Source: Janibacter anophelis NBRC 107843 (lineage in GTDB: Bacteria > Actinomycetota > Actinomycetes > Actinomycetales > Dermatophilaceae). From it: DNA of 64,000 nucleotides. Shown here one piece after another: positions 1-64,000 of this stretch. The first letter of the stretch is position 1. Each line of letters opens with the position of its first letter. The stretch is taken from NCBI RefSeq assembly GCF_001570945.1, contig NZ_BCSQ01000001.1:62001-126000 (forward strand), written 5' to 3'. The notes beneath the pieces are model-generated. The model did no database searches and had not been told where the DNA came from. It saw nothing but the letters and a program-made list of their open reading frames with translations. Made by a program: the position numbers and the translations under genes.

Positions 1-1
1 G

Positions 2-457
2 GTGCAGCGCTGGATCGGTGACGGGCAGGTGATGACCGACCCCGCCGAGGCCGTGTCGTCCATCGCCCGCCGCAGGATGGAGTTCCCCGAGCCCATGGGC
101 ATCTGGGCGATCGACCTCGAGGACCGGCTCGTCGGGACGCTCCTGCTCAAGCCGATCCCCATCAGCGGCACGCCCCTGTCCGCCGACCCACGCACGACCG
201 ACCTCGACCACGCCCTCGGCAGCCCCGACGTCGAGATCGGCTGGCACCTGCACCCCGACGCCTGGGGGCGGGGCATCGCCACCGAGGCAGCCACCCGCAT
301 CCTCGAGCACGCCGTCGCGCTGACCCGGATCGTCGCGGTCACCCACCCGGACAACCACGCCTCCCAACGGGTCGCGCTGCGCCTCGGCATGGCCGACGCC
401 GGCACGACCGACCGCTACTACGACACGACGACACGGCTCTTCGTGCTGGAGCGCTGA
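2..457 (+). CDS. GNAT N-acetyltransferase (RimJ/RimL-like), 5' end cut off by window
   Basis: The protein is the C-terminal part of a GNAT acetyltransferase that transfers an acetyl group from acetyl-CoA to an unknown amine. The visible part carries the acetyl-CoA loop WGRGIATEA and the late NxxS segment (HPDNHASQRVALRLGM) typical of RimJ/RimL-like enzymes. The GTG at base 2 encodes the Val of a VxRWIGDG segment that normally lies about 30 residues into such proteins, so the true start is very probably upstream of the window. Its stop overlaps the next start as TGATG, so it is translationally coupled to the helicase gene. The substrate cannot be read from the sequence. Confidence 0.8.
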   Translation: MQRWIGDGQVMTDPAEAVSSIARRRMEFPEPMGIWAIDLEDRLVGTLLLKPIPISGTPLSADPRTTDLDHALGSPDVEIGWHLHPDAWGRGIATEAATRILEHAVALTRIVAVTHPDNHASQRVALRLGMADAGTTDRYYDTTTRLFVLER

Positions 458-2979
458 TGGGCCTGGACCTCACCGCGATCGGTGCGGGACTCCCCTTCGC
501 CGAAGCCCTCCCCGACGTGCGCGCCGCGCTGACCGGCCACGGCGTCGCCGTCGTCCAGGCGCCGCCGGGCTCCGGCAAGACCACGCTCGCACCGCCGCTC
601 GTCGCCGAGCAGGTCGACGGCCGCGTCGTCGTCACGGGTCCGCGTCGGGTGACGGTCCGCTCCGCCGCCCGTCGTCTCGCCCACCTGACCGGCACCGAGA
701 TCGGTGATGTCGTCGGGTACACGGTGCGCGGCGAGCGGCACGTGCGGCGCGGGACGCGCATCGAGTTCGTCACCCCCGGGGTGCTCGTGCGGCGCCTGCT
801 CGCCGACCCGGAGCTGGCCGGCACGGCGGCCGTCGTCCTCGACGAGGTGCACGAGCGCGGGCTCGAGTCGGACCTGCTGCTCGGCATGCTCGCCGAGGTG
901 CGCCAGCTGCGGGACCTGCCGCTCGTCGCGATGTCCGCGACCCTCGACGCGCCCGCGATCGCCCACCTGCTCGGCGACGCCCCCGTCGTCGACAGCGAGG
1001 GCGCGCTCCACCCCCTCGAGGTCATCTGGGCTCCGCCGGCCGGGCCCCGTACCGACGAGCGCGGGGTGACGCGGGAGTTCCTCGAGTACGTCGCCTCGAC
1101 CGCGGCACACCACCACGGGGCGAAGGGCGGAGACACCCTCGTCTTCGTCCCCGGCGCCCGGGAGGTCGACCGGGTCGTGGAGTCTCTCGCTTCCCGGTTG
1201 CCGCACGTCGAGGTGCTCCCGCTGCACGGCCGGTTGGCACCGAGGGAGCAGGACCGCGCCACGGGCGAAGGGGGTGATTCGTCACGAATCATCGTCTCCA
1301 CCGACCTCGCCGAGTCCTCGCTCACCGTGCCGGGAGTGCGACTCGTCGTGGACGCGTGCCTGTCCCGGGAGCCTCGTCGGGACGCCGCCCGTGACATGTC
1401 GGGCCTGGTCACGGTGCAGGCCTCGCGGGCGTCGATGACCCAGCGCGCCGGGCGCGCCGCGCGTCTCGGGCCGGGGCGAGCGGTGCGACTGATCGAGGAG
1501 TCAGCCTGGTCGCGGGCACCGGAGCACGTGACCCCGCAGATCGCCACCGCGGACCTCACCGAGACCGCCCTGACCCTCGCGGCGTGGGGTTCGCCGCGGG
1601 GCGAGAGGATGCCGCTGCTCACCGCTCCCCCGGGACCGGCGATGGTCGCCGCGGAGTCCACCCTGCGTGCCCTCGGGCTGGTCGACGAGGACGGCCGCAT
1701 CACGCCCGACGGTGAGGCCGCGGCCCGCGTGCCGGCCGACCCGCGGCTCGCGCGGGCCCTGCTCGACGGCTCCCGCCTCGTCGGTCCGGTCGCCGCGGCG
1801 GAGGTCGTCGCCACCCTCGCCGACGACCACCGCAGCACCGATGGTGACCTCGACCGGCTCGTCGCCGACCTGCGCTCCGGTGCGGCGCCTGCGGCCGCTC
1901 GCTGGCGAAGGGAGGTCGAACGGCTCACCCGACTGGCCCCACCCGCTGGTCGAGGTGCGAGACCGTCCACGGTCGAGCCTCGAGACCCCTCTGCCGCAAC
2001 GGGACTCGTCACCGCCCTCGCCCACCCGGGGCGCATCGCCCGCCGGGTCGGCGACGGCCCGACCTATCTCCTCGCGTCCGGGACCCGCGCTGCGCTGCCG
2101 GCGGGCAGCCCGCTGCGGCACCACGAGTGGATCGTCGTCGCCGACGTCGCCCGGGCGGAGGGCCGCGTGGCAGCCGGCACGGGTGCCGTCATCCGGCTCG
2201 CCGCCGCGCTGACCCGGGACGAGGCCGAGACCGCGGGCGCGGGCCTGCGTGTGCGGGAGGTCCGGGCCGATCTGGGCGGGCAGCGGGTCACGGCCCGCGA
2301 CGTCGACGCCCTCGGGGCGATCGAGCTGAGCTCGACGCCGGTGCGGGCCGACGCGCAGACGGGCGCCGCGGCCGTGGCCCGGGCCCTCGCCACCCAGGGA
2401 CTGGGTCTGCTCCGGTGGTCACCCACCGCCGACACCCTCCGGCGGCGCCTCGCCGTGCTGCACCACCACCTCGGTGACCCGTGGCCGGACGTGTCCGACG
2501 AGGCACTCGCGGCCCGGCTCGACGAGTGGCTCGGTCCGGAACTGCAGCGGGTGGCCACGGGCACGCCGCTCGGGCGGATCGACCTGACCGACCCCCTTCG
2601 CCGCCTGCTGCCGTGGCCCGAGGCGACCCGGCTCGACGAGCTGGCACCCGAGCGACTGCCCGTGCCGAGTGGGTCGACGGTCTCCGTGACGTGGCCGGCG
2701 CACGACGACCCTTCTGCCGCACCGGTGCTCGCCGTCAAGCTGCAGGAGTGCTTCGGGCTGGCGCAGACGCCTCGGTTGGTCGATGGGCGGGTGCCGGTGC
2801 TCTTCCACCTGCTCTCACCGGCGCGCCGACCACTGGCGGTGACGGACGACCTCGCGAGCTTTTGGTCCGGGCCCTACGCCCAGGTGCGCGCGGAGATGCG
2901 GGGCCGCTATCCCAAGCACCCGTGGCCGGAGGACCCGTGGTCGGCACCTGCGACCGCCCGGACCACGCGCCGCATGTGA
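457..2979 (+). CDS. hrpB: ATP-dependent helicase HrpB
   Basis: An 840-residue DExH-box RNA helicase of the HrpB family. Motif I APPGSGKTT is at residues 35-43, the DEVH box is at 129-132 and SAT is at 160-162. The helicase C domain with the QRAGRAAR motif and the HrpB C-terminal region follow, and the length is normal. The physiological RNA target of bacterial HrpB is unsettled. The ATG overlaps the preceding stop (TGATG). Around residues 496-512 the reading frame passes through a 47-bp palindromic repeat (1943-1989), which adds a Pro/Arg-rich loop unlike its surroundings. The gene converges with the VOC gene, with one base between the stops. Confidence 0.93.
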   Translation: MGLDLTAIGAGLPFAEALPDVRAALTGHGVAVVQAPPGSGKTTLAPPLVAEQVDGRVVVTGPRRVTVRSAARRLAHLTGTEIGDVVGYTVRGERHVRRGTRIEFVTPGVLVRRLLADPELAGTAAVVLDEVHERGLESDLLLGMLAEVRQLRDLPLVAMSATLDAPAIAHLLGDAPVVDSEGALHPLEVIWAPPAGPRTDERGVTREFLEYVASTAAHHHGAKGGDTLVFVPGAREVDRVVESLASRLPHVEVLPLHGRLAPREQDRATGEGGDSSRIIVSTDLAESSLTVPGVRLVVDACLSREPRRDAARDMSGLVTVQASRASMTQRAGRAARLGPGRAVRLIEESAWSRAPEHVTPQIATADLTETALTLAAWGSPRGERMPLLTAPPGPAMVAAESTLRALGLVDEDGRITPDGEAAARVPADPRLARALLDGSRLVGPVAAAEVVATLADDHRSTDGDLDRLVADLRSGAAPAAARWRREVERLTRLAPPAGRGARPSTVEPRDPSAATGLVTALAHPGRIARRVGDGPTYLLASGTRAALPAGSPLRHHEWIVVADVARAEGRVAAGTGAVIRLAAALTRDEAETAGAGLRVREVRADLGGQRVTARDVDALGAIELSSTPVRADAQTGAAAVARALATQGLGLLRWSPTADTLRRRLAVLHHHLGDPWPDVSDEALAARLDEWLGPELQRVATGTPLGRIDLTDPLRRLLPWPEATRLDELAPERLPVPSGSTVSVTWPAHDDPSAAPVLAVKLQECFGLAQTPRLVDGRVPVLFHLLSPARRPLAVTDDLASFWSGPYAQVRAEMRGRYPKHPWPEDPWSAPATARTTRRM
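1943..1989. repeat. Interspersed palindromic repeat (REP type 1) inside hrpB
   Basis: The arms are GCTGGTCGAGGTGCGAG and CTCGAGACC around CGTCCACGG. The element resembles the intergenic repeat at 46113-46162 read on the other strand (GCTGGTCGAGGTG ... GAGCCTCGAGACC). It lies in frame in hrpB and is translated. Confidence 0.7.
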
Positions 2980-2980
2980 C

Positions 2981-3343
2981 TCACGACCGGCGGTCGGTGA
3001 TCCGCACGTAGTAGCCGTCGGGGTCGTGCACGCGGAAGTCGGTCAGGCCCCACTCCCGCTCCTGCAGGTCCTCGGCCAGACCGGTCCCGGCGGCCACGAC
3101 CCGGTCGCGCTCGGCGCGCACATCGTCGACCGCGAGGACGATCTCGGTGCCGGACGGGACGGCCCGGTGCTCCGCCGGTCGTGCCGGCGACTGGACCATC
3201 CCGATCCGGACGTCATCGCGCCCGAGGGAGGCGTACGGCGGGTCGTCCTTGCGACCGAGGACCTCGAACCCCAGCGCCGACCACCACTCCACGGACGCGT
3301 CGATGTCGGCGGGGAAGATCTCGATCCGCAGTGTCATGCCCAT
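2981..3343 (-). CDS. VOC family (glyoxalase/bleomycin-resistance fold) protein
   Basis: A 120-residue single-domain vicinal-oxygen-chelate protein. It has the opening pattern (LRIEIFPADIDASVEWW..LGFEV), a central EIVLAVDDVRAERDRV and the closing DFRVHDPDGYYVRI, in which the last Asp-Pro-Asp-Gly turn is typical. Members bind a divalent metal and act as lyases, dioxygenases or binding proteins, and the substrate is not predictable here. The gene converges on hrpB and lies downstream of, but about 40 bp from, the SRPBCC gene, so it may be transcribed alone. Confidence 0.8.
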   Translation of the reverse strand: MGMTLRIEIFPADIDASVEWWSALGFEVLGRKDDPPYASLGRDDVRIGMVQSPARPAEHRAVPSGTEIVLAVDDVRAERDRVVAAGTGLAEDLQEREWGLTDFRVHDPDGYYVRITDRRS

Positions 3344-3385
3344 CCGGCGATGCTGTCAGCGCGGTCGGCCGGGTCGCAAGGAAAG

Positions 3386-3868
3386 TCAGGCGAGCAGACG
3401 GCCGAGCACCCACCGGTACCCGGGCGCCACGAGGCGTGCGCCGATCGCTTCGATCCAGCGCAGTGGGCGCGGGAGCCACGGCAGCCGGACCTCTTGGCGC
3501 CAGTGCACCGCGCTCCCCCGACCATCGCCTGCCGAAGGGGGGACCAGCTCCACCTCGATCCGGCCACCGAGCAGGCGACCGGTCTTGACGACGACCGCGC
3601 GGCCCGTCGCCTGCGGCGCGGTCGACGGCGCAGTCGCCTGCGGCGCGGGCGGCCGCCACATCTCGACCCGCATCGTGTCGTCGAAGCCGAGCGGCCCGAG
3701 CGCGGTGCGACCGGTGAACCCGACACCCTCGCCCAGCTGCGTCGACGGGGCGTCGACCGTCACCCGGGTGAGCGGGATGGTGGCCGTGTGCCGGTCGAGG
3801 TCCCACAGCCGCTCCCACGCGACGGCAGGCGGCAGGTCGGTCTCGACGTCGATGATGAACTCGCTCAC
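3386..3868 (-). CDS. SRPBCC family (polyketide cyclase/START-like) protein
   Basis: About 160 residues. The START-like fold is indicated by EFIIDVETDLPPAVAWERLWDL at the N-terminus, the GVGFTGRTAL turn and the C-terminal long helix (WIEAIGARLVAPGYRWVLGRLL). The chosen start is the GTG at 3868, which overlaps the upstream stop as GTGA. Longer in-frame extensions would run through the upstream gene. Residues near 70-85 contain a direct repeat, APQAT-x-APQAT, encoded by two copies of GTCGCCTGCGGCGCG around 3602-3651. It is the last gene of the SPFH/NAD-kinase-like operon. The ligand is unknown. Confidence 0.75.
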   Translation of the reverse strand: MSEFIIDVETDLPPAVAWERLWDLDRHTATIPLTRVTVDAPSTQLGEGVGFTGRTALGPLGFDDTMRVEMWRPPAPQATAPSTAPQATGRAVVVKTGRLLGGRIEVELVPPSAGDGRGSAVHWRQEVRLPWLPRPLRWIEAIGARLVAPGYRWVLGRLLA

Positions 3869-4755
3869 GCCACCACGGTACGCAGCACCTCGGGCGCCCG
3901 CCGCACGAGCACGCGCTGCCCCCAGCCGAGCGTGAGCCGGTCCTGCTCCATCCCGTCGCCGAAGACGACCATGCCCTCGGACTCGACGTCGAGCTCCAGC
4001 TCCCTCCCGGCGTCCAGTGCACCGGCGACGAGGTCGGCGCCCGTGCTCGGCGAGGGCCACGGCTCACGGACGAACCACGCCAGCCCCGGCTCCGCCGCCG
4101 CGGGCAGCACGAGCTGCGGCGCCTGGATGCGCTGCAGCGACGCGCACCACCCGGTCGCTCCCGTGCCCGTCCCGACGATGACCCCCGACGACGACTGCCG
4201 CTCGCGCACCCCGCCGACGGTCAGCGAGTAGCGCGCCGACTGGTGACCCACCTGCCCGAGGAAGACCTCGTTGAGCGCGAGCAGGCGCTGCCCGTCGTCG
4301 GCCACCGCCTCGACCATCGTGCGCTCCAGGGCGCGGGCCTCCCCCTTCGCCACGGCCCGCAGCAGCCCGGCCACCGACGACGGGCGGTGCGTCACGAGGA
4401 CGCCCGCGTTGACCCCGGTCCGCGGGTCGACACCGATGACCGGCTGTCCCTCGAGGTACTTCGCGAGGTTGGCGACGAGCCCGTCCGGGCCAACGGCCAC
4501 GACGATGTCGCCGGGCTCGAAGACGAAGCGCGCCAACTCCGCCCGCTCGACCGAGGCCCGGCGCCAGTCGGCGGGGATCGCGGCGCCCACGGTCGCGAGC
4601 GCCGCGGCGAGAGCCTCGTGACCGGCGTCGACCTCGTCGAGGGCGCGCCCGCGGGTGCCGAGGACGAACCCGACCTGACCGCGCGTGCCGTGCCGGGCGA
4701 GCAGCTCGTCGTACTCGCTCGCCCGGTGGGCGACGACGACCCTGGGGGTGGCCAT
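3865..4755 (-). CDS. NAD kinase-like (ATP-NAD kinase fold) protein
   Basis: A 296-residue protein resembling NAD+ kinases. It has the N-terminal Rossmann-like half with AVGPDG in place of the classical GGDGT, a LNEVFLG segment matching the conserved NE motif, and GVIVGTGTGATGW corresponding to the glycine-rich STPTGSTAY-type motif. The altered GGDG motif means catalytic NAD phosphorylation is uncertain; it may bind NAD(P) or another nucleotide. It is the middle gene of a tight operon, 3 nt after the SPFH gene and overlapping the SRPBCC gene by GTGA. The divergent NrtR-like Nudix regulator fits an NAD-linked role. Confidence 0.8.
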   Translation of the reverse strand: MATPRVVVAHRASEYDELLARHGTRGQVGFVLGTRGRALDEVDAGHEALAAALATVGAAIPADWRRASVERAELARFVFEPGDIVVAVGPDGLVANLAKYLEGQPVIGVDPRTGVNAGVLVTHRPSSVAGLLRAVAKGEARALERTMVEAVADDGQRLLALNEVFLGQVGHQSARYSLTVGGVRERQSSSGVIVGTGTGATGWCASLQRIQAPQLVLPAAAEPGLAWFVREPWPSPSTGADLVAGALDAGRELELDVESEGMVVFGDGMEQDRLTLGWGQRVLVRRAPEVLRTVVA

Positions 4756-4758
4756 CGC

Positions 4759-5784
4759 TCAGGCCTCCTCTCGCTGCCCCGTGGGCGACCCGCCCACGGC
4801 GAGTCGACCCAGCACGCTGCTCACGACGTCGGGCGTGAGGACCAGCTGGTCGATCGCCGGCAGGTTGCCGGCGAGCTCCCGCAGGGCCAGGGCCATGAGG
4901 ACCTCCGGGGCGACCTCGCCCTGCGCGGCGAGGCGGGCCCGCTCGGCCTCCGCCTCGGCGGCACCGACGGCCTCGGTCGCCTCGGCCTGCGCCTTGGCGA
5001 GGGCGACGGTGCGCTCCCCTTCGGCGGTGACGGTGACCCGGTCGGCGGCGGCGCTGTCCTGCGCCTCGCGCACCCGGTTGGCACCGCGCTGGGCGATGAG
5101 CTCCTCCTCGCGGCGGGCCAGGTCGATCTGGTTGGTCAGCTCGTTCTCGCCGATCGCGGCCTCCCGCTCGACGGCGACGGCACGGCGCTCGAAGGTCGCC
5201 TTGTCCGCCTCCTGCTGGATCTGCTCGCGCGAGGGCAGCTGCAGGGCCCGCTCGACGTCGGGGTCGGCGCGCAGCACGTCGAACCGCACGGCGACGACGG
5301 CGATGCCGAGGTCGGCGAGGCGCGGGTCGGCGGTGAGCCGTTCAATGACCCGCCCGGCGAGGTCGGCCGGGTCGCTCATGAGGATCTCGGCGAGCGGCCG
5401 CCCGGTGAGCGCCGCCGTGATCGCGTCGGCCGCGGCCCCGTGGACGGTCGCACCGACGACCTCGAGCGGACGACCGAGCCAGGCGCCGCCCTTCGCGTCG
5501 ATGCCGAAGTCGACACGCGCGGCCGCGGTCGCCGGCTGGGCGATGCGGTAGGTGACCACGCCCGGCACGTTGACCTCCTGCAGGTCGCTCGCGCGCACCT
5601 TGACCAGGACGGCCTGCTCGCGGTCGTCGACCGGGACCTCGCTGAGCACGGCGGGCAGTCGGCGGAACCAGAACGACGAACCGACGCCCTCGTGCTTGAG
5701 CGTGCCGTGCGCGAGGTGCTGGACGTAGCTCGTCGCCGGGGTCCGCAGGTGGGTGACGAAGGGGTAGCTGGTGATGGTTGCCAT
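4759..5784 (-). CDS. SPFH / band 7 domain protein
   Basis: About 341 residues. The N-terminal SPFH (stomatin/prohibitin/flotillin/HflK) domain occupies roughly residues 20-190. A long Ala/Glu/Arg-rich coiled coil follows at about 190-290, and then a short C-terminal tail. There is no clear N-terminal membrane anchor, unlike stomatins. The start ATG at 5784 is preceded by GAGGAGG at ideal spacing, which decides it over an earlier in-frame ATG in the regulatory region. It is the first gene of the SPFH / NAD-kinase-like / SRPBCC operon and divergent from the NrtR-like regulator. SPFH proteins form oligomeric scaffolds; the specific role here is unknown. Confidence 0.85.
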   Translation of the reverse strand: MATITSYPFVTHLRTPATSYVQHLAHGTLKHEGVGSSFWFRRLPAVLSEVPVDDREQAVLVKVRASDLQEVNVPGVVTYRIAQPATAAARVDFGIDAKGGAWLGRPLEVVGATVHGAAADAITAALTGRPLAEILMSDPADLAGRVIERLTADPRLADLGIAVVAVRFDVLRADPDVERALQLPSREQIQQEADKATFERRAVAVEREAAIGENELTNQIDLARREEELIAQRGANRVREAQDSAAADRVTVTAEGERTVALAKAQAEATEAVGAAEAEAERARLAAQGEVAPEVLMALALRELAGNLPAIDQLVLTPDVVSSVLGRLAVGGSPTGQREEA

Positions 5785-5808
5785 GACGCGCCTCCTCGGG
5801 TTGTTTGC

Positions 5809-5860
5809 GTCATGTTGACGATAAGTAGGTGGATGATTAAATGTCAAATTGACGATAAGT
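5809..5860. promoter_or_regulatory. Duplicated operator between SPFH operon and Nudix regulator
   Basis: Two copies of GTCANNTTGACGATAAGT occur at 5809-5826 and 5843-5860, spaced 34 bp start to start. Each contains an 11-bp palindrome GTCA-nnn-TGAC, and the DNA is AT-rich against the surroundings. The copies sit between divergent starts at 5784 and 5877. They probably bind the NrtR-like protein encoded next door; this is an inference from position and symmetry. Confidence 0.65.
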
Positions 5861-5876
5861 GAGCTAGGGTGGTCCC

Positions 5877-6545
5877 ATGACCGCACCACTCATGGCCGTC
5901 ACCGTGGACCTCGTGATCCTCACCGTGCGTTCGGGCGAGCTCTGCGTCCTGCTCGTGCGAAGGGGGGTCCCCCCGTTCCGCGGGCACCTCGCGCTGCCGG
6001 GTGGGTACGTCCTGCCGGACGAGGACCTCCTCGCCGCGGCGGAGCGGGAGCTGCGGGAGGAGACGGGGCTGGGCGACATCCACCTCGAGCAGCTGGCGAC
6101 GTACGGCCACCCCGGGCGCGACCCGCGGGGACGGACGGTGACGGTGGCCCACCTGGCGCTCGCGCCGCACGCGGGGGCCCCGACTGCGGGGACCGACGCG
6201 GCGGAGGCGCAGTGGCTGCCCGTGGCCGAGGCGATGGCCGAGGACCTCGCCTTCGACCACGACGTCATCCTGCGCGACGGGGTCGAGCGGGCCCGGGCGA
6301 AGCTCGAGTACAGCTCGCTGGGGGCGGCCTTCTGCCCGCCGGAGTTCACCGTCGGCCAGCTGCGCGAGGTCTACGAGGCGGTGTGGGGCGAGCGGCTCGA
6401 CCCGCGCAACTTCCACCGCAAGGTGACCAAGACGCCGGGCTTCCTCGAAGAGACCGGCGCGACCTCGAACACCGAGCCGGGCCGCCCGGCGAAGCTCTAC
6501 CGGCGCGGACCGGTCGAGCAGCTCAACCCGCCGATCACGCGCTGA
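5877..6545 (+). CDS. Nudix-domain transcriptional regulator (NrtR-like)
   Basis: A 222-residue protein. An N-terminal Nudix hydrolase domain has an intact Nudix box at residues 43-65 (GX5EX7REUXEEXGU, ending RELREETGL). It is followed by a C-terminal winged-helix domain (FTVGQLREVYEAVWG ... NFHRKV...GF). This architecture is that of NrtR regulators, which sense ADP-ribose or related NAD metabolites and repress NAD-related genes. An intact box suggests hydrolysis may be retained, whereas many NrtRs have lost it. It lies divergent from the SPFH operon behind the duplicated operator, so autoregulation and control of the operon are likely. The 3' end overlaps the convergent DinB gene by 11 bp. 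Confidence 0.87.
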   Translation: MTAPLMAVTVDLVILTVRSGELCVLLVRRGVPPFRGHLALPGGYVLPDEDLLAAAERELREETGLGDIHLEQLATYGHPGRDPRGRTVTVAHLALAPHAGAPTAGTDAAEAQWLPVAEAMAEDLAFDHDVILRDGVERARAKLEYSSLGAAFCPPEFTVGQLREVYEAVWGERLDPRNFHRKVTKTPGFLEETGATSNTEPGRPAKLYRRGPVEQLNPPITR

Positions 6546-7038
6546 GCAGTCCCCGCACGTAGGCCGCCTGACCGATGTGCTGCGTGTCGTCGTCGACGAC
6601 GCTGACCAGCCGCACGCCGAGCGTGACGGGCGGGTCCCACGAGGTGTCGACGACCCGGTCGAGGTCCTCCGCGGCGAGCCCACCGACCCAGGCGAGCGTC
6701 TGGTGGTGCACCGCCTCGACGTAGCGGGCGAGGAGTTCGGCCGGCGCGCGCACCTTCGCCACCTGGGCGGGAGTGTGGCCGTAGCCGGTGTCGTCCTCGT
6801 CGAGGTCGAGGTCGAAGTGCTCGATGAATCCCCGTGCGGCCCAGACCTGCTGGAGCCCGGCTGCGTCGGCGAGGTGGTCGTCCTGGACCCTGAAGGCGTG
6901 CCAGACGAGCCACGCGATGGAGTTGGCGTCGGGCGCGACCCGTTGGGCGAGCTGCTCCTCGCTCAACCCGTCGACGGCCGCGAGCGCGCCGTCGCGGATG
7001 CGACCGAAGGAGTCGGTGAGCAGCTCAGCCGGAGTCAT
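6535..7038 (-). CDS. DinB-family putative metalloenzyme
   Basis: A 167-residue four-helix-bundle protein of the DinB/YfiT superfamily. The expected metal-binding histidines are visible in SIAWLVWHAFRVQDDH and in DDDTQHIGQAAYVRGLL near the C-terminus. Family members include thiol-dependent transferases (bacillithiol or mycothiol) and hydrolases. In an actinobacterium a mycothiol-linked role is possible but is not shown by the sequence. A second, different DinB-like gene lies at 10074. Confidence 0.8.
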   Translation of the reverse strand: MTPAELLTDSFGRIRDGALAAVDGLSEEQLAQRVAPDANSIAWLVWHAFRVQDDHLADAAGLQQVWAARGFIEHFDLDLDEDDTGYGHTPAQVAKVRAPAELLARYVEAVHHQTLAWVGGLAAEDLDRVVDTSWDPPVTLGVRLVSVVDDDTQHIGQAAYVRGLLSA

Positions 7039-7067
7039 GACCCCGACGCTACGCCTGCCCCCACCCG

Positions 7068-7155
7068 CACGAACTGTGGCTGGCTACACCTTGGGTGGTC
7101 AGCCACACCACGAGGGGTGGCTGACCATCGAAAATGTAGCCAGCCACAGTTCGTG
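7068..7155. repeat. Large nested inverted repeat between frnE-like and dinB-like genes
   Basis: Perfect 21-bp outer arms at 7068-7088 and 7135-7155 (starting CACGAACTGTGGC) enclose a second perfect hairpin at 7097-7106/7117-7126 (GGTCAGCCAC). The inner and outer arms share the GGCTGGCTAC/GGTGGCTGAC theme. It sits about 15 bp past the stop of the minus-strand FrnE-like gene, so it may end that operon, but the nested form is unlike a simple terminator. Confidence 0.75.
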
Positions 7156-7169
7156 GGGCTTTGGGTCGG

Positions 7170-7874
7170 TCAGATCGCGCAGCCGTCGGGCCCGCACGCG
7201 TCGGCGTCGGCCGCGCCGTCGACGACCTGGATCGCGGGCGCGCGCTCAGCGAGCGCGGTGTCGATGGCCTGGCGGAAGACCTCCGGCGGCTGGGCCCCGG
7301 AGACGCCGTACTTCATGTCCACGACGACGAAGGGGACGCCCGTCACCCCGATCTGGCGGGCCATGTCGATGTCGGCCGCGACCGCGGCCTTGTACCGGCC
7401 GTCCTCGAGGGCCGAGCGGATCTCCCCTTCGTCGAGACCGGCGTCGACGCCGACCCGCACCAGCGCGTCGACGTCACCGATGTCCATCCCGTGCTCGAAG
7501 TGCCCGGAGAGCAGCGACTCCTTGACCGCGTCGGCGACGCCGCGCTCCTTGGCCAGGTGCAGCAGCTCGTGGGCGCGCGCGGAGTTGGCGACGACGAGCT
7601 GGTCGAAGTCGTAGCTCAGGCCCTCACCGGCGGCCTGCTCGGTGACGTGACCGAACATCTGCCGCACCTGCGCGTGCGGCATCCCCTTGCGGCTGGCGAG
7701 GTAGTCGATCTCGGTGCCGTCGTAGTGCTCCGGCAGCGTGGGGTCGAGCTGGTAGCTGTGCCAGATCACCTCGATCTCGTCGCGCTGCGGGTGGTCCGCC
7801 AGCGCGGTCTCGAGGCGGCGCTTGCCGATGTAGCACCACGGGCAGGCGATGTCGGACCAGATGTCGATCTTCAT
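7170..7874 (-). CDS. DsbA-family oxidoreductase, FrnE-like
   Basis: A 234-residue thioredoxin-fold protein with the CPWC redox motif at residues 11-14 and the cis-Pro segment GVTGVPFVVVD. It matches the FrnE branch of cytoplasmic DsbA-like disulfide isomerases, and no signal peptide is present. The C-terminus ends in a short extension with two cysteines (DACGPDGCAI), possibly an extra redox or metal site. The start ATG at 7874 gives the classical MKIDIWSDIACPWC beginning. It is the last gene of the DUF1361 / MFS / FrnE cluster, 29 bp after the MFS gene. Confidence 0.87.
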   Translation of the reverse strand: MKIDIWSDIACPWCYIGKRRLETALADHPQRDEIEVIWHSYQLDPTLPEHYDGTEIDYLASRKGMPHAQVRQMFGHVTEQAAGEGLSYDFDQLVVANSARAHELLHLAKERGVADAVKESLLSGHFEHGMDIGDVDALVRVGVDAGLDEGEIRSALEDGRYKAAVAADIDMARQIGVTGVPFVVVDMKYGVSGAQPPEVFRQAIDTALAERAPAIQVVDGAADADACGPDGCAI

Positions 7875-7903
7875 ACGGGGGCCAACACGCGGGGCCCCGG
7901 GGA

Positions 7904-9112
7904 TCATCCCGCGTGGATCTGGAGGGTCTCTCGGGCCTGCAGCCACGGGATGATCGCCACCGCCGAGATGAGCCCGCTGAGGGCGAAGGCCCACTGCCAG
8001 CCCCAGATGTCGGCGACCGCTCCGATGGCGACCGGACCGCCGATGCCGCCGGCGTCCTGGCACATCTGGAAGGCGGCGAGCACCTTGCCGCCCGACCGTC
8101 CGTTGCCGACGACGTCGGCGACGGCGGCCTGCTGCGCCGGGTTGAGCAGGCCGGAGCCCACACCGAGGACGACCGTGAGCGCGATGATGGCCACGAGCCC
8201 ACCGGCCAGGCCCATCGCGCCCATGCCGACGGCGCTCAGCGCCAGGCCGACGAGGATCGGGCGCCGCCGGCCGAGGGTGTCGGCGAGCCGCCCGGAGAAC
8301 TGCAGCGCGATCGCGGTCGCGGCCGCACCCGCGGCGAGGACGACGCCCGCTGCCCACGTCTCCCCGACGACGGCGACGGCGAAGAGGGGCAGGATCGCCA
8401 CGCGTACACCGAAGTTGGTCCACCCGTTGGCGAACGCGGAGACCATCGCGGAGCGGTAGGCGCTGTCCTGCACCGCCTCGCGGACCGTCATCGGCGCCAG
8501 CGTGGTGTGCGTCGGATCGGCACGAAGGGGGGTCCCCCGCAGCATGATCCCGACGAAGGCGGCCGCGATGAGCAGCGCGACGCCGTAGACGACGAAGGGG
8601 ACCCGCATCCCCAGCTCGCCGAGCGCGCCACCGATGACCGGTCCGATGACGCCACCGATGAGGAAGGCGCTGCCGTACATCGACGACACGCGGCCCCGGA
8701 TGAGGGGCGGGGCCATCCGCACGAGCAGCGCCATCGCGGAGACGGTGAACATCGTCGACCCGATGCCGCCGAGGGAGCGGAAGAGCAGCAACTGCCAGTA
8801 GGACTGGGCGAAGGCGGAGGCGCCCGTCGACACCGCGACGATGACCAGCCCGATGAGGTAGACCGGGCGCTCACCCAGGCGGGTGACGAGCGAGCCGCCC
8901 GCGGGCGCGAAGAGCAGGCGGAAGAAGGCGAAGGCGGAGACGATGACCGATGCCGCGGTGACGCCGACGTCGAAGCTCTGGGCGAACTGCGGCAGGACCG
9001 GTGAGATCAGGCCGAAGCCGATGGCGATGACGAAGGCCGCGGCGACGAGGACCTTGATCTCGACGGGGACGGGTGGCCGCTCCTGCTGGGTGACGGCGGC
9101 CGAGGTGCTCAC
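7904..9112 (-). CDS. Major facilitator superfamily transporter
   Basis: About 402 residues with roughly twelve hydrophobic segments. It has the MFS motif A-like loops GGSLVTRLGERPVYLIG and GRLADTLGRRRPILVG after helices 2 and 8, and the motif C-like GVIGPVIGGALGELG in helix 5, which is typical of drug/H+ antiporters. The GTG start at 9112 overlaps the stop of the DUF1361 gene as GTGA. A longer in-frame start would run through that gene. The substrate is unknown; efflux of small molecules is the likely role. Confidence 0.85.
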   Translation of the reverse strand: MSTSAAVTQQERPPVPVEIKVLVAAAFVIAIGFGLISPVLPQFAQSFDVGVTAASVIVSAFAFFRLLFAPAGGSLVTRLGERPVYLIGLVIVAVSTGASAFAQSYWQLLLFRSLGGIGSTMFTVSAMALLVRMAPPLIRGRVSSMYGSAFLIGGVIGPVIGGALGELGMRVPFVVYGVALLIAAAFVGIMLRGTPLRADPTHTTLAPMTVREAVQDSAYRSAMVSAFANGWTNFGVRVAILPLFAVAVVGETWAAGVVLAAGAAATAIALQFSGRLADTLGRRRPILVGLALSAVGMGAMGLAGGLVAIIALTVVLGVGSGLLNPAQQAAVADVVGNGRSGGKVLAAFQMCQDAGGIGGPVAIGAVADIWGWQWAFALSGLISAVAIIPWLQARETLQIHAG

Positions 9113-9813
9113 CCGCCGTACTGTGCCACCCCACCCCGACGGCCACCCGCGAGGGCCTGCCCGACCGACCACGTCACGAGGTAGGACAGGACCAGCCCGG
9201 CGGTCATGAGACTCGCGAACTGCAGGAGGAAGGGGTTGCCGAACGGGTCGGCGAGCCGGTACGCGATGACCTCGACGAGCCCGGACGGGTTGGTGAGGAC
9301 GTCCCACGAGTTGAAGCGCGGGAAGCGCCCGAGGTAGATGCCGATCGACGACAGCGCGAGCGACCCGATGGCCACGACCCACCCGGCGGTCTGCCCGATG
9401 CGGGCGGCCACGACGTGGTGCACGAGGAGCAGGGACGCCAGGCCGAGGAGGAGCCCGGTGGCAGCGAACGCCCCGATGAGCAGCACGTCGAACCACTGCG
9501 GTGCCCCGGGGATCGAGCCGACGTGGATGAAGTCGGTGAGGATGTACGGCGCGTTGGGCAGGAAGAGCAGCCAGGCCACACCGACCGGCGCGAGCACCCA
9601 GCCCGGCGCCCGCACCCGGTCCAGACCGGTCATCGCGAGCGCGAGGACGTAGGGGATCCACGCGAGGAAGAGGTTCCAGAAGAGGAAGGAGAAGACCGGC
9701 GCCCCGGTCCGGTCGGCGCGCACGTCCTGCAGCCCCGCCGCCACGAGGGTCCCGGCGACGAGGAGCAGCGTGAGCCCCGTCAGCCAGCGCGCGGGGTGCG
9801 ATATCTGTCCCAT
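9109..9813 (-). CDS. DUF1361 integral membrane protein
   Basis: About 234 residues with six or seven transmembrane segments. It has the DUF1361 signatures FLFWNLFLAWIPY, LFLPNAPYILTDFIH, WFDVLLIG and GRFPRFNSWDV. The function of this family is unknown. The ATG at 9813 (MGQISHPARW) is preferred over two earlier in-frame ATGs because the upstream extension has no hydrophobic or conserved character. It is the first gene of the cluster with the MFS transporter and the FrnE-like protein. Confidence 0.8.
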   Translation of the reverse strand: MGQISHPARWLTGLTLLLVAGTLVAAGLQDVRADRTGAPVFSFLFWNLFLAWIPYVLALAMTGLDRVRAPGWVLAPVGVAWLLFLPNAPYILTDFIHVGSIPGAPQWFDVLLIGAFAATGLLLGLASLLLVHHVVAARIGQTAGWVVAIGSLALSSIGIYLGRFPRFNSWDVLTNPSGLVEVIAYRLADPFGNPFLLQFASLMTAGLVLSYLVTWSVGQALAGGRRGGVAQYGG

Positions 9814-10073
9814 CCCACGGACCGTAGGTCGCGCACCTTGGGAGACGCTGGACACCTCCCCCATGCCGGCTGGGCCCACCACGCCTCGAAGCCACAGTTC
9901 CGTAGTCCCACCGCTCCCGACGAGCAGAGTCGGCGCGCTGCCGAAGTCCTTCGTTCTCGTGTGGTCACGTCGTCGTTCTCGACTTCGGCTTGATGCTGCG
10001 CCGACCCTCCTCGTCGTCCGCTCCGTCCCCCTTCGCTCGCCTCCGTGTCGGCCCCCGGTGGCAGGCTGGACCC
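9814..10073. other. Divergent intergenic region with hairpin
   Basis: A 260-bp gap between divergent DUF1361 and DUF664 genes with no convincing gene. It contains an inverted repeat GCCGAAGTC ... GACTTCGGC (about 9938-9987), a stretch near 9890 that may be a decayed interspersed repeat, and CCCCCTTCG near 10027. Promoters in both directions are expected but none is clear. Confidence 0.5.
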
Positions 10074-10658
10074 ATGGCGGACCTCAAGGAGCACCTGCAC
10101 GGGTACCTCAGGGCGCAGCGCTCGGCGCTGCTGCTCAAGCTCGAGGGGCTCCCCGAGCGGGAGGCGCGGCTGCCGCGGACCCCGACGGGCACCAATCTGC
10201 TCGGGCTGGTCAAGCACTCGGCGGCGTGCGAGCTCGGGTACTTCGGGGAGACCTTCGGCCGGTCGAGTGAGCTGACGCTGCCGTGGGACCGGCCGGGCGT
10301 CGACCCCGACGACAACGAGGACATGTTCGCGATCGAGGGTGAGTCGATGGCCGAGGTCCTCGAGTGGTGCCATGCGTGCTTCGCCCATGCCGACGCGACG
10401 ATCGAGGCGCTCCCGCTCGATGCACCGGGCACGGTGGCGTGGTGGCCGGAGGACCGACGCGAGGTGACCCTCGGTCAGATCATCGTCCACGTGGCGCTCG
10501 ACGAGGCCCGGCACGCCGGCCACGCCGACATCCTGCGTGAGCAGATCGACGGCCGGGTCGGGTGGCGGTCCGAGGGCGACAACCTGCCCGAGTGGGACGA
10601 AGGGCGCTGGGCCGGGTACGTCGAGCGCCTCACCCGCATCGCCGACCAGCACTCCTGA
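10074..10658 (+). CDS. DinB-superfamily protein (DUF664)
   Basis: A 194-residue helical-bundle protein of the DUF664/DinB group. The metal-site histidines appear in GLVKHSAACELGYFGETFGR, in HACFAHAD and in QIIVHVALDEARHAGHADILREQIDG, the last being the most characteristic segment. Actinobacterial relatives are often described as mycothiol-dependent enzymes, but the activity here is unproven. The ATG at 10074 gives a normal family length. It is followed 11 bp later by the coiled-coil gene and probably co-transcribed with it. Confidence 0.82.
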   Translation: MADLKEHLHGYLRAQRSALLLKLEGLPEREARLPRTPTGTNLLGLVKHSAACELGYFGETFGRSSELTLPWDRPGVDPDDNEDMFAIEGESMAEVLEWCHACFAHADATIEALPLDAPGTVAWWPEDRREVTLGQIIVHVALDEARHAGHADILREQIDGRVGWRSEGDNLPEWDEGRWAGYVERLTRIADQHS

Positions 10659-10669
10659 GGACGGGCGGG

Positions 10670-11428
10670 ATGGACCTCGGTGAGACGGTGGGCGAGCTCT
10701 ACGGGGTCGCCCTGTCGGACTTCGTGGCGACGCGCACGCGCTTGGTCGGCCGGGCGAAGGGGGACGATCCCGACCTGGCCGCGCAGATCAAGGCCCTGCG
10801 CAAGCCGACGGTCGCGGCCTGGCTGCTCAACCGCGTGGCCCGCGACGAGCCGCAGGCGATCGCCGAGCTCAATGCCCTGGGTGAGCGCATGCGCCGGGCC
10901 CAGTCGCGGGGTGATGTCGCGACGCTCGCCGAGGCCCGGCCGGAGCGACGCGCCGCCATCGACGCCCTCATCGCCGCAGCGGGTCGGTGCGCGACGGCGG
11001 CGGGCGCCACGTACGGACCTGCGACGCAGGACGAGATCGACGCGACCGCCGTCGCGGCACTCGCCGACGAGCAGAGCGGGCTCGCCCTCGCGTCCGGCCA
11101 CCTGCTGCGCCCGCTGTCCTACGCGGGCTTCGGCGAGGTGGAGCTCGACGACGCCGTGGCGACCCCCCTTCGCCTCGTCCCGCCGCTGGCCGACGACACC
11201 GACCGCACGCAGGAGCTCGAGGCGGCCGAGCAGGCCCGCCTGGCCGAGCTCGAGCAGGCCCGGGACGAGCTGCGCGAGGCCGAGCGCGAGCTGAGCGCGG
11301 CGCGGCTCGCTGAGTCCGAGGCACGGGCCGCGCTCGTTGCCGCCCGCGACCGGGTCAACACCGGTGAGGCCCGTGTGACGGATGTGACGACGCGGATTTC
11401 TCGTCTGGAGACACGCCGGACGCGTTAG
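10670..11428 (+). CDS. Uncharacterised coiled-coil protein
   Basis: 252 residues; I do not recognise a characterised family. The N-terminal part (VGELYGVALSDFVATR.. LRKPTVAAWLLNRVAR) looks globular and helical and resembles hypothetical proteins of actinobacteria. Residues about 180-245 form a clear Ala/Glu/Arg/Leu-rich coiled coil. There is no signal peptide or membrane segment. It starts 11 bp after the DUF664 gene. Confidence 0.7.
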   Translation: MDLGETVGELYGVALSDFVATRTRLVGRAKGDDPDLAAQIKALRKPTVAAWLLNRVARDEPQAIAELNALGERMRRAQSRGDVATLAEARPERRAAIDALIAAAGRCATAAGATYGPATQDEIDATAVAALADEQSGLALASGHLLRPLSYAGFGEVELDDAVATPLRLVPPLADDTDRTQELEAAEQARLAELEQARDELREAERELSAARLAESEARAALVAARDRVNTGEARVTDVTTRISRLETRRTR

Positions 11429-11470
11429 ACCTCCCCGAATTCCCTTGTGCGGCGCGGGATCATAGCTGCC

Positions 11471-11950
11471 ATGAGCACGGCGCGCACGACTTCTTCCCGC
11501 ACGACCCCGACCGACCTGCCGACCTGGGCGATCCAGGCGCAGGACCTCGAGGCGATGCTGGCGACCGACGACGACACGGTGGACACCGCCGTCATCCCGC
11601 GTCTGGCCTTCCGCGATGCCGTCGAGGAGGCCGCCGCCCCGGGTCAGGCAGCCGTGACGCCCGTCGTCCCCACCGAGGACGCCGTCGAGCCCGCCCCGGC
11701 TCCCGTCGGCCACAACCTGCGCAGCCGCCACGCGAGCCCCGAGTCGGTGGCCGCGGTCCGACGCAACCTCATCGCCGTCGCATGCGTCCTCGTCGCGGTC
11801 GTCGTCATCGGCGCCGCAGCGACCTGGCTCGCGGGCTGGATCGCGCTGGGCGTCTGGTCACTCCTCGTCGTCTGCGCGGCCGTCGCCCTGCGTCGCGTCA
11901 ACTCGCGCTACACCGCCAAGCACAGCCGGTACACCGCGCGCCACGCCTGA
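11471..11950 (+). CDS. Small membrane protein of unknown function
   Basis: 159 residues. A polar, Thr/Asp/Ala-rich N-terminal region of about 95 residues precedes two transmembrane helices (about 99-117 and 119-137) and a short basic tail with a YTAKHSRYTARH repeat. This suggests a membrane hairpin with the N-terminus and basic tail in the cytoplasm. No family is recognised. The ATG at 11471 follows a 40-bp gap after the coiled-coil gene. A hairpin terminator lies downstream at 11973-11995. Confidence 0.65.
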   Translation: MSTARTTSSRTTPTDLPTWAIQAQDLEAMLATDDDTVDTAVIPRLAFRDAVEEAAAPGQAAVTPVVPTEDAVEPAPAPVGHNLRSRHASPESVAAVRRNLIAVACVLVAVVVIGAAATWLAGWIALGVWSLLVVCAAVALRRVNSRYTAKHSRYTARHA

Positions 11951-11972
11951 TCGTCCGCCCGGCACGACGACG

Positions 11973-11995
11973 GGGGATCCCGAGCGGGATTCCCC
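11973..11995. terminator. Hairpin between convergent genes
   Basis: GGGGATCCCG pairs with CGGGATTCCCC (one bulged T) over an AG loop and is followed by TTCG. It lies between the convergent genes ending at 11950 and 12034, so it may serve both directions. Confidence 0.55.
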
Positions 11996-12033
11996 TTCGC
12001 ACGTCCGTGGGCCGGGCACGACTGTCGCCGACC

Positions 12034-12471
12034 TCAGTGGGTCGCCTCCCACAGTGCGGCCCCGTCACTGACCCCGTCGTATCCGTACTGGCGCAGCTTG
12101 TCCGCCGGGCCACCGTCAGCGCTGACGTAGATGTTGAGCCGCACGCCGTCGGACTCCTGCCCGAGCACCTCGCTCACCCGGAGCATGGCGTCGTCGACGA
12201 CCGCCTGGGCGTCGCCCTCGACCTTGATCGAGCCGTAGAGCAGCGGGCCCGAATATCCCGCGCCGTTGTCCGACTCCTGCACGACGACGCTCGATGAGGT
12301 GACACCCGGGGTACCCTCGATCGCCTCGATGACCTCGGTGCGCCAGGCATCGCCCGGCGGCACCTGGCGGTCGTCGCCGCCGAGCCCGAAGAGCGAGCAG
12401 CCGCTCAGGGCACCGACGGCCAGGGCGATGGTCAGGGCCAGGAGTCCACGCATGGATCCAGTCAACCTCAC
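12034..12471 (-). CDS. Small secreted lipoprotein downstream of WXG-lipase gene
   Basis: 145 residues with a lipoprotein signal: basic start, hydrophobic core and lipobox ALSGC, the acylated Cys being residue 25. The mature part (about 120 residues) resembles no enzyme I know. The GTG at 12471 overlaps the stop of the WXG-lipase gene as GTGA. An ATG six codons later (12453) would give an equally good signal peptide. Tight coupling to a probable secreted lipase suggests a periplasmic or envelope partner, possibly protective, which is an inference. Confidence 0.75.
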   Translation of the reverse strand: MRLTGSMRGLLALTIALAVGALSGCSLFGLGGDDRQVPPGDAWRTEVIEAIEGTPGVTSSSVVVQESDNGAGYSGPLLYGSIKVEGDAQAVVDDAMLRVSEVLGQESDGVRLNIYVSADGGPADKLRQYGYDGVSDGAALWEATH

Positions 12472-14168
12472 CGCCGGCCGGTCTCGTACTCCGTGATGAC
12501 GACGTCTGACGGATCATCGGTCAGGAAGACGTTCAGCCCCGGGTCGTTGGCGTAGTCGACCAGGCCGGGGTGGCCGGCCTCCAGCTCACGCTCGACCGTG
12601 TTGGCGTAGTCGATGTAGTCGTGGGCGCCCCGGTCGTTGGCCCCACCGGACAGGGCCTCCACCCCGGGGCCCGGATCGAGGACGACCTGGGAGACGTGGT
12701 CCCCCGAGGCCGCGAGCGACGGATCGAAGTTGGGGATCGGCACCGACGGCAGGATGACGGGCGGCAACGGTCCCGGCATCGGGATCGGCACGGGTGGGCT
12801 GGCATACGCGTCGCCGAGGTCCACCTTGGGCACCGGGTCGTTCGTGTGCTCGATCGCCAGGGTCTGCACGCCGTCGGGGACCGTGCGGCTGTCGTTGGGC
12901 GAACCCTGGGTGATCATGTGCGTCACGTTGTACTGCGCCATGAACTCCGGGTCCTGCAGGAGCTCGGCGGTCACCATGCCGCCCTGGCTGTGGCCCTGCA
13001 TGAGCACCGGTGCACCCGGTGGGATGCCCGCCTCCTGCATGGCCGCCATGACGGCCTCCATCGAGGCGCTGCGTTGCCCGGCCTGCAGCTCGAGGTTGGA
13101 GGTGTTGTCGAAGGCCTCGTCGCCGCCGGTGATCGACCCGGGGAACTCCGTCAGACCGTTGGTGCCCGGCACCGTGACGATGTACGCCGACGACCCGTCC
13201 GGCTGGGTCACCTCGGTGACGCGCACGTGCCGGTTGTCGCCCTCCCCCTTGTCGAGGTCGTAGGTGCTCGACTGGATGTCCATGAGTGCGTTGAGGTCGA
13301 CCGGGACCCGGCCCGGCTCGGACGGGTCGGCCTCGATGTGGTCCGTGTCGGTGACCACGCCCTCGCCGCTGTCGAAGATCTGGTGGTCCTCGCCCGTGAT
13401 GACGTTGGCGAAGAGCCCGACGGTGCGTCCTCCGAGCAGCATCGCGCTGGCGAAGAGCTCATGGAAGCGCGGCCACCGGCCCTCGAAGATCTGGGTGAAC
13501 TGCTCACCGAAGTTGACGATCGACGGACCCAGGCGTTGCAGCGCCTGGACGCCGGCGTCCCACCGGGCGACGACCTCGTCGTCCCAGAACTGGCGGGCGG
13601 CGTCGGCGAGGTCGTCGGCGCGGTCGCCGACCCACTCCAGCCCCGCGTCGACCCGGTCGCTGCCCCACTCGAAGGCGTCACGTCCGCGATCGACGCCCCA
13701 GTCCCAGGCGTCGCCGACCATGTCCGTGCCGCGGTCCCACGCGTCGCCGACGGCATCGGTCCCACGGTCCCAGGCCTCGCCCACCGCGTCGAGGGGGTTG
13801 GGCAGGCCCCAACCGCCGCCGTCGTCATCGTCGCCGCCGTCGCGGCGCTCCTGCGGGGTGGGGCCGCTGCCGCCCGAGCCGGAGCCGCCCCCGGAGCCCC
13901 CTCCGGAGCTGGCGTCCTGGTCGTCGGCCTGGCGCAGCAGCCCCTCACGCAGCGCCTGCAGCGACACCGCCGCGCTCTCGAGGGAGCCGGCATGCACCCG
14001 CCAGCTCTCGCTGAAGCCTTCGAGGTCGGAGCCTGCCCACGCTGCCCCGAGCAGCTGCATGCTGCCGTTGCCGATACCGCGCACCGTGCGCAGGCGTTCG
14101 CTCGACGCGCCGAGCTCCGCGGCGATCCCCCGGATCCGCTCGACGTCCATCCCCTCGCTGACGCTCAT
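12468..14168 (-). CDS. WXG100-type N-terminus fused to alpha/beta-hydrolase (lipase-like) domain
   Basis: 566 residues in three parts. Residues about 1-85 are a helical hairpin with a central WAGSD turn, as in WXG100/ESX (type VII) substrates. A Gly/Ser linker follows, and then an 11-residue repeat region (about 125-190; AVGDAWDRGTD and variants) forming an amphipathic helix. The C-terminal half is a lipase-like alpha/beta hydrolase with nucleophile Ser394 in GHSQGG, a likely Asp in HTNDPV and a likely His in GAHDYIDY. No signal peptide is present, which fits ESX export. A GTG one codon upstream is an alternative start. It is the middle gene of three coupled genes. The substrate is unknown. 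Confidence 0.8.
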   Translation of the reverse strand: MSVSEGMDVERIRGIAAELGASSERLRTVRGIGNGSMQLLGAAWAGSDLEGFSESWRVHAGSLESAAVSLQALREGLLRQADDQDASSGGGSGGGSGSGGSGPTPQERRDGGDDDDGGGWGLPNPLDAVGEAWDRGTDAVGDAWDRGTDMVGDAWDWGVDRGRDAFEWGSDRVDAGLEWVGDRADDLADAARQFWDDEVVARWDAGVQALQRLGPSIVNFGEQFTQIFEGRWPRFHELFASAMLLGGRTVGLFANVITGEDHQIFDSGEGVVTDTDHIEADPSEPGRVPVDLNALMDIQSSTYDLDKGEGDNRHVRVTEVTQPDGSSAYIVTVPGTNGLTEFPGSITGGDEAFDNTSNLELQAGQRSASMEAVMAAMQEAGIPPGAPVLMQGHSQGGMVTAELLQDPEFMAQYNVTHMITQGSPNDSRTVPDGVQTLAIEHTNDPVPKVDLGDAYASPPVPIPMPGPLPPVILPSVPIPNFDPSLAASGDHVSQVVLDPGPGVEALSGGANDRGAHDYIDYANTVERELEAGHPGLVDYANDPGLNVFLTDDPSDVVITEYETGRR

Positions 14169-14920
14169 CACGCCACCGTCCGGGAGCGGATGTCGTGGGC
14201 ACCGACGGTCAGCCAGACGACCTCGTCGGCGATCGTGCCGGTCGGCACCCGCACGACCTCGACCGAGTCGTCGAGCAGGCGCACCTCGAGGAGCTGGTCG
14301 CGCCCCCCTTCGAGCCAGTGCCGGGTCGTGACGAAGGGGAGGTCCGTCCCGTTGTCGACCTGCAGCATGAGGTGCACCTCGACGTCGGCGCCGGCGAGGT
14401 CGACGAGCAGGTCCTCCGGCATCGCGGAGCGCTCGGGCGCGTCCCGCAGGACGCCGACGGTCCGCTCGTCGCGGGGGTTGGTGCCTCCTTCCGCGCGCAC
14501 GAGGTGGCTCGGGGGCAGCACCCGCTGCACGGCGGGCCAGATGTCAGCCGGCTCGAAGAGGGCGACCTCGACGACGTCCTCGACGGCATCGACGACGATC
14601 TCGGTGTCGGTGACGGTGAGGCGGCGGCGTTCGGTGATCGACAGTCCGTAGCGGGCGGTCAGCGAGATGAGGCTGCGCATCCCCGCGCGACCCATCCGCG
14701 ACTCGACGTCGAAGCGCACGGGCGCCTGCGAGGCCCCGGTGAGCAGCTCCCGCCAGTGGGGCAGCAGCTGCCGGTCGGTGGTCGCGACACCGGCCTCGAC
14801 GAGCTCGGCCCAGGCCTCGTCGTGCCCGGCGACGTCGCCGTCCTGGACGGCCCGGCTCAGCACGTCGAGCGTGCTGGCCCTCATCATCCGCGGTCTGATC
14901 GTGGCCCGGTCCGGCGCCAT
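14168..14920 (-). CDS. Uncharacterised protein, possibly an EspG-like ESX chaperone
   Basis: 250 residues, no signal peptide or membrane segment. The Leu/Val-rich pattern of strands and helices and the segment IWPAVQRVLPPSHLVRAEGG faintly resemble EspG-type ESX secretion chaperones. The resemblance is weak and rests partly on its position directly upstream of a WXG100-type protein. The ATG at 14920 follows GAAGGGGAG at good spacing, which supports it over ATGs 12-13 codons downstream. It is the first gene of the three-gene unit ending at 12034. Confidence 0.55.
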   Translation of the reverse strand: MAPDRATIRPRMMRASTLDVLSRAVQDGDVAGHDEAWAELVEAGVATTDRQLLPHWRELLTGASQAPVRFDVESRMGRAGMRSLISLTARYGLSITERRRLTVTDTEIVVDAVEDVVEVALFEPADIWPAVQRVLPPSHLVRAEGGTNPRDERTVGVLRDAPERSAMPEDLLVDLAGADVEVHLMLQVDNGTDLPFVTTRHWLEGGRDQLLEVRLLDDSVEVVRVPTGTIADEVVWLTVGAHDIRSRTVA

Positions 14921-14940
14921 CGCGTCTCCCCTTCGACTGG

Positions 14941-14991
14941 CCGGACCGTTCGGTCGGTCCGGAGGGTCGCATCTCCCCGGGGAGGTGCGCG
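14941..14991. repeat. Two palindromes upstream of the WXG-lipase operon
   Basis: A hairpin CCGGACCG/CGGTCCGG (14941-14948/14955-14962) is followed by a type B repeat, CGCATCTCCCCGGGGAGG then TGCGCGC (14968-14991). The type B sequence recurs at 16969, 34050 and three times from 38069. Confidence 0.7.
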
Positions 14992-15040
14992 CTTCGGAGC
15001 CTAGGGAGGGGGTCCGGGCAGGGGAAGGGGGAGGACTCCC

Positions 15041-15532
15041 CTACGCGAGCAGCGCCGCCAGGGTGCCGCCGAGCTCGGTGGCCGACTCGAGGGCGGCGTC
15101 GTCGACGTCACCGACGACCTCGAGGACCTCGGCGGACTGCTTCCAGTCCAGGGCCTGGACGATCGAGGTCACGGCCCGCACGGCACCGGTGACGTCGTAG
15201 CGGCCGTGGACCCACAGGCCGTACGGACGCTTGGCGGTGGTGCCGCCACCCCCTTCGCCCGCTCCGCCGGAGTCGTCGAGCGCGCCCCCGACCTGGAGGA
15301 AGGTCGAGTCGAAGAAGTGCTTGAGCGCGCCCGACATGTAGCCGAAGTTGGCGGGCGTGCCGAGCAGGTAGCCGTCGGCGGCGAGGACGTCGTCGGCGGT
15401 CGCCTCGAGGGCCGGGACGACCCGCACCTCCACGCCCTCGATGTCGGGGTGACGGGCTCCCTCGAGCGCCGCGTCGAGCAACGCCCGGGTCGATCGCGTC
15501 GGGCTGTGGTGGACGACGAGCAGACGTGCCAT
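15041..15532 (-). CDS. Flavodoxin-like / NAD(P)H-quinone reductase-like protein
   Basis: About 163 residues with a flavodoxin fold. It has the N-terminal phosphate loop HHSPTRSTRALLDAAL, and the GTPANFGYMSGALKHFFDST segment matches the WrbA-like family loop that contacts FMN. It is probably a cytoplasmic FMN-dependent oxidoreductase of unknown substrate. An ATG three codons upstream (15541) is an alternative start. It ends a minus-strand group behind the ECF transporter gene, 16 bp after that stop. Confidence 0.78.
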   Translation of the reverse strand: MARLLVVHHSPTRSTRALLDAALEGARHPDIEGVEVRVVPALEATADDVLAADGYLLGTPANFGYMSGALKHFFDSTFLQVGGALDDSGGAGEGGGGTTAKRPYGLWVHGRYDVTGAVRAVTSIVQALDWKQSAEVLEVVGDVDDAALESATELGGTLAALLA

Positions 15533-15548
15533 GCCCTCCATCCTGCCT

Positions 15549-17909
15549 TCAGAGCCGGGCGATGACCACGACGAGCACGGTCGACAGCGCGGCGAGCACG
15601 ACGAGGGAGTCGGCGACGCGCCACGGGGCGGGCTGGGCCCAGGTGCGCCGGGCGCCGGAGGCGAAGCCGCGCGCGTCCATCGCCACGGCGAGGATCGCGG
15701 CCGACCCCAGCGACCGCAGCAGCATGCCGAAGGTCGAGGCCCACAGGTGCGCGATGACCGACCTCGGGCGCCGCCACGAGACCGCTTGACCGCGCAGGTG
15801 CCTGGCCCATCCGACCTCGGTCCATGCCGTGCCGAAGGTCTGCACCCGCTGCAGCGCCGCACCCAGCGCGACGACCGGTCGGGCCGGCAGCCGCAACCGC
15901 TGGCCGAGGTGGTCGGCGAGGTCGTCGGGGTCGACGAAGGCGAGCACGATCGCCGACGGGGCGACGATGACCAGCAGCCGCAGGGCCGCTGACACCGCGT
16001 CGTCGACGTCCTGGGAGCCGAGCAGCCAGGTCGACCACCCGACGCCGAGCGCGCCGACCAGTCCTGGGAGCAGGCGGATGGCCAGCCCACGCCAGCGACC
16101 GCCCACGGTCCACCCGGCGCCGCTGCCGGGCCGGTTGGACAGGCCGACGAGGGCGCCGACCGCGAGCATCGCGAGCACGAGGAGTGAGGTCGGCCAGCCC
16201 GGCGAGAGCACCGCGGCGGCCATCGGGATCGCGGCCGCGGCGAAGAGGGACAGGGGCCCGCACGCCGACAGCACGGCCGGCGGGGCGGAGCGGTGGGTCC
16301 CGGCAGGTGGGGTGCGCACGTGGCGCACCTCGTCGACGCGGGCCACGAGGTCGGGGTCGTGGGTGGCGGTGACGACGGCCCCGCCGCGGGCCCGGTGCGA
16401 CAGGAGCAGGCCCGTCACGGCGGCCCACGTGCCGCGGTCCTGGCCGACGGTCGGTTCGTCGGCGAGCACGACCCCGGGCCCGTGGGCGAGCGCCGCGGCG
16501 ACGGCCAGTCGGCGCTGCTCGCCGCCCGAGAGGGTCTGCGGGTCGACCTGCGCCAGGTGGGCCAGGCCGAGCACGTCGAGGAGGTGGTGGGCGGCGGCTT
16601 CGTCGGCGGTCCCGAGGGTGCGGCCGGTGAGCAGCACCTCGTCGAGGACGGTGCGCGAGAGCAGCGCGCTCGAGCTCCACTGCGGCACCCAGCCGAGCAG
16701 CGGCGCCACCTCGGTGGCCGGCAGGTCGGCGACGTCCCGGCCGTCGGCGGCCATCACCCGACCTGACGAAGGGGGGACCAGCCCGGCCATCGTCGCCAGC
16801 CACGTGCTCTTGCCGCCGCCGCTCGGCCCGACGAGCGCGGTGGCCCGTCCGCCGAGGACGGCGAGCGGCGCGTCGGTGACGAGGGCGGTCGAGACCTCGC
16901 TGCTGCCGTCGAGGTGGTTGCGCCGGCGCTCCACGCGCAGCGGCTCGCTCGTGAGCAGCACCCCGTCCGCGCATCCGCCCGGGGACATGCGCGCCTGTGA
17001 GTCCGCGTCCGAGACCGCGAGCGGCGCGAGGTCGATCTCGAGGGGCTGCGGCGCGGGGACACCCGGCACCCAGATGCCGTCGGCGGCCAGCTCGGCACCG
17101 TGCTCGGCGAGCACCCGGCGCACCGGCCCGTCATGGCGGACCCGCCCGTCCCGTCCGAGCACGACGAGTCGGTCGACGTGCTCGACCCACGGCTCGATCC
17201 GGTGCTCGACGACGACGGTCGTGACACCCGCCGCGCCCCGCACGACGGCATCACGGACGGTGGCCGCGCTGGCCTCGTCGAGCATGGCGGTGGGTTCGTC
17301 GAGCAGGAGCAGGGAGGGACCCAGGGCGAGCGCTCCGGCGAGCGCCAGTCGCTGGGTCTGGCCTCCGGAGAGCGACCCCGTCGGTGCATCGTCCGGCAGG
17401 TGGTCGAGGGCCACGGCACGCAGTGCGGCCGCCACCCGGGCGGGCATCTCGTCGGCGGGCAGGCCGACGTTCTCCAACCCGAAGGCGACATCACGCGCGA
17501 CCGTCGCCGCGACCGTGCCGGAGCCGGGCTCCTGCAGCACGAGCCCCACGGCGCCGGGCCGGGCGCCCGGCTCGGCACCGTCGATGCTCACGCTCCCGGA
17601 GAGGTCACCGGAGTCGACGGTGAGCAGCAGGCCCGCGAGGGCCCGCAGCAGGGTGGACTTGCCCGACCCGCTCGGCCCGACGAGCAGCACCCGCTGCCCC
17701 GCCGGCACGTGCAGGTCGACCTCCCGCAGGACCGGCTCACGCCGTCCGGCAGGTCTCCACGTGAGGTCCCGGACGACGACCTCGCCGCCGGCGGGCCCTC
17801 CCTTCGCCCCGGCCTGCGTCCGGGCACCACCCGGTGGAGGTGTGCGCGCCGACGTGACGTCCGCGCGTACACCTCCACCCGCGGGGTCGAGGTGACCGGA
17901 GGAGATCAG
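15549..17909 (-). CDS. Fused ECF transporter: two ATPase domains plus T component (YkoD-YkoC-like)
   Basis: About 786 residues. The first ABC ATPase has Walker [10 protein letters not shown], signature LSGGQTQRLALA and Walker B LLLLDEPTAMLD. The second has GPSGGGKST, LSGGEQRRLAVA and VVLADEPTVGQD. A C-terminal EcfT-like membrane domain has about five helices and the coupling segment near VGWARHLRG. With the adjacent YkoE it forms an energy-coupling-factor importer for a thiamine precursor. No ATG, GTG or TTG occurs in frame between the end of ykoE and the first beta strand. A CTG at 17909 overlaps the ykoE stop (CTGA) behind GGAGGG and is my preferred start. GTG at 17993 (inside ykoE) or 17708 are alternatives. 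Confidence 0.85.
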   Translation of the reverse strand: MISSGHLDPAGGGVRADVTSARTPPPGGARTQAGAKGGPAGGEVVVRDLTWRPAGRREPVLREVDLHVPAGQRVLLVGPSGSGKSTLLRALAGLLLTVDSGDLSGSVSIDGAEPGARPGAVGLVLQEPGSGTVAATVARDVAFGLENVGLPADEMPARVAAALRAVALDHLPDDAPTGSLSGGQTQRLALAGALALGPSLLLLDEPTAMLDEASAATVRDAVVRGAAGVTTVVVEHRIEPWVEHVDRLVVLGRDGRVRHDGPVRRVLAEHGAELAADGIWVPGVPAPQPLEIDLAPLAVSDADSQARMSPGGCADGVLLTSEPLRVERRRNHLDGSSEVSTALVTDAPLAVLGGRATALVGPSGGGKSTWLATMAGLVPPSSGRVMAADGRDVADLPATEVAPLLGWVPQWSSSALLSRTVLDEVLLTGRTLGTADEAAAHHLLDVLGLAHLAQVDPQTLSGGEQRRLAVAAALAHGPGVVLADEPTVGQDRGTWAAVTGLLLSHRARGGAVVTATHDPDLVARVDEVRHVRTPPAGTHRSAPPAVLSACGPLSLFAAAAIPMAAAVLSPGWPTSLLVLAMLAVGALVGLSNRPGSGAGWTVGGRWRGLAIRLLPGLVGALGVGWSTWLLGSQDVDDAVSAALRLLVIVAPSAIVLAFVDPDDLADHLGQRLRLPARPVVALGAALQRVQTFGTAWTEVGWARHLRGQAVSWRRPRSVIAHLWASTFGMLLRSLGSAAILAVAMDARGFASGARRTWAQPAPWRVADSLVVLAALSTVLVVVIARL
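16969..16994. repeat. Type B palindromic repeat inside the ECF ATPase gene
   Basis: GCGCATCCGCCCGGGG followed by ACATGCGCGC lies in frame in the linker between the two ATPase domains and encodes the RMSPGGCADG stretch. It belongs to the same family as the copies at 14968, 34050 and 38069. Confidence 0.65.
17833..17879. repeat. Type A palindromic repeat between ykoE and the ECF ATPase
   Basis: The arms GGTGGAGGTGTGCGCG and CGCGTACACCTCCACC enclose a centre containing GACGTGACGTC. The outer GTGGAGGT arm recurs in the elements at 32320 and 49549. If the CTG start at 17909 is used, the element is translated as part of the ATPase N-terminus. Confidence 0.75.
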
Positions 17910-18541
17910 ACGGCCCTCCGCTCGAGGACCTCCTGGCCGGGCGGGAAGGGGTTGAGCGCACCCGCCTGCGCGAGCGCCCGGGTGAGCAGCCACCCGCCGA
18001 CCCCGGCGATGACGACGCCGGAGACGACCATGAGCGGCAGGTAGGCCAGCTTCCACGCCCACGTCCAGTCGGTGAAGTACGCAAACACCTCGTAGATCCA
18101 CTCGAGCGGCGCCGACAGCGCGCCGGCGAGGACCGCGACGAGCGGGCCGAAGGCCTTGTACGCGAAGATCGCGAAGGCCAGCTCGGCGCCGATGCCCTGG
18201 GCCAGCCCGGAGACGATCGTCGTCACCCCCCACTGGTTGCCGAAGAGCGCGGAGACGGTCGCGGCGATGAGCTCGCAGGCCAAGGCCGCCCCGGGGCGGC
18301 GGACGACGAGCCCACCGACGACACCGGCGATGAACCAGAAGCCGACGAAGAGGCCGAAGAGCGGCTGGAAGGCCAGGTCGAGCGCGGAGATCGGGCCGTT
18401 GTACAGCAGGCCGTACCCCCAGTAGGCGACACCGAAGGCCACGCCGAGGAAGGCGATGGTCAGCAGGTCGACGGTGCGCCAGCCGGTGAGCCGGCCGGTC
18501 GCAAGGACGGTCCGGACGGAGTCCGGTGCCTTGGTGGTCAT
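17906..18541 (-). CDS. ykoE: ECF transporter substrate-binding component YkoE
   Basis: 211 residues with five or six membrane helices, matching YkoE-type S components for thiamine or its hydroxymethylpyrimidine precursor. Evidence includes TVDLLTIAFLGVAFGVAYWGYG, the ELIAATVSALFGNQWGV region and AQGIGAELAFAIFAYK. AGGAGAA precedes the ATG by 8 nt. A TPP riboswitch lies in its leader (18641-18720), which agrees with thiamine-linked transport. It is the first gene of the unit with the fused ATPase/T gene, whose probable CTG start overlaps this stop. Confidence 0.92.
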   Translation of the reverse strand: MTTKAPDSVRTVLATGRLTGWRTVDLLTIAFLGVAFGVAYWGYGLLYNGPISALDLAFQPLFGLFVGFWFIAGVVGGLVVRRPGAALACELIAATVSALFGNQWGVTTIVSGLAQGIGAELAFAIFAYKAFGPLVAVLAGALSAPLEWIYEVFAYFTDWTWAWKLAYLPLMVVSGVVIAGVGGWLLTRALAQAGALNPFPPGQEVLERRAV

Positions 18542-18609
18542 GTGGTGCTTCTCCTGTGTCGGTATCCCACAGGGAGGGCCTGCCGTCGCGAGCCCGACGC
18601 CATGTCGGA

Positions 18610-18626
18610 ACCCGTCGACGACGGGT
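18610..18626 (-). promoter_or_regulatory. Likely expression-platform hairpin of the TPP riboswitch
   Basis: A perfect palindrome ACCCGTCG-A-CGACGGGT lies between the riboswitch aptamer and the ykoE start. It could act as the switching stem, although no U-tract follows, so translational control through the ykoE ribosome-binding site is also possible. Confidence 0.45.
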
Positions 18627-18640
18627 CCGTGAGAACTCGA

Positions 18641-18720
18641 CTCCCTACGCCGGTGCTAGCCGGATCAGGTACGAGGGTCTGCGGTTGCCCGCACTCTCAG
18701 CGCTGTGCGCTCCCCTGTCG
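18641..18720 (-). promoter_or_regulatory. TPP (THI-box) riboswitch
   Basis: Read on the minus strand, the segment has the conserved aptamer elements in order: AGGGGAGC, CTGAGAGTGCGG, ACCCTCGTACCTGATC, CCGGCTAGCACCGG and GCGTAGGGAG. This is a canonical thiamine pyrophosphate riboswitch. It lies in the leader of ykoE and should reduce expression of the importer when TPP is abundant. Confidence 0.96.
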
Positions 18721-18848
18721 TGCCCCTCCAGCATAGCCGCGTCGGGCGAGCACCCTCGGCGCGGTCCGTCCTGTGGCAGTGTGGTGCCCGTACCGGGTGG
18801 GCGCGTCGAGTTGCCGCCCGCCGCCGCGTTCAGTGAAAGGACTCCGTC

Positions 18849-19145
18849 GTGGGCAACATGGTCTGGAAGGTGCTCGGCACCGGCTCGGCGATCGTCGCCG
18901 GCATCGTCGCCAACAAGATCGTCTCGATCGCCTGGTCGCGCGCCGGCAAGGGCGAGACGATCGACCCCAACAACCCGGACAACCCGATCGGCGAGGCCAT
19001 CCTCTTCGCCGCGCTCGCCGGTCTCGCGATGGGCCTGGCCCGCACGATGGCCACCCGCCAGGCCGCCGCCTTCTACAAGAAGTCCGCCGGTCACCTCCCC
19101 CAGCCGATGCAGAGCACCGTCGGAGAGCTCGACAAGGTCTCCTGA
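18849..19145 (+). CDS. DUF4235 membrane-associated protein
   Basis: 98 residues of the DUF4235 family. It has two hydrophobic segments (VLGTGSAIVAGIVANKIVS and AILFAALAGLAMGLARTM) separated by a polar loop DPNNPDNPIGEA, with a short Lys/Gln-rich tail. The function is unknown. The GTG start at 18849 is supported by AAAGGA 8 nt upstream. The stop overlaps the next ATG as TGATG, so it is coupled to the oxidoreductase gene. Confidence 0.85.
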   Translation: MGNMVWKVLGTGSAIVAGIVANKIVSIAWSRAGKGETIDPNNPDNPIGEAILFAALAGLAMGLARTMATRQAAAFYKKSAGHLPQPMQSTVGELDKVS

Positions 19146-20122
19146 TGCGCGGCGTCTCCATCACCGAGCCCGGTGACGCGGACGTCCTGCAGGTCGGTGA
19201 GGTCGACGCGCCCACCGCCGGCCCCGGCCAGGTCGTCGTCGAGATGGTGGCCGCGGGGGTCAACCGCGCGGACGTGATGCAGCGCCTGGGTCACTACCCA
19301 CCGCCGAAGGGGGCCTCGCCCCTCCCCGGCCTCGAGGTCTCGGGGACGATCCGCGAGGTCGGACCGGACGTGACCGGCTGGTCCGTGGGCGACGAGGTCT
19401 GCGCACTCGTCGACGGTGGCGGCTACGCCGAGCAGGTCCTCGTGCCGGCGGCCCAGTTGCTGCCGGTGCCGCAGGGGGTCTCGCTCGTCGAGGCCGCCGG
19501 GCTGCCCGAGGTGGCGTGCACGGTGTGGTCCAACGTCTTCATGACCGCCAACCTCCAACCCGGCGAGACCTTCCTCGTGCACGGCGGCTCCTCGGGCATC
19601 GGCACGATGGCGATCCAGCTGGCCACGGCCGCGGGCGCGCGCGTGGCCGTGACGGCCGGCTCGCAGGCCAAGCTCGACGTGTGCCGCGACCTCGGTGCCG
19701 AGGTGCTCGTCAACTACAAGGAGGCGGACTTCGTCGAGGAGGTCCGGGCCGCGACCGACGGCCACGGCGCCGACGTCGTGCTCGACCTCATGGGCGCGAA
19801 GTACCTCCCGCGCAATGTCGACGTGCTCGCCACCTCGGGCCGTCTCGTCGTCATCGGGCTCATGGGTGGCCGCACCGGCGAGCTCGACCTCGGCAAGCTG
19901 CTCAGCAAGCGGGCCGCGGTCATCGCGACCTCGCTGCGCGCGCGACCCGCTGCCGAAAAGGCGGCGATCGTCGCCGCCGTTCGCGAGCACGTGTGGCCAC
20001 TCATCGAGGACGGCGCGGTCCGCCCGATCGTCCAGGGCACCCACCCGCTCGAGGCCGCCGCCGACGCCCACCGCGAGCTCGAGGCCAGCGGGCACATCGG
20101 CAAGATCCTGCTCACCGCCTGA
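19145..20122 (+). CDS. NAD(P)H:quinone oxidoreductase, medium-chain dehydrogenase family
   Basis: 325 residues. It has an N-terminal GroES-like domain (APTAGPGQVVVEMVAAGVNRADVMQRLGHYPPP..LPGLEVSG) and a Rossmann domain with the AxxGxxG-type FLVHGGSSGIGTMAIQLA. The zinc ligands of alcohol dehydrogenases are absent, as in the QOR/PIG3 branch that reduces quinones with NADPH. The start ATG overlaps the DUF4235 stop. Two palindromes follow the stop and separate it from the convergent ABC gene. Confidence 0.88.
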   Translation: MRGVSITEPGDADVLQVGEVDAPTAGPGQVVVEMVAAGVNRADVMQRLGHYPPPKGASPLPGLEVSGTIREVGPDVTGWSVGDEVCALVDGGGYAEQVLVPAAQLLPVPQGVSLVEAAGLPEVACTVWSNVFMTANLQPGETFLVHGGSSGIGTMAIQLATAAGARVAVTAGSQAKLDVCRDLGAEVLVNYKEADFVEEVRAATDGHGADVVLDLMGAKYLPRNVDVLATSGRLVVIGLMGGRTGELDLGKLLSKRAAVIATSLRARPAAEKAAIVAAVREHVWPLIEDGAVRPIVQGTHPLEAAADAHRELEASGHIGKILLTA

Positions 20123-20143
20123 CGCGCCCCCTTCGCCCCCCAA

Positions 20144-20212
20144 GACGCTGCATTGCCCTACGGCAATGCAGCGTCCTGATGTCGAGAGAGTGCATTGCCC
20201 TAGGGCAATGCA
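20144..20212. repeat. Paired palindromes at convergent gene ends (type C)
   Basis: The first hairpin pairs GACGCTGCATTGCC (20144-20157) with GGCAATGCAGCGTC (20162-20175). The second is a perfect palindrome at 20191-20212, TGCATTGCCCT/AGGGCAATGCA. Both share TGCATTGCCCTA. The second contains the TAG stop of the minus-strand ABC gene. They are probably bidirectional terminators. Confidence 0.7.
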
Positions 20213-20892
20213 GGGTCGAGGCGGCCGTCGTCGAGGTGCCAGCGGGCCGCGGCGACGTCGGCGACCTCGGGGTCGTGCGTGGCGAGCAGGACGGACCCAC
20301 CGCGCCGGGCGACGTCCTGCAGCAGCGCGACGACCCGCTCGCGGGTGTCGTGGTCGAGCTCGGAGGTGGGTTCGTCCGCGAGGAGCACCAGGCTCCCCGT
20401 CTCCAGGCGAAGGGAGGACAGCGCCAGTCCGCGGGCCACGGCCACGCGCTGCCGCTGGCCCCCGGAGAGCTCCTCGGCGAGGTGCCCGCCGTGCTCGTCG
20501 AGACCGACCGCCGCGAGCGTCCGGTCGGCGAGGGCGGTGGCCTCTGCCCCACGCATCCCGGCCGCGACGAGTGGGACGGTGATGTTGTCGCGGGCGGTGA
20601 GCACCTCGGCGAGCGCACTGCCCTGGGGGATGAGCACGGCCCCGGCCTCGCGGGAGGATCGCTCGTCGCCGATTGCTTTGTCCCCCAAGGTGATCGACCC
20701 ACTCGACTGCCCGTCGTCGAGCAGCCCGCCGATCGCCCAGAGCAGCGAGGTCTTGCCCGCTCCGGAGTGGCCGGTGACGGCCGTGACCTGCCCGGGCACG
20801 GCGGCAGCACTCGCGCCGTCGACGGCGACGACGTCGCCGTAGCGCACGGAGACGTCACGCAGCACGAGGCGCTCGCTCATCGGTGTGCTCAC
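20200..20892 (-). CDS. ABC transporter ATPase (export type)
   Basis: About 230 residues with Walker A GHSGAGKTS, signature LSGGQRQRVAVARGLAL, Walker B LVLLADEPTSELD and the switch His in LLATHDPEV. It resembles the MacB/LolD-type ATPases that pair with FtsX-like permeases. The GTG at 20892 overlaps the previous stop as GTGA behind GAGGAGGA. An ATG four codons later is possible. It is the third gene of the permease / ATPase / ATPase operon. The extreme 3' end runs into a palindrome. Confidence 0.88.
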   Translation of the reverse strand: MSTPMSERLVLRDVSVRYGDVVAVDGASAAAVPGQVTAVTGHSGAGKTSLLWAIGGLLDDGQSSGSITLGDKAIGDERSSREAGAVLIPQGSALAEVLTARDNITVPLVAAGMRGAEATALADRTLAAVGLDEHGGHLAEELSGGQRQRVAVARGLALSSLRLETGSLVLLADEPTSELDHDTRERVVALLQDVARRGGSVLLATHDPEVADVAAARWHLDDGRLDPALP

Positions 20893-21722
20893 GTGTCCTC
20901 CTCGGCGATGAGCTGCCAGGTGCCGTCCTCGGTGCGGTGCACCCGCACGAGCGTCCCCGGCGGGAAGGCCTCGACCGCGACCGCGGGCAGCGGCAGCGAC
21001 CCGTCGGCGGCGACGACGGAGTACTCCTCGCCGCTGCGTCCTTCGCCCCCGACCCGGCCGTCGCGGATCGTCACGGTGCGGGGGAAGGCGCGCGCCACGT
21101 CTGGGTCGTGGGTGACGACGACGACCGTGGTGCCGAGGGTGCGACCGACCTCGGCGAGCGCGTCGAGCACGACGTCGCGGGCCTCGTGGTCGAGCTGGCT
21201 CGTCGGCTCGTCGCCGAGCAGCAGGCCGGGCCCGCTCGCCAGGGCGACGGCGAGGGCGGCCAGCTGGAGCTGCCCCGGGGTGAGCGCGTCGAGCGGTGCG
21301 TCGGCGACCTCCCGCAGCCGCAGCAGGTCGAGCAGCTCGTCGACCTCGGGCACGCTCCGGCCGGCACGACGCGCGGGGCGCTGGGCGAACTCGATGTTGC
21401 CCCGCGCGCTCAGCCACGGCAGGTGGTTGCGCGCAGCACCCTGCAGGACGATCCCGACCTCACCGGCGCGGAAGGCGTCGATCTCCGCCTCACTCATCAC
21501 CGACAGCTCGTGCTCCCCGACGTGGATCCGCCCGGCACTCGGCCGCAGCAGCCCACCGAAGAGCGCGAGCAGCGTCGACTTGCCGGCGCCGCTCGGTCCG
21601 AGCAGGGCGATGCGTTCGCCGGCGGCGACCGACAGGTCGACACCGGACAGGGCCGCGACGTCGTGGCCCTCGGCCCGGTAGATGTGGACGAGGCCGTGGG
21701 TGCGCACGGGCAGACCGGTCAT
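20889..21722 (-). CDS. ABC transporter ATPase (second of the pair)
   Basis: 277 residues. Walker A is GPSGAGKST and Walker B is LLLGDEPTSQLD. The signature is altered to LTPGQLQLAALAVAL instead of LSGGQ, with the switch His in VVTHDPDV. A C-terminal extension of about 50 residues follows the nucleotide-binding domain. The degenerate signature suggests an asymmetric heterodimer with the neighbouring ATPase, in which only one composite site is fully active. The ATG overlaps the permease stop as ATGA. Confidence 0.86.
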   Translation of the reverse strand: MTGLPVRTHGLVHIYRAEGHDVAALSGVDLSVAAGERIALLGPSGAGKSTLLALFGGLLRPSAGRIHVGEHELSVMSEAEIDAFRAGEVGIVLQGAARNHLPWLSARGNIEFAQRPARRAGRSVPEVDELLDLLRLREVADAPLDALTPGQLQLAALAVALASGPGLLLGDEPTSQLDHEARDVVLDALAEVGRTLGTTVVVVTHDPDVARAFPRTVTIRDGRVGGEGRSGEEYSVVAADGSLPLPAVAVEAFPPGTLVRVHRTEDGTWQLIAEEDT

Positions 21723-24700
21723 GTCGGCTCCCCCTTCGCCGCGGACAGGCGCACCCGGCGCAGGACGCCGAGTGCGAGCGCCCAGGCGATGAGCAGCAGG
21801 ATGGCCGCCACGGCCACCGTCGCAGCGCCCACCGCGGGCCAGGCCGGGGCGTGGTCGAGGGCGGGGACGGCCGCGGGGGAGGTGAAGAAGGGCAACGCCG
21901 GCAACGCGATCCACGACCCGGCGAGGGCGCAGACGGCACCGAGCACCACGCCCACCGCGACGCTCGTCAGGTGCTCGGTGCGCAGTGCCCGCCCGACCGA
22001 CCGGTGGCCGACGCCGCTGACCCGCAGGGCGGCGAGGTCGCGCACCGCGGCGCGCCACCCGGTGATCGCGAGGATGAGCAGGACGATCCCGGCGAGCACG
22101 ACGGCGAGCGCGCCGCCGAGCAGCGCCAGCTGCAGCCCCCACCCGGAGGCGGACTGGTCGTAGACCCCGTCGGCCTCGGCGGTCGTGCGCACGTGGCGCA
22201 CCGCGATGCCGGCGTCGTCGAGCACCTGCTCGGCCTCGGCGACCGCGGCCGGCGAGGCATCTGCGAGCCACAGCTGGCGCTCGGTGCGGGTCGTGTCGAG
22301 CGCACCCGTCACCCGCGCGAGGGCAGGCAGGGAGAGCAGCACGCCCCGGTCGGTCGCGGCCGGCAGCGCCGCCACGCGCTCGTCGACGCGCACCTCCGTC
22401 TGCCCGCCGGTGACGTCGAGGACCCGGAGCACGTCGCCCTGCTGGGCGACGCCCCCGGAGACGATCGCCGGCATCGGCCGGGGCACGTCGGCGATGTAGG
22501 CGGACACGTCGGCACCATCGGCTGCCGCGACGTCGAGGTGCAGGTCCTCCCCCTTCGTCGTGACGGTCAGGCCGGTGCCGTCCGCGGACTCGACCGAGGC
22601 CCACACGCCCTCGCCCGTGACGGGCACGGGCCGGCCGCCGACCGCCAGGTCGGACACCGTGACGGTGCCGCGGACCTCGCTGCCGGCGACGCCCGACGTA
22701 CTCACCCGCACCCCCGCGAGACGACACCCGTCGGAGCAGAAGAGCCGCTCGTCGATGCTGCGGCTGCCCGTGGCCCGGGGACCGAGGGTCGCGATCCGGG
22801 CCGAGCGGTCGTCGCCGTCGGGAGTCGTCATGTCGAGGACGAGGGTCGGCGGCTCCTCGCCGGCAGCCACCGTGAGGTCCCACGAGACCCGCGCCGTGGC
22901 GTCCCCGGCAGGGAGGGTGATGGGTTCCTGCTCCGGGAGGGTCAGCAGGTCGGGGTCGAGGCCACGCACGGTCTGCGGATGGGCGACCTCGACGAAGCGC
23001 TCCGGGTCGGTCGCCATCGTCGCCGCCGCCTCGTCGGCGCGGGGGTGGATCATCGCGACCGGTGCCGCGGCGATACCGCGATCGGCGAGCGTGTCGGCGG
23101 CAGCCATGAGCGAGGGGGCGTCGGGTGAGTCGACCGTGACGACGGCCGGCGCGCCGGTCTCGAGCTCGGCACGAGCCTGTCGATTGCGGTCGGCGACGAC
23201 GACGGCATTGGCTCCGAAGACCGCGATGGCCGTCGCCACGGTCGTCACGACGAGCACGCGCCGAGCGGCGGGACGGCGGGCGATCGCGTGGCCGGCGACC
23301 GCTGCTGCGACGCGGCCACGTCGCATGGCCGAGCGGGCCCGGCGCGCCGCGAGGCGCGGGACGAGCCGGGCGGCGAGGACGCCGACGGCGATCGCGAGCA
23401 GGGTCGGTGTGGCCAGGGCCGCAGGCCCGGTGAGTGCCCCGGTGGCCAGTCCGGCGACGCCGAGCACGGCGAGCACGACGACCACGACCTCGGCGACGGG
23501 GGCCCCCGCGGCCGCACTCGGCCGGACCGAGCGGAGCAGGTCGTTGACCGGCTCGCGCAGCACCGGCCGCGCAGCGAGGTGGACGGCGAGGACCGAGACG
23601 ACGAGCGCTCCGAGCAGCCACGGCACGATCGCGAGCGGGATCTCGAAGGGGATGCCCTCCGGCAGCATCGAGCGTCGCACGAGCACCGCGACGAGCAGTG
23701 CGACGGCGAAGCCGATCGGCAGGCCGAGCAGGACGGGCACGACGAGCTCGGTGAGCAGCAGCCGTCGCGCGCCCGAGCGGGAGCGACCGCGCAGCCGGGC
23801 CAGGGCGACGTCGTGGCGCCGCTGGTCGACCGCCGCCTGCGCGACGAGGAAGAGCACGAGCACCGACAGCAGGGCCAGCTGCACCATGACGAAGGGGACG
23901 ATGACCGCGGTCTGGCCGCGACCCGTCGCGATGCCGTCGACCACGGTGCGGGTCGTCTCGTCCACGCCCAGCTCCGGGTGCTCCTCGTGCAACCGCTCGG
24001 CCGACGCTGCGGCGGCAGGCAGGGAGTCGAGGGTCGCCGTGTCGGGATCGAGCGGCAGGACGACGACGGCCGACGCGGTCGGCATGGCGTCGGCGAAGGT
24101 GGCCTCCGCGGTGAAGAGGTCGTCGATGCCGGGCAGGTTGTCGAGATCCGGCTGCGGGACGCCCGACTTGCCGTCGGGACGGTCGCTCAGCCAGTAGCTC
24201 GGGTCGTCGACGACCGTGTAGGTGCCGACGACCGTCAGTTCGACGTCGGGCCGGTCGGGGTCGAAGCGGGTGAACTTCGTCTGCGGCACCGCCAGCCGCG
24301 CCCCACGCTCCCATCCCCACGCCTGCGCGTCGGCCTGGGAGACGAGGACCTCACCGGCGGCCTGCGGGCAGCTGCCCGTCACCTCGAGGTGGTCGCAGAC
24401 GGCCGAGCGGGAGCGGACGACGACGGGCGAGGGCTTCTTGCCGCGCTGCGGGCTGAGCTGCCCCGCGTAGCGCATGGCGAGGACCGGCTCCTCGGAGACG
24501 GCGGCCAGCTCGGCCGGGACGAGGTCGGCCACCGCGCCGGGCAGCAGGGTGGGCTCCTGCGCCGTGCGGGTGCGTGAGATCGCCGTCGCGGTCGTCACCG
24601 GGTCGGCCTCGGTGACGTGGACGCGCAGCAGCGCCTGGTCGACGCTGCGGGCGAAGACGGGGGCGAAGACCGCGCAGGTCGCGACGAGCGCCGACACGAG

Positions 24701-24748
24701 GGCAAGGGCGATGACCTGCCCCCGGCGGTGGCGCAACGCTGCCCACAT
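21719..24748 (-). CDS. FtsX-like ABC permease (large)
   Basis: About 1009 residues. There is a first membrane helix near residue 12 (QVIALALVSALVATCAVFAPVFA), then a large extracytoplasmic domain, a group of helices in the middle, a second extracytoplasmic domain and a final group of helices. This is the duplicated FtsX/MacB-type layout of actinobacterial export permeases. The start ATG at 24748 is preceded by AAGGGGG at good spacing. It is the first gene of a three-gene export operon divergent from padR and close to the PadR-type operator. The cargo is unknown; a peptide antibiotic or lipid is possible. Confidence 0.87.
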   Translation of the reverse strand: MWAALRHRRGQVIALALVSALVATCAVFAPVFARSVDQALLRVHVTEADPVTTATAISRTRTAQEPTLLPGAVADLVPAELAAVSEEPVLAMRYAGQLSPQRGKKPSPVVVRSRSAVCDHLEVTGSCPQAAGEVLVSQADAQAWGWERGARLAVPQTKFTRFDPDRPDVELTVVGTYTVVDDPSYWLSDRPDGKSGVPQPDLDNLPGIDDLFTAEATFADAMPTASAVVVLPLDPDTATLDSLPAAAASAERLHEEHPELGVDETTRTVVDGIATGRGQTAVIVPFVMVQLALLSVLVLFLVAQAAVDQRRHDVALARLRGRSRSGARRLLLTELVVPVLLGLPIGFAVALLVAVLVRRSMLPEGIPFEIPLAIVPWLLGALVVSVLAVHLAARPVLREPVNDLLRSVRPSAAAGAPVAEVVVVVLAVLGVAGLATGALTGPAALATPTLLAIAVGVLAARLVPRLAARRARSAMRRGRVAAAVAGHAIARRPAARRVLVVTTVATAIAVFGANAVVVADRNRQARAELETGAPAVVTVDSPDAPSLMAAADTLADRGIAAAPVAMIHPRADEAAATMATDPERFVEVAHPQTVRGLDPDLLTLPEQEPITLPAGDATARVSWDLTVAAGEEPPTLVLDMTTPDGDDRSARIATLGPRATGSRSIDERLFCSDGCRLAGVRVSTSGVAGSEVRGTVTVSDLAVGGRPVPVTGEGVWASVESADGTGLTVTTKGEDLHLDVAAADGADVSAYIADVPRPMPAIVSGGVAQQGDVLRVLDVTGGQTEVRVDERVAALPAATDRGVLLSLPALARVTGALDTTRTERQLWLADASPAAVAEAEQVLDDAGIAVRHVRTTAEADGVYDQSASGWGLQLALLGGALAVVLAGIVLLILAITGWRAAVRDLAALRVSGVGHRSVGRALRTEHLTSVAVGVVLGAVCALAGSWIALPALPFFTSPAAVPALDHAPAWPAVGAATVAVAAILLLIAWALALGVLRRVRLSAAKGEPT

Positions 24749-24809
24749 GTGTGTCCCCCTTCGTGACAACCCGGGACACCTTACGCCCACGATCCCTCTT
24801 GCGGGGGTT

Positions 24810-24846
24810 GAATACTCGGTATACATTCCCGCCATACCGAGTATTC
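24810..24846. promoter_or_regulatory. Perfect inverted repeat operator between export operons (PadR site)
   Basis: GAATACTCGGTAT (24810-24822) and its exact inverse ATACCGAGTATTC (24834-24846) are separated by 11 bp. The site is AT-rich in a GC-rich region and ends next to the padR ribosome-binding site AGGAGG. Position and symmetry make it the likely PadR operator controlling padR and possibly both export operons. Confidence 0.75.
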
Positions 24847-24856
24847 AGGAGGGGCG

Positions 24857-25447
24857 ATGTCGGTTCGACTGGGGATCCTTGCGCTGCTGGCGGAGGAGGA
24901 CATGTACGGGGCGCGGCTGCGCGCGGAGTTCGAGGCCCGCACCGGCGGCACCTGGCCGCTCAACATTGGGCAGGTCTACACGACATTGACGCGGCTGGAG
25001 CGCGACGGGCTCGTCGAGCAGGCGAGCGGACCCGACGACGAGGGGCGGATCACCTACGCGCTCACCGACACGGGGCGCGCCGAGGTCGACGGGTGGTGGT
25101 TCACGCCGGTCGACCGCAGCAGCACTCCCCGCGACGAGCTCGTCATCAAGCTGGCCCTGTCGGTCACGGCCGTCGGCGTCGACGTCACCCGAGTCGTCCA
25201 GGCCCAACGGACCGCCACGCTGCGGCACCTGCGCGACCTGACGACGCTCAAGCGCTCGGCCACGACCGAGAGCGGTACGGACCTGGCCTGGCTGCTCGTC
25301 CTGGACAACCTCGTCTTCTCAGCCGAGGCCGAGGTCCGGTGGCTCGACCACGTCGAGTCCACCCTCGCCCGCTACTCGACGCTCCCCCGCTGCACGCCCG
25401 CGGCCGTCGTCGGGCACGACTCCGACCGGACGCAGGTGCGGCGATGA
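24857..25447 (+). CDS. PadR-family transcriptional regulator
   Basis: 196 residues. The N-terminal winged helix shows the PadR pattern: [24 protein letters not shown], then [21 protein letters not shown] and the wing [16 protein letters not shown] helical C-terminal dimerisation region follows. PadR proteins repress transporter genes until a drug-like ligand binds. It is preceded by a perfect inverted repeat and AGGAGG. The stop overlaps the ATPase start as ATGA, so it forms an operon with the downstream exporter it probably controls. Confidence 0.92.
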
Positions 25448-26172
25448 GCGCCCCCTGTCTCCTCCTCGACGACGTCACCCGGGTCCACGGCGACGGACCG
25501 ACCGCGGTCCCCGCGTTGTCGGGAGTCAGTCTGAGCGTCCACCCGGGCGAGCTCGTCGCCGTCATGGGGCCGAGCGGCTCCGGCAAGTCCACGCTGCTCA
25601 ACCTCGCCGGCGGCCTCGACCGCGCCACCTCCGGCCGCGTGGTCATCGAGGGGCAGGACGTGGGCGCCCTGGGCTCGCGTGCGCTGGCCGAGCTGCGGCG
25701 CCGCCACGTCGGCTTCGTCTTCCAGGACTACAACCTCATCCCGGCCCTCACCGCTGCCGAGAACGTCGCGCTCCCCCTCGAGCTCGACGGCCAGCGCGTG
25801 CGAGACGCCCGCAGAGCGGCCGTGCAGTCGCTCGAGCTCATGGGCCTGGGCGAGCTCGTCGACCGTTACCCCGACCAGATGTCCGGTGGGCAGCAGCAGC
25901 GTGTCGCCTTCGCCCGGGCTCTGGTCGGCGGACGGCGCCTCGTCCTCGCCGACGAACCGACCGGTGCCCTCGACACGCACACCGGTGAGGAGGTGCTGCG
26001 AGTGCTGCGCGAGCGCTGCGACGCCGGCACCGCGGGCCTGCTCGTCACCCACGAGGCCCGGCACGCCGCGTGGGCCGACCGGGTCGTCTTCCTCCGTGAC
26101 GGTGTCGTCGTCGACACGACCGGCGACCCGAGCGACGCCGAGGACCTCCTCGAGACCGAGCCGGTCCGATGA
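25444..26172 (+). CDS. ABC transporter ATPase (MacB/LolD type)
   Basis: 242 residues with Walker [11 protein letters not shown]-loop [18 protein letters not shown], signature [15 protein letters not shown], Walker [13 protein letters not shown] and switch His in LLVTHEARH. The FQDYNLIP and DEPTGALD forms are typical of MacB/LolD-type ATPases working with FtsX-like permeases. It overlaps padR upstream and the permease downstream by ATGA on both sides. Confidence 0.93.
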
Positions 26173-29027
26173 CCACCCAGACCGCGCCGGCGGTGTCCGC
26201 AGGAGGGACACCGCCGGCGACACCCCCTTCGTCATCCGGCAGCGGGTCGTCGTGGCTGGCGTCGTGGCGGGTCGCGCTGCGCCTGGCCCGGCGTGACGTG
26301 CGCCGCCACCGCGGACGCTCGCTCGCCGTGCTCATCATGGTCGGGGTGCCGACGATGCTTATCTGCGTCGGTCTCGTGCTCGGTGCGACGAGCCAGGTCT
26401 CGCCGCAGGAGTCGATCCCGCTGACCCTCGGGACCGCCCAGGCCCACGTCGAGGTGAACCCCGGGGGCGGTCGCGTCACGCAGCTCGCCGACCCCTCCCG
26501 CGGCTACTCCACGACGGACACCCCTGCTCGAGAGATCCCCGGGTTCCGCGCCGGCTCCGGCGCCGAGCTCAACGCGGCGGCCATCTCCGACCTCACAGGA
26601 GCGGAGGTCGTCGCATCGAGCGAAGGCAGGATCCGCGTGCGGATCGGCGACCGCGACCTCGGTCTCGAGACCCTCGCGCTGCCGGGACCGGAGCGGTTCA
26701 CCGGCAAGGTCACCCTACGGTCCGGACAGTGGCCGGACCGCTCGGACGAGGTGCTCGTATCGCCGGCCGCCGCGCGGCGTGGCATCCCCGAGTCCGGACC
26801 CCTGCAGATCGTCGGCGAGGGTGGCGAGCGCACCGTCACCGTCGTGGGCACCGCGATCGCCACCACCCAGTGGGGCGCGCCGCACGACCTCGTGACGACG
26901 GACTCGGACCTCCTCGCCGCAGAGGGGGCGAGGAGCGTCTGGTACGTCATGGGCGACCGGCCCGTCACGTGGGACCGGGTGCGCGAGCTCAACGAGTACG
27001 GGTTGCTCGTCAGCAGCGCTCAGGTGCTCGCCCAGCCGCCCGCGCAGGACGACCTCGCCCCCGAGTGGCGCGACACGGGCGAGGTCAGCAGTGACCAAGC
27101 CGCGCTCATCGCGCTCGGAGCGACCCTGCTGCTCATCGTCATCGCCCTGCTCGTCGGGCCCGCCTTCGCCGTCGGCGCCACCCGACAGCGACGCACCCTC
27201 GCGCTCGCGGCGAGCAACGGTGCGACCGCCGCGCAGCTGCGACGCACCGTGCTCGCCCAGGCGATCGTGCTCGGTGGTCTGAGCGCGCTGGCCGGCGTCG
27301 CGGCGTCCGTCCCGGTCACGTGGGTCATCGCCCGCGAGGTCACCGACCGCGGGTCGGCGATGGGTCCCTTCGACGTGCCGTGGTGGCAGCTCGGCGCGAT
27401 CTGGTCCATCGCCGTGGTCGCAGCGATCCTCGCCGCGCTCGTCCCCGCGCAGCGACTCACCCGCCTCGACATCGTCGGGGCCATGCGCGGGCGGGTCGTC
27501 ACGCCGCCGCCGTCGCGCTGGCTCTTCGTCGTCGGCCTCATCCTCGCCGGACTGGGTGGCGCGGGGGTCATCGTCGGGTTGGATCGCAGCGAGTACGTCA
27601 TCGCCGTCGCGGCGGTGCTGCTCGTGCTCGGCACGCTGCTGCTCGTCCCCCGCATCCTGCACACGCTCGGGAGGTTCGCGGGTCCGCTGCCCCTCCCCCT
27701 TCGCCTCGCCGTGCGGGACCTCGCCCGGCACCGCACCCGCAGCGCCCCCACGGTCGCGGCCGTGCTCGCCGGCACCGCCGCGCTCACGATGGGCCTGGTC
27801 GGGGCGAGCAGCGACGACGCCCAGGAGCGGGAGGACTACGTCCCGCAGACGCTCCACGGCGAGGCCTACGTCTACTCCGGCGGCCCGTCCGACGCGGCGG
27901 ACCCCTTCGCTCGGGTCGAGCGGGAGCTGCCCGACCTCGTCGTGGTCCCGGTGCAGTCCTACCGCGCCGACACCGAGGTCCTGCCGTCCGGCTCGGGTGA
28001 GGTCCCCGACGAACCCTTCGCCACGACACTGCCCCGCGGCTGCACCGTGGACGACCTCCTCGGCACGGACGAGAGCGGCGGGGGCGACGTGGATGCGGCC
28101 CCCGGGACCGGCACCGGCAACCGCTGCTTCGACCTGGCCAGCGGCTCCGGTGTCCTGCCCACCACGTCGACGATCTCCTTCATGCCCGCGGCCGAGATCG
28201 TCCGACGCTTCGCCCTCACCGGCGGCGAGGCCCGCACGGTCACCGACGGCGGCGGCCTGCTCGTCTCCAACGACGCCGACGACGTCGTCTCGGATGGTCG
28301 GGTCGAGGTCGCCCGCGGCACGCTGAGCACCGACCTCGACAGTGGCCGGTACTCCCTCGTCGGGTCCGCCACGTCGAGCCGGATCCCGGCTGTCACGCGA
28401 CCCCGCACCAGGGACAACCTCGCGCGCTCCGTGCACGCGGGCCTGGTGCTGCCGTCCGAGATCGCCGAGCGCGAGGGGTGGCCCGTGATGCCGGACATGC
28501 AGCTCGTGCACGACCCCGACGGCCCGATCGACGCCAGGACCCAGGAGCGGCTGCAGCAGCTGCTCGGCGACGACACCTACGTGGAGGTCGAGCGTGGGTG
28601 GCAGAACCCGCTCGCGATCGTCATCGCCGTGCTCATCGGCATCTTCACGCTCGTGCTGCTCGTCGTCACCCTGACGGCCACCGCGCTGAGCATGGCCGAG
28701 CAGGAGCGCGACCAGGCGACCATCGCGGCCGTGGGCGGCAGCGGACGCACCCGCCGGCTCATGGTGGCGTCGCAGACCTGGTTGCTCGCCACGACAGGGA
28801 TCGTCCTCGGCGCGCTCGTCGGGCTCTTCCCCGGCATCACGATCGCCCGGGCGCTGACCTCGGAGGGCTGGGACCCCGTGACCAACATGCAGGTCGCCCG
28901 CGACGCGACGGTCGACGTGCCGTGGACGGCGCTGCTCGTCGTACTCGTCGCGGTGCCCGCGCTCGCCGCACTGCTGGCCGGTCTGGGCATCCGGCGCACG
29001 CCGGACCTGACCCGCCGGACGGAGTGA
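26169..29027 (+). CDS. FtsX-like ABC permease
   Basis: 952 residues. A first helix near residue 52 (RSLAVLIMVGVPTMLICVGLVLGA) is followed by an extracytoplasmic domain of about 220 residues. The central helices around 305-480 are followed by a second extracytoplasmic domain, and a last group of helices (about 815-945) contains the typical FtsX segment QERDQATIAAVGGSGRTRRLM. It forms an exporter with the ATPase at 25444. Although functionally parallel to the divergent permease at 21719, the two share little obvious sequence and the operon composition differs (one ATPase against two). Confidence 0.9.
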   Translation: MTTQTAPAVSAGGTPPATPPSSSGSGSSWLASWRVALRLARRDVRRHRGRSLAVLIMVGVPTMLICVGLVLGATSQVSPQESIPLTLGTAQAHVEVNPGGGRVTQLADPSRGYSTTDTPAREIPGFRAGSGAELNAAAISDLTGAEVVASSEGRIRVRIGDRDLGLETLALPGPERFTGKVTLRSGQWPDRSDEVLVSPAAARRGIPESGPLQIVGEGGERTVTVVGTAIATTQWGAPHDLVTTDSDLLAAEGARSVWYVMGDRPVTWDRVRELNEYGLLVSSAQVLAQPPAQDDLAPEWRDTGEVSSDQAALIALGATLLLIVIALLVGPAFAVGATRQRRTLALAASNGATAAQLRRTVLAQAIVLGGLSALAGVAASVPVTWVIAREVTDRGSAMGPFDVPWWQLGAIWSIAVVAAILAALVPAQRLTRLDIVGAMRGRVVTPPPSRWLFVVGLILAGLGGAGVIVGLDRSEYVIAVAAVLLVLGTLLLVPRILHTLGRFAGPLPLPLRLAVRDLARHRTRSAPTVAAVLAGTAALTMGLVGASSDDAQEREDYVPQTLHGEAYVYSGGPSDAADPFARVERELPDLVVVPVQSYRADTEVLPSGSGEVPDEPFATTLPRGCTVDDLLGTDESGGGDVDAAPGTGTGNRCFDLASGSGVLPTTSTISFMPAAEIVRRFALTGGEARTVTDGGGLLVSNDADDVVSDGRVEVARGTLSTDLDSGRYSLVGSATSSRIPAVTRPRTRDNLARSVHAGLVLPSEIAEREGWPVMPDMQLVHDPDGPIDARTQERLQQLLGDDTYVEVERGWQNPLAIVIAVLIGIFTLVLLVVTLTATALSMAEQERDQATIAAVGGSGRTRRLMVASQTWLLATTGIVLGALVGLFPGITIARALTSEGWDPVTNMQVARDATVDVPWTALLVVLVAVPALAALLAGLGIRRTPDLTRRTE

Positions 29028-29034
29028 GCCCGGG

Positions 29035-30699
29035 TCAGTCCCCGATCTCGGCGCCCATCGCCCGACCGGCGGTGCGGCCGGAGAAGATGCACCCGCCGAG
29101 GAAGGTCCCCTCGAGCGCCCGGTAGCCGTGCAGGCCACCGCCGCCGAAGCCGGCTGCCTCGCCGGCCGCGTACAGGCCGGGGACCGGCTGCCCGTCGGCG
29201 CCGAGCACCCGCGCGGACAGATCGGTCTCGAAGCCGCCGAGCGTCTTGCGGGAGAGGATGTGCAGCTTGACCCCGACGAGGGGCCCCTTCTTGGGGTCGG
29301 TGAGCTTGTGCGGCGGGTACGCGCGCTTGGAGATCTTGTCGCCGATGTAGGAGCGCGCCACCCGCATCGCGGCGACCTGCGCGTCCTTCGAGTACGGGTT
29401 GTCGAGCTGGCCGTCCCGCTCGTCGACCTGCCGCTTGACGTGCTCGGCGTCCAGGAGCGGCTCGCCGTCCTCGAGCAGGCCGTTCATCTTCGCCACGAGC
29501 TCCTCGACCGTGTCGGCCAGGACGAAGTCGGCGCCCTTGTCGAGGAAGGCCTGCATCGACGGCGTGACGTCGGCGAGGGATCGCTTGCGCACGACCCCGG
29601 CGACCTCCTTGCCGGTGAGGTCCTGGTTCTGCTCCGAGCCGGAGAGGGCGAACTCCTTGCCCGCGATCGACCGGTTGGTGATGAACCACGAGTGGTCGTG
29701 GCCGGTGCGCCGCAGGTGCGCCAAGGTGCCGAGGGTGTCGTAGCCGGGCAGCAGCGGCGCCGGCAGCCGGGTGCCCTCGGCGTCGAGCCACATCGAGCTC
29801 GGGCCGGGCAGGATGCGGATGCCGTGCCGGTCCCAGATGGGCGTGTGGTTGCGGATGCCCTCGACGTAGTGCCACATCCGGTCGCGGTTGATGAGGTTGC
29901 CGCCGGCGGCCTCGGTGATCGCGATCATCCGGCCGTCGACGTGCGCGGGCACCCCGGTCACCATGCGCTTCGGCGGGGTGCCGAGTCGCTCGGGCCAGTT
30001 GTCCCGGACGAGGTCGTGGTTGCCACCGATACCGCCCGACGCGACGAGGACGACCGGGGCGCGCAGCTCGAAGCCGCCCACCGGGTCACGGTTGGTCGCC
30101 ACTCCCCGCTCGGCCGGATCGTCCGCCAACCGGACCCCTCGGACACCGGTCGCGGCGCCCCCTTCGACGATGATCTCGTCCACGCGGTGGCGGTGGGCGG
30201 ACGTGACCAGCCCGCGCTCACGGGCCTCCTCCACGCGCCGGAGGAAGGGGGCGACCACCCCAGGACCGGTCCCCCACGTGATGTGGAACCGGGGCACGGA
30301 GTTGCCGTGGCCGTGCGCCGAGCCGTCGCCCCGCTCGGCCCAGCCGACGATGGGGAACCAGCGCATGCCCTGCTGGTGCAGCCAGGCGCGCTTCTCCCCC
30401 GCAGCGAAGTCGAGGTAGGCCTGCGCCCAGCGGCGCGGCCAGTGGTCCTCGTCGCGGTCGAAGCCGGCCGTGTTCATCCAGTCGGCGTGCGCGAGGTCGG
30501 TGGAGTCCTTGATGCCGAGGCGACGCTGCTCGGGGCTGTCGATGAAGAAGAGCCCGCCGAAGGACCAGTGCGCCTGCCCCCCGAGGTTGGCCTCGCTCTC
30601 CTGGTCGACGACCACGACCCTGCGTCCGGCGTCGGCCAGCTCGGCAGCGGCGACGAGACCGGCGAGCCCGTGGCCCACGACAATGGCATCAGCATCCAT
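29035..30699 (-). CDS. FAD-dependent oxidoreductase (3-ketosteroid dehydrogenase/fumarate reductase-like)
   Basis: 554 residues. The N-terminal FAD-binding motif is AIVVGHGLAGLVAAAELADAGRRVVVVD, with a second signature at GGQAHWSFGGL. The C-terminal FAD segment is GLYAAGEAAGFGGGGLHGYRALEGTFLGG, matching the FAD-binding dehydrogenase group that includes KstD-like enzymes. The substrate is not evident and no steroid genes are nearby. It converges with the permease gene, 7 bp apart, and is divergent from the phosphoesterase gene with a palindromic site between them. Confidence 0.87.
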   Translation of the reverse strand: MDADAIVVGHGLAGLVAAAELADAGRRVVVVDQESEANLGGQAHWSFGGLFFIDSPEQRRLGIKDSTDLAHADWMNTAGFDRDEDHWPRRWAQAYLDFAAGEKRAWLHQQGMRWFPIVGWAERGDGSAHGHGNSVPRFHITWGTGPGVVAPFLRRVEEARERGLVTSAHRHRVDEIIVEGGAATGVRGVRLADDPAERGVATNRDPVGGFELRAPVVLVASGGIGGNHDLVRDNWPERLGTPPKRMVTGVPAHVDGRMIAITEAAGGNLINRDRMWHYVEGIRNHTPIWDRHGIRILPGPSSMWLDAEGTRLPAPLLPGYDTLGTLAHLRRTGHDHSWFITNRSIAGKEFALSGSEQNQDLTGKEVAGVVRKRSLADVTPSMQAFLDKGADFVLADTVEELVAKMNGLLEDGEPLLDAEHVKRQVDERDGQLDNPYSKDAQVAAMRVARSYIGDKISKRAYPPHKLTDPKKGPLVGVKLHILSRKTLGGFETDLSARVLGADGQPVPGLYAAGEAAGFGGGGLHGYRALEGTFLGGCIFSGRTAGRAMGAEIGD

Positions 30700-30717
30700 G
30701 CACCGACTCTACGTTGC

Positions 30718-30733
30718 GTTACTCACGAGTAGC
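30718..30733. promoter_or_regulatory. Palindromic operator-like site
   Basis: TACTC-AC-GAGTA (30720-30731) with flanking G and C lies 20 bp upstream of the FAD-dehydrogenase start, in the divergent gap. It resembles TetR-type operators, but no TetR gene is in the window. Confidence 0.4.
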
Positions 30734-30779
30734 AATTGGGGGTCCGGTGGGCTCAGGGCACCTCCCTACAGTGGACGGC

Positions 30780-32294
30780 ATGCGATGGATCCGCCGGCTG
30801 CGTCCCGTGCTGACGGCGCTCGTCGTGGCCGTCGCGGTGGTTGCCGGTGGCCTGGTGACGGCTTCGCTGTGGCCCGTCACCGTCGAGACCGACTACTACG
30901 CCGCGGACGTGCGCCTCTCGCCCAGTTGGGCGGACCGCTCGAGCATCGGCACCGACACCGTCGTGGGGAGCGTGTCGGCCCGGTTCACCGGGCTCGCGCC
31001 GGGCGTGCAGGTCTCCCCTCGGGTCAAGCCCGAGATCACCGAGCTCTTCGCGTCCGGCGATGCCGGCGCCGCATCGCTCGACGTCAGCCCGCAGGAGCGC
31101 TCCCGGGTCATCGGCGAGGCGGTGCGCGGGGTGGCGCTGCGCTTCGGCCTGGGCGCGCTCGCCGGGCTCCTCGCGGTCCTCCTCGCCCTCGGGATGAGGC
31201 GAAGGGGGCTCCCCCCGGTCCGCACGACGCTCGGCGCCGTCCTCGCGACCGTCGTCGCGTGCGGCGGGCTGGGCCTGTCCGCGCAGCGCACCTACACCGC
31301 CGACCGGCTCCTCGCCCTCGACTCGACCGGGCTGCTCCAACTCGCCATCGCCAACCGCGGGCTGCTCGCCGACGTCGAGCAGCGTGCCGACCAAGCGACC
31401 CCCTACCTGCGCAACCTGCTCGCACTGTCGGCGGCGATGCAGGACGAGTACGCGCCCGAGCCGTCCCGCGACGCCGACGCGCTCACCGTGCTGCTCGTCT
31501 CCGACGTGCACTCCGCCAACCAGTACGCGCTGATGCGCACGATCGTCGAAGAACAGGGCGTCGACGTCGTCATCGACTCCGGCGACCTCATCAACCTCGG
31601 CCACGTCGAGGAGGCCCGGCTGAGCAACCTCTACGGCGGGATCAGCTCGCTCGGGGTGCCGTACGTCTTCGTCTCGGGCAACCACGACCGCAACTCGCCG
31701 GGTGACACCTCGCTGCTCGATGCCCTCGGGCGGACACGCGGCGCGGAGGTGCTGCAGCCCGGGCCGGGGCAGTACCGCGAGGTGAGTGTCGGCGGGCTGC
31801 GCATCGCCGGCTTCAACGACCCGCGCTACTACGGCGACGCCGACGACGGCACGACCGAGCAGCAGACCCGGGCCCGCGACGCCTGGGTCGAGGCACTCGG
31901 CGACACGACGCCGCCCGACATCACCGTCTCGCACGAGGCACCGGCGCTCGAGGACGCGCCGGGCCGGATGCGCGTCAACGGCCACAGCCACGTCCCCGCG
32001 CTCGACGGCAACCGCGTGCAGGTGGGGACCTTCACCGGCGGTGGCACGCTCGCGCACTTCGTCGGCGGCCCCGACGCCGAGCTCGTCGGGCAGGCCAGTT
32101 CCTTCGACGTGCTGACCTTCGACGAGGAGTGCCGCGCCCAGCGCCTCGTGCGCTACCAGTACCGCGCGATCATCGAGGGCCGCCCCTCCTTCGACTCGCT
32201 GTCGGTCCTCAACGCCTCGCGCATCGTCGAGCCCCCCGAGGAGGGCCGCACCTGCGGGGGTGACGAGCTCGAGGTGCGCCCGCTCGGGGAGTAG
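30780..32294 (+). CDS. Membrane-anchored metallophosphoesterase
   Basis: 504 residues. An N-terminal helix (about 8-32) and two further helices (about 115-140 and 150-170) anchor the protein, with an extracytoplasmic loop between them. The calcineurin-like phosphoesterase domain carries all core metal motifs in order: DVHS, GDLIN, GNHDR, and GHSHV near the C-terminus. The ATG at 30780 begins with MRWIRRLRPVL, a normal anchor. The substrate is unknown. A strong terminator follows at 32471. Confidence 0.88.
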   Translation: MRWIRRLRPVLTALVVAVAVVAGGLVTASLWPVTVETDYYAADVRLSPSWADRSSIGTDTVVGSVSARFTGLAPGVQVSPRVKPEITELFASGDAGAASLDVSPQERSRVIGEAVRGVALRFGLGALAGLLAVLLALGMRRRGLPPVRTTLGAVLATVVACGGLGLSAQRTYTADRLLALDSTGLLQLAIANRGLLADVEQRADQATPYLRNLLALSAAMQDEYAPEPSRDADALTVLLVSDVHSANQYALMRTIVEEQGVDVVIDSGDLINLGHVEEARLSNLYGGISSLGVPYVFVSGNHDRNSPGDTSLLDALGRTRGAEVLQPGPGQYREVSVGGLRIAGFNDPRYYGDADDGTTEQQTRARDAWVEALGDTTPPDITVSHEAPALEDAPGRMRVNGHSHVPALDGNRVQVGTFTGGGTLAHFVGGPDAELVGQASSFDVLTFDEECRAQRLVRYQYRAIIEGRPSFDSLSVLNASRIVEPPEEGRTCGGDELEVRPLGE

Positions 32295-32319
32295 CCGCTC
32301 CCCCTTCGCCCCCCCGCTC

Positions 32320-32429
32320 GGTGGAGGTATACGCGCGGACGAATCACCAGCGCGTCGGGGTCCACCGCGAGGCCCCCCGGCCGGGGTCGACGCCGACACG
32401 CGAGTGTTTCGTCGGCGCGCATACCTCCA
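32320..32429. repeat. Type A palindromic repeat with long loop
   Basis: The left arm GGTGGAGGTATACGCGC (32320-32336) and right arm GCGCGCATACCTCCA (32415-32429) enclose about 78 bp that is itself GC-rich and partly palindromic (CCCCCCGGCCGGGG). The outer arm matches the elements at 17833 and 49549. It lies between convergent genes. Confidence 0.7.
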
Positions 32430-32470
32430 ACCAGGGAGGCGCGGCCGCCCCCCCTGCCCCCCGAGCACGC

Positions 32471-32505
32471 CGGAGCCCCCGGCCAGCAACTGACCGGGGG
32501 CTCCG
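32471..32505. terminator. Strong bidirectional hairpin terminator
   Basis: CGGAGCCCCCGG pairs perfectly with CCGGGGGCTCCG over an 11-nt loop, between convergent phosphoesterase and GAPDH genes. Confidence 0.75.
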
Positions 32506-32514
32506 CGAGGTGGC

Positions 32515-33966
32515 TCAGACCGCGGGGAAGACCGGCGGGTGGACCTTGGCCATCTCCTCGAGGACGCGCACGACCTGGCAGGAGTAGCCGAACTCGTTGT
32601 CGTACCAGACGTACATGACGACGCGGTCGCCCGCGGTGATCGTCGCCCGGCCGTCGACGATGCCGGCGTGGCGGTTGCCGACGAAGTCGGTGGAGACGAC
32701 CTCGGGGCTGTCGATGTAGTCGAGCTGCTTGTGCAGGTCGCCGTACAGCGAGGCCTCGCGCAGGAAGTCGTTGAGCGCGTCCCGCTCGACGGCCTGCTCG
32801 AGGGTGAGGTTGAGGATGGCCATCGACACGTCGGGGGTGGGGACGCGCACCGAGTTGCCGGTCAGCTTGCCCTCGAGCTCGGGCAGCGCCTTGGAGACGG
32901 CCTTGGCCGCACCGGTCTCGGTGAGCACCATGTTGAGCGCGGCGGAGCGGCCACGGCGCTCGCCCTTGTGGAAGTTGTCGATGAGGTTCTGGTCGTTGGT
33001 GAAGGCGTGGACCGTCTCGATGTGGCCGCCGACGATGCCGTACTCGTCGTTGATGACCTTGAGCGCGGGCACGATCGCGTTGGTCGTGCACGACGCCGCG
33101 GTGACGACCTTGTCGTCGTCGCCGATCATCTCGTCGTTGATGCCGCTGACGATGTTGGGCAGACCACCCTTGCCCGGCGCGGTGAGCAGCACGCGGGAGA
33201 CGCCGGGGCACTGCAGGTGCTGCGACAGGCCCTCCTTGTCGCGCCACTTGCCGGTGTTGTCGACGACGATCGCGTCCTGGATGCCGTACTGGGTGTAGTC
33301 GACGCTCGACGGGTCGTCGGAGTAGATGACCTGGATGAGGGTGCCGTTGGCGAGGATCGTGTTGGCCTCCTCGTCGACGGTGATCGTGCCGTCGAAGGAG
33401 CCGTGGACCGAGTCGCGGCGCAGCAGGCTGGCGCGCTTGGACAGGTCGTTGTCGGCACCGCGGCGCACGACGATGGCGCGCAGGCGCAGCCCGTGGCCGG
33501 TGCCGGCGTGCTCGATGAGGATGCGGGCCAGCAGGCGGCCGATGCGACCGAAGCCGTAGAGCACGACGTCGGTGCTCGGCATGTCGTCGCCACCGTGCTT
33601 GCCGACGACGTCGGCGAGCTCGGCGCGCAGGAAGTCCTCGAGGGACTGGTCGGCGCCGGCCTCGAGGCGGCGGCGGTGCAGTCGCGCGATGTCGACGGAC
33701 GCCGGGCCCGGGTCCAGCGCGGTGAGTGCCTCGAGCATGGGCAGGGTGTCGTCGACGTTGAGCTCGATGTCGACCCGGCGGGCGAACCGGTGCGCCTTGA
33801 GGATGTCGGTCGAGGACTGCCCGAGGAGGGTGCGGCCGTGGACCGACGTCACGACGCCGAACTCGCGGTACAGGCGGCCCACCACGGGGATCATCGCCTC
33901 GGCCTTGGCCTGTCGGTCGGCCCACTCGGCCAGGTGCTCGTCTGCTGCGGTGCGCTGGGTCGTCAT
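32515..33966 (-). CDS. Glyceraldehyde-3-phosphate dehydrogenase, long form
   Basis: 483 residues, about 140 longer than ordinary GAPDH because of an N-terminal extension. The NAD(P)-binding motif VVLYGFGRIGRLLARIL begins near residue 134. The catalytic Cys293 is in AASCTTNAI, and the C-terminal WYDNEFGYSCQVV is canonical. It catalyses oxidative phosphorylation of glyceraldehyde-3-phosphate, or the reverse. The long-form enzymes are a recognised actinobacterial and proteobacterial subgroup with uncertain cofactor preference. It stands alone, flanked by a terminator and a type B repeat. Confidence 0.92.
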   Translation of the reverse strand: MTTQRTAADEHLAEWADRQAKAEAMIPVVGRLYREFGVVTSVHGRTLLGQSSTDILKAHRFARRVDIELNVDDTLPMLEALTALDPGPASVDIARLHRRRLEAGADQSLEDFLRAELADVVGKHGGDDMPSTDVVLYGFGRIGRLLARILIEHAGTGHGLRLRAIVVRRGADNDLSKRASLLRRDSVHGSFDGTITVDEEANTILANGTLIQVIYSDDPSSVDYTQYGIQDAIVVDNTGKWRDKEGLSQHLQCPGVSRVLLTAPGKGGLPNIVSGINDEMIGDDDKVVTAASCTTNAIVPALKVINDEYGIVGGHIETVHAFTNDQNLIDNFHKGERRGRSAALNMVLTETGAAKAVSKALPELEGKLTGNSVRVPTPDVSMAILNLTLEQAVERDALNDFLREASLYGDLHKQLDYIDSPEVVSTDFVGNRHAGIVDGRATITAGDRVVMYVWYDNEFGYSCQVVRVLEEMAKVHPPVFPAV

Positions 33967-34049
33967 GGGCCCTCAGATTAGTCGGTCGCCGCGATGTCGC
34001 CGAAGCCGGTCCCGCCCGCGGAACCCATCCGGTGACCCCGGTCTCACCC

Positions 34050-34075
34050 GCGCATCCCCCCGGGCGGATGCGCGC
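34050..34075. repeat. Type B palindromic repeat downstream of the sucrase/ferredoxin gene
   Basis: GCGCATCCCCCCGGGCGG followed by ATGCGCGC. It lies 6 bp past the stop at 34081 and about 80 bp upstream of the GAPDH start, where it could end the cupin operon. Confidence 0.7.
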
Positions 34076-34080
34076 TCGGG

Positions 34081-34968
34081 TCAGGCGGTGGTGACCGTGT
34101 AGATCGCCTGCACCTTGGCGCCACCCGAGCAGGTGAGCCGGTGCGGCTGGCTCATCGTGCGCACGACGGAGCGAAGGGAGCTTCGCCCGCCCGCGTCGAC
34201 GCGCACCGTCCACGCGTCGTCACCGGTCGCCTCGACGTGGGGTGGCGCGATGTCGGGCAGCCGCACGTCGGGGTCACTGCCGAGCACGTCGTGCACCGCC
34301 GCCTGCGCGGCGGGGTGCCAGGAGCAGCGGCCACGCCACCGGTCGAGGTCGACCCGGCCGTCGAAGTGGTCGAGCACTACCTGGGCCGCGACGTCGCCGT
34401 CGAGCCGGCCGTACTGCGAACCCTCCGGCAGGAGGACGACATTGCCGGCGAAGCGGTCTCCGCCCAGGTGGGTCGTCTCCCACACCGCACCGGGCAGGGC
34501 GTCGTCGAGCACGGCGGCGACGACGCGTCCGTCGATGGCGCAGCAGACGTCCTTGCGGCCGTGCGTGCACACGAGCACCAGCGGCTCGCTCGTCGGGTCG
34601 GGTAGGTCGTCGAAGCGCGCTGCCAGCTCGACGAGGTCCTCTGGCCGCTGCCAGCTCGCCCGGCCGACGAGCCCGCGGCGGACGTCGACGAGGAAGACCG
34701 GCTCCCCGTCGGCCTCGACGAGCTCGCCCTCCAGCCGGCCGTGCCGCCGGATGAGCTGCAGGCGGGCACCGAAGCGGCCCATGGCGGCCGACAGCTCCTC
34801 CGCGACGTCGGCGATGCCAGCAGCCTCGATCGGCTTGGCCGGCCAGGGGCCCGGGTGGGCCACGACCATCCAGTAGCGGGCGGGCACGGCCGTGCCCACC
34901 GGGACGTCGCCGCGCGCGAGGGCGGCGAGCGAGCACCGGAACCGCTCGGTGTCGGGGGACGCGCTCAC
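34081..34968 (-). CDS. Sucrase/ferredoxin-like family protein (thioredoxin-like Fe-S fold)
   Basis: 295 residues. It has the family signature CTHGRKDVCCAIDGR followed by HLGGDRFAGNVVLLPEG, in which Cys and His residues are expected to ligate an iron-sulfur cluster in a thioredoxin-like ferredoxin fold. The true reaction of this family is unknown; the sucrase name is historical. A GTG start at 34968 lies 10 nt after the cupin stop. It is the last gene of the repeat-peptide / cupin / ferredoxin-like operon, which may mean it supplies electrons or iron handling to the oxygenase (inference). Confidence 0.85.
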   Translation of the reverse strand: MSASPDTERFRCSLAALARGDVPVGTAVPARYWMVVAHPGPWPAKPIEAAGIADVAEELSAAMGRFGARLQLIRRHGRLEGELVEADGEPVFLVDVRRGLVGRASWQRPEDLVELAARFDDLPDPTSEPLVLVCTHGRKDVCCAIDGRVVAAVLDDALPGAVWETTHLGGDRFAGNVVLLPEGSQYGRLDGDVAAQVVLDHFDGRVDLDRWRGRCSWHPAAQAAVHDVLGSDPDVRLPDIAPPHVEATGDDAWTVRVDAGGRSSLRSVVRTMSQPHRLTCSGGAKVQAIYTVTTA

Positions 34969-34978
34969 GCTCGCGACC

Positions 34979-36238
34979 CTACGCGGGCGGACGCGGAGCG
35001 GGGACCGCGACCCCGGCGACGACGAGCCGTCGGGTCAGCTGCGGGTCGAGCACGGCGGGCTCGTCGGCCGTGAGCCAGTCGGTCACGACCTCGGCCTCGC
35101 TCGGGTCGAGGGCCAGCCGCCCCGCGCGGCTGACGAGCAGCGCCCCCTCCGGGGACGGTTCGACCCGTGCCCTCAGGTGCGCCCGGGGCGCGACGGCCAG
35201 ACCCTCCGGCCCGTCGGCGAGCGACTCGACGGTCGCCACCGGCGAGATCGGCGCCGGTCGCTGGGCGGCGCGCGCCCGTGCGGCGAGCCGGTCGACCACC
35301 ACGGCCTCGTCGACGGCGGCGACCGCCTCGAGCAGGGCGGCGCGCACGGCCGCGAGGTCGTCGGCGAGGTCCGCGGGGTCCGCGACGTCCACGCCGGGGC
35401 GCAGGGAGGTGCGCTGGTCCGGGCGGGCGGCGACCGCCCTTCGTGCCTCGTCCAAGACGGCCTCGGCGAGGTGCCCGCGGTGCCACACGTGCACACCGAC
35501 GGTCAGGTGCGTGCTCACGCCGCCGAGCGCGGTGGCCGAGTGCAACCACCCACGGGGGATGTAGAGCACGTCGCCGGGGCGCAGGGTCACCTCGAGGTGC
35601 GCCTCGCCCTCGGCGGCCTCCGCGACGGCGTCGCGTCGGTCCTGCCACGGCTGGTCGCGAAGGGGGTCGACGTGGACCGGGCGGTGCAGGTGCCAGTGCT
35701 TGTCGCCGCCGGTCTGGAGGACGAAGACGTCGTGGACGTCGTAGTGCGCGGCGAACCCGCGGCTCTGCGGCGGGGTCACGTAGGCGTTGACCTGGACCGG
35801 GTGCCCGAGGTCGGCGGCCAGGTCCTGGGCGAAGCGGAGCACCGGCGGATGGGTGCGGTGCAGGCCCTGCAGGACGAGCGTGTGCCCGTCCGCGAAGAGT
35901 CGCAGCAGCGCGGTGTCGTCGAGCTGGTCGGTCACCCCCGCGCCGACCCCGCCGCCCCGGGTGAACTCACCGTCCGCGAGGGTCTGCCCGTCGCGTGCGA
36001 CGCGGAGGAAGGGGGCCCGCAGCCCGTGCAGGGAGAGGAGTTCGTCGACGGCCGCGGTGTCGAGCAGGTCGACAAACCCCGCACCCCGGGACATCGTGCC
36101 CTGCGGCCAGAGGGTCTGCGCCGGAACGTGCCGGGGCTCCCTGCCCCAGGCCGTGGCGAACTCCTGCGGCCCGAGGTCGGTGATGCGGCGGAGGCCGGTG
36201 CACCGCGGGGGTGCACCGGCCTCGTGGGGGTCGATCAC
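34979..36238 (-). CDS. JmjC/cupin-4 type 2-oxoglutarate-iron oxygenase
   Basis: 419 residues. The double-stranded beta-helix core has the iron ligands His165 and Asp167 in AAHYDVHD and the distal His233 in PRGWLHSA. The TGGDKHWHLHRP and LRPGDVLYIPRGW segments match the cupin-4/JmjC family that includes ribosomal protein hydroxylases (ROXA/YcfD). A C-terminal helical and winged region follows. The likely reaction is hydroxylation of a residue in a protein or peptide using 2-oxoglutarate. GTG follows the upstream stop directly (TGAGTG) with no good ribosome-binding site of its own, so translation probably depends on the repeat-peptide gene. That couples enzyme and probable substrate. Confidence 0.87.
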   Translation of the reverse strand: MIDPHEAGAPPRCTGLRRITDLGPQEFATAWGREPRHVPAQTLWPQGTMSRGAGFVDLLDTAAVDELLSLHGLRAPFLRVARDGQTLADGEFTRGGGVGAGVTDQLDDTALLRLFADGHTLVLQGLHRTHPPVLRFAQDLAADLGHPVQVNAYVTPPQSRGFAAHYDVHDVFVLQTGGDKHWHLHRPVHVDPLRDQPWQDRRDAVAEAAEGEAHLEVTLRPGDVLYIPRGWLHSATALGGVSTHLTVGVHVWHRGHLAEAVLDEARRAVAARPDQRTSLRPGVDVADPADLADDLAAVRAALLEAVAAVDEAVVVDRLAARARAAQRPAPISPVATVESLADGPEGLAVAPRAHLRARVEPSPEGALLVSRAGRLALDPSEAEVVTDWLTADEPAVLDPQLTRRLVVAGVAVPAPRPPA

Positions 36239-36589
36239 TCAGAGACCGCGCTCGGTCGGCGTCGCTCCGCCGTCCGCGCCACCGTCACCAGCGGCACCAT
36301 CGCCAGCAGCGCCGTCCGCGCCACCGTCACCGGCCGCGCCATCTCCGGCGGCACCGTCCGCGCCACCGTCACCGGCCGCGCCATCTCCGGCGGCACCGTC
36401 CGCGCCACCGTCACCAGCTGCACCATCGCCAGCGGCACCGTCCGCGCCACCGTCACCAGCGGCACCATCGCCAGCAGCGCCGTCCGCGCCACCGTCACCG
36501 GCTGCGCCATCGGACTGCGGGGCCCCGGTCGGCACGCCGCCGATGGCCTCCTCGGGCAGGTCTGGGGTCTCGTTCGGAGGCTGCGTCAT
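36239..36589 (-). CDS. Asp/Gly/Ala repeat protein upstream of the cupin oxygenase; candidate substrate peptide
   Basis: 116 residues. A 26-residue N-terminal segment (TPDLPEEAIGGVPTGAPQ) includes an acidic stretch followed by Gly-Gly, like double-glycine leaders of ribosomally made peptides. Six 14-residue repeats DGAAGDGGADGAAG follow, the last one diverging to GGATPTERGL. There is no Cys, signal peptide or membrane segment. AAGGAG lies 6 nt before the ATG at 36589, which supports this start over an ATG ten codons upstream. The stop abuts the cupin GTG. I do not recognise the family. The context suggests the aspartates or other repeat residues are hydroxylated by the cupin enzyme; this is an inference. 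Confidence 0.7.
   Translation of the reverse strand: MTQPPNETPDLPEEAIGGVPTGAPQSDGAAGDGGADGAAGDGAAGDGGADGAAGDGAAGDGGADGAAGDGAAGDGGADGAAGDGAAGDGGADGAAGDGAAGDGGADGGATPTERGL
36266..36511 (-). repeat. 42-nt tandem repeat array encoding the 14-residue units
   Basis: Five full units and one partial unit of 42 nt. The core GGTGACGGTGGCGCGGACGG is nearly invariant, while the other half of the unit exists in at least two versions that differ at many third positions yet encode the same amino acids (for example GCCGCCGGAGATGGC versus GCTGCTGGCGATGGT). Confidence 0.85.
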
Positions 36590-36737
36590 GTGCTTCTCCT
36601 TCTCGTGGGTGTGGGACACGACACGTGACCCGTACCCCCTTCCTAGCGGACGATGCCTCCCGGGGGAAGCCCTCGACGCCGTGGCTTGGCACGTCGTGAT
36701 GAAACACCTTGCGGCTCAAGCGGTTACTGTCGATCGC

Positions 36738-38033
36738 ATGAGTGACAACGAGACCCGCGAGTTCGACATCGTGCTCGTCGGGGCCACCGGATTCGTCGGT
36801 CGGCTCACCGCCGCACACCTGCGCGACCACGCGCCCGAGGGCGTGCGCATCGCCCTGGCCGGGCGCTCGCGCGAGCGCCTCGACACCCTCGCTGCGGAGC
36901 TCGGCGGCGCTGCGGCGCAGTGGCCCCGCATCGTCATCGACGTCGCCGACCCGGCCGCATGCAGCGACCTGGTCTCCCGCACCCGGGTGCTCACCACCAC
37001 GGTCGGCCCCTACGCCGTGTACGGCGGCGAGCTGGTCAAGGCGTGCGCGATGGCCGGCACCCACTACGCCGACCTGACCGGTGAGGTCCTCTTCGTCCGC
37101 GACACCGCGGAGTCCTTCCACGAGGTCGCCCAGCGGTCCGGTGCACGGATCGTCCACTCCTGCGGCTTCGACTCCATCCCCTCCGACCTCGGGGTCTGGG
37201 AGACCGCCCGGGTCGCCGAGGAGGAGGGCGCCGGCACGCTCACCGACACGGTGCTCTTCGTCCGCAAGTTGAAGGGTGGCCTGTCCGGCGGCACCATCGA
37301 CTCGATGCGCAAGCAGGCGATCGCCGCCCGCGAGTCGGTCGAGGACCGCCGAGCCATCGCCGACCCCTACGGCCTGAGCCCCGACCGCGCCGCCGAGCCG
37401 ACCAAGGCCGACCGCGTCGACCACCAGGCCGAGGACGGTCCCTCCGGCGCGCTGCGCTCCGCCGTGCGCGGCCTGCGCTCGCGGATGCCGGTGCGCCGCA
37501 CCGAGGACGGCCACTGGACCGGCCCCTTCGTCATGGCCTCGTACAACACGCGCGTGGTGCGCCGCAGCAATGCCCTGCTGGGGTGGCGCTACGGCCGCGC
37601 CTTCCGCTATCACGAGGTGACCGACTTCGGGTCCCGGGCGAAGTCCCCCTTCGTCGCCACCGGCACCACGCTGGGCCTGCTCGGGCTCGTCGCCGGGATG
37701 GCCTTCGGTCCGACCCGCTCGGCCCTCGACCGGTTCCTGCCGGCCCCGGGCGAGGGACCGGATGAGGAGCGTCGGGTCAACGGCCGTTTCGTCCTCGAGG
37801 TGGTCGCCGGCACCACGAGCGGCGCCAAGTACGCGACCACGGTCGGCGCCGACGCCGACCCGGGCTACAACGGCACGGCGATCATGCTCGGCCAGGCCGC
37901 CCTCTGCCTCGCCGAGGACGACCTCGACAGTGCCGGCGGCGTCATCACCCCCGCCGTCGCCATGGCCGCCCCGCTCATCGAGCGACTGCGAGCGCACGAC
38001 TTCACGATCACGACCCGCCGCTGCCCCGACTGA
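36738..38033 (+). CDS. Saccharopine dehydrogenase-like / trans-acting enoyl reductase family protein
   Basis: 431 residues. The N-terminal Rossmann motif is DIVLVGATGFVGRLTAAHL. The family segment TTVGPYAVYGGELVKACAMAGTHYADLTGE and the later HSCGFDSIPSDLGV match the actinobacterial group related to Rv2953-type trans-acting enoyl reductases and saccharopine dehydrogenase. A hydrophobic segment near 305-325 (TLGLLGLVAGMAFG) is also seen in that group. The role is possibly lipid modification; the substrate is unknown. The ATG at 36738 is divergent from the repeat-peptide gene, with a 148-bp promoter gap. Confidence 0.85.
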   Translation: MSDNETREFDIVLVGATGFVGRLTAAHLRDHAPEGVRIALAGRSRERLDTLAAELGGAAAQWPRIVIDVADPAACSDLVSRTRVLTTTVGPYAVYGGELVKACAMAGTHYADLTGEVLFVRDTAESFHEVAQRSGARIVHSCGFDSIPSDLGVWETARVAEEEGAGTLTDTVLFVRKLKGGLSGGTIDSMRKQAIAARESVEDRRAIADPYGLSPDRAAEPTKADRVDHQAEDGPSGALRSAVRGLRSRMPVRRTEDGHWTGPFVMASYNTRVVRRSNALLGWRYGRAFRYHEVTDFGSRAKSPFVATGTTLGLLGLVAGMAFGPTRSALDRFLPAPGEGPDEERRVNGRFVLEVVAGTTSGAKYATTVGADADPGYNGTAIMLGQAALCLAEDDLDSAGGVITPAVAMAAPLIERLRAHDFTITTRRCPD

Positions 38034-38068
38034 CCGGCCCACCCGCGCGACCGGGACCGCCAAGAAAC

Positions 38069-38178
38069 GCGCATCTCCCCGGGGAAATGCGCGCCGAGGG
38101 TCGCCAGAGCGCGCATCTCCCCGGGGAAATGCACGCCGAGGGTCGCCAGAGCGCGCATCTCCCCGGGGAAATGCGCGC
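38069..38178. repeat. Three tandem type B palindromes (42-bp period)
   Basis: GCGCATCTCCCCGGGG plus AAATGCGCGC starts at 38069, 38111 and 38153. The three copies are nearly identical and separated by CGAGGGTCGCCAGA. They lie between convergent genes ending at 38033 and 38190. The same palindrome occurs singly elsewhere in the window. Confidence 0.85.
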
Positions 38179-38189
38179 TCGGGGGCGGG

Positions 38190-39296
38190 TCAGTCGTCCG
38201 AGGCCTCGTCCAGACGCGCCTGCGGGACGGGCGCGTCACTGCCTTCGGCGACGACGTCGCGGTGCCAGGACTCGGTGCAGTAGCGGGTGACCCAGCCCAT
38301 CGACTCGTAGAGCCCGTCGGCACCCGTCGGGCTGTCGGCGTCGACCTCGAGCGAGACCCGGTTGCGGCCGCGCTGGGCCGTGTCGGCCAGGACCGCGTGC
38401 AGCAGCGACTTGGCCACGCCACGTCCGCGGGCGAGTCGGTGCACGCCGATGTAGTCGATGTAGGTGCCGTGCTCACCGGAGGCGTCCTCGGGCAGGACCG
38501 CGGCCGCGACCGCGCCACCGGGGACCCACTGGCCCTCGACCTCGATGTCGGCGATCCACCAGTGGTCCCACCGGTGCCCGGGGGCCTCGCGCAGTCGGGC
38601 GAGGAACTCCGGGAAGGACTCGCGGTAGGAGTTGAAGTGGTCCGCGAAGGACTCCTCGATCATCCGGTAGACCGCCTGCAGGTCCGCCGCGACGGGGGTG
38701 CCGTCCTCGTGGCGCGAGACCTGCCGCACGACGACGCCCTCGCGCGCGTGCGTCGTCGCGAGGTCGGCATCGCCCTCCTGGACCGGCCGGCTCATCTGCA
38801 GCCAAGTGCGGGCATGGGTGAAGCCGTAGTCCTCGAGCAGGCACCGCAACCGGTCGTCGTCCTCGTGTACCGACACATCCAGCCGGGTACCGCCGAGACC
38901 CCGCCCGCGGGTGATGCGGAGCGCGACGTCCTCGGCCCAGGAGAGCAGGGAGGGGGCCAGCCGGTCCTCGACCTCCCCGCCGAGCTGGGGGTCGGTCGTC
39001 AGGTCGATGTTGCTGCGGCCGGCGGCACGGTCGTGGACGCGCGCCCACACCTTGATGATCCCCGTCGGGTCGAGCACGACGACCTGTCGTCGCGTCCACG
39101 AGGCCTCGCCCACGGCCTCGCTCGCGATGAGCTCGTCCTCCACCGCGCCGGAGCCGTCGACGGCCTTCTTCGCCTCGGAGACGAGCGCGATGAGCTCGTC
39201 GACGTCGCCCTCGTCGGGCACGCGACTGGTCCAGCCCTCCGGCAGGTCGTCGGGGACGATGGGCAGGAAACCGGTCTGCGCGTTGGATCCGCTCAC
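38190..39296 (-). CDS. Two-domain GNAT acetyltransferase (MshD-like layout)
   Basis: 368 residues with two GNAT-like halves. The C-terminal one is better conserved, with the acetyl-CoA loop ARGRGVAKSLLHAVLADTAQRG and a late YESMGW segment. The layout resembles mycothiol synthase MshD, but the sequence is too diverged to assign that activity. The GTG start at 39296 overlaps the lipoprotein stop as GTGA. It is the third gene after crotonase and lipoprotein. Confidence 0.8.
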   Translation of the reverse strand: MSGSNAQTGFLPIVPDDLPEGWTSRVPDEGDVDELIALVSEAKKAVDGSGAVEDELIASEAVGEASWTRRQVVVLDPTGIIKVWARVHDRAAGRSNIDLTTDPQLGGEVEDRLAPSLLSWAEDVALRITRGRGLGGTRLDVSVHEDDDRLRCLLEDYGFTHARTWLQMSRPVQEGDADLATTHAREGVVVRQVSRHEDGTPVAADLQAVYRMIEESFADHFNSYRESFPEFLARLREAPGHRWDHWWIADIEVEGQWVPGGAVAAAVLPEDASGEHGTYIDYIGVHRLARGRGVAKSLLHAVLADTAQRGRNRVSLEVDADSPTGADGLYESMGWVTRYCTESWHRDVVAEGSDAPVPQARLDEASDD

Positions 39297-39814
39297 TGGG
39301 CGTCCTCCTCGATCGTGGTGAGCAACTCCGTGAGCATGTCGGAGACCTCGGACGCGGAGTACCCCTCGTCGGCCGCGACCACGTACGTCACACCGTCGAG
39401 GTCGGCGAGGCACTGCCAGGTCCCCTGGAGCTCTCCGCAGACGTGATCACCGATCGTCACGTTCTCCTCGTACGCCGCCGTCCGGTCCGGACTCCCGTGG
39501 ACCGCGGCCGCCTGGATCAGGTCGCCCTCCTCGTTGCGGTAGACGGCGACCGAGTCGGTGGCGCGCAGCCGCTCCCACTCACCGAAGGAGGCAGGGAGGT
39601 CCTCGGGCGCCGGGATGCGCGAGCTCGGGCTGGCCGTGGTGGAGGTCGTCCTCGGCCCGGAGGAGGTCGACGACGGGGAGGTGGTCATGGACGTGGTGGT
39701 CATCGAGGGGGCAGGCTCCGCCGTCTCCGACGACGTGTCACCCGAGCCCGAGGAGCAGGCGGCCACGCCGCTCACGAGGGCAGCCACCGCGACCCACCGA
39801 CCGACGCGGCTCAC
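39293..39814 (-). CDS. Lipoprotein with small Cys-containing extracellular domain
   Basis: 173 residues. A signal peptide (VGRWVAVAALVSGVAAC) with lipobox VAAC is followed by a Ser/Thr/Pro-rich linker of about 45 residues. A folded domain of about 100 residues follows, with two cysteines (HVCGELQGTWQC) that probably form a disulfide, and a closing DGVTYVVAA segment. The domain is recognisably related to the C-terminal domain of the membrane protein at 40704. The GTG start overlaps the crotonase stop as GTGA. The function is unknown. Confidence 0.78.
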   Translation of the reverse strand: MSRVGRWVAVAALVSGVAACSSGSGDTSSETAEPAPSMTTTSMTTSPSSTSSGPRTTSTTASPSSRIPAPEDLPASFGEWERLRATDSVAVYRNEEGDLIQAAAVHGSPDRTAAYEENVTIGDHVCGELQGTWQCLADLDGVTYVVAADEGYSASEVSDMLTELLTTIEEDAQ

Positions 39815-40620
39815 GGGACGAGCCGGCGCTGACGGGGCAGGAACTCCGGCTGCGCCTTGCGCGCGTTGGCCGCCCGGGCCCTCGCGGCGTTGGGCCCGAA
39901 GAGCAGGGGCAGCTGCTCCCATCGCTCCCGGGCGAAGGTGTGCCGGGCCCCACGGGTCCACGTGCCGTCGAAGAGCCGCTTGGTCGCCGCGAGCGCGTCG
40001 GGCGAGCGGGTCGCCAGCTGCTCGGCGAGGTCGAGCGCCGCGGCCACCGGGTCGTCGGCCACCTCGGTGACCAGCCCGAGCTCGTGCGCCCGAGTGCCGG
40101 AGATCTTGTCGGCGGTCATCGTCAGCCGCTTGGCGACGTCGATGCCGACGAGCTCGGAGAGCGCGTGCACCCCGGACATGTCGGGGATGATCCCCCACCT
40201 GCCCTCGAGGACCGACCACGTCGCGTCGGGGTGGCTGATCCGGAAGTCCGCGCCGAGGGCGATCTGCAGGCCGCCGCCGAGGCAGTGTCCGTTCACCGCG
40301 GCGATGACGGGGACGGGCAGCCGGCGGAAGGCCCACGGGGCCTCCTGGAAGGTGTTGGTCCCCCGCCACGGGCGCGGGACGAAGCGCCGCATGATGCCGG
40401 CGGGCTCCTTCATCGCCGAGCCGAAGTCGAGGCCCGCGCAGAAGGAGTCCCCCTCGCCGGAGATGATGACGGCCCGCAACCGGCGGTCCGATCGCAGGCC
40501 GTGCGCCGTGGCCGCGAGGTCGTCGAGCATCTCGAGGGTCAGCGCGTTGAGCTTGTCCGGGCGGGCCAGGCGGACGTGGGCGATCCCGTCCTGGATGGTC
40601 GTCGTGATGTGCCGGGGCAT
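39811..40620 (-). CDS. Enoyl-CoA hydratase/isomerase (crotonase) family
   Basis: 269 residues. It has the crotonase oxyanion-hole segments SGEGDSFCAGLDF and AVNGHCLGGGLQIALGADFRI. A Glu in LEGRWGIIPD sits where one catalytic Glu is expected. The C-terminal CoA-binding helix (ATKRLFDGTWTRGARHTFARERWEQ) is present. It probably hydrates or isomerises an acyl-CoA; the specificity is not predictable. It is the first gene of a three-gene overlap series with the lipoprotein and GNAT. Confidence 0.9.
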   Translation of the reverse strand: MPRHITTTIQDGIAHVRLARPDKLNALTLEMLDDLAATAHGLRSDRRLRAVIISGEGDSFCAGLDFGSAMKEPAGIMRRFVPRPWRGTNTFQEAPWAFRRLPVPVIAAVNGHCLGGGLQIALGADFRISHPDATWSVLEGRWGIIPDMSGVHALSELVGIDVAKRLTMTADKISGTRAHELGLVTEVADDPVAAALDLAEQLATRSPDALAATKRLFDGTWTRGARHTFARERWEQLPLLFGPNAARARAANARKAQPEFLPRQRRLVP

Positions 40621-40650
40621 GCGGGACAGCCTAATTCCGCCCGGGGACGA

Positions 40651-40684
40651 CGGAAGGGCCTCGTCGCAGGACGAGACCCTTCCG
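40651..40684. terminator. Hairpin terminator
   Basis: CGGAAGGG-C-CTCGTC pairs with GACGAG-A-CCCTTCCG over GCAG, just beyond the stop at 40704 of the minus-strand membrane-protein gene. Confidence 0.7.
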
Positions 40685-40703
40685 TAGTGGTGCGAGCGGT
40701 GGA

Positions 40704-41450
40704 TCAGACCTCGTCGAGGAACTTCTCCAGGATCGCCGCGGTCTGCTTCGTGTCCTTGTTGACGGCGCTGAGGAGGTAGGTCGTCCCATCCTTTTCACCG
40801 GCGCACTGGGCGGTGCCGGAGGAGGTGCCGCAGGAGAGGTCGCCGACCTTTTCGCTGTCGTCCCAGATCGCCTCGTACTGGCTCGCCGTGACGACATCGC
40901 TCGCGATGACGCTGATGGCGTCCGTCCCCTTGGTGTAGGTCGCGGCGGACTGTCCGGCGACATCGGTCGTCGAGCCGGACTTCCACCCGTCGAACTCGTC
41001 GGGGAACGAGACGTCGCCACCTGCGGACGACGAGTCGCTCGTCGTCTCGGAGGTCGGCTCGCTCGTCTCGGACGTGGGCTCGCTCGTCTCGGACGTGGGC
41101 TCGCTCGTCTCGGACGTGGTCTGGCTCGTCTCCGAGGTCGTCGTCGACGACGACGTGGTCTCCTCGTCGTCACTGCCCCGGGTGAGGAAGAAGCCGCCGA
41201 TGCAGCACAGGAGCAGGACGAGGGCGAGGCCACCGGCGATGCCGAGGATCAGGCCCTTGCCGGGCCCCTTCTTCGGCGGCTGGCCGCCGGGGCCGGCCTG
41301 CCCCGGTCCGTAGCCACCGGGCGGCGGCCCGCCGGGACCCTGCCCTGTCTGACCGTAGGGGCCGGGCCCACCGTAGGGCGGCTGGCCGGAGGATCCGCCG
41401 GGGGGCGGCGGGACGTGTGGGCCGTTCGGACCCCCAGGTGGTGTGCTCAT
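40704..41450 (-). CDS. Membrane-anchored protein with Pro/Gly-rich head and TSETSEP repeats
   Basis: 248 residues. The cytoplasmic Pro/Gly/Tyr/Gln-rich N-terminus (about 65 residues) precedes one transmembrane helix (LILGIAGGLALVLLLCCIGGFFL). A Ser/Thr/Glu linker with repeated TSETSEP follows, and then an extracellular domain with a Cys pair (LSCGTSSGTAQC). The linker resembles cell-wall-spanning stalks. The end domain is paralogous to the lipoprotein at 39293. The ATG at 41450 is preferred to one six codons earlier. The function is unknown. Confidence 0.78.
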   Translation of the reverse strand: MSTPPGGPNGPHVPPPPGGSSGQPPYGGPGPYGQTGQGPGGPPPGGYGPGQAGPGGQPPKKGPGKGLILGIAGGLALVLLLCCIGGFFLTRGSDDEETTSSSTTTSETSQTTSETSEPTSETSEPTSETSEPTSETTSDSSSAGGDVSFPDEFDGWKSGSTTDVAGQSAATYTKGTDAISVIASDVVTASQYEAIWDDSEKVGDLSCGTSSGTAQCAGEKDGTTYLLSAVNKDTKQTAAILEKFLDEV

Positions 41451-41495
41451 GCGCACATCGTCACACATGCCAGGCTCCCGCGTCCCGACGACGAG

Positions 41496-41527
41496 AGGGC
41501 GGGACTCCCCCTGCGGAGTCCCGCCCT
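41496..41527. terminator. Strong hairpin
   Basis: AGGGCGGGACTCC pairs perfectly with GGAGTCCCGCCCT over CCCTGC. It lies in the 286-bp gap between two minus-strand genes, upstream of the gene starting at 41450, so it may end transcription from the MmpL/SRPBCC operon. No gene is seen in this gap. Confidence 0.65.
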
Positions 41528-41672
41528 GCGTCGGCGGCGGAACCCCCCTGCAGGCTCCGCGCCGGTGTCAGTCGGCGTCCCCGTGCCCTGCTGACACGGA
41601 AGAATCTATGAGGGGCCCGTCGACGGGTCGATGGGGAGAATTACCCATCTCTTGCTCGGGTCCACCGCCACG

Positions 41673-41700
41673 ACGAAGGGGGGGGCACGCCCCCCTTCGT
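41673..41700. terminator. Hairpin built from the CGAAGGG motif
   Basis: ACGAAGGGGG pairs with CCCCCTTCGT around a GC loop, about 37 bp after the SRPBCC stop (41737, minus strand). Both arms carry the over-represented CGAAGGG/CCCTTCG heptamer. Confidence 0.6.
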
Positions 41701-41736
41701 CCCGCGGCAGCGGACCGGTGGTGCGGTGGCGCGACG

Positions 41737-42210
41737 TCAGGAGCGCTCGAGGAGCGCCTTGAGCCGTTGCAGGGTGACCGCCATGCCGGAGCTCATCTCC
41801 CGGTCGAAGTCCTCGACGCCGCCGAGGACCTTGTCCTGCAGGGTCCGCGAGATCTGCGTCGTCCCCTGCGCCGCCTCACGGCGGTGGGTCACGATCGTGC
41901 CGCCGCCGGGAGCCTGCTCGAGGACAAAGGACCACGTCGTCCCGTTGTCCTTGACCCGGAAGGCGTAGTCGCGGTGCGGTTCGAAGCGCACGACCTTCGC
42001 CCGAGTCGGCCACACGAGCGGCCCGCGCCGGTTGATGTTGACCGTGCGGGTCCCCAGGCCGACGGGGGCGGTACCCACGACGTGGGTGCGCCAGACCTGG
42101 TCCGACAGACCGCCGAGGGCACGGGGGTCGGTGATGACCGCCCACACCTCCTGCGGCGTCGCGGAGATCTCGGTCGTGGTCTCGAGCAGTGGTGCGTTGG
42201 TGGCCGTCAT
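41737..42210 (-). CDS. SRPBCC family protein
   Basis: 157 residues with a START-like fold: LLETTTEISATPQEVWAVITDPRAL at the N-terminus, FVLEQAPGGGTIVTHRRE strands in the middle and the C-terminal helix MSSGMAVTLQRLKALLE. These proteins bind hydrophobic ligands or catalyse cyclisation and dehydration. It lies 10 bp after the MmpL gene and is probably co-transcribed, perhaps handling a lipid or small molecule linked to that transporter. Confidence 0.78.
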   Translation of the reverse strand: MTATNAPLLETTTEISATPQEVWAVITDPRALGGLSDQVWRTHVVGTAPVGLGTRTVNINRRGPLVWPTRAKVVRFEPHRDYAFRVKDNGTTWSFVLEQAPGGGTIVTHRREAAQGTTQISRTLQDKVLGGVEDFDREMSSGMAVTLQRLKALLERS

Positions 42211-42220
42211 GGCCCCGAGA

Positions 42221-44773
42221 CTACGAGGCCGGCGCCGCCTCGGGCTCGCTCCCGATCTCCCCCTTCGCCTCGGCCTGCTCCAGTGCGGTGCCCTCGACGT
42301 CGAGGTTGGGCAGGATCCGGTCGAGCCATCGCGGCATCCACCACGCCGACTCGCCGAGCAGGTGCATGACGGCCGGGGTGAGCGTCATCCGCACGAGCAG
42401 CGCATCGACGAGGACACCGACCGCCAGGGCGAAACCGATCGGCCGGATCATCGTCAGGTGGGCGAAGATGAAGCCCGCGAAGACGGAGGCCATGATCAGC
42501 GCGGCCGCGAGGACGACCTTGGACCCGTGGGTGAAGCCGCTGCGGACCGCCGAGCGGGCGTCGGCGCCGTGCGCGTGGGCCTCCTTCATGCCGGAGACGA
42601 GGAACATCTGGTAGTCCATGGCCAGGCCGAAGAGGACGCCGATGAGCATGATCGGCATGAAGCTGAGCATCGGGCCGGGGGTGTCGACGCCCAGGACCGA
42701 CCCGAGCCACCCCCATTGGTAGACCGCGACGGCGGCGCCGAAGGAGGCGGCCACGGAGAGCAGGAAGCCTGCGGTGGCGACCAGCGGCACCAGGACGCTG
42801 CGGAAGACGATGGTCAGCAGGACCAGCGACAGGCCGATGACGATCGCGAGGTACGGCGGCAGCGCGTCCCCGAGCTGCTCGGAGATCTCGATGTTGGCGA
42901 CCGTCTGGCCGGTCAGGCCGATCTGCGAGTGCGTGGCCTTGCCGATCGGGCCCGCGCTCGCGTTGAGCAGGCGCACGGTCTCGCTCGTCTCCGCGTCGGC
43001 CGGACCGGCGTCGGTGACGACCTGGAAGGCGAGCGTCTTGCGGTCGTCGCTGACGCCGAAGGGGATGACGGCGTGGACGCCGCCGACGTTCTGCAGCTGG
43101 CGCACGACCTCGCTCTGGCGCACCAGGACGGCGTCGTCGTCCTTGGCGGCCTCGTCGAGGGTGGCGACCGCGATGACCGGGCCGTTGGCACCGGCACCGA
43201 AGTGCTCGTCGACCTGGACGTAGGCCTTGTGGGCGGTCGACTCGGCAGGCTCGCTCGACCCGTCCGGCAGCCCCAGCCGCAGGGACAGCGTCGGCAGGGC
43301 GATGATGCCGCACAGCGCGATGACGAGGAGCACGACGAGCGCGGGGCGACGCGTGACGCCCTTGACGTAGCCGGCGCCGAAGACGTCGTCGGCGTCGACC
43401 CCCTCCGCGCCCTCCGGGGCCACCCCGGGGCGCTCGTACCCGTGCTTGGCCCAGGTGCGCTTGGAGATCACGCGCGTGCCCACCAGGTGCAGCAGGGCAG
43501 GCGTGAGGGTGAGGGCGACGCACACGGCGACCGCGACGGTGGCCGCGGCGACCAGACCCATCTGCCCGAGCAGGGGCACGGGGGTGACCACGAGAGCGGT
43601 CAGGGCGATGGCGACGGTGGTGCCGGCCACAACCACGGCGCTGCCAGCCGTGCCGACGGCGTGCGCGATCGAGTCCGTCATCTCGCGCCCGTCGAGGATC
43701 TGGGTGCGGTGCCGGTTGACGATGAAGAGGGCGTAGTCGATGCCGACGGCCAGCCCGAGCATCAGGGCGAGCGCCGGGGTCATCGCGTGCATGTCGAAGA
43801 AGTGGGTGGCGGCCATCGCCCCCGCCAGGCCGACGCCCACCCCGAGCAGCGCCCCGGCGATCGGCAGCCCGGCGGCGACGAGGGAGCCCAGGGCGATCAT
43901 CAGCACGATCGCGGCGATCACCAGGCCGACGGCCTCACCCGGACCGACGAGCTTGTTTTCCTGGGTGATCTCGACGCTGTACTGGGCGTCGATCCCGGCG
44001 TCCGCGAGCTGCTGGCCGATCTCGACGATCGCTTCCTTGACCTCGGGGTCGACCGAGTTGGTGTTGGTCTCGAACTGGATCTGGGTGAGGGCGTAGCCGT
44101 CGTCGGTGACGAAGCGGGTGTCGGCGGCGCCGTCGGCGACGTGGGTCCCGGCGGCGTACTGGGTGCGGCCGGAGGCGAGCTTGCGCTCCCCCTTCGCGTA
44201 GTCGGCCTTGCCGGTGCGCAGGTCCTCCTTGCCCTGGGTCACCTGCGTGCGGATCTGCGCGAGCATCGGACTGTCGGGGTCGTTCTCCTCGAAGTAGTCG
44301 ATCCAGGCCTCGCCGTAGTCGACCTGGCCCTGCCCGAGGGAGATCTTGCGCCACGCCTTGTCGAGCTCCTTCTGCCCCGAGGCGATGTCCTTCTTGCTCT
44401 TGACCAGCTCCCGCCGGGAGTCGTCGAGGGTCTTCTGGTTGTCGAAGGGGTCGATGACGGTCTTGACCTGGGGCTCACGCATCCACTCGGCGAAGACCTT
44501 GTCGATGACCCTGCGCTGCTGCGGGGTGAACTCTCCCTCGTCGGTGTGCAGGACCACCGTGCCGAAGCCGCCGGCGGCATCCGGGATCTCGGTCTGCAGG
44601 TCGTCGAGGACAGCCTCGAACCTGCTGCCGGGGACCGAGATCTCGTTGGTCATCGGGTGACCGAAGGTGAGGGCACCGGCGCCGGCCGCGACGAGCACGA
44701 CGAGCCAGAGGGCCAGGACGCGTTTGGCGTGCGTGGCGCACCAGCGGCCGAGGTGGTGGAGGCGGAGGGCCAT
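42221..44773 (-). CDS. MMPL/RND-family transporter
   Basis: 850 residues. The first helix (RVLALWLVVLVAAGAGALTFG) is followed by an extracytoplasmic domain of about 250 residues with a long helical KKDIASGQKELDKA region. A bundle of helices follows with LALMLGLAVGIDYALFIVNRHR, the MmpL signature that contains the proton-relay Asp-Tyr pair. The second half repeats the pattern (IMLIGVLFGLAMDYQMFLVS). MmpL proteins export lipids or drugs using the proton gradient. Two palindromic operators lie upstream in the gap shared with the MFS gene. Confidence 0.93.
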   Translation of the reverse strand: MALRLHHLGRWCATHAKRVLALWLVVLVAAGAGALTFGHPMTNEISVPGSRFEAVLDDLQTEIPDAAGGFGTVVLHTDEGEFTPQQRRVIDKVFAEWMREPQVKTVIDPFDNQKTLDDSRRELVKSKKDIASGQKELDKAWRKISLGQGQVDYGEAWIDYFEENDPDSPMLAQIRTQVTQGKEDLRTGKADYAKGERKLASGRTQYAAGTHVADGAADTRFVTDDGYALTQIQFETNTNSVDPEVKEAIVEIGQQLADAGIDAQYSVEITQENKLVGPGEAVGLVIAAIVLMIALGSLVAAGLPIAGALLGVGVGLAGAMAATHFFDMHAMTPALALMLGLAVGIDYALFIVNRHRTQILDGREMTDSIAHAVGTAGSAVVVAGTTVAIALTALVVTPVPLLGQMGLVAAATVAVAVCVALTLTPALLHLVGTRVISKRTWAKHGYERPGVAPEGAEGVDADDVFGAGYVKGVTRRPALVVLLVIALCGIIALPTLSLRLGLPDGSSEPAESTAHKAYVQVDEHFGAGANGPVIAVATLDEAAKDDDAVLVRQSEVVRQLQNVGGVHAVIPFGVSDDRKTLAFQVVTDAGPADAETSETVRLLNASAGPIGKATHSQIGLTGQTVANIEISEQLGDALPPYLAIVIGLSLVLLTIVFRSVLVPLVATAGFLLSVAASFGAAVAVYQWGWLGSVLGVDTPGPMLSFMPIMLIGVLFGLAMDYQMFLVSGMKEAHAHGADARSAVRSGFTHGSKVVLAAALIMASVFAGFIFAHLTMIRPIGFALAVGVLVDALLVRMTLTPAVMHLLGESAWWMPRWLDRILPNLDVEGTALEQAEAKGEIGSEPEAAPAS

Positions 44774-44806
44774 GGGTCTGCTCCTGACGGCGACTCAACA
44801 GTTCTT

Positions 44807-44840
44807 TTCTACTTACGTAGAAGATGTACTACAAATGTAG
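44807..44840. promoter_or_regulatory. Two palindromic operators between MmpL and MFS genes
   Basis: TTCTAC-TTAC-GTAGAA (44807-44822) and CTAC-AAAT-GTAG (44829-44840) share the CTAC-N4-GTAG core, with centres 20 bp apart. They sit in an AT-rich gap between divergent exporter genes. A regulator of TetR or MarR type is expected but is not encoded in the window. Confidence 0.65.
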
Positions 44841-44882
44841 AGACATGGACGACGGGCGTCAACCGTGGGGGAGAATGTGCCG

Positions 44883-46085
44883 GTGACCCTCCCTTCGTCG
44901 CCCCCGAGCACCGACCACGGCGGGCGCGTCGGGATCGCTCTGGCCACGCTCGTGCTCGGCGGCGTCGGGATCGGGGTGACGGAGTTCGTCACGATGGGAC
45001 TGCTGCCGGAGATCGCGCACGGCATCGGCACGTCGATCCCGCAGGCGGGCCACACGATCTCCGCGTACGCGCTCGGCGTGGTCGTCGGCGCCCCGACGAT
45101 CGCGATCTTCGGCAACCGGCTCCCGCGGCGCGAGCTGCTCGTCGGCCTCATGGTCCTCTTCGCGCTGGGCAACGCGCTGAGCGCGATCGCCGCCGGCTAC
45201 GAGCTGCTCATGCTCGCCCGCTTCGTCTCCGGGGTGCCGCACGGCGCGTTCTTCGGCATCGCCTCGATCGTCGCCTTCGACATCGTCACGCCGGGGAAGG
45301 GGGGATGGGCCGTCAGCCGGATCATGCTCGGCATCCCCATCGCGAACGTCGCCGGCGTCCCCCTGGCCACCTGGCTCGGGCAGCAGCACGGGTGGCGCTC
45401 GGCGTACTGGTTCGTCGCCGCGATCGGCGTCGTCACCGCGCTGCTCGTCAGTCTCGTCGTCCCCCATCAGGCCGCTGACACCGAGGCCGACGTGCGCAGC
45501 GAGCTGTCGGCCTTCAAGGACGCCCAGGTGTGGCTGACGCTGCTCGTCGGGTCGATCGGCTTCGGCGGGGTCTTCGCCATGTACTCCTACATCTCACCGA
45601 TCCTGCGCAACCAGACGGGCCTGCCCGCCGACGCGGTCCCCATCTACCTCTTTGTCTACGGCGTCGGCGGCCTCGTCGGCACGATGATCGCCGGGCGCCT
45701 CGTCGACCGCTCGGTGCTGCGCACGCTCGTCGGGTCGACGGTCGCCACGGGTGGCACGCTCGCGCTCTTCGCGTGGGCCGCCTACTGGCCGATCCCCGCC
45801 GCGATCGTCCTGCTGCTCGTGTGCATCTCGGTCTCCGCCTTCGTCCTGGCCCTACAGCTGCGCCTCATGGAGGTCGCCGGCCGGGCACGCACCCTCGGCG
45901 CCGCCGGCAACCACGCCGCGCTCAACGTCGCCAACGCGCTCGGCGCGTGGCTCGGCGGGCTCGTGCTGGCCGCCGGCTGGGGCTGGCAGGCGCCCTCCTT
46001 CGTCGGCGCCGGCCTGTCCGCCGCCGGGCTCGTCGTCCTCTTCCTGTCCCTGCGCATCCACCGGGGACGCACGACGCTGGACTGA
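44883..46085 (+). CDS. MFS transporter (AraJ/DHA1-like)
   Basis: About 400 residues with twelve predicted helices. GVGIGVTEFVTMGLLPEIAHGIG at the start of the membrane region and the loop GNRLPRRELLVGLMVLFALGN are typical of the AraJ/arabinose-efflux and chloramphenicol-resistance-like group. Three in-frame GTG codons (44865, 44877, 44883) compete. GGGGGAG lies 9 nt before the last, which I prefer. It is divergent from the MmpL gene across duplicated operators, so the two may respond to one regulator. The export substrate is unknown. Confidence 0.85.
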   Translation: MTLPSSPPSTDHGGRVGIALATLVLGGVGIGVTEFVTMGLLPEIAHGIGTSIPQAGHTISAYALGVVVGAPTIAIFGNRLPRRELLVGLMVLFALGNALSAIAAGYELLMLARFVSGVPHGAFFGIASIVAFDIVTPGKGGWAVSRIMLGIPIANVAGVPLATWLGQQHGWRSAYWFVAAIGVVTALLVSLVVPHQAADTEADVRSELSAFKDAQVWLTLLVGSIGFGGVFAMYSYISPILRNQTGLPADAVPIYLFVYGVGGLVGTMIAGRLVDRSVLRTLVGSTVATGGTLALFAWAAYWPIPAAIVLLLVCISVSAFVLALQLRLMEVAGRARTLGAAGNHAALNVANALGAWLGGLVLAAGWGWQAPSFVGAGLSAAGLVVLFLSLRIHRGRTTLD

Positions 46086-46112
46086 GGCCCCCTTCGGACG
46101 ACGGACGGGACC

Positions 46113-46162
46113 GGGTCTCGAGGCTCGGGCCGCGGACGGCCCTCACACCTCGACCAGCGAGG
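46113..46162. repeat. Interspersed palindromic repeat (REP type 1), intergenic copy
   Basis: GGGTCTCGAGGCTCGGGC ... CCTCACACCTCGACCAGC followed by GAGG. It is related to the copy inside hrpB (1943-1989) and to the tandem copies inside hsdM (60720-60803). It lies 19 bp before the GNAT start at 46182. Confidence 0.75.
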
Positions 46163-46181
46163 TGCGGGGCACAATCTGCGC

Positions 46182-46682
46182 ATGAGCCACCACGACATCC
46201 GGCCGGCCACGGCGGCCGACATCCCCGACATCCTGCGCCTCGTCCACGACCTCGCGGTCTACGAGAAGGAGCCGGACGCCGTCGAGGCGACCGAGGAGGA
46301 CTTCGCCGCGGCGCTCTTCCCGGCGAAGGGGGAGCCCACCGCCTTCTGCCATGTCGCCGAGGCGGGCGAGGGCAGGCACCGACGGGTCGTCGCGATCGCC
46401 CTGTGGTTCCTCACCTTTTCCACGTGGACCGGCCGCAACGGCATCCACCTCGAAGACCTCTTCGTCGAGCCGCGCCACCGCGGCAGCAGCCTGGGCAAGG
46501 CCCTGCTGGTCGAGCTCGCCCGCGAGTGCCGCGAGCGCGGGTACCGCCGCCTCGAGTGGTCCGTCCTGCGGTGGAATGCCCCCTCGATCGCCTTCTACGA
46601 GTCGCTCGGCGCGCAGCCCCAGACCGAGTGGGAGACCTACCGCCTCGACGGCGGGGCGCTGGACCTGCTCGCCGACGGCTGA
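46182..46682 (+). CDS. GNAT acetyltransferase (diamine acetyltransferase-like)
   Basis: 166 residues. The pattern IRPATAADIPDILRLVHDLAVYEK, then GIHLEDLFVEPRHRGSSLGKALLVELA and VLRWNAPSIAFYESLGA matches the spermidine/diamine acetyltransferase-like group of GNATs. The last segment holds the catalytic-type Tyr and the WN motif. Acetylation of a polyamine or a similar amine is plausible but unproven. The promoter region contains an interspersed palindrome. Confidence 0.87.
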   Translation: MSHHDIRPATAADIPDILRLVHDLAVYEKEPDAVEATEEDFAAALFPAKGEPTAFCHVAEAGEGRHRRVVAIALWFLTFSTWTGRNGIHLEDLFVEPRHRGSSLGKALLVELARECRERGYRRLEWSVLRWNAPSIAFYESLGAQPQTEWETYRLDGGALDLLADG

Positions 46683-46822
46683 GGGCGCCCCGGACCACCC
46701 GACGAGGTGCGGGACACCCCCCTCCGCCCCTCCCCGGTCCTGCCATGAGGAACCGAGGAACGCCGTCATCGTGATGCCTGTCATAGTGGGCTGGTTCCGC
46801 GCACGCGTTTGGGAGGCACCCG

Positions 46823-49540
<2,718 letters not shown>

Positions 49541-49548
49541 CCCCGGCC

Positions 49549-49598
49549 GGGTGGAGGTGGGCTCGCGGGTGATTCACCTGCGAGCCCACATCCACCCC
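49549..49598. repeat. Type A palindromic repeat after ppdK
   Basis: The arms GGGTGGAGGTGGGCTCGC and GCGAGCCCACATCCACCC flank GGGTGATTCACCT, so the whole element folds on itself. The outer arm matches the elements at 17833 and 32320. Confidence 0.75.
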
Positions 49599-49609
49599 CG
49601 AGCATGACG

Positions 49610-49648
49610 AAGGGAGCCCCGCACCGATGGTCGGTGCGGGGCTCCCTT
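49610..49648. terminator. Strong terminator after ppdK
   Basis: AAGGGAGCCCCGCACC pairs perfectly with GGTGCGGGGCTCCCTT over a 7-nt loop. It lies between ppdK and the convergent small gene ending at 49689. Confidence 0.85.
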
Positions 49649-49688
49649 GTCGTCCGTCCGGGCTGGATCACCCCCGGACGGGTCGCGC

Positions 49689-49925
49689 TCAGCGCGTGGA
49701 GAGGACGGGGTGGAAGCGGTCGGTCATCCGATTGTCGTAGGGCGCGTGGTACCGCGGCGTCGACTCGGCGGAGTCGATGAGGTCCTGCTTGCTGCGGGTC
49801 TCGTCCTGGGACATGGCGGCGAGCTCCGCGGCCATGCGGTGGTGGTCGGAGTCCGGGCCGGCACCCCAGTGGCGGTTGGCGGCGGGACGAAGGGCGTTGA
49901 TGTAGGTCATCCAGAGCTTCTCCAT
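49689..49925 (-). CDS. Small hypothetical protein
   Basis: 78 residues, no signal or membrane segment, rich in Arg, Asp, His and Ala. No family is recognised. It is divergent from the LysR gene across a short AT-rich gap, which suggests it is a real target or partner of that regulator. The ribosome-binding site (GGAGAC) is very close to the ATG, so the start is uncertain. Confidence 0.5.
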   Translation of the reverse strand: MEKLWMTYINALRPAANRHWGAGPDSDHHRMAAELAAMSQDETRSKQDLIDSAESTPRYHAPYDNRMTDRFHPVLSTR

Positions 49926-50018
49926 GTCTCCGATGGTGGCCTCATCAACTATTTTTATCCAATTCTGTTTTTCGCATGTTTGTGCAGGTTTACTTCACTG
50001 TTGGCTATCGTGGTCGGC

Positions 50019-50921
50019 ATGGTCGACGCGCACCGGCTCCGGATCTTCTTGTCCGTCATGGCCTCTGGCTCGGTCAACGCGGCCGCCGGGCACCTGGGCA
50101 TCTCCCCGTCGGCCGTCAGCCAGCAGGTCTCGGCGCTGCAAAAGGAGACGGGGCTCACACTCTTCACCCGCCACGGGCGCGGGATCGAGCCGACCCCGGC
50201 CGCGCACACGCTCGCGGCGGAGAGCGAGCAGCTCATGGCCGAGCTCAAGCGGGTCGACGCCGTCGTCGACGACCTGCGCAGCGGCGGGACCGGCTCGCTG
50301 TCGATCGGGTACTTCGCCTCGGCGGGCTACCGGTGGATGCCGCAGCTGGCCAAACGGCTGCAGACGAAGCTGCCCGAGCTCCACCTCGAGATGGTCCTCA
50401 CCGAGGGCTACCCACCCGGCCAGGCGCCCCCGGTCGACATCGACGTCGTGCCTGATGACCCCACGACCGCGATCCGACCCGGATATCACGTCACCCCGCT
50501 GATGACCGACCACTTCGTGGCGCTCGTGCCAGCCGATCACCGCCTCGCGGGCCGGCGTCGGGTCGAGATGGCCGAGCTCGCGGACGAGGCGTGGATCAGC
50601 AACGACATCTCGGCGGGCATCACCCAGGAGATGGTCGACCGCGCCTGTCGCGCAGCGGGATTCAGACCGCGGTACAGGGTGGAGGCCCAGGACCACTACA
50701 CGGCCACGGCCTTCGTCGCCGCCGGTGTCGGGATCACCGTCCTGCCCGACCTCGCGAGCCGGACGATCCCCAAGACGGTGCGGCGACTGCGCCTGACCAA
50801 CCCCAACCCGGTGCGTGACATCGTCGCCCTCACCGCGCCGGTGGCCCGGTCCAACGAGGCCGCGAAGCTCGCCGTCGACCTGCTGCAGCAGATCGCCGCT
50901 GCGAGTGCGCGCCGGCGGTAG
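50019..50921 (+). CDS. LysR-family transcriptional regulator
   Basis: 300 residues. The N-terminal winged helix (HRLRIFLSVMASGSVNAAAGHLGISPSAVSQQVSALQKETGLTLFTR) is the classic LysR DNA-binding domain. A linker helix and a periplasmic-binding-protein-like effector domain (GSLSIGYFASAGYRWMPQL ...) follow. The ligand is unknown. The upstream 93-bp gap (49926-50018) is unusually AT-rich and separates it from the divergent 78-residue gene, the usual arrangement for a LysR target. Confidence 0.92.
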   Translation: MVDAHRLRIFLSVMASGSVNAAAGHLGISPSAVSQQVSALQKETGLTLFTRHGRGIEPTPAAHTLAAESEQLMAELKRVDAVVDDLRSGGTGSLSIGYFASAGYRWMPQLAKRLQTKLPELHLEMVLTEGYPPGQAPPVDIDVVPDDPTTAIRPGYHVTPLMTDHFVALVPADHRLAGRRRVEMAELADEAWISNDISAGITQEMVDRACRAAGFRPRYRVEAQDHYTATAFVAAGVGITVLPDLASRTIPKTVRRLRLTNPNPVRDIVALTAPVARSNEAAKLAVDLLQQIAAASARRR

Positions 50922-51048
50922 GGCGGCGACTGCCCACACCCTCGGGGCGAAGGGAGCAGCCGTCCACATCCTCGCCCGGCACCAACCACATGCCGGTGTG
51001 CCGTGCGAGCGTGACCGTCACACACCCACTGGTAACAGGAAGGTATTG

Positions 51049-51312
51049 ATGACCACGACCATACGCAAGCATAATGTAAGCATGAAGAACGTCCTCGTCC
51101 GAGATCTGCCCGATGACATCCACGCCGCCCTGCAACGCAAGGCGGAGCAGCGCCATCAGTCGTTGCAGCAGTACCTCACCGTGGAGCTGCGTCGGCTTGC
51201 CGAGCGACGACAGCTCGACGACGTCCTCGCTGACCTCGAGCAGCGACACGGTGGACGGGTCGGCCTGACGGACGCGGTGGCGGGGCTGGCGAGCGAGCGA
51301 GAGCGACGGTGA
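51049..51312 (+). CDS. VapB/FitA-like ribbon-helix-helix antitoxin
   Basis: About 87 residues. The ribbon-helix-helix start KNVLVRDLPDDIHAALQRKAEQRHQSLQQYL is typical of FitA/VapB antitoxins. The C-terminal tail binds the toxin. The ATG at 51049 has AGGAAGG at 5-nt spacing. An internal ATG at 51082 would give the more usual short N-terminus. The sequence around 51066-51083 contains a direct repeat AAGCAT and the AT-rich CATAATGT, which could be a promoter or autoregulatory site. The stop overlaps the toxin start as GTGA. Confidence 0.87.
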   Translation: MTTTIRKHNVSMKNVLVRDLPDDIHAALQRKAEQRHQSLQQYLTVELRRLAERRQLDDVLADLEQRHGGRVGLTDAVAGLASERERR

Positions 51313-51713
51313 TCGTCGTCGACGCGTCGGTGCTGGCCAATGCCCTCGCCGACGACGGTGAGGACGGTCGTGCCGCGCGGGCCGCGCTCCGGGACGCAGG
51401 TGACCTGACGGCGCCGGATCTCATCGACGTCGAGACCGTGGCGGTGCTGCGCAAGGCCTGGCTCGCCGGGACCCTCACAGACGAGCGGTTCAGCATGGCG
51501 ATCGCGGACCTGCAGCGCTGGGACTTCGACCGCGCCCCGGCGTTGAGGCTCGTCCACCGCGCGTACGAGCTGCGCGCCAACATCAGCGCGTACGACGCGC
51601 TCTATGTGGCCTTGGCCGAAGCCATCGACTGCCCACTGCTCACCGCCGACCGGCGTCTCGCGCGGGCGCCCGGACCGCGCTGCCCCATCCAGGTGCTCAC
51701 CCGGGAGGACTGA
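51309..51713 (+). CDS. VapC-family PIN-domain toxin
   Basis: 134 residues. The PIN-domain acidic residues are Asp5 (IVVDAS), Glu42 (DVETVAVL), Asp96 (SAYDALYVALAE) and Asp114 (LLTADRRLA), all present, so nuclease activity is expected. VapC toxins cleave tRNA or rRNA and are neutralised by the cognate antitoxin. The GTG start overlaps the antitoxin stop. The neighbouring region 52875-62037 is also defence-like. Confidence 0.9.
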   Translation: MIVVDASVLANALADDGEDGRAARAALRDAGDLTAPDLIDVETVAVLRKAWLAGTLTDERFSMAIADLQRWDFDRAPALRLVHRAYELRANISAYDALYVALAEAIDCPLLTADRRLARAPGPRCPIQVLTRED

Positions 51714-51754
51714 GCCGACGACCTCGGTGACGCGTCCCTCATGGGTGCGCACCA

Positions 51755-52330
51755 TCAGGCCGGCGAGCCCGGCCACTCCTCGCGGAGGATCCCGTAGGTG
51801 TAGCCGTCGACCCACCCCCGCTCGGCGTGCCACGAGTCCTTGACGCCGTGCTGCTCGCGCCGCATCCCGATGCGCTCCATCACCCGCCACGACGGGGTGT
51901 TGTCGGCGAAACACCCGGCCGTCACCCGGTGCAGGCCCAACTCGTCGAAGGCGATGGACAGCAGTGCCCGGGCGAGGTGGGTGCCGTACCCGCGACCAGC
52001 GTGCTCGGGATCGATCGTGTACCCGAGGCTCCCCTGCGCCCGTCGCCAGATCGACTCGCCCGCGTGCACCTGGCCCATCGCGTCGGAGATGTTGAGCGAG
52101 CCGGTGCCGACGAGCTGGCCGTCGACATGGGCGGCGACGCCGACGCTGTCGGGGTCGTCCGCGAGCCAGGTGCGGGTGTAGGCGTCCGGGTCGACGGTCG
52201 TGCGCAGGAGCCACCGGGTGACCTCGGGACTGTTGCGCCACGTGAGGGCCTGCTCGATGTCCGCCTCGGTCGGAGGACGAAGGGAGAGAGGTCCCGATTC
52301 GCGCGGCCAGGTCAGGGGGTGCGTGGTCAC
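51755..52330 (-). CDS. GNAT acetyltransferase (RimJ/RimL-like)
   Basis: 191 residues. GPLSLRPPTEADIEQALTWRNSPEVTRWLL opens the domain. The acetyl-CoA loop is HAGRGYGTHLARALLSIAFDELGLHRV, and CFADNTPSWRVMERIGMRRE follows. The GTG at 52330 (VTTHPLTW) is chosen; an upstream in-frame ATG is possible. The substrate may be a ribosomal protein N-terminus, as in RimJ/RimL, or a small molecule. It is convergent with vapC, 41 bp away. Confidence 0.87.
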   Translation of the reverse strand: MTTHPLTWPRESGPLSLRPPTEADIEQALTWRNSPEVTRWLLRTTVDPDAYTRTWLADDPDSVGVAAHVDGQLVGTGSLNISDAMGQVHAGESIWRRAQGSLGYTIDPEHAGRGYGTHLARALLSIAFDELGLHRVTAGCFADNTPSWRVMERIGMRREQHGVKDSWHAERGWVDGYTYGILREEWPGSPA

Positions 52331-52381
52331 CCGGACGACACTATGGAGACGCACCTGTGGTGGGCCAGCGGATTTCGAGGG

Positions 52382-52786
52382 TCAGGCGCCGGCCCAGGAC
52401 CGCTCGACCAGCTCGCGCAGGACGGCCTCGTCGATGTCGGACATCCGCTTGACGTAGAGGCAGCCCTTGCCGGTCGTGTGCTTGCCCAGCCGCTTGAGCA
52501 GGTCCTCGTTGGAGCCGTAGAAGGTCAATCCGTAGAGGGTCAGCGCCGCCTTGCGCGGTGCCAGCCCGACCCGGAACCACTCGCGCTCCTTGCCGTCCGC
52601 GGTCGTGTACGGCTGGGTGCCGAAGCCGATCATCGACGGGCCCCACACCACGGGCTCGGCGCCGGTGACTTCGCGCATGAGCGCCAGGGCAGCCTGCGCG
52701 TCGGCCCGGCGACCCTCGTCCGGCACGGCCGCGAGCAGCTCGTCGGGCGACGCGGTGGTGGGGGCGGTCTTGCGGTCGGAGGCCAT
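52382..52786 (-). CDS. DUF1801 protein
   Basis: 134 residues of the DUF1801 group: RADAQAALALMREVTGAEPVVWGPSMIGFGTQPY, then FRVGLAPRKAALTLYG and GKGCLYVKRMSDIDEAVLRELV. The fold is like YdhG/YjbR-type small proteins; the function is unknown. It is divergent from the orphan toxin-like gene at 52875 by 88 bp. Confidence 0.85.
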   Translation of the reverse strand: MASDRKTAPTTASPDELLAAVPDEGRRADAQAALALMREVTGAEPVVWGPSMIGFGTQPYTTADGKEREWFRVGLAPRKAALTLYGLTFYGSNEDLLKRLGKHTTGKGCLYVKRMSDIDEAVLRELVERSWAGA

Positions 52787-52874
52787 GGGGCGAGCCTATG
52801 ACCATGCCCGACCGTTCACCGGGCGTCCTGAAAGTCTCATCCGTACACTCGAACGCGATACACGGGGGGATTAC

Positions 52875-53303
52875 ATGGTCGGAGTGAGTCATGGGGACGC
52901 GATCCAGGAACGCGAGAACACACTCGGACGTGATGCAGTGAAGGCGGCCAAGGACAGCGGCGCCAAGGGGCCGGTGACCTTCCCCATCAACACCAACTGG
53001 ACCGGGACCAACGCCAACGATTCGGACAACTGGAAGTACGCCACAAATGGTATGTCCCACAATGCCTCTGGCCACGTCACGGTCTACCCGCCCGACTCTC
53101 CCGGAGGGAAATGGCGGTATGAGATGGAGACGGAGGTTGCGTACCGCGACCGTTACAACTGGGACACCGGCAAGCAGATCCAGGTGAACGACGACATGGT
53201 GCAGGACGATGACATGGGGAGCCTGCATCGCGCCGGCCTGGCGAAGGAGTACACCCTGCACGGCGTCTCCTCGAAGCGTCAGAGCTCGGGGGTCGTCGGA
53301 TGA
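52875..53303 (+). CDS. Orphan polymorphic-toxin-like C-terminal domain protein
   Basis: 142 residues, no signal peptide. The second half (VAYRDRYNWDTGKQIQVNDDMVQ then LHRAGLAKEYTLHGVSS) resembles a domain found at the C-termini of large ESX/WXG-associated or Rhs-like polymorphic proteins in actinobacteria. Here it is free-standing. Base composition is noticeably lower in GC than its neighbours, consistent with transfer. GGGGGG precedes the ATG by 5 nt. It overlaps the lipoprotein gene as ATGA. The activity is unknown; the toxin-like reading is an inference. Confidence 0.65.
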   Translation: MVGVSHGDAIQERENTLGRDAVKAAKDSGAKGPVTFPINTNWTGTNANDSDNWKYATNGMSHNASGHVTVYPPDSPGGKWRYEMETEVAYRDRYNWDTGKQIQVNDDMVQDDDMGSLHRAGLAKEYTLHGVSSKRQSSGVVG

Positions 53304-53755
53304 GGCCGGGCGCTGCCGTGGCTGCAGCGCTCACACTCGCCCTCTCCGGGTGCGGGGGGTGGTCCGACCTGGGCGGGGGCGATCCACACACCCCACCCCC
53401 TTCGCCCTCCGCAGTTGACCCCGCCGATGTCGCCCGGAAGACGGGCACGCAACTCCCTACCAGCGCGGCCCATGTAACGGCCCTGCGCATTGACGACAAC
53501 CCCCTGACATACAGGGTGATGTTTGACGCGGACCCAGAGGCCGCGATGTCGTGGTGCCTCTCTCAGGACAACAGCCAGCAGGGTTCGTACGCCGGTCTGA
53601 CCGACGCAAAGAAGACCCTGTGGGGCATCGCCTCTGCCCCCGAGAACTCGCAGACCTGCTCGATGCCATCTCCAGACGGGATCTGGCAGATAGACACTCT
53701 GGTCTCCTCGGACGCGTCCGACCCAATACGTGTCGGCATGGTTCAGGTGCACTGA
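53300..53755 (+). CDS. Lipoprotein partner of the orphan toxin-like gene
   Basis: 151 residues. A lipoprotein signal with lipobox LALSGC (Cys18) is followed by a short Pro-rich linker and a domain of about 110 residues with two cysteines (SWCLSQDN and SQTCSMPSP). No family is recognised. Its ATG overlaps the upstream stop, and its GC content is also low. An overlapping toxin-like gene plus lipoprotein recalls envelope-located immunity proteins, but this is not shown. Confidence 0.65.
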   Translation: MRPGAAVAAALTLALSGCGGWSDLGGGDPHTPPPSPSAVDPADVARKTGTQLPTSAAHVTALRIDDNPLTYRVMFDADPEAAMSWCLSQDNSQQGSYAGLTDAKKTLWGIASAPENSQTCSMPSPDGIWQIDTLVSSDASDPIRVGMVQVH

Positions 53756-53805
53756 GGCGCGACGCGGCAGGCGCGTCAACAGGTGAGGCACACCTCTCAC
53801 CAGGC

Positions 53806-56800
53806 CTAGGCGCTCGCGGCCTCAGCGCGCCCATCCACCTCACGCAGGATCCCCACGATCGAGTCGACCTGCGCCTCCTCGAAGAGATCATCCGGACCGG
53901 TCGGCGCGTAGTCCGTGTACGGCGACTCGAAGAGCCGCCCCGGCTCGACCGCACCATTCGCCGTGAGCTCGTCGACGATGAGCGTCACGAACCGCACCTG
54001 ATGCACGTCGAACCGCGCCGTGTCGAGGTAGTCGCCAAAGGCCTCCAGCGCTGCCTCGCGATCCAGCCCGACCAGTGAGCGGACGAACCGCCCCAAGCCG
54101 TGCGACTCGTCGACCGCACGCTCGATGTCTGCGCGCGCGCCGGCCCCGCTGTCCTCGAGCATCTGCTCAAGCGCGGACAGGTCATCCGGTGTCAGCTGTC
54201 GGTTGCGCCGCAGTCGTTGTAGCGCCACATGGCTCTCGTGCTGACGCAGGTATGCGGCCGCCTTGGCGCGGAAGCGCTCCATGTCCGTACCCGGGGTCGT
54301 CCCGGGCAGCACGACCTCGGTCGACTCGCCGAGCTCGTCTGCGAAGTCGGTGTACACCGGGTTCCTCGTCGTCCGCTCGATGAGGCGCACGAGGTCGCGC
54401 ACCCGCAGCCGCGCCAGCTCGAGCATCGGCAGGGTGACGTCCACCCACCACTCGTCGCTCGCCAGCTCCTCGAGCATCTCCGTCTGAGCCGCGACGGACG
54501 GGATCGCCGTCTTACCGAGCAGCGCGACCGCGACCTCCTGGACCGTCTCGCGCAAACGCTCCGCGAGGACCAGGTCGCCGTCGAGCTGGGCGAGCTGTCG
54601 CCGGAGCATGACGAGGTCGAAGCGCTTGGCGGCCTCGTCGTCGTCGCGCACGGCCGAGGGGAGACCCGCCAGATGCGTCATGAGATCGGCCGCATCCTCG
54701 GTGGACAGCGAGTCCCAGGCAGACCGTTCGCCGTAGCGCTCGACCCACTCACGGTGCGGGCGGACGAGGAAGTTGTCGATGTTCATCCCCGCCACGACCT
54801 GGTGCAGCATGTCCGCAGCCGATGAGCGAAGGGGGGCATCCCCCTTCGTCTTGTCGAGTGCCGTGATCAGCCCGACGCGGCCCTCGAAGAGGCGCTGGGT
54901 CAGGGACTTCTGCACCGACCCCTCGGAGCCCGGCAGGTCCTGGCTGAAGAACTCGAGGTTGCCGCAGAAGTCGAAGACGAGGAAGTCCTGTTTGTCCTGC
55001 CCGGGGCCGAAGAGGTCCGGGCGCAGGCGCGTGCCCCGGCCGATCATCTGCCAGAACTTGCTCTTCGAGCGCACGACCTTGAAGAAGACGAGGTTGACCA
55101 CGTCGGGTACGTCGATGCCCGTGTCGAGCATGTCGACGGAGATCGCGATGTGCGGCGCCTTGTCGGGGTTGGAGAAGTCGTCGATGAGGTTCTGCGCGTA
55201 GGTCGTTCCGTGGGTGATCGTGCGGGCGAAGGCGCCGCCGTACTCGGGCCAGTGGATGTCGAAGCGCTCCTGGATGAAGTCGGCGTGAGCCTGGCTCTTG
55301 GCGAAGATGATCGTCTTGCCGAGTCGGTCCCCACCGGCGACCTTGTAGCCGTCCTCCATGAGGGTGGCGAGCACCTTGTCCACCGTGTCTTCGTTGAAGA
55401 GGAAGCGGTTGAGCTCCTCGGCGCCGACCTCGCTCGGTGCGCCGTCCTCGCCCCAGTCGAGCAGGTCCCACTGGTCCTTCTCGTCCTCGCTGAGCTCGTC
55501 GTAGCGGATGCCCTGGCGCAGGAACTTCGTGCCGACGGAGACCCCCTTCGGCGGGACGAGGTAGCCGTCAGCGACCGCCTCGTCGAGGCTGTAGGCGTCG
55601 GTCGGCACCCCGTCCTCGAGGTGGAAGAGCCGGTAGGTGTTGTGGTCGACCTCGTCCTTGGGCGTGGCGGTGAGCCCGACGAGGAGGCCGTCGAACCAGT
55701 CGAAGATCGCGCCGTACTTCTGGTAGACGGACCGGTGCGCCTCGTCGATGACGACGAGGTCGAAGTAGCCGGGCCCGAACTTCCGCTTCACAACACTCGG
55801 GTCGGCGTCGTCGGAGAGCTCGTTGATGAGGTTCATCATCGTCGGGTAGGTGGAGGCGTAGACGCGGCCGGAGCCGGTGCGGTTGGTGACGAGGTTGACC
55901 GTCGCGACGTCGGGCAGGTGCTCGGTGAAGGCGCGGGCGGCCTGGCCGACGAGCGCGGTGCGGTCGGCGAGGAAGAGCACGCGCTTGACCCAGTTGGCCT
56001 TCATCAGCTGGTCGACGAGACCGATGGTCATGCGGGTCTTGCCCGAGCCGGTCGCCATGACGAGCAGCGCCTCGCGCTGGCGCCGGTCGAAGGCGTCGCC
56101 CACCGCGGCGATGGCCTCCACCTGGTAGGGCCGACCGGCGATGTCGGTGTTGACGCTCTCGCCCCCGAGTGGGCGGCGCGTGGTCCGTCGCTGGATGAGC
56201 AACTCGAGCTCGTCGCGGGTGAGGAAGCCCTGGATTTCACGCGGCGGGTAGTCGCTGGCGTCGTCCCAGAGCCAGTGCTGCAGCCCGTTGGTGTAGAAGA
56301 TCACTGGCCGCCGACCGAACCGCGCCTCGAGCCGGTCGGCGTAGAGCTTGGCCTGCTGCTGCCCCACGCTCGGGGAGGTTGTCGTGCGCTTGGCCTCGAC
56401 GACGGCGAGGGGCAGTCCATCACTCCCCCACAGCACGTAGTCGACGTAGCCCGTGCCCGAGGCACTGGGCATGCCGCTGACCTCGTACTCGCGGTCCTGC
56501 GGATCGGCGAGAGGCCAGCCGGCCTCACCGAGGAGCAGGTCGATGAGGGTGCTGCGCGTCGTCGCCTCGTCGTAGTCGTGAGTATCGACCGTCTGCGACT
56601 TGGCGGCCTGGGCCGCGGCGATCTCGGCCTTGAGCCGCTCGATCTCGGCGTCCTTGGCAGCGGCGAGCTCGTCCTTGGCCGCGAGCGCCGCGGCGTGAGC
56701 CTCGTCGGCCGCCTTGATCTTGGCGGCGAGCTTGATGAGCTCGTCCCGCGACAGCGGGGCCGACTTCTGTGCGAGGTCCGGGTCGAACTGCGTGCCCATC

Positions 56801-57189
56801 GGCACGGCGTCCGGGCTGGTCGAGTAGCGGTAGGCGGCCCAGATGACGACGTGGTGCAGTTCGCGAAGGGAGGCCAGCGCGGCCTGCGTGGGGATGGGCT
56901 GGCTGTCGTGGACGGCCTTGTTGCCGAGGTTGCGGATGAGGTTGAGCTTCTGGGTGAAGGACGGCGAGGTCTTCGCCTTGAAGCCCGGGTCGTTGGTCCG
57001 CGCCGCGAGGTCGTCCTTGTACGGGACGGGCAGAGCCATGACGTCGTAGAGATGGTGGACGAGCGCCTCGGTGGCACGGCGGGCGTAGAAGCACGCGGTG
57101 CGCGGGTCGCTTGAGAGGTAGGACTCTGCGCGCACGCAGTCAGCGTGGATGTCGGGCCACTCGGTCTTGACGAAGGCGAAGTTGCTCAT
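53806..57189 (-). CDS. hsdR: Type I restriction enzyme R subunit with DUF4145 N-terminus
   Basis: 1127 residues. An N-terminal DUF4145-like helical domain (about 1-140) is followed by a coiled coil (about 155-205). A PD-(D/E)XK nuclease domain comes next, with VDYVLWGSDGLPLAVVEAKR supplying the Asp and Glu-x-Lys residues. Two RecA-like motor domains have Walker A MATGSGKTR, DEAH box VVIDEAHRS and LVGLTATP, and a C-terminal HsdM/S-binding helical region ends the protein. It translocates and cleaves unmethylated DNA in complex with HsdM and HsdS. The ATG overlaps the Fic stop as ATGA, so synthesis is coupled to Fic. A CGAAGGG/CCCTTCG inverted pair lies near 54830. Confidence 0.93.
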   Translation of the reverse strand: MSNFAFVKTEWPDIHADCVRAESYLSSDPRTACFYARRATEALVHHLYDVMALPVPYKDDLAARTNDPGFKAKTSPSFTQKLNLIRNLGNKAVHDSQPIPTQAALASLRELHHVVIWAAYRYSTSPDAVPMGTQFDPDLAQKSAPLSRDELIKLAAKIKAADEAHAAALAAKDELAAAKDAEIERLKAEIAAAQAAKSQTVDTHDYDEATTRSTLIDLLLGEAGWPLADPQDREYEVSGMPSASGTGYVDYVLWGSDGLPLAVVEAKRTTTSPSVGQQQAKLYADRLEARFGRRPVIFYTNGLQHWLWDDASDYPPREIQGFLTRDELELLIQRRTTRRPLGGESVNTDIAGRPYQVEAIAAVGDAFDRRQREALLVMATGSGKTRMTIGLVDQLMKANWVKRVLFLADRTALVGQAARAFTEHLPDVATVNLVTNRTGSGRVYASTYPTMMNLINELSDDADPSVVKRKFGPGYFDLVVIDEAHRSVYQKYGAIFDWFDGLLVGLTATPKDEVDHNTYRLFHLEDGVPTDAYSLDEAVADGYLVPPKGVSVGTKFLRQGIRYDELSEDEKDQWDLLDWGEDGAPSEVGAEELNRFLFNEDTVDKVLATLMEDGYKVAGGDRLGKTIIFAKSQAHADFIQERFDIHWPEYGGAFARTITHGTTYAQNLIDDFSNPDKAPHIAISVDMLDTGIDVPDVVNLVFFKVVRSKSKFWQMIGRGTRLRPDLFGPGQDKQDFLVFDFCGNLEFFSQDLPGSEGSVQKSLTQRLFEGRVGLITALDKTKGDAPLRSSAADMLHQVVAGMNIDNFLVRPHREWVERYGERSAWDSLSTEDAADLMTHLAGLPSAVRDDDEAAKRFDLVMLRRQLAQLDGDLVLAERLRETVQEVAVALLGKTAIPSVAAQTEMLEELASDEWWVDVTLPMLELARLRVRDLVRLIERTTRNPVYTDFADELGESTEVVLPGTTPGTDMERFRAKAAAYLRQHESHVALQRLRRNRQLTPDDLSALEQMLEDSGAGARADIERAVDESHGLGRFVRSLVGLDREAALEAFGDYLDTARFDVHQVRFVTLIVDELTANGAVEPGRLFESPYTDYAPTGPDDLFEEAQVDSIVGILREVDGRAEAASA

Positions 57190-58283
57190 CGGCTCCCCCG
57201 ATCGTTGAGCAGCAAGGTCAGGAACTCTCGGTTGATGAAGAGACGGTCGCGTCCGACCTTGTGGTCGTCGAGCAGCCCTGCACCGGCGAGGTCGGAGAGC
57301 CAGCGGGTGGCCGTGGGCCGCGAGACTCCGCATCGGTCGATGACCGTGGCGATCCGGCAGTAGGGCTGCTCGAAGAGGACGGCGAGGAACTCGGCGTCCG
57401 CTCCCCCCTTCGACACTGCTCGCGCACGATGTGCGAAGTCCGCCTGGAGGTCGCGGGTCGCGCTGATCGTGGCGACGGTGTCGGCGGACGTCTGCTCGAC
57501 TCCGGTGAGGATGTAGCAGATCCACTCCTCCCAGGCTGCATCACTGGTGACCGCACGCAGGAGCCGGTAGTAGTCGTCCTTGGTGTCGATGATGTAGCGG
57601 GAGAGATAGAGCAGGGGCAGGTGCAGCAGGCCCGCCTCGACGAGCATGAGCACGTTGAGGATCCGTCCGGTCCGCCCGTTGCCGTCGGCGAAGGGGTGGA
57701 TCGCCTCGAACTGGTAGTGCGCCGCCGCCATCCGCACGAGCGGGTCCATGCCGTCATCGGCGTGGACGAACCGCTCCCACTCGGTGAGCTTGTCCCGGAT
57801 GACGTCGGCGCCCTCCGGGGGGCTGTACACGATCGCGCCCGTCGCAGGGTTGGCGATGCGAGTCCCGGGCAGGGCCCTGATCGCCATCTCCCGTGCGTGG
57901 ATCATGCTGCACACGCTCTCGGCTGCGGCCACGGTCAGGCCTCGCTCGACCACGTGCTCGTGTCCGGCGTAGAGCGCACTCCGATATCTCAGGGTCTCGC
58001 GGACTGCGGGGTCCGAGGACGAGTCGTCATCCTCCATGTGTCTGAAGAGGTCGTCAGACGTGGTGACGACATTTTCTATCTCGGAGCTGGCCTGGGCCTC
58101 GAGCAACGGGATCGTGTTGATGAGGACATCAGGGTTGGGCATCGCCCGGCTGGCCTGGTCGAGCTGGGCAACGGCTGCGCGTGCGCCGATGGCTGCCTTC
58201 AGCACCGCCGTGGTCTCCAGCACCTCGGCAGAGGGCGGCGGGGGGAGCTCGTTGTAGGGCTTCTCTGCCCGCCATCTGCTCAT
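57186..58283 (-). CDS. Fic-domain AMP-transferase with C-terminal winged helix, coupled to hsdR
   Basis: 365 residues. The N-terminal inhibitory motif of class II Fic proteins, S-x-x-x-E-N, is seen in SSEIENVV. The active-site motif HPFADGNGRTGR starts at His196. A C-terminal winged helix-turn-helix (CRIATVIDRCGVSRPTATRWL) suggests DNA binding. Fic enzymes transfer AMP or related groups to target proteins. It starts a two-gene unit with hsdR, with a direct repeat and palindrome upstream (58281-58323) that it may bind. Its target could be the restriction complex, which is an inference. Confidence 0.88.
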   Translation of the reverse strand: MSRWRAEKPYNELPPPPSAEVLETTAVLKAAIGARAAVAQLDQASRAMPNPDVLINTIPLLEAQASSEIENVVTTSDDLFRHMEDDDSSSDPAVRETLRYRSALYAGHEHVVERGLTVAAAESVCSMIHAREMAIRALPGTRIANPATGAIVYSPPEGADVIRDKLTEWERFVHADDGMDPLVRMAAAHYQFEAIHPFADGNGRTGRILNVLMLVEAGLLHLPLLYLSRYIIDTKDDYYRLLRAVTSDAAWEEWICYILTGVEQTSADTVATISATRDLQADFAHRARAVSKGGADAEFLAVLFEQPYCRIATVIDRCGVSRPTATRWLSDLAGAGLLDDHKVGRDRLFINREFLTLLLNDRGSR

Positions 58284-58323
58284 GTCACAAAACCTGCCAT
58301 GTCACGTCGAACCTGTAAAGGTT
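58281..58323. promoter_or_regulatory. Direct repeats and palindrome upstream of fic-hsdR
   Basis: CATGTCAC-aa-AACCTG (58281-58296) recurs as CATGTCAC-gtcg-AACCTG (58298-58315). The second copy runs into the palindrome AACCT-GTAA-AGGTT (58310-58323). AT-rich DNA (to about 58345) follows. This is a likely operator/promoter for fic-hsdR in the 153-bp gap after the mrr-like gene. Confidence 0.55.
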
Positions 58324-58436
58324 TCCCCAAAACATTTACATATCGTCGTAGTCTCTGGCGGCCAACGACCGGCGGCGGTCTCGGCCTCGGCACCCACTGC
58401 AACATCCGTGGTGGGCGAACTGTTGCAGCAGAGCCC

Positions 58437-59345
58437 CTACTCGAAGAAGTCCTCATCCACCTCGACGATCTGCACCGTCTGCCACACCTGCACACCCACG
58501 CCGTACCTGATCATCAACGCCGCCATCCGCTCTCCGTCGACGAGCACGACCCGGGTGGCGACCCCTTCGGCGTAGGCGCGAGCGCCGGCGCTGAAGCGTC
58601 CGGTCGTGATGAAGACGCCCTGGTTGGCCGACTGCCCGTGCAGCGCCCCGACGAAGCCCTGGATCTCGGGCCGTCCGACGGAGCTGTCGAGCGCGTACCG
58701 CTTGGCCTGGACGTAGACCCGGCTCAGGCCGAGCGCGTCCTGGTCGATGATCCCGTCGATGCCGCCGTCGTTGGACAGCTGGGTGCGGGTGGCCCGCCCG
58801 TCGGCGCCGCCGTAGCCCATGGCGACGAGCAGGTCGAGCACGGCCTGCTCGAAGAAGGCGGGGTCGTTGGCGTGCAGTCGCCGCAACAGCTCGGCGGCGA
58901 CGTCGGCGTGGATGCGGGCGATGCCTTCCTCGACCTGCTCGGTCGGGTCGATCTCCGGCGATGACGTGATGACGGCGGACGTCGGCGCGTTATCGGTCGC
59001 CTTGGTCGTCCACCACGAGTCGCCCGGGCGGGCATACTGCCGCAGCTCGACCTCGGTGATGCCCTCCGGGTGGTCCGCGAGCAGGCGGACCCCCACGTCG
59101 GTGATGCGGTACTCGCCCCGCGCTCGACGCTCGAGGGCGCCGACGCGGTAGAGGTAGGAGACCGCCCACCCGATCCGGTTGTCCGCCTTGGGCGAGCCCG
59201 AAGGGAGGACCTGCTCGCGTTGCTCTTCGGTCAGCGACGCCTGCGCGACGTCCGTACGGATGGAGCGAAGGGAGTGGACCTCACCGTCCGCGAGGAGCTG
59301 GAGGACAGGGACCATGAAGCCGTCCCACGACGGGAGGGTGACCAT
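58437..59345 (-). CDS. Mrr-like restriction endonuclease
   Basis: 302 residues. The N-terminal Mrr-type winged-helix domain (about 1-95; SWDGFMVPVLQLLADGEVHSL.. and GWAVSYLYRVGALERRARGEYRITDVG) is followed by a restriction-endonuclease-like domain. Its catalytic pattern, Asp in GGIDGIIDQD and QAK in VYVQAKRY, is intact. The following RPEIQGFVGALHGQSANQGVFITTGRFSAGA is typical of Mrr_cat. Mrr enzymes cut methylated DNA. It sits inside a type I system, after hsdS, with TGATG coupling. Confidence 0.88.
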   Translation of the reverse strand: MVTLPSWDGFMVPVLQLLADGEVHSLRSIRTDVAQASLTEEQREQVLPSGSPKADNRIGWAVSYLYRVGALERRARGEYRITDVGVRLLADHPEGITEVELRQYARPGDSWWTTKATDNAPTSAVITSSPEIDPTEQVEEGIARIHADVAAELLRRLHANDPAFFEQAVLDLLVAMGYGGADGRATRTQLSNDGGIDGIIDQDALGLSRVYVQAKRYALDSSVGRPEIQGFVGALHGQSANQGVFITTGRFSAGARAYAEGVATRVVLVDGERMAALMIRYGVGVQVWQTVQIVEVDEDFFE

Positions 59346-60505
59346 CAGAGCTCGCCGGAGAAGGCGCGGGCTTGGAGGGAGGCAAAAAGTGCCTCGTCGG
59401 CAGCCTGCCCCTCTAACACAACGGTTCGAGCCTCGTCGATCTTGGCGAACTGACCCGCAGTCGCACGCTGCACTGCGAGGGGAGGAATAGCGACATGGAC
59501 CGACGCGAGAGACTTCTGATTTACCTTGTACGTTCCGTTCGTCGTGCGGGCCACCTGCTCGATCTGGCGCCGAACCGAGGGCTGCCTCCATGCCACTTCG
59601 AGGATTGGTGCGAGCACTCGCGCCGAATCGACTCGGCCAGCAATGACCGTATCCGGGAAGACAAGATCGAAGCGATCCTCCGGCACAAACACCCCGACGC
59701 CCACCAGACCGGGATTGCCGTTGCCGCGGCACATCAAGAAATCGATGGCAGCGACGCACTTGTCCTCTGGAGGCTCCGTCGCAAAATCCCCCTCCTTCGC
59801 TGCAGAAGGGTTGAACCTGCCACGAGTAATCGCCGAGAGAGTGAGCACCTTGGCTCGATGGGCACCACCCGATGACGGCGATAAGCCGTTGCGCATGTGG
59901 GGCATCAATTCATTGGCGGCTACTGACTCAGCCCCGTCGTCCTGCAAGGCAGACTGGAACACCGACTGAGTGAGGTCGTCGAGGTGGGCGAGGACCTGGC
60001 GGCGCTTGGCGCGGAGGGCGTCGGCGTGGTCGAGGATCGCCGCGATCCGCCGCTGTTCGTCCAGGGACGGCGTCGGCACCTGCAGTGATCGGAGATACTC
60101 CGGCGGAACGCGCCTCTGCCCACCGCTGCCAGTCATCCGCAGCTCACCAGTAGCTCTAACGCTCGGGAGCCTTAGAAAGTGCATGAGGTAACGCGGGTCG
60201 GCGCACTCCTTGGCCCTCACGACGTGGAATTCAGTTGAGCCCACGCCCACCTCGTGACCCAGGTGCGCCTGACCCACCTTCCCGTTCTCCCAGCACGGAG
60301 TAATCTTCGCGGCGAGAATGTCTTGGTCACGGAATACCGTGTACCCCTTGGATACGGCCCCAAAATGCACGGTTTCACGCGGCCGCGCCACCGCCCCCTG
60401 AGCGCTCAACTCAGCCATTCCCACGAAACTCACAGGTTCGTCGGCAGCAACCGACGCACCCCGCGGATTGATCTCCGCCAGGTCAGCTAGAGACTCCGTC
60501 CTCAC
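59345..60505 (-). CDS. hsdS: Type I restriction specificity subunit
   Basis: 386 residues with two target-recognition domains. The first ends at the conserved helix RSLQVPTPSLDEQRRIAAILDHADALRAKRRQVLAHLDDLTQSVF (about 136-180). The second is followed by VHVAIPPLAVQRATAGQFAKIDEAR. These helices set the spacing of the bipartite DNA target and bind HsdM. The GTG start overlaps the hsdM stop as GTGA. The second recognition domain is lower in GC than its neighbours, as usual for specificity genes that exchange domains. Confidence 0.92.
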   Translation of the reverse strand: MRTESLADLAEINPRGASVAADEPVSFVGMAELSAQGAVARPRETVHFGAVSKGYTVFRDQDILAAKITPCWENGKVGQAHLGHEVGVGSTEFHVVRAKECADPRYLMHFLRLPSVRATGELRMTGSGGQRRVPPEYLRSLQVPTPSLDEQRRIAAILDHADALRAKRRQVLAHLDDLTQSVFQSALQDDGAESVAANELMPHMRNGLSPSSGGAHRAKVLTLSAITRGRFNPSAAKEGDFATEPPEDKCVAAIDFLMCRGNGNPGLVGVGVFVPEDRFDLVFPDTVIAGRVDSARVLAPILEVAWRQPSVRRQIEQVARTTNGTYKVNQKSLASVHVAIPPLAVQRATAGQFAKIDEARTVVLEGQAADEALFASLQARAFSGEL

Positions 60506-62037
60506 GACAACATCGCCTTCAGCTCCTCGCGCGCCTGCGCGATCTCCAACTCGAGCGCCTCGATGTCCGTGATGATCTCCAGCGGCGGGCGGTGCTCGAC
60601 CTCGTCGTACTCGATTTCCTTGTACCGGTTGAGCGAGAGGTCGTAGTCCTGGGCGACGATCTCCCCCTTCGGAACGGTGAAGGACTGGTCCGTGCGGGCG
60701 CGGGAGAGCTCGGGCCAGGCTTCGAGGCTCGTACTTCGCTCCTCAGCCAACGTGGGGGCGGCTTCGAGGCTCGTTCCTCGCACCTCAGCCAGCGAGGGGC
60801 GGGTCCCCCAGCGTTCGAGGACGTCGGGGAGGTCGTTCGCCTCGACCGGGTTCCGCTTGTCGTCCAACGAGAAGCCATCGGCGCGCACGTCGTAGAACCA
60901 CACGTCATCGGTGCCGCCGGAGTTGGTCTTCGTGAAGAAGAGGATCGCGGTCGAGACGCCGGCGTAGGGCTTGAAGACGCCGGAGGGGAGCTTCACGACG
61001 GCGTCGAGCTTCTGCTCCTCGACGAGCATCTTGCGCAGGGCCTTGTGCGCCTTCGACGAGCCGAAGAGGACCCCGTCGGGGACGATGACCGCCGCCCGGC
61101 CACCGGGCTTGAGCAGCTTGAGGAAGAGCGCGAGGAAGAGCAGCTCGGTCTTCTTCGTCTTGACGACCTGCTGCAGGTCCTTGGACGTCGACTCGTAGTC
61201 GAGCGAGCCGGCGAAGGGCGGGTTCGCGAGGATCAGCGTGTACTTTTCCGAGTCGCCCCCGGCCTCCTCCGAGAGGGAGTCGCGGTACCGGATGTCGGGT
61301 GCCTCGATGCCGTGCATGAGCATGTTCATGCTGCCGATCCGGAGCATCGTCGAGTCGAAGTCGAAGCCGTGGAACATGCTGCGGTGGAAGTGGTCCCGCT
61401 GCTTGGTGTTCGTCAGAGCGCTCGGGTGGTTGTCGCGCACGTAGTCCGATGCCGCGACGAGGAATCCCGCTGTGCCACAGGCCGGGTCGCAGATCTCGTC
61501 CTCGGGCCCGGGGGCCGTCATCGCGACCATGAGGTCGATGATGTGCCGCGGCGTGCGGAACTGCCCGTTGGTGCCGGCGGATGCGATCTTCGAGAGCAGG
61601 TACTCGTAGAGGTCACCGTTGGTGTCCCGGTTGTCCATCGGGATGTCGGCGATGAGGTCGACGACCTTGGTCAACAGCGCCGCCGTGGGGATCGTGTAGC
61701 GCGCGTCCTTCATGTGATCGGAGTACGTCGAGCCCTCACCGCCGAGCTTCTGGAGGAAGGGGAAGACCTCCTGCGCCATCGTCTGGTGAGCCTGGGCGGC
61801 GTCGGCGTTCTTGAGGTGCTGCCACCGCAGGTGGCTCTGACCGGGTAGGAAGATCGGGTCCTCGATGGTGCCGGTGACGCGAGCGCGCTTCTCCTTGAGG
61901 GTCTGCAGCTCGTCTAGGCGGCGGATGAAGAGCAGGTAGGTGAACTGCTCGATCACCTCGAGCGGGTTGGAGATGCCACCGCTCCAGAAGGCATTCCAGA
62001 CGCTGTCGACCTTGCTCTTGAGCTCACCAGTGATCAC
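60502..62037 (-). CDS. hsdM: Type I restriction-modification methyltransferase subunit
   Basis: 511 residues. An N-terminal HsdM helical domain (KSKVDSVWNAFWSGGISNPLEVIEQFTYLLFIRRLDE) is followed by an N6-adenine methyltransferase domain with the SAM motif DPACGTAGFL and catalytic motif IV LANPPFAG. It modifies adenine at the site chosen by HsdS. The GTG at 62037 begins VITGELKSKV. At about residues 412-439 the frame runs through two tandem 42-bp interspersed repeats encoding PSLAEVRGTSLEAA and PTLAEERSTSLEAW, an unusual insertion near the C-terminal S-binding region. The rest of the gene is normal. Confidence 0.93.
   Translation of the reverse strand: MITGELKSKVDSVWNAFWSGGISNPLEVIEQFTYLLFIRRLDELQTLKEKRARVTGTIEDPIFLPGQSHLRWQHLKNADAAQAHQTMAQEVFPFLQKLGGEGSTYSDHMKDARYTIPTAALLTKVVDLIADIPMDNRDTNGDLYEYLLSKIASAGTNGQFRTPRHIIDLMVAMTAPGPEDEICDPACGTAGFLVAASDYVRDNHPSALTNTKQRDHFHRSMFHGFDFDSTMLRIGSMNMLMHGIEAPDIRYRDSLSEEAGGDSEKYTLILANPPFAGSLDYESTSKDLQQVVKTKKTELLFLALFLKLLKPGGRAAVIVPDGVLFGSSKAHKALRKMLVEEQKLDAVVKLPSGVFKPYAGVSTAILFFTKTNSGGTDDVWFYDVRADGFSLDDKRNPVEANDLPDVLERWGTRPSLAEVRGTSLEAAPTLAEERSTSLEAWPELSRARTDQSFTVPKGEIVAQDYDLSLNRYKEIEYDEVEHRPPLEIITDIEALELEIAQAREELKAMLS
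60720..60803. repeat. Two tandem interspersed repeats inside hsdM
   Basis: Copies at 60720-60761 and 60762-60803 have an exact 42-bp period. Each begins CTTCGAGGCTCGT and contains CCTCAGCCA, related to the REP copies at 46113 and 1943. Forty-two is a multiple of three, so the hsdM frame is kept. Confidence 0.8.
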
Positions 62038-62145
62038 GACGTCAGGGTATCTGCGGCTCGCTGACCGTTTGGCTGTCGGTGCGGCGTCATAGGTTGTCCG
62101 GCTGCGCTGCACCAGGTGGCGCTTCGAACCCGCAGGGGGTACGAC

Positions 62146-63057
62146 ATGAACGACCTCATCATCAACATTGCCGCCGGTCTCATCAGCGGCGTCCTGACGC
62201 CCTTCGTCGTCACGCGTTTGGGAGGCGGGACGCCGCCGCCGACCACTGGCCAGTCAGTCCATGTCGTCGGCGACGGGAACGCCGTCCAGCAGATCGACGC
62301 GTCACAGCACGAACACAACACGTACACGTGGGTCGAGAACAGGCCCACGAAAGCATCGGCTCCGGGGCCGCCGGCCGGAGACGACGACGCTTGGGCGCGT
62401 ATTGCACTCGCGCTCGCAGTTGCTGGCGTCCTCGTACTCGCCTACTTGCTCGTCTGGCCCATCGTGGTCTGGGCCCTCGCCGGAGCCGGTCTCGGCCTCA
62501 CGATCGCGACTGCATGGATCCACCGGACGACCGAAGGCACTCCCGGACCCCGCACCGGCGCATTGCTCCTGGCTCTCACCTCTGCCGGGCTGCTCCTCCT
62601 CGCAGCCTGGTGGACCCTCAACGGAGGGCCGGGCAGTTCTCTCAGCGGTAGTGAGCTCGAGAGCCGGGTGATTGCTCAGTTTCCCGAGTTCGGTAGCAGC
62701 GTCAGTGGTCGCTGGAGCGTGACTTCGGGTCACGCCGTCGAGGTGCTGCGGATCGTTGGGTGGTCAGGGATGTTCTTCGTCCTGACCCAGATCATCGCCA
62801 TGGAATGCGCTGTCCTGCTGATCTGGGCCCGCACACGCGAGCTGGTCGGCTGGGTGGCGATGCGCAACTTGGTCAGCCACCCCGACAAGGGCCACCTGTT
62901 GCCTCAAGCGCACCGCTTTACCCAGATCGGAGCATCCGCGATCGGCTTCACCCTCTTGGCTGGGCTTGTCCTCGTGGGAACCTCCGGCGGGTGGGCGCAC
63001 ACGTGGATCGACGACATGCAGTCTCGTCAGACTGACGCGATCGTGGGTAGTCGCTGA
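62146..63057 (+). CDS. Multi-pass membrane protein divergent from hsdM
   Basis: 303 residues. The first segment (DLIINIAAGLISGVLTPFVVTRL) is hydrophobic. A short polar stretch follows with HVVGDGNAVQQIDASQHEHNTY. Two close helices (about 92-128), another (about 145-162), one near 208-232 and one near 263-283 come after it. No family is recognised. AGGGGG lies 6 nt before the ATG at 62146, which is preferred over an ATG ten codons earlier. It shares a 108-bp divergent gap with hsdM, so it may belong to the defence island as a membrane effector; this is speculative. Confidence 0.65.
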   Translation: MNDLIINIAAGLISGVLTPFVVTRLGGGTPPPTTGQSVHVVGDGNAVQQIDASQHEHNTYTWVENRPTKASAPGPPAGDDDAWARIALALAVAGVLVLAYLLVWPIVVWALAGAGLGLTIATAWIHRTTEGTPGPRTGALLLALTSAGLLLLAAWWTLNGGPGSSLSGSELESRVIAQFPEFGSSVSGRWSVTSGHAVEVLRIVGWSGMFFVLTQIIAMECAVLLIWARTRELVGWVAMRNLVSHPDKGHLLPQAHRFTQIGASAIGFTLLAGLVLVGTSGGWAHTWIDDMQSRQTDAIVGSR

Positions 63058-63073
63058 CTCGTCTCCGGCCACC

Positions 63074-63171
63074 CGCGGGTACGACGACAAGGTCGCGCTT
63101 CGGCATGGCTCGACACCCCCGGATCCCGGGCAGGCCCACGCCGCGGGCCTCAGCGTGTCGTCGTACCCGCG
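63074..63171. repeat. Large inverted repeat with long inner region
   Basis: Perfect 16-bp arms CGCGGGTACGACGACA (63074-63089) and TGTCGTCGTACCCGCG (63156-63171) enclose 66 bp with further palindromes (CCCGGATCCGGG-like and GGCCCACGCCGCGGGCC). The right arm encodes the last residues of the convergent GNAT (RAGTTTR). The layout is similar to the element at 7068. Confidence 0.75.
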
Positions 63172-63902
63172 CGTAGGTCGTGGTGCACCCAGACATTCGC
63201 CTCGACGTACACCGCGTGGTCGCCCGCGAGGTCCACGTGGACCGGCGTCAGACCGCCCGGCACCTCGACCGCTCCATCCGTGTCGAAGGGGAGCCCCGTC
63301 CACTCGCGCCACTGGTCCAGCGACCCGGGGATCGTCATCGACGCCGGCGCCAGCGCGACGATCCGCCCACCGAGGCGGGCGTGGACCCGCAGCCATGGGT
63401 CGGCGGGCAACCCGTCGTCACCGACTCGCTGCGCGTACTCCCATGCGGGAGTGCGGGGTTCGGCGGACTTGCGGGTCGGGCGGACCGGGGCGACGAGGTC
63501 CCGACACCCGAGCTCCGCGTAGCGCCGCCGCGCCTCGGCGAGCAGCGGACCACTCAGCCCGTGTCCCCTTCGGTCCACCGCGACGCGGGCCTCGATGAGG
63601 CTGATCGTCGACAGGTCCGGGGGCTCCCCCTTCGCCAGGAGCCACTCGGCCTCCTGCATCGCCGCGTCCCACCCGCGCTCGGGCAGCGCGTCGACGGCAT
63701 GGCCGAAGGGGACCGCGTGCAGCCGCGCGACCGCCCGCTCGCCGTCCATGACGATCAGGTGCAGCTGCGGGAAGCCCGCGACCGCCGCCTCGTACGCCCG
63801 CTCCGAGGTCGGGTCCTGGAGCATGAAGCGCGGCCAGTCCCCCTCGATCGACCAGAAGGCATCGACGAGGTCGGGGCGTTCGGCGAGGGAGTGCGTCTCC
63901 AT
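63150..63902 (-). CDS. GNAT-fold protein
   Basis: About 250 residues. The centre (LIEARVAVDRRGHGLSGPLLAEARRRYAELGC) matches the GNAT acetyl-CoA binding region with RRGHGLS. The N-terminal half, with WPRFMLQDP and LHLIVMDGERAVARLHAVPF, fits the start of the fold. The C-terminal 90 residues form an extension of unknown role. An ATG four codons upstream (63914) is an alternative start. The 3' end lies inside a large palindrome. The substrate is unknown. Confidence 0.75.
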   Translation of the reverse strand: METHSLAERPDLVDAFWSIEGDWPRFMLQDPTSERAYEAAVAGFPQLHLIVMDGERAVARLHAVPFGHAVDALPERGWDAAMQEAEWLLAKGEPPDLSTISLIEARVAVDRRGHGLSGPLLAEARRRYAELGCRDLVAPVRPTRKSAEPRTPAWEYAQRVGDDGLPADPWLRVHARLGGRIVALAPASMTIPGSLDQWREWTGLPFDTDGAVEVPGGLTPVHVDLAGDHAVYVEANVWVHHDLRAGTTTR

Positions 63903-63940
63903 CGCCCCATCCAAGACGAAGGGAGCCGCCCCGACCAGTG

Positions 63941-63990
63941 GGTTTCGCCCCTTCGAGACGGTCGCTGCGCGACCTCCTCAGGGAGTGGGC
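63941..63990. repeat. REP-like element at the window end
   Basis: GGTTTCG ... CGAGACGGTCGCTGCGCGAC then CTCCTCAGGGAGTGG. It resembles the start and end of interspersed repeats common in actinobacteria, and it includes CCCCTTCG. It may continue beyond the window. Confidence 0.5.
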
Positions 63991-64000
63991 TTGGTGGGGA

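Follow-up and report, generated by a model that had tools for sequence, protein, structure and literature searches.

JmjC oxygenases of the ROX type are known for ribosomal proteins, and 2-oxoglutarate (2OG) oxygenases need no external ferredoxin. CinX of cinnamycin is a RiPP Asp beta-hydroxylase and, like PesH/PflD and the 2OG-HExxH enzymes, it belongs to an enzyme family other than JmjC_2. Bacterial PF08007 homologues are noted in RiPP-like contexts in passages of PMC12710340, and JmjC proteins in such contexts are already in print. BipG and PbsQ, which are JmjC or cupin-like, hydroxylate ornithine in RiPP precursors of biphenomycin-type pathways according to parts of PMC12707348 and PMC12257519. 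Asp beta-hydroxylation in RiPPs by other enzymes is known from sections of PMC13060819 and PMC12636437, and an extract of PMC8482512 gives CX8CXnHX3H as the motif of the yeast thioredoxin-like ferredoxins (TLF) Aim32/Apd1.

The locus described here lies in a window of 64,000 nucleotides, the whole stretch of Janibacter anophelis DNA that was analysed. It shares with BipG and PbsQ, as presented in the parts cited, a JmjC or cupin-like oxygenase encoded with a small precursor, side-chain hydroxylation being reported there and proposed here. It differs from them by its long Asp-repeat precursor and ferredoxin partner, and no radical SAM enzyme, MNIO, arginase, protease or exporter recurs nearby in 20 neighbourhood stretches. 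The product proposed here, beta-hydroxy-Asp in a ribosomal peptide, is also that of the MNIO PesH/PflD and of the 2OG-HExxH enzymes in the sections cited (PMC13060819, PMC12636437), but the cores found here hold a median of 12 Asp, more sites than RiPP Asp beta-hydroxylases of other families modify. No description of the trio of peptide, oxygenase and ferredoxin was found in the PMC literature, whose scope excludes most subscription papers, and the searched peptide strings are in no relevant PMC paper, apart from an unrelated match in a pig paper.

Gene layout and predicted products in Janibacter

The three genes lie on the (-) strand in the order repeat peptide (36239..36589), oxygenase (34979..36238) and ferredoxin-like gene (34081..34968), with spacings of 0 and 10 nt, the GTG start of the oxygenase abutting the TGA stop of the peptide; the positions, strand and coupling given in the original prediction all hold. 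The proposed precursor and substrate is a 116-residue peptide with an ATG start, preceded by a Shine-Dalgarno region read from the sequence (AAGGAGAAG, 36590..36602, (-) strand), and AAGGAG is kept upstream of the peptide gene in 12/12 aligned Janibacter regions. Motif analysis places a proposed leader holding LPEEAI at residues 1-26 (36512..36589, (-) strand). It is followed by the array, for which six repeats had been claimed: five are exact copies of DGAAGDGGADGAAG (residues 27-96, 36302..36511, (-) strand), while the sixth has diverged to DGAAGDGGADGGAT (36260..36301, (-) strand). Most pairwise nucleotide differences between the six units (72/87) fall at third codon positions, indicating that the repeats are kept as protein and not just as DNA; the remaining 15 all involve the altered sixth unit. 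A repeat-pattern search of the Janibacter genome returned 12 matches, 11 of them at the peptide locus. Known peptide families were set aside: the window peptide has no match in NCBIfam, Pfam or PADLOC, nor have five relatives in Pfam and seven in NCBIfam.

The second gene codes for a 419-residue JmjC_2 protein (PF08007, E 1.4e-26) with the HxD...H iron site of this superfamily. Its iron ligands His165, Asp167 and His233 (codons 35744..35746, 35738..35740 and 35540..35542, (-) strand), predicted to be retained, are invariant in the 135 aligned oxygenases, the window's own included, and Asn151, Tyr153 and Lys180 are likewise found in 135/135. Arg74 is present in 134/135, the corresponding residue being Glu in 13/20 distant JmjC proteins. 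The AlphaFold2 model (pLDDT 90.6) matches NO66 best among PDB structures, followed by Rhodothermus YcfD, MINA53 and E. coli YcfD, and by sequence and predicted model the enzyme is ROX-like (NO66/MINA53). It shares with NO66, MINA53 and YcfD the iron-site residues and the fold along most of its length. It is however only 16 to 24% identical to these ribosomal oxygenases, it has a dedicated peptide gene, and its invariant Arg74 region is absent from NO66 in a profile alignment. Residues ~345-419 (34979..35206, (-) strand) are modelled as a C-terminal winged-helix-like domain of four strands followed by two helices, a possible candidate for the leader-binding site.

The product of the third gene is a 295-residue Suc_Fer-like protein (PF06999, E 3.4e-18) whose predicted model (pLDDT 88.6) has the TLF fold, with Aquifex TLF and Azotobacter FeSI as best PDB matches (Foldseek E 0.009 to 0.014, probability 1.00). 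It carries Cys134-x8-Cys143 and His167-x3-Asp171, which resemble the CX8CXnHX3H motif as extracted from the work on Aim32/Apd1, and may hold a putative [2Fe-2S] cluster. The Aim32 ligand set is incomplete, the second His being replaced by Asp171, and this gene, in contrast to those of Aim32/Apd1 and Aquifex TLF, sits beside genes for an oxygenase and a repeat peptide. The same Asp is found in 13/13 aligned ferredoxins and in 91/100 by a regular expression that left the other 9 unmatched.

Pairing of peptide and oxygenase across genomes

The class loci exclude L021-L027, which are fragments or named duplicates, as well as rows sharing the last 120 matched residues; 4 of the 123 are cut at a contig end, hence 119 readable loci. 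A strict test with a small-residue cut of 0.70 finds an Asp-rich, small-residue peptide directly upstream of the oxygenase in 112/119, and a wide test (gap to -160 nt, cut 0.65) adds L036, L077 and L135 to give 115/119. Outside the class, where 20 of 21 new loci were sampled (G858 was left out), the peptide is upstream in 18/20 by the same test and in 20/20 by eye, L203 (Arg-bearing) and L212 failing the tests with Asp-rich peptides in plain view. All readable loci combined thus give 133/139 by one fixed test and 135 by eye, against a background of 1/260 non-oxygenase genes under the strict and wide tests alike. The peptide stop lies -20 to +36 nt from the oxygenase start in 56/59 loci with a scored gap, most often at 0 nt (16 loci) or -4 nt (14 loci). 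The four class loci without a peptide are L016, L018, L138 and L139, the last two being the most distant of the set; L016 is from a Janibacter genome with the oxygenase and the ferredoxin.

The original prediction had named, as one finding that would refute it, oxygenase relatives lacking a repeat peptide nearby in most genomes. This was checked and the pairing held. The 133 upstream peptides support the proposal of a ribosomal peptide family with a paired enzyme: a small precursor gene beside a candidate modifying enzyme, the arrangement expected of a RiPP, is present in 133/139 loci. They also bear on the reading of the array as a GC-rich repeat that stands beside the oxygenase by chance. 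Other short arrays are indeed present in the window, but 133/139 against 1/260 other genes, the restriction of differences among the five exact units to third codon positions and, for a chance event spread by one recent copy, the 45 to 81% oxygenase identity leave it a negligible likelihood; the conservation counts rule out a chance repeat.

Ala, Asp and Gly are the sole residues present in all 135 cores, drawn from peptides of the class and from outside it, which makes Asp the only reactive side chain that is always present. Gly follows Asp in 1176/1850 cases, and the residues between core Asp are mostly Gly, Ala, Ser, Thr or Pro. The Asp-rich peptides of loci L051 and L053 are acidic and hardly repetitive.

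The oxygenase could also act on its neighbour peptide by another chemistry, such as cross-linking or macrocyclisation, oxidative decarboxylation or backbone cleavage. Xia et al. are said to have described in 2025 the macrocyclisation of RiPPs by an alpha-ketoglutarate dioxygenase. Backbone cleavage by a HEXXH 2OG enzyme is described in a section of PMC12636437, and the ferredoxin might take part in chemistry that goes further than simple hydroxylation. Yet the usual cross-link partners are absent or rare in the 135 cores (Cys and Trp in none, Tyr in 2, Phe in 1, Lys in 12), and peptide length varies between close relatives, from 74 to 131 residues across 12 Janibacter loci, a pattern in keeping with one simple modification made many times over the chain. 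We regard such other chemistry as unlikely.

The leader motif [LVI]x[DE][DESAQ][DESATQ][IVM], whose local form is LPEEAI, occurs in 77/135 peptides against a mean of 1.1 and a maximum of 6 in 500 shuffled controls. Six starts (L047, L052, L092, L207, L209, L212) were set by hand, partly knowing the motif, which raised this count from 74 to 77 and that outside the class from 17/20 to 20/20. The leader end at Gly-Gly, predicted from the window, stands for Janibacter and its near relatives L028 and L029 without being general, since other peptides have sequences such as DDDITT or DEDIET at this position, or lack the motif. Double-glycine/C39 export finds no further sign, as no C39-type transporter is conserved in the 20 stretches, where one ABC-ATPase-like family is found four times at scattered places.

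The ferredoxin gene adjoins the oxygenase in 100/120 loci and is not next door in 20. Among 18 searched genomes without an adjacent copy (those of L138 and L139 lay outside the search) 3 show none anywhere, and the ferredoxin is present in 7/21 genomes without the oxygenase. Asp number does not differ between loci that have a ferredoxin next door and those that lack one (medians 13 and 12, respectively; p 0.56), and the idea of a ferredoxin dose was dropped.

Distribution, neighbourhood and regulation

An oxygenase match is found in 53/297 order genomes at E 1e-3 and in 32/296 phylum genomes at E 1e-70. With an enzyme this widespread in the phylum, the function is not a local oddity. Identity ranges from 45 to 81% within most of the class set; the oxygenase tree was built with FastTree only and carries a long-branch warning. 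For 23 sampled distant oxygenases (<230 bits) the strict test detects no Asp-rich peptide and no ferredoxin is adjacent, while 13 have by eye a short non-repeat Asp-bearing peptide upstream, so the wider JmjC_2 family does not depend on repeats.

These numbers help to weigh the view that the enzyme works as a ribosomal oxygenase of the YcfD, NO66 or MINA53 kind, with the peptide as its regulator, decoy or inhibitor instead of its substrate. The protein does resemble ribosomal oxygenases in sequence and fold over most of its length, and it is the sole PF08007 match of the Janibacter genome. However, 244/297 order genomes do without the oxygenase at E 1e-3, Asp-bearing peptides are seen beside over half of the distant genes, and a coupled partner of fixed make-up and drifting order suits a substrate better, so that this view appears quite improbable.

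Twenty stretches of 11.5 to 17 kb, read for ORFs of 90 aa or more, show no exporter family at a fixed place. Apart from the oxygenase, the ferredoxin and two antisense shadows, none of the families occurs in more than 4 of them. A surface polymer, one of the roles first suggested for the peptide, finds no support in these stretches, nor in the 135 peptides, none of which has a run of five hydrophobic residues by a crude test. Mobile elements were rejected, plasmid matches in 129 records being all below 60% identity with none covering 80% of the query, and phage matches amounting to 2 weak records. Anti-phage defence was also discarded, none of the three proteins having a PADLOC match. Consensus scans of 133 upstream regions resemble shuffles (IdeR/DtxR mean 10.1 against 10.2 shuffled; Fur 8.7 against 8.6) and reveal no clear IdeR/Fur site, whence iron control was not retained; L012 and L126 have IdeR scores above the shuffled maximum, 13 at most against 12.

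Proposed activity of the three-gene module

We privilege the hypothesis, which has somewhat better than even chances, of a RiPP-like module of three genes whose oxygenase hydroxylates Asp along the repeats with electrons given by the ferredoxin. The first gene would encode the precursor, in which a short acidic leader precedes an Asp-repeat core. The JmjC_2/ROX-type Fe(II)/2OG oxygenase, translated next, would bind it, perhaps through its C-terminal winged-helix domain, and hydroxylate Asp side chains along the repeats to yield many beta-hydroxy-Asp residues. Electrons from the thioredoxin-like ferredoxin would keep or return the oxygenase iron at Fe(II) over many turnovers. The parts of this scheme differ in strength. 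What the analysis establishes is the order of the genes, their conservation, the residues of the active site and the modelled folds. The peptide is very probably the substrate of the oxygenase and Asp, well supported by composition, is likely the modified residue; an electron supply by the ferredoxin is conceivable, at slightly less than even chances. The nearest solved relatives carry titles naming them as hydroxylases of His or Arg, rather than Asp, in ribosomal proteins, and this counts against the module, as do the leader motif missing in 58/135 peptides, the L016 locus without peptide, the non-repeat peptides beside 13/23 distant JmjC_2 genes, and a ferredoxin that is not universal, that 2OG oxygenases do not need and that leaves Asp number unchanged. 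More tentatively, the peptides may form a phylum-wide class of multiply beta-hydroxylated poly-aspartyl products, intracellular polyanions binding metal or iron, made by a JmjC oxygenase that is kept active by its own ferredoxin.

Many actinobacteria carry a peptide composed nearly exclusively of Asp, Gly and Ala repeats together with an oxygenase that probably adds oxygen to it, usually with an iron-sulfur partner. For a large bacterial branch of ROX-type enzymes, the genome neighbourhood names a likely substrate. If true, the module would open a new route by which ribosomally made peptides acquire runs of beta-hydroxy-Asp, a residue that serves well as a metal ligand. It would also give an orphan ferredoxin family a testable role as partners of 2OG oxygenases.

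The gene trio and its conservation

Three adjacent genes occupy the minus strand of the window with the coordinates, orientation and spacing of the original prediction. They code for a 116-residue repeat peptide (36239-36589), a JmjC_2 oxygenase (34979-36238; Pfam JmjC_2, E 1.4e-26) that follows it at 0 nt, and, 10 nt further, a ferredoxin-like protein (34081-34968; Pfam Suc_Fer-like, E 3.4e-18). The peptide has no match in Pfam and contains 40 Gly, 31 Ala and 19 Asp residues. Six repeats had been claimed; five are exact 14-residue copies and the sixth is an altered one. Nucleotide differences between the repeat units fall on third codon positions in 72 of 87 cases. A long-form glyceraldehyde-3-phosphate dehydrogenase gene of the PRK08289 type (32515-33966) lies on the same strand immediately 3' of the trio, and an ORF resembling it comes after the ferredoxin at relatives' loci L002, L003, L006 and L013. 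The window also carries a tandem array of 42-nt units with 97% matches (38068-38178), each unit of which appears by eye to contain an inverted repeat, and a 21-nt array encoding Ser/Glu/Pro/Thr repeats (41037-41132); the surrounding ORF, again by eye, probably has a membrane stretch. GC content is 0.65-0.69 at 52001-64000 versus 0.70-0.77 over the remainder.

The survey covered overlapping sets of 39 genomes of relatives, 297 of the order, 394 of the class and 296 of the phylum. Class-level counts refer to oxygenases scoring at least 230 bits against a 21-sequence profile, in the relatives, order and class sets; those on the peptide take loci with readable upstream DNA. A check for relatives devoid of a nearby repeat peptide left the pairing standing: an Asp-rich peptide of small residues is found immediately 5' of the oxygenase at 115 of 119 loci by the wider test and at 112 of 119 by the strict one. 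Outside the class, 18 of 20 additional loci pass the same tests and the remaining two have an Asp-rich peptide by eye. As background, 260 non-oxygenase genes were selected by GC3 from the window plus 20 stretches (11.5 to 17 kb each), and the tests were positive at 1 of them. The oxygenase is present in all 16 Janibacter genomes examined, including that of the window; the Janibacter genome of locus L016 retains oxygenase and ferredoxin with no visible repeat peptide. The 23 distant JmjC_2 proteins sampled below 230 bits have neither Asp-rich peptide nor ferredoxin by the strict test. By eye, 13 of these 23 genes are preceded by a short peptide of another kind, which carries Asp-Gly or Asp-Pro close to the C-terminus. 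At eight distant loci (L143-L145, L148, L150-L152, L154) the short upstream peptides are, by eye, alike and non-repetitive, one ending SRDITAGGDSDGTDSSSDFI, and look like a second precursor family.

The ferredoxin partner and the neighbourhood

The ferredoxin lies directly 3' of the oxygenase at 100 of 120 class-level loci; outside the class the count is 18 of the 19 loci that could be read, including a weak 21-bit match. Of 18 oxygenase genomes searched that lack an adjacent ferredoxin, 15 encode one elsewhere; in four of these, all from a single genus, it lies on the contig of the oxygenase at a distance of about 11 to 23 kb. A ferredoxin is also found in 7 of 21 genomes lacking the oxygenase, all seven belonging to the window's own taxonomic family. 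The ferredoxin link is thus strong, though it has exceptions. In a 140-row tree built with FastTree, presence of the Asp-peptide takes 5 changes and that of the ferredoxin 10. Structural matches of the predicted ferredoxin model (pLDDT 88.6) are Aquifex TLF and Azotobacter FeSI. The protein has a conserved Cys134-x8-Cys143 and His167-x3-Asp171, an arrangement similar to the CX8CXnHX3H motif of Aim32 (PMC8482512) with Asp171 in place of the second His.

A comparison of 20 diverse stretches (11.5 to 17 kb each; ORFs of 90 residues or more), antisense clusters set aside, shows only two gene families in more than four stretches: the oxygenase, in all 20, and the ferredoxin, in 16. Since no other family is that frequent, these stretches hold no recurrent protease, exporter or regulator. 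Two families reach four stretches each, at scattered positions. Two more clusters, with 13 and 10 loci, consist of antisense ORFs overlapping the oxygenase and are taken as its shadows.

Features shared by the peptides

Several types of Asp-repeat core exist: DGGADGGA combined with units of GPADGGAxGxPGxHDGGADGGA, DPAGSDPAG, DGTDGD and DADAAD. Only Ala, Asp and Gly are common to all 135 cores, so Asp is the sole reactive side chain always present, at 4 to 29 copies per core with a median of 12; Gly follows it directly in 1176 of 1850 cases. Cys and Trp never occur in the 135 cores; Phe occurs in 1 core, Tyr in 2, Ile in 7, Lys in 12 and Leu in 22. A leader motif near the N-terminus, exemplified by LSDDDITT, LTDEDIET and, in Janibacter, LPEEAIGG, occurs in 77/135 peptides after hand correction of starts (74/135 beforehand); 500 shuffles gave 1.1 on average and never more than 6. 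Outside the class 20/20 peptides have it (17/20 beforehand), and it is absent from 58/135. A run of five hydrophobic residues occurs in 0/135 peptides, a crude sign that they may lack a classical signal peptide. At relative's locus L198 the peptide differs in make-up: its repeats centre on GGTYGPRDA and ADGTDQGV. No adjoining ferredoxin was found there.

The oxygenase and its putative substrate

The predicted oxygenase model (pLDDT 90.6) aligns over most of its length with NO66, MINA53 and YcfD (TM-scores 0.40 to 0.62 on the query, 16 to 24% identity), and its sequence profile matches NO66 at 4e-40. The iron ligands His165, Asp167 and His233, predicted to be retained, are invariant in 135/135 close and 20/20 distant sequences, as are Asn151, Tyr153 and Lys180, some of which bind 2-oxoglutarate in the ROX structures. 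Arg74 is found in 134/135 close oxygenases, with Glu at that site in 13/20 distant JmjC proteins; Arg352, found in 130/135, does not rank in the top four residues at its position among the distant sequences. Both arginines might serve to hold the Asp-rich substrate. The C-terminal part of the model looks like a winged helix.

Literature searches of a PMC library found the peptide strings searched in no relevant paper, and no description of the trio. Macrocyclisation of RiPPs by a 2OG dioxygenase is reportedly described in a 2025 paper. The occurrence of JmjC proteins in RiPP-like contexts is known in print: PMC12710340 places bacterial PF08007 homologues of about 30% identity in such contexts and describes fusions of RRE-like domains to PF08007 proteins in fish and algae. 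PMC12707348 and PMC12257519 describe hydroxylation of ornithine in biphenomycin-type RiPP precursors by JmjC or cupin-like enzymes, and PMC13060819 and PMC12636437 describe Asp beta-hydroxylation in RiPPs by other enzymes.

The main facts against Asp hydroxylation are that the structurally solved relatives of the oxygenase act on ribosomal substrates, that the L016 genome has no peptide and that 58 peptides have no leader motif. Metal binding by the product would be a chemically attractive role, but scans for IdeR and Fur upstream of the peptide genes gave no clear site. We privilege as most likely the hypothesis that the oxygenase hydroxylates the repeat Asp residues along the array of the precursor, while the ferredoxin would hold the oxygenase iron in its reduced state.
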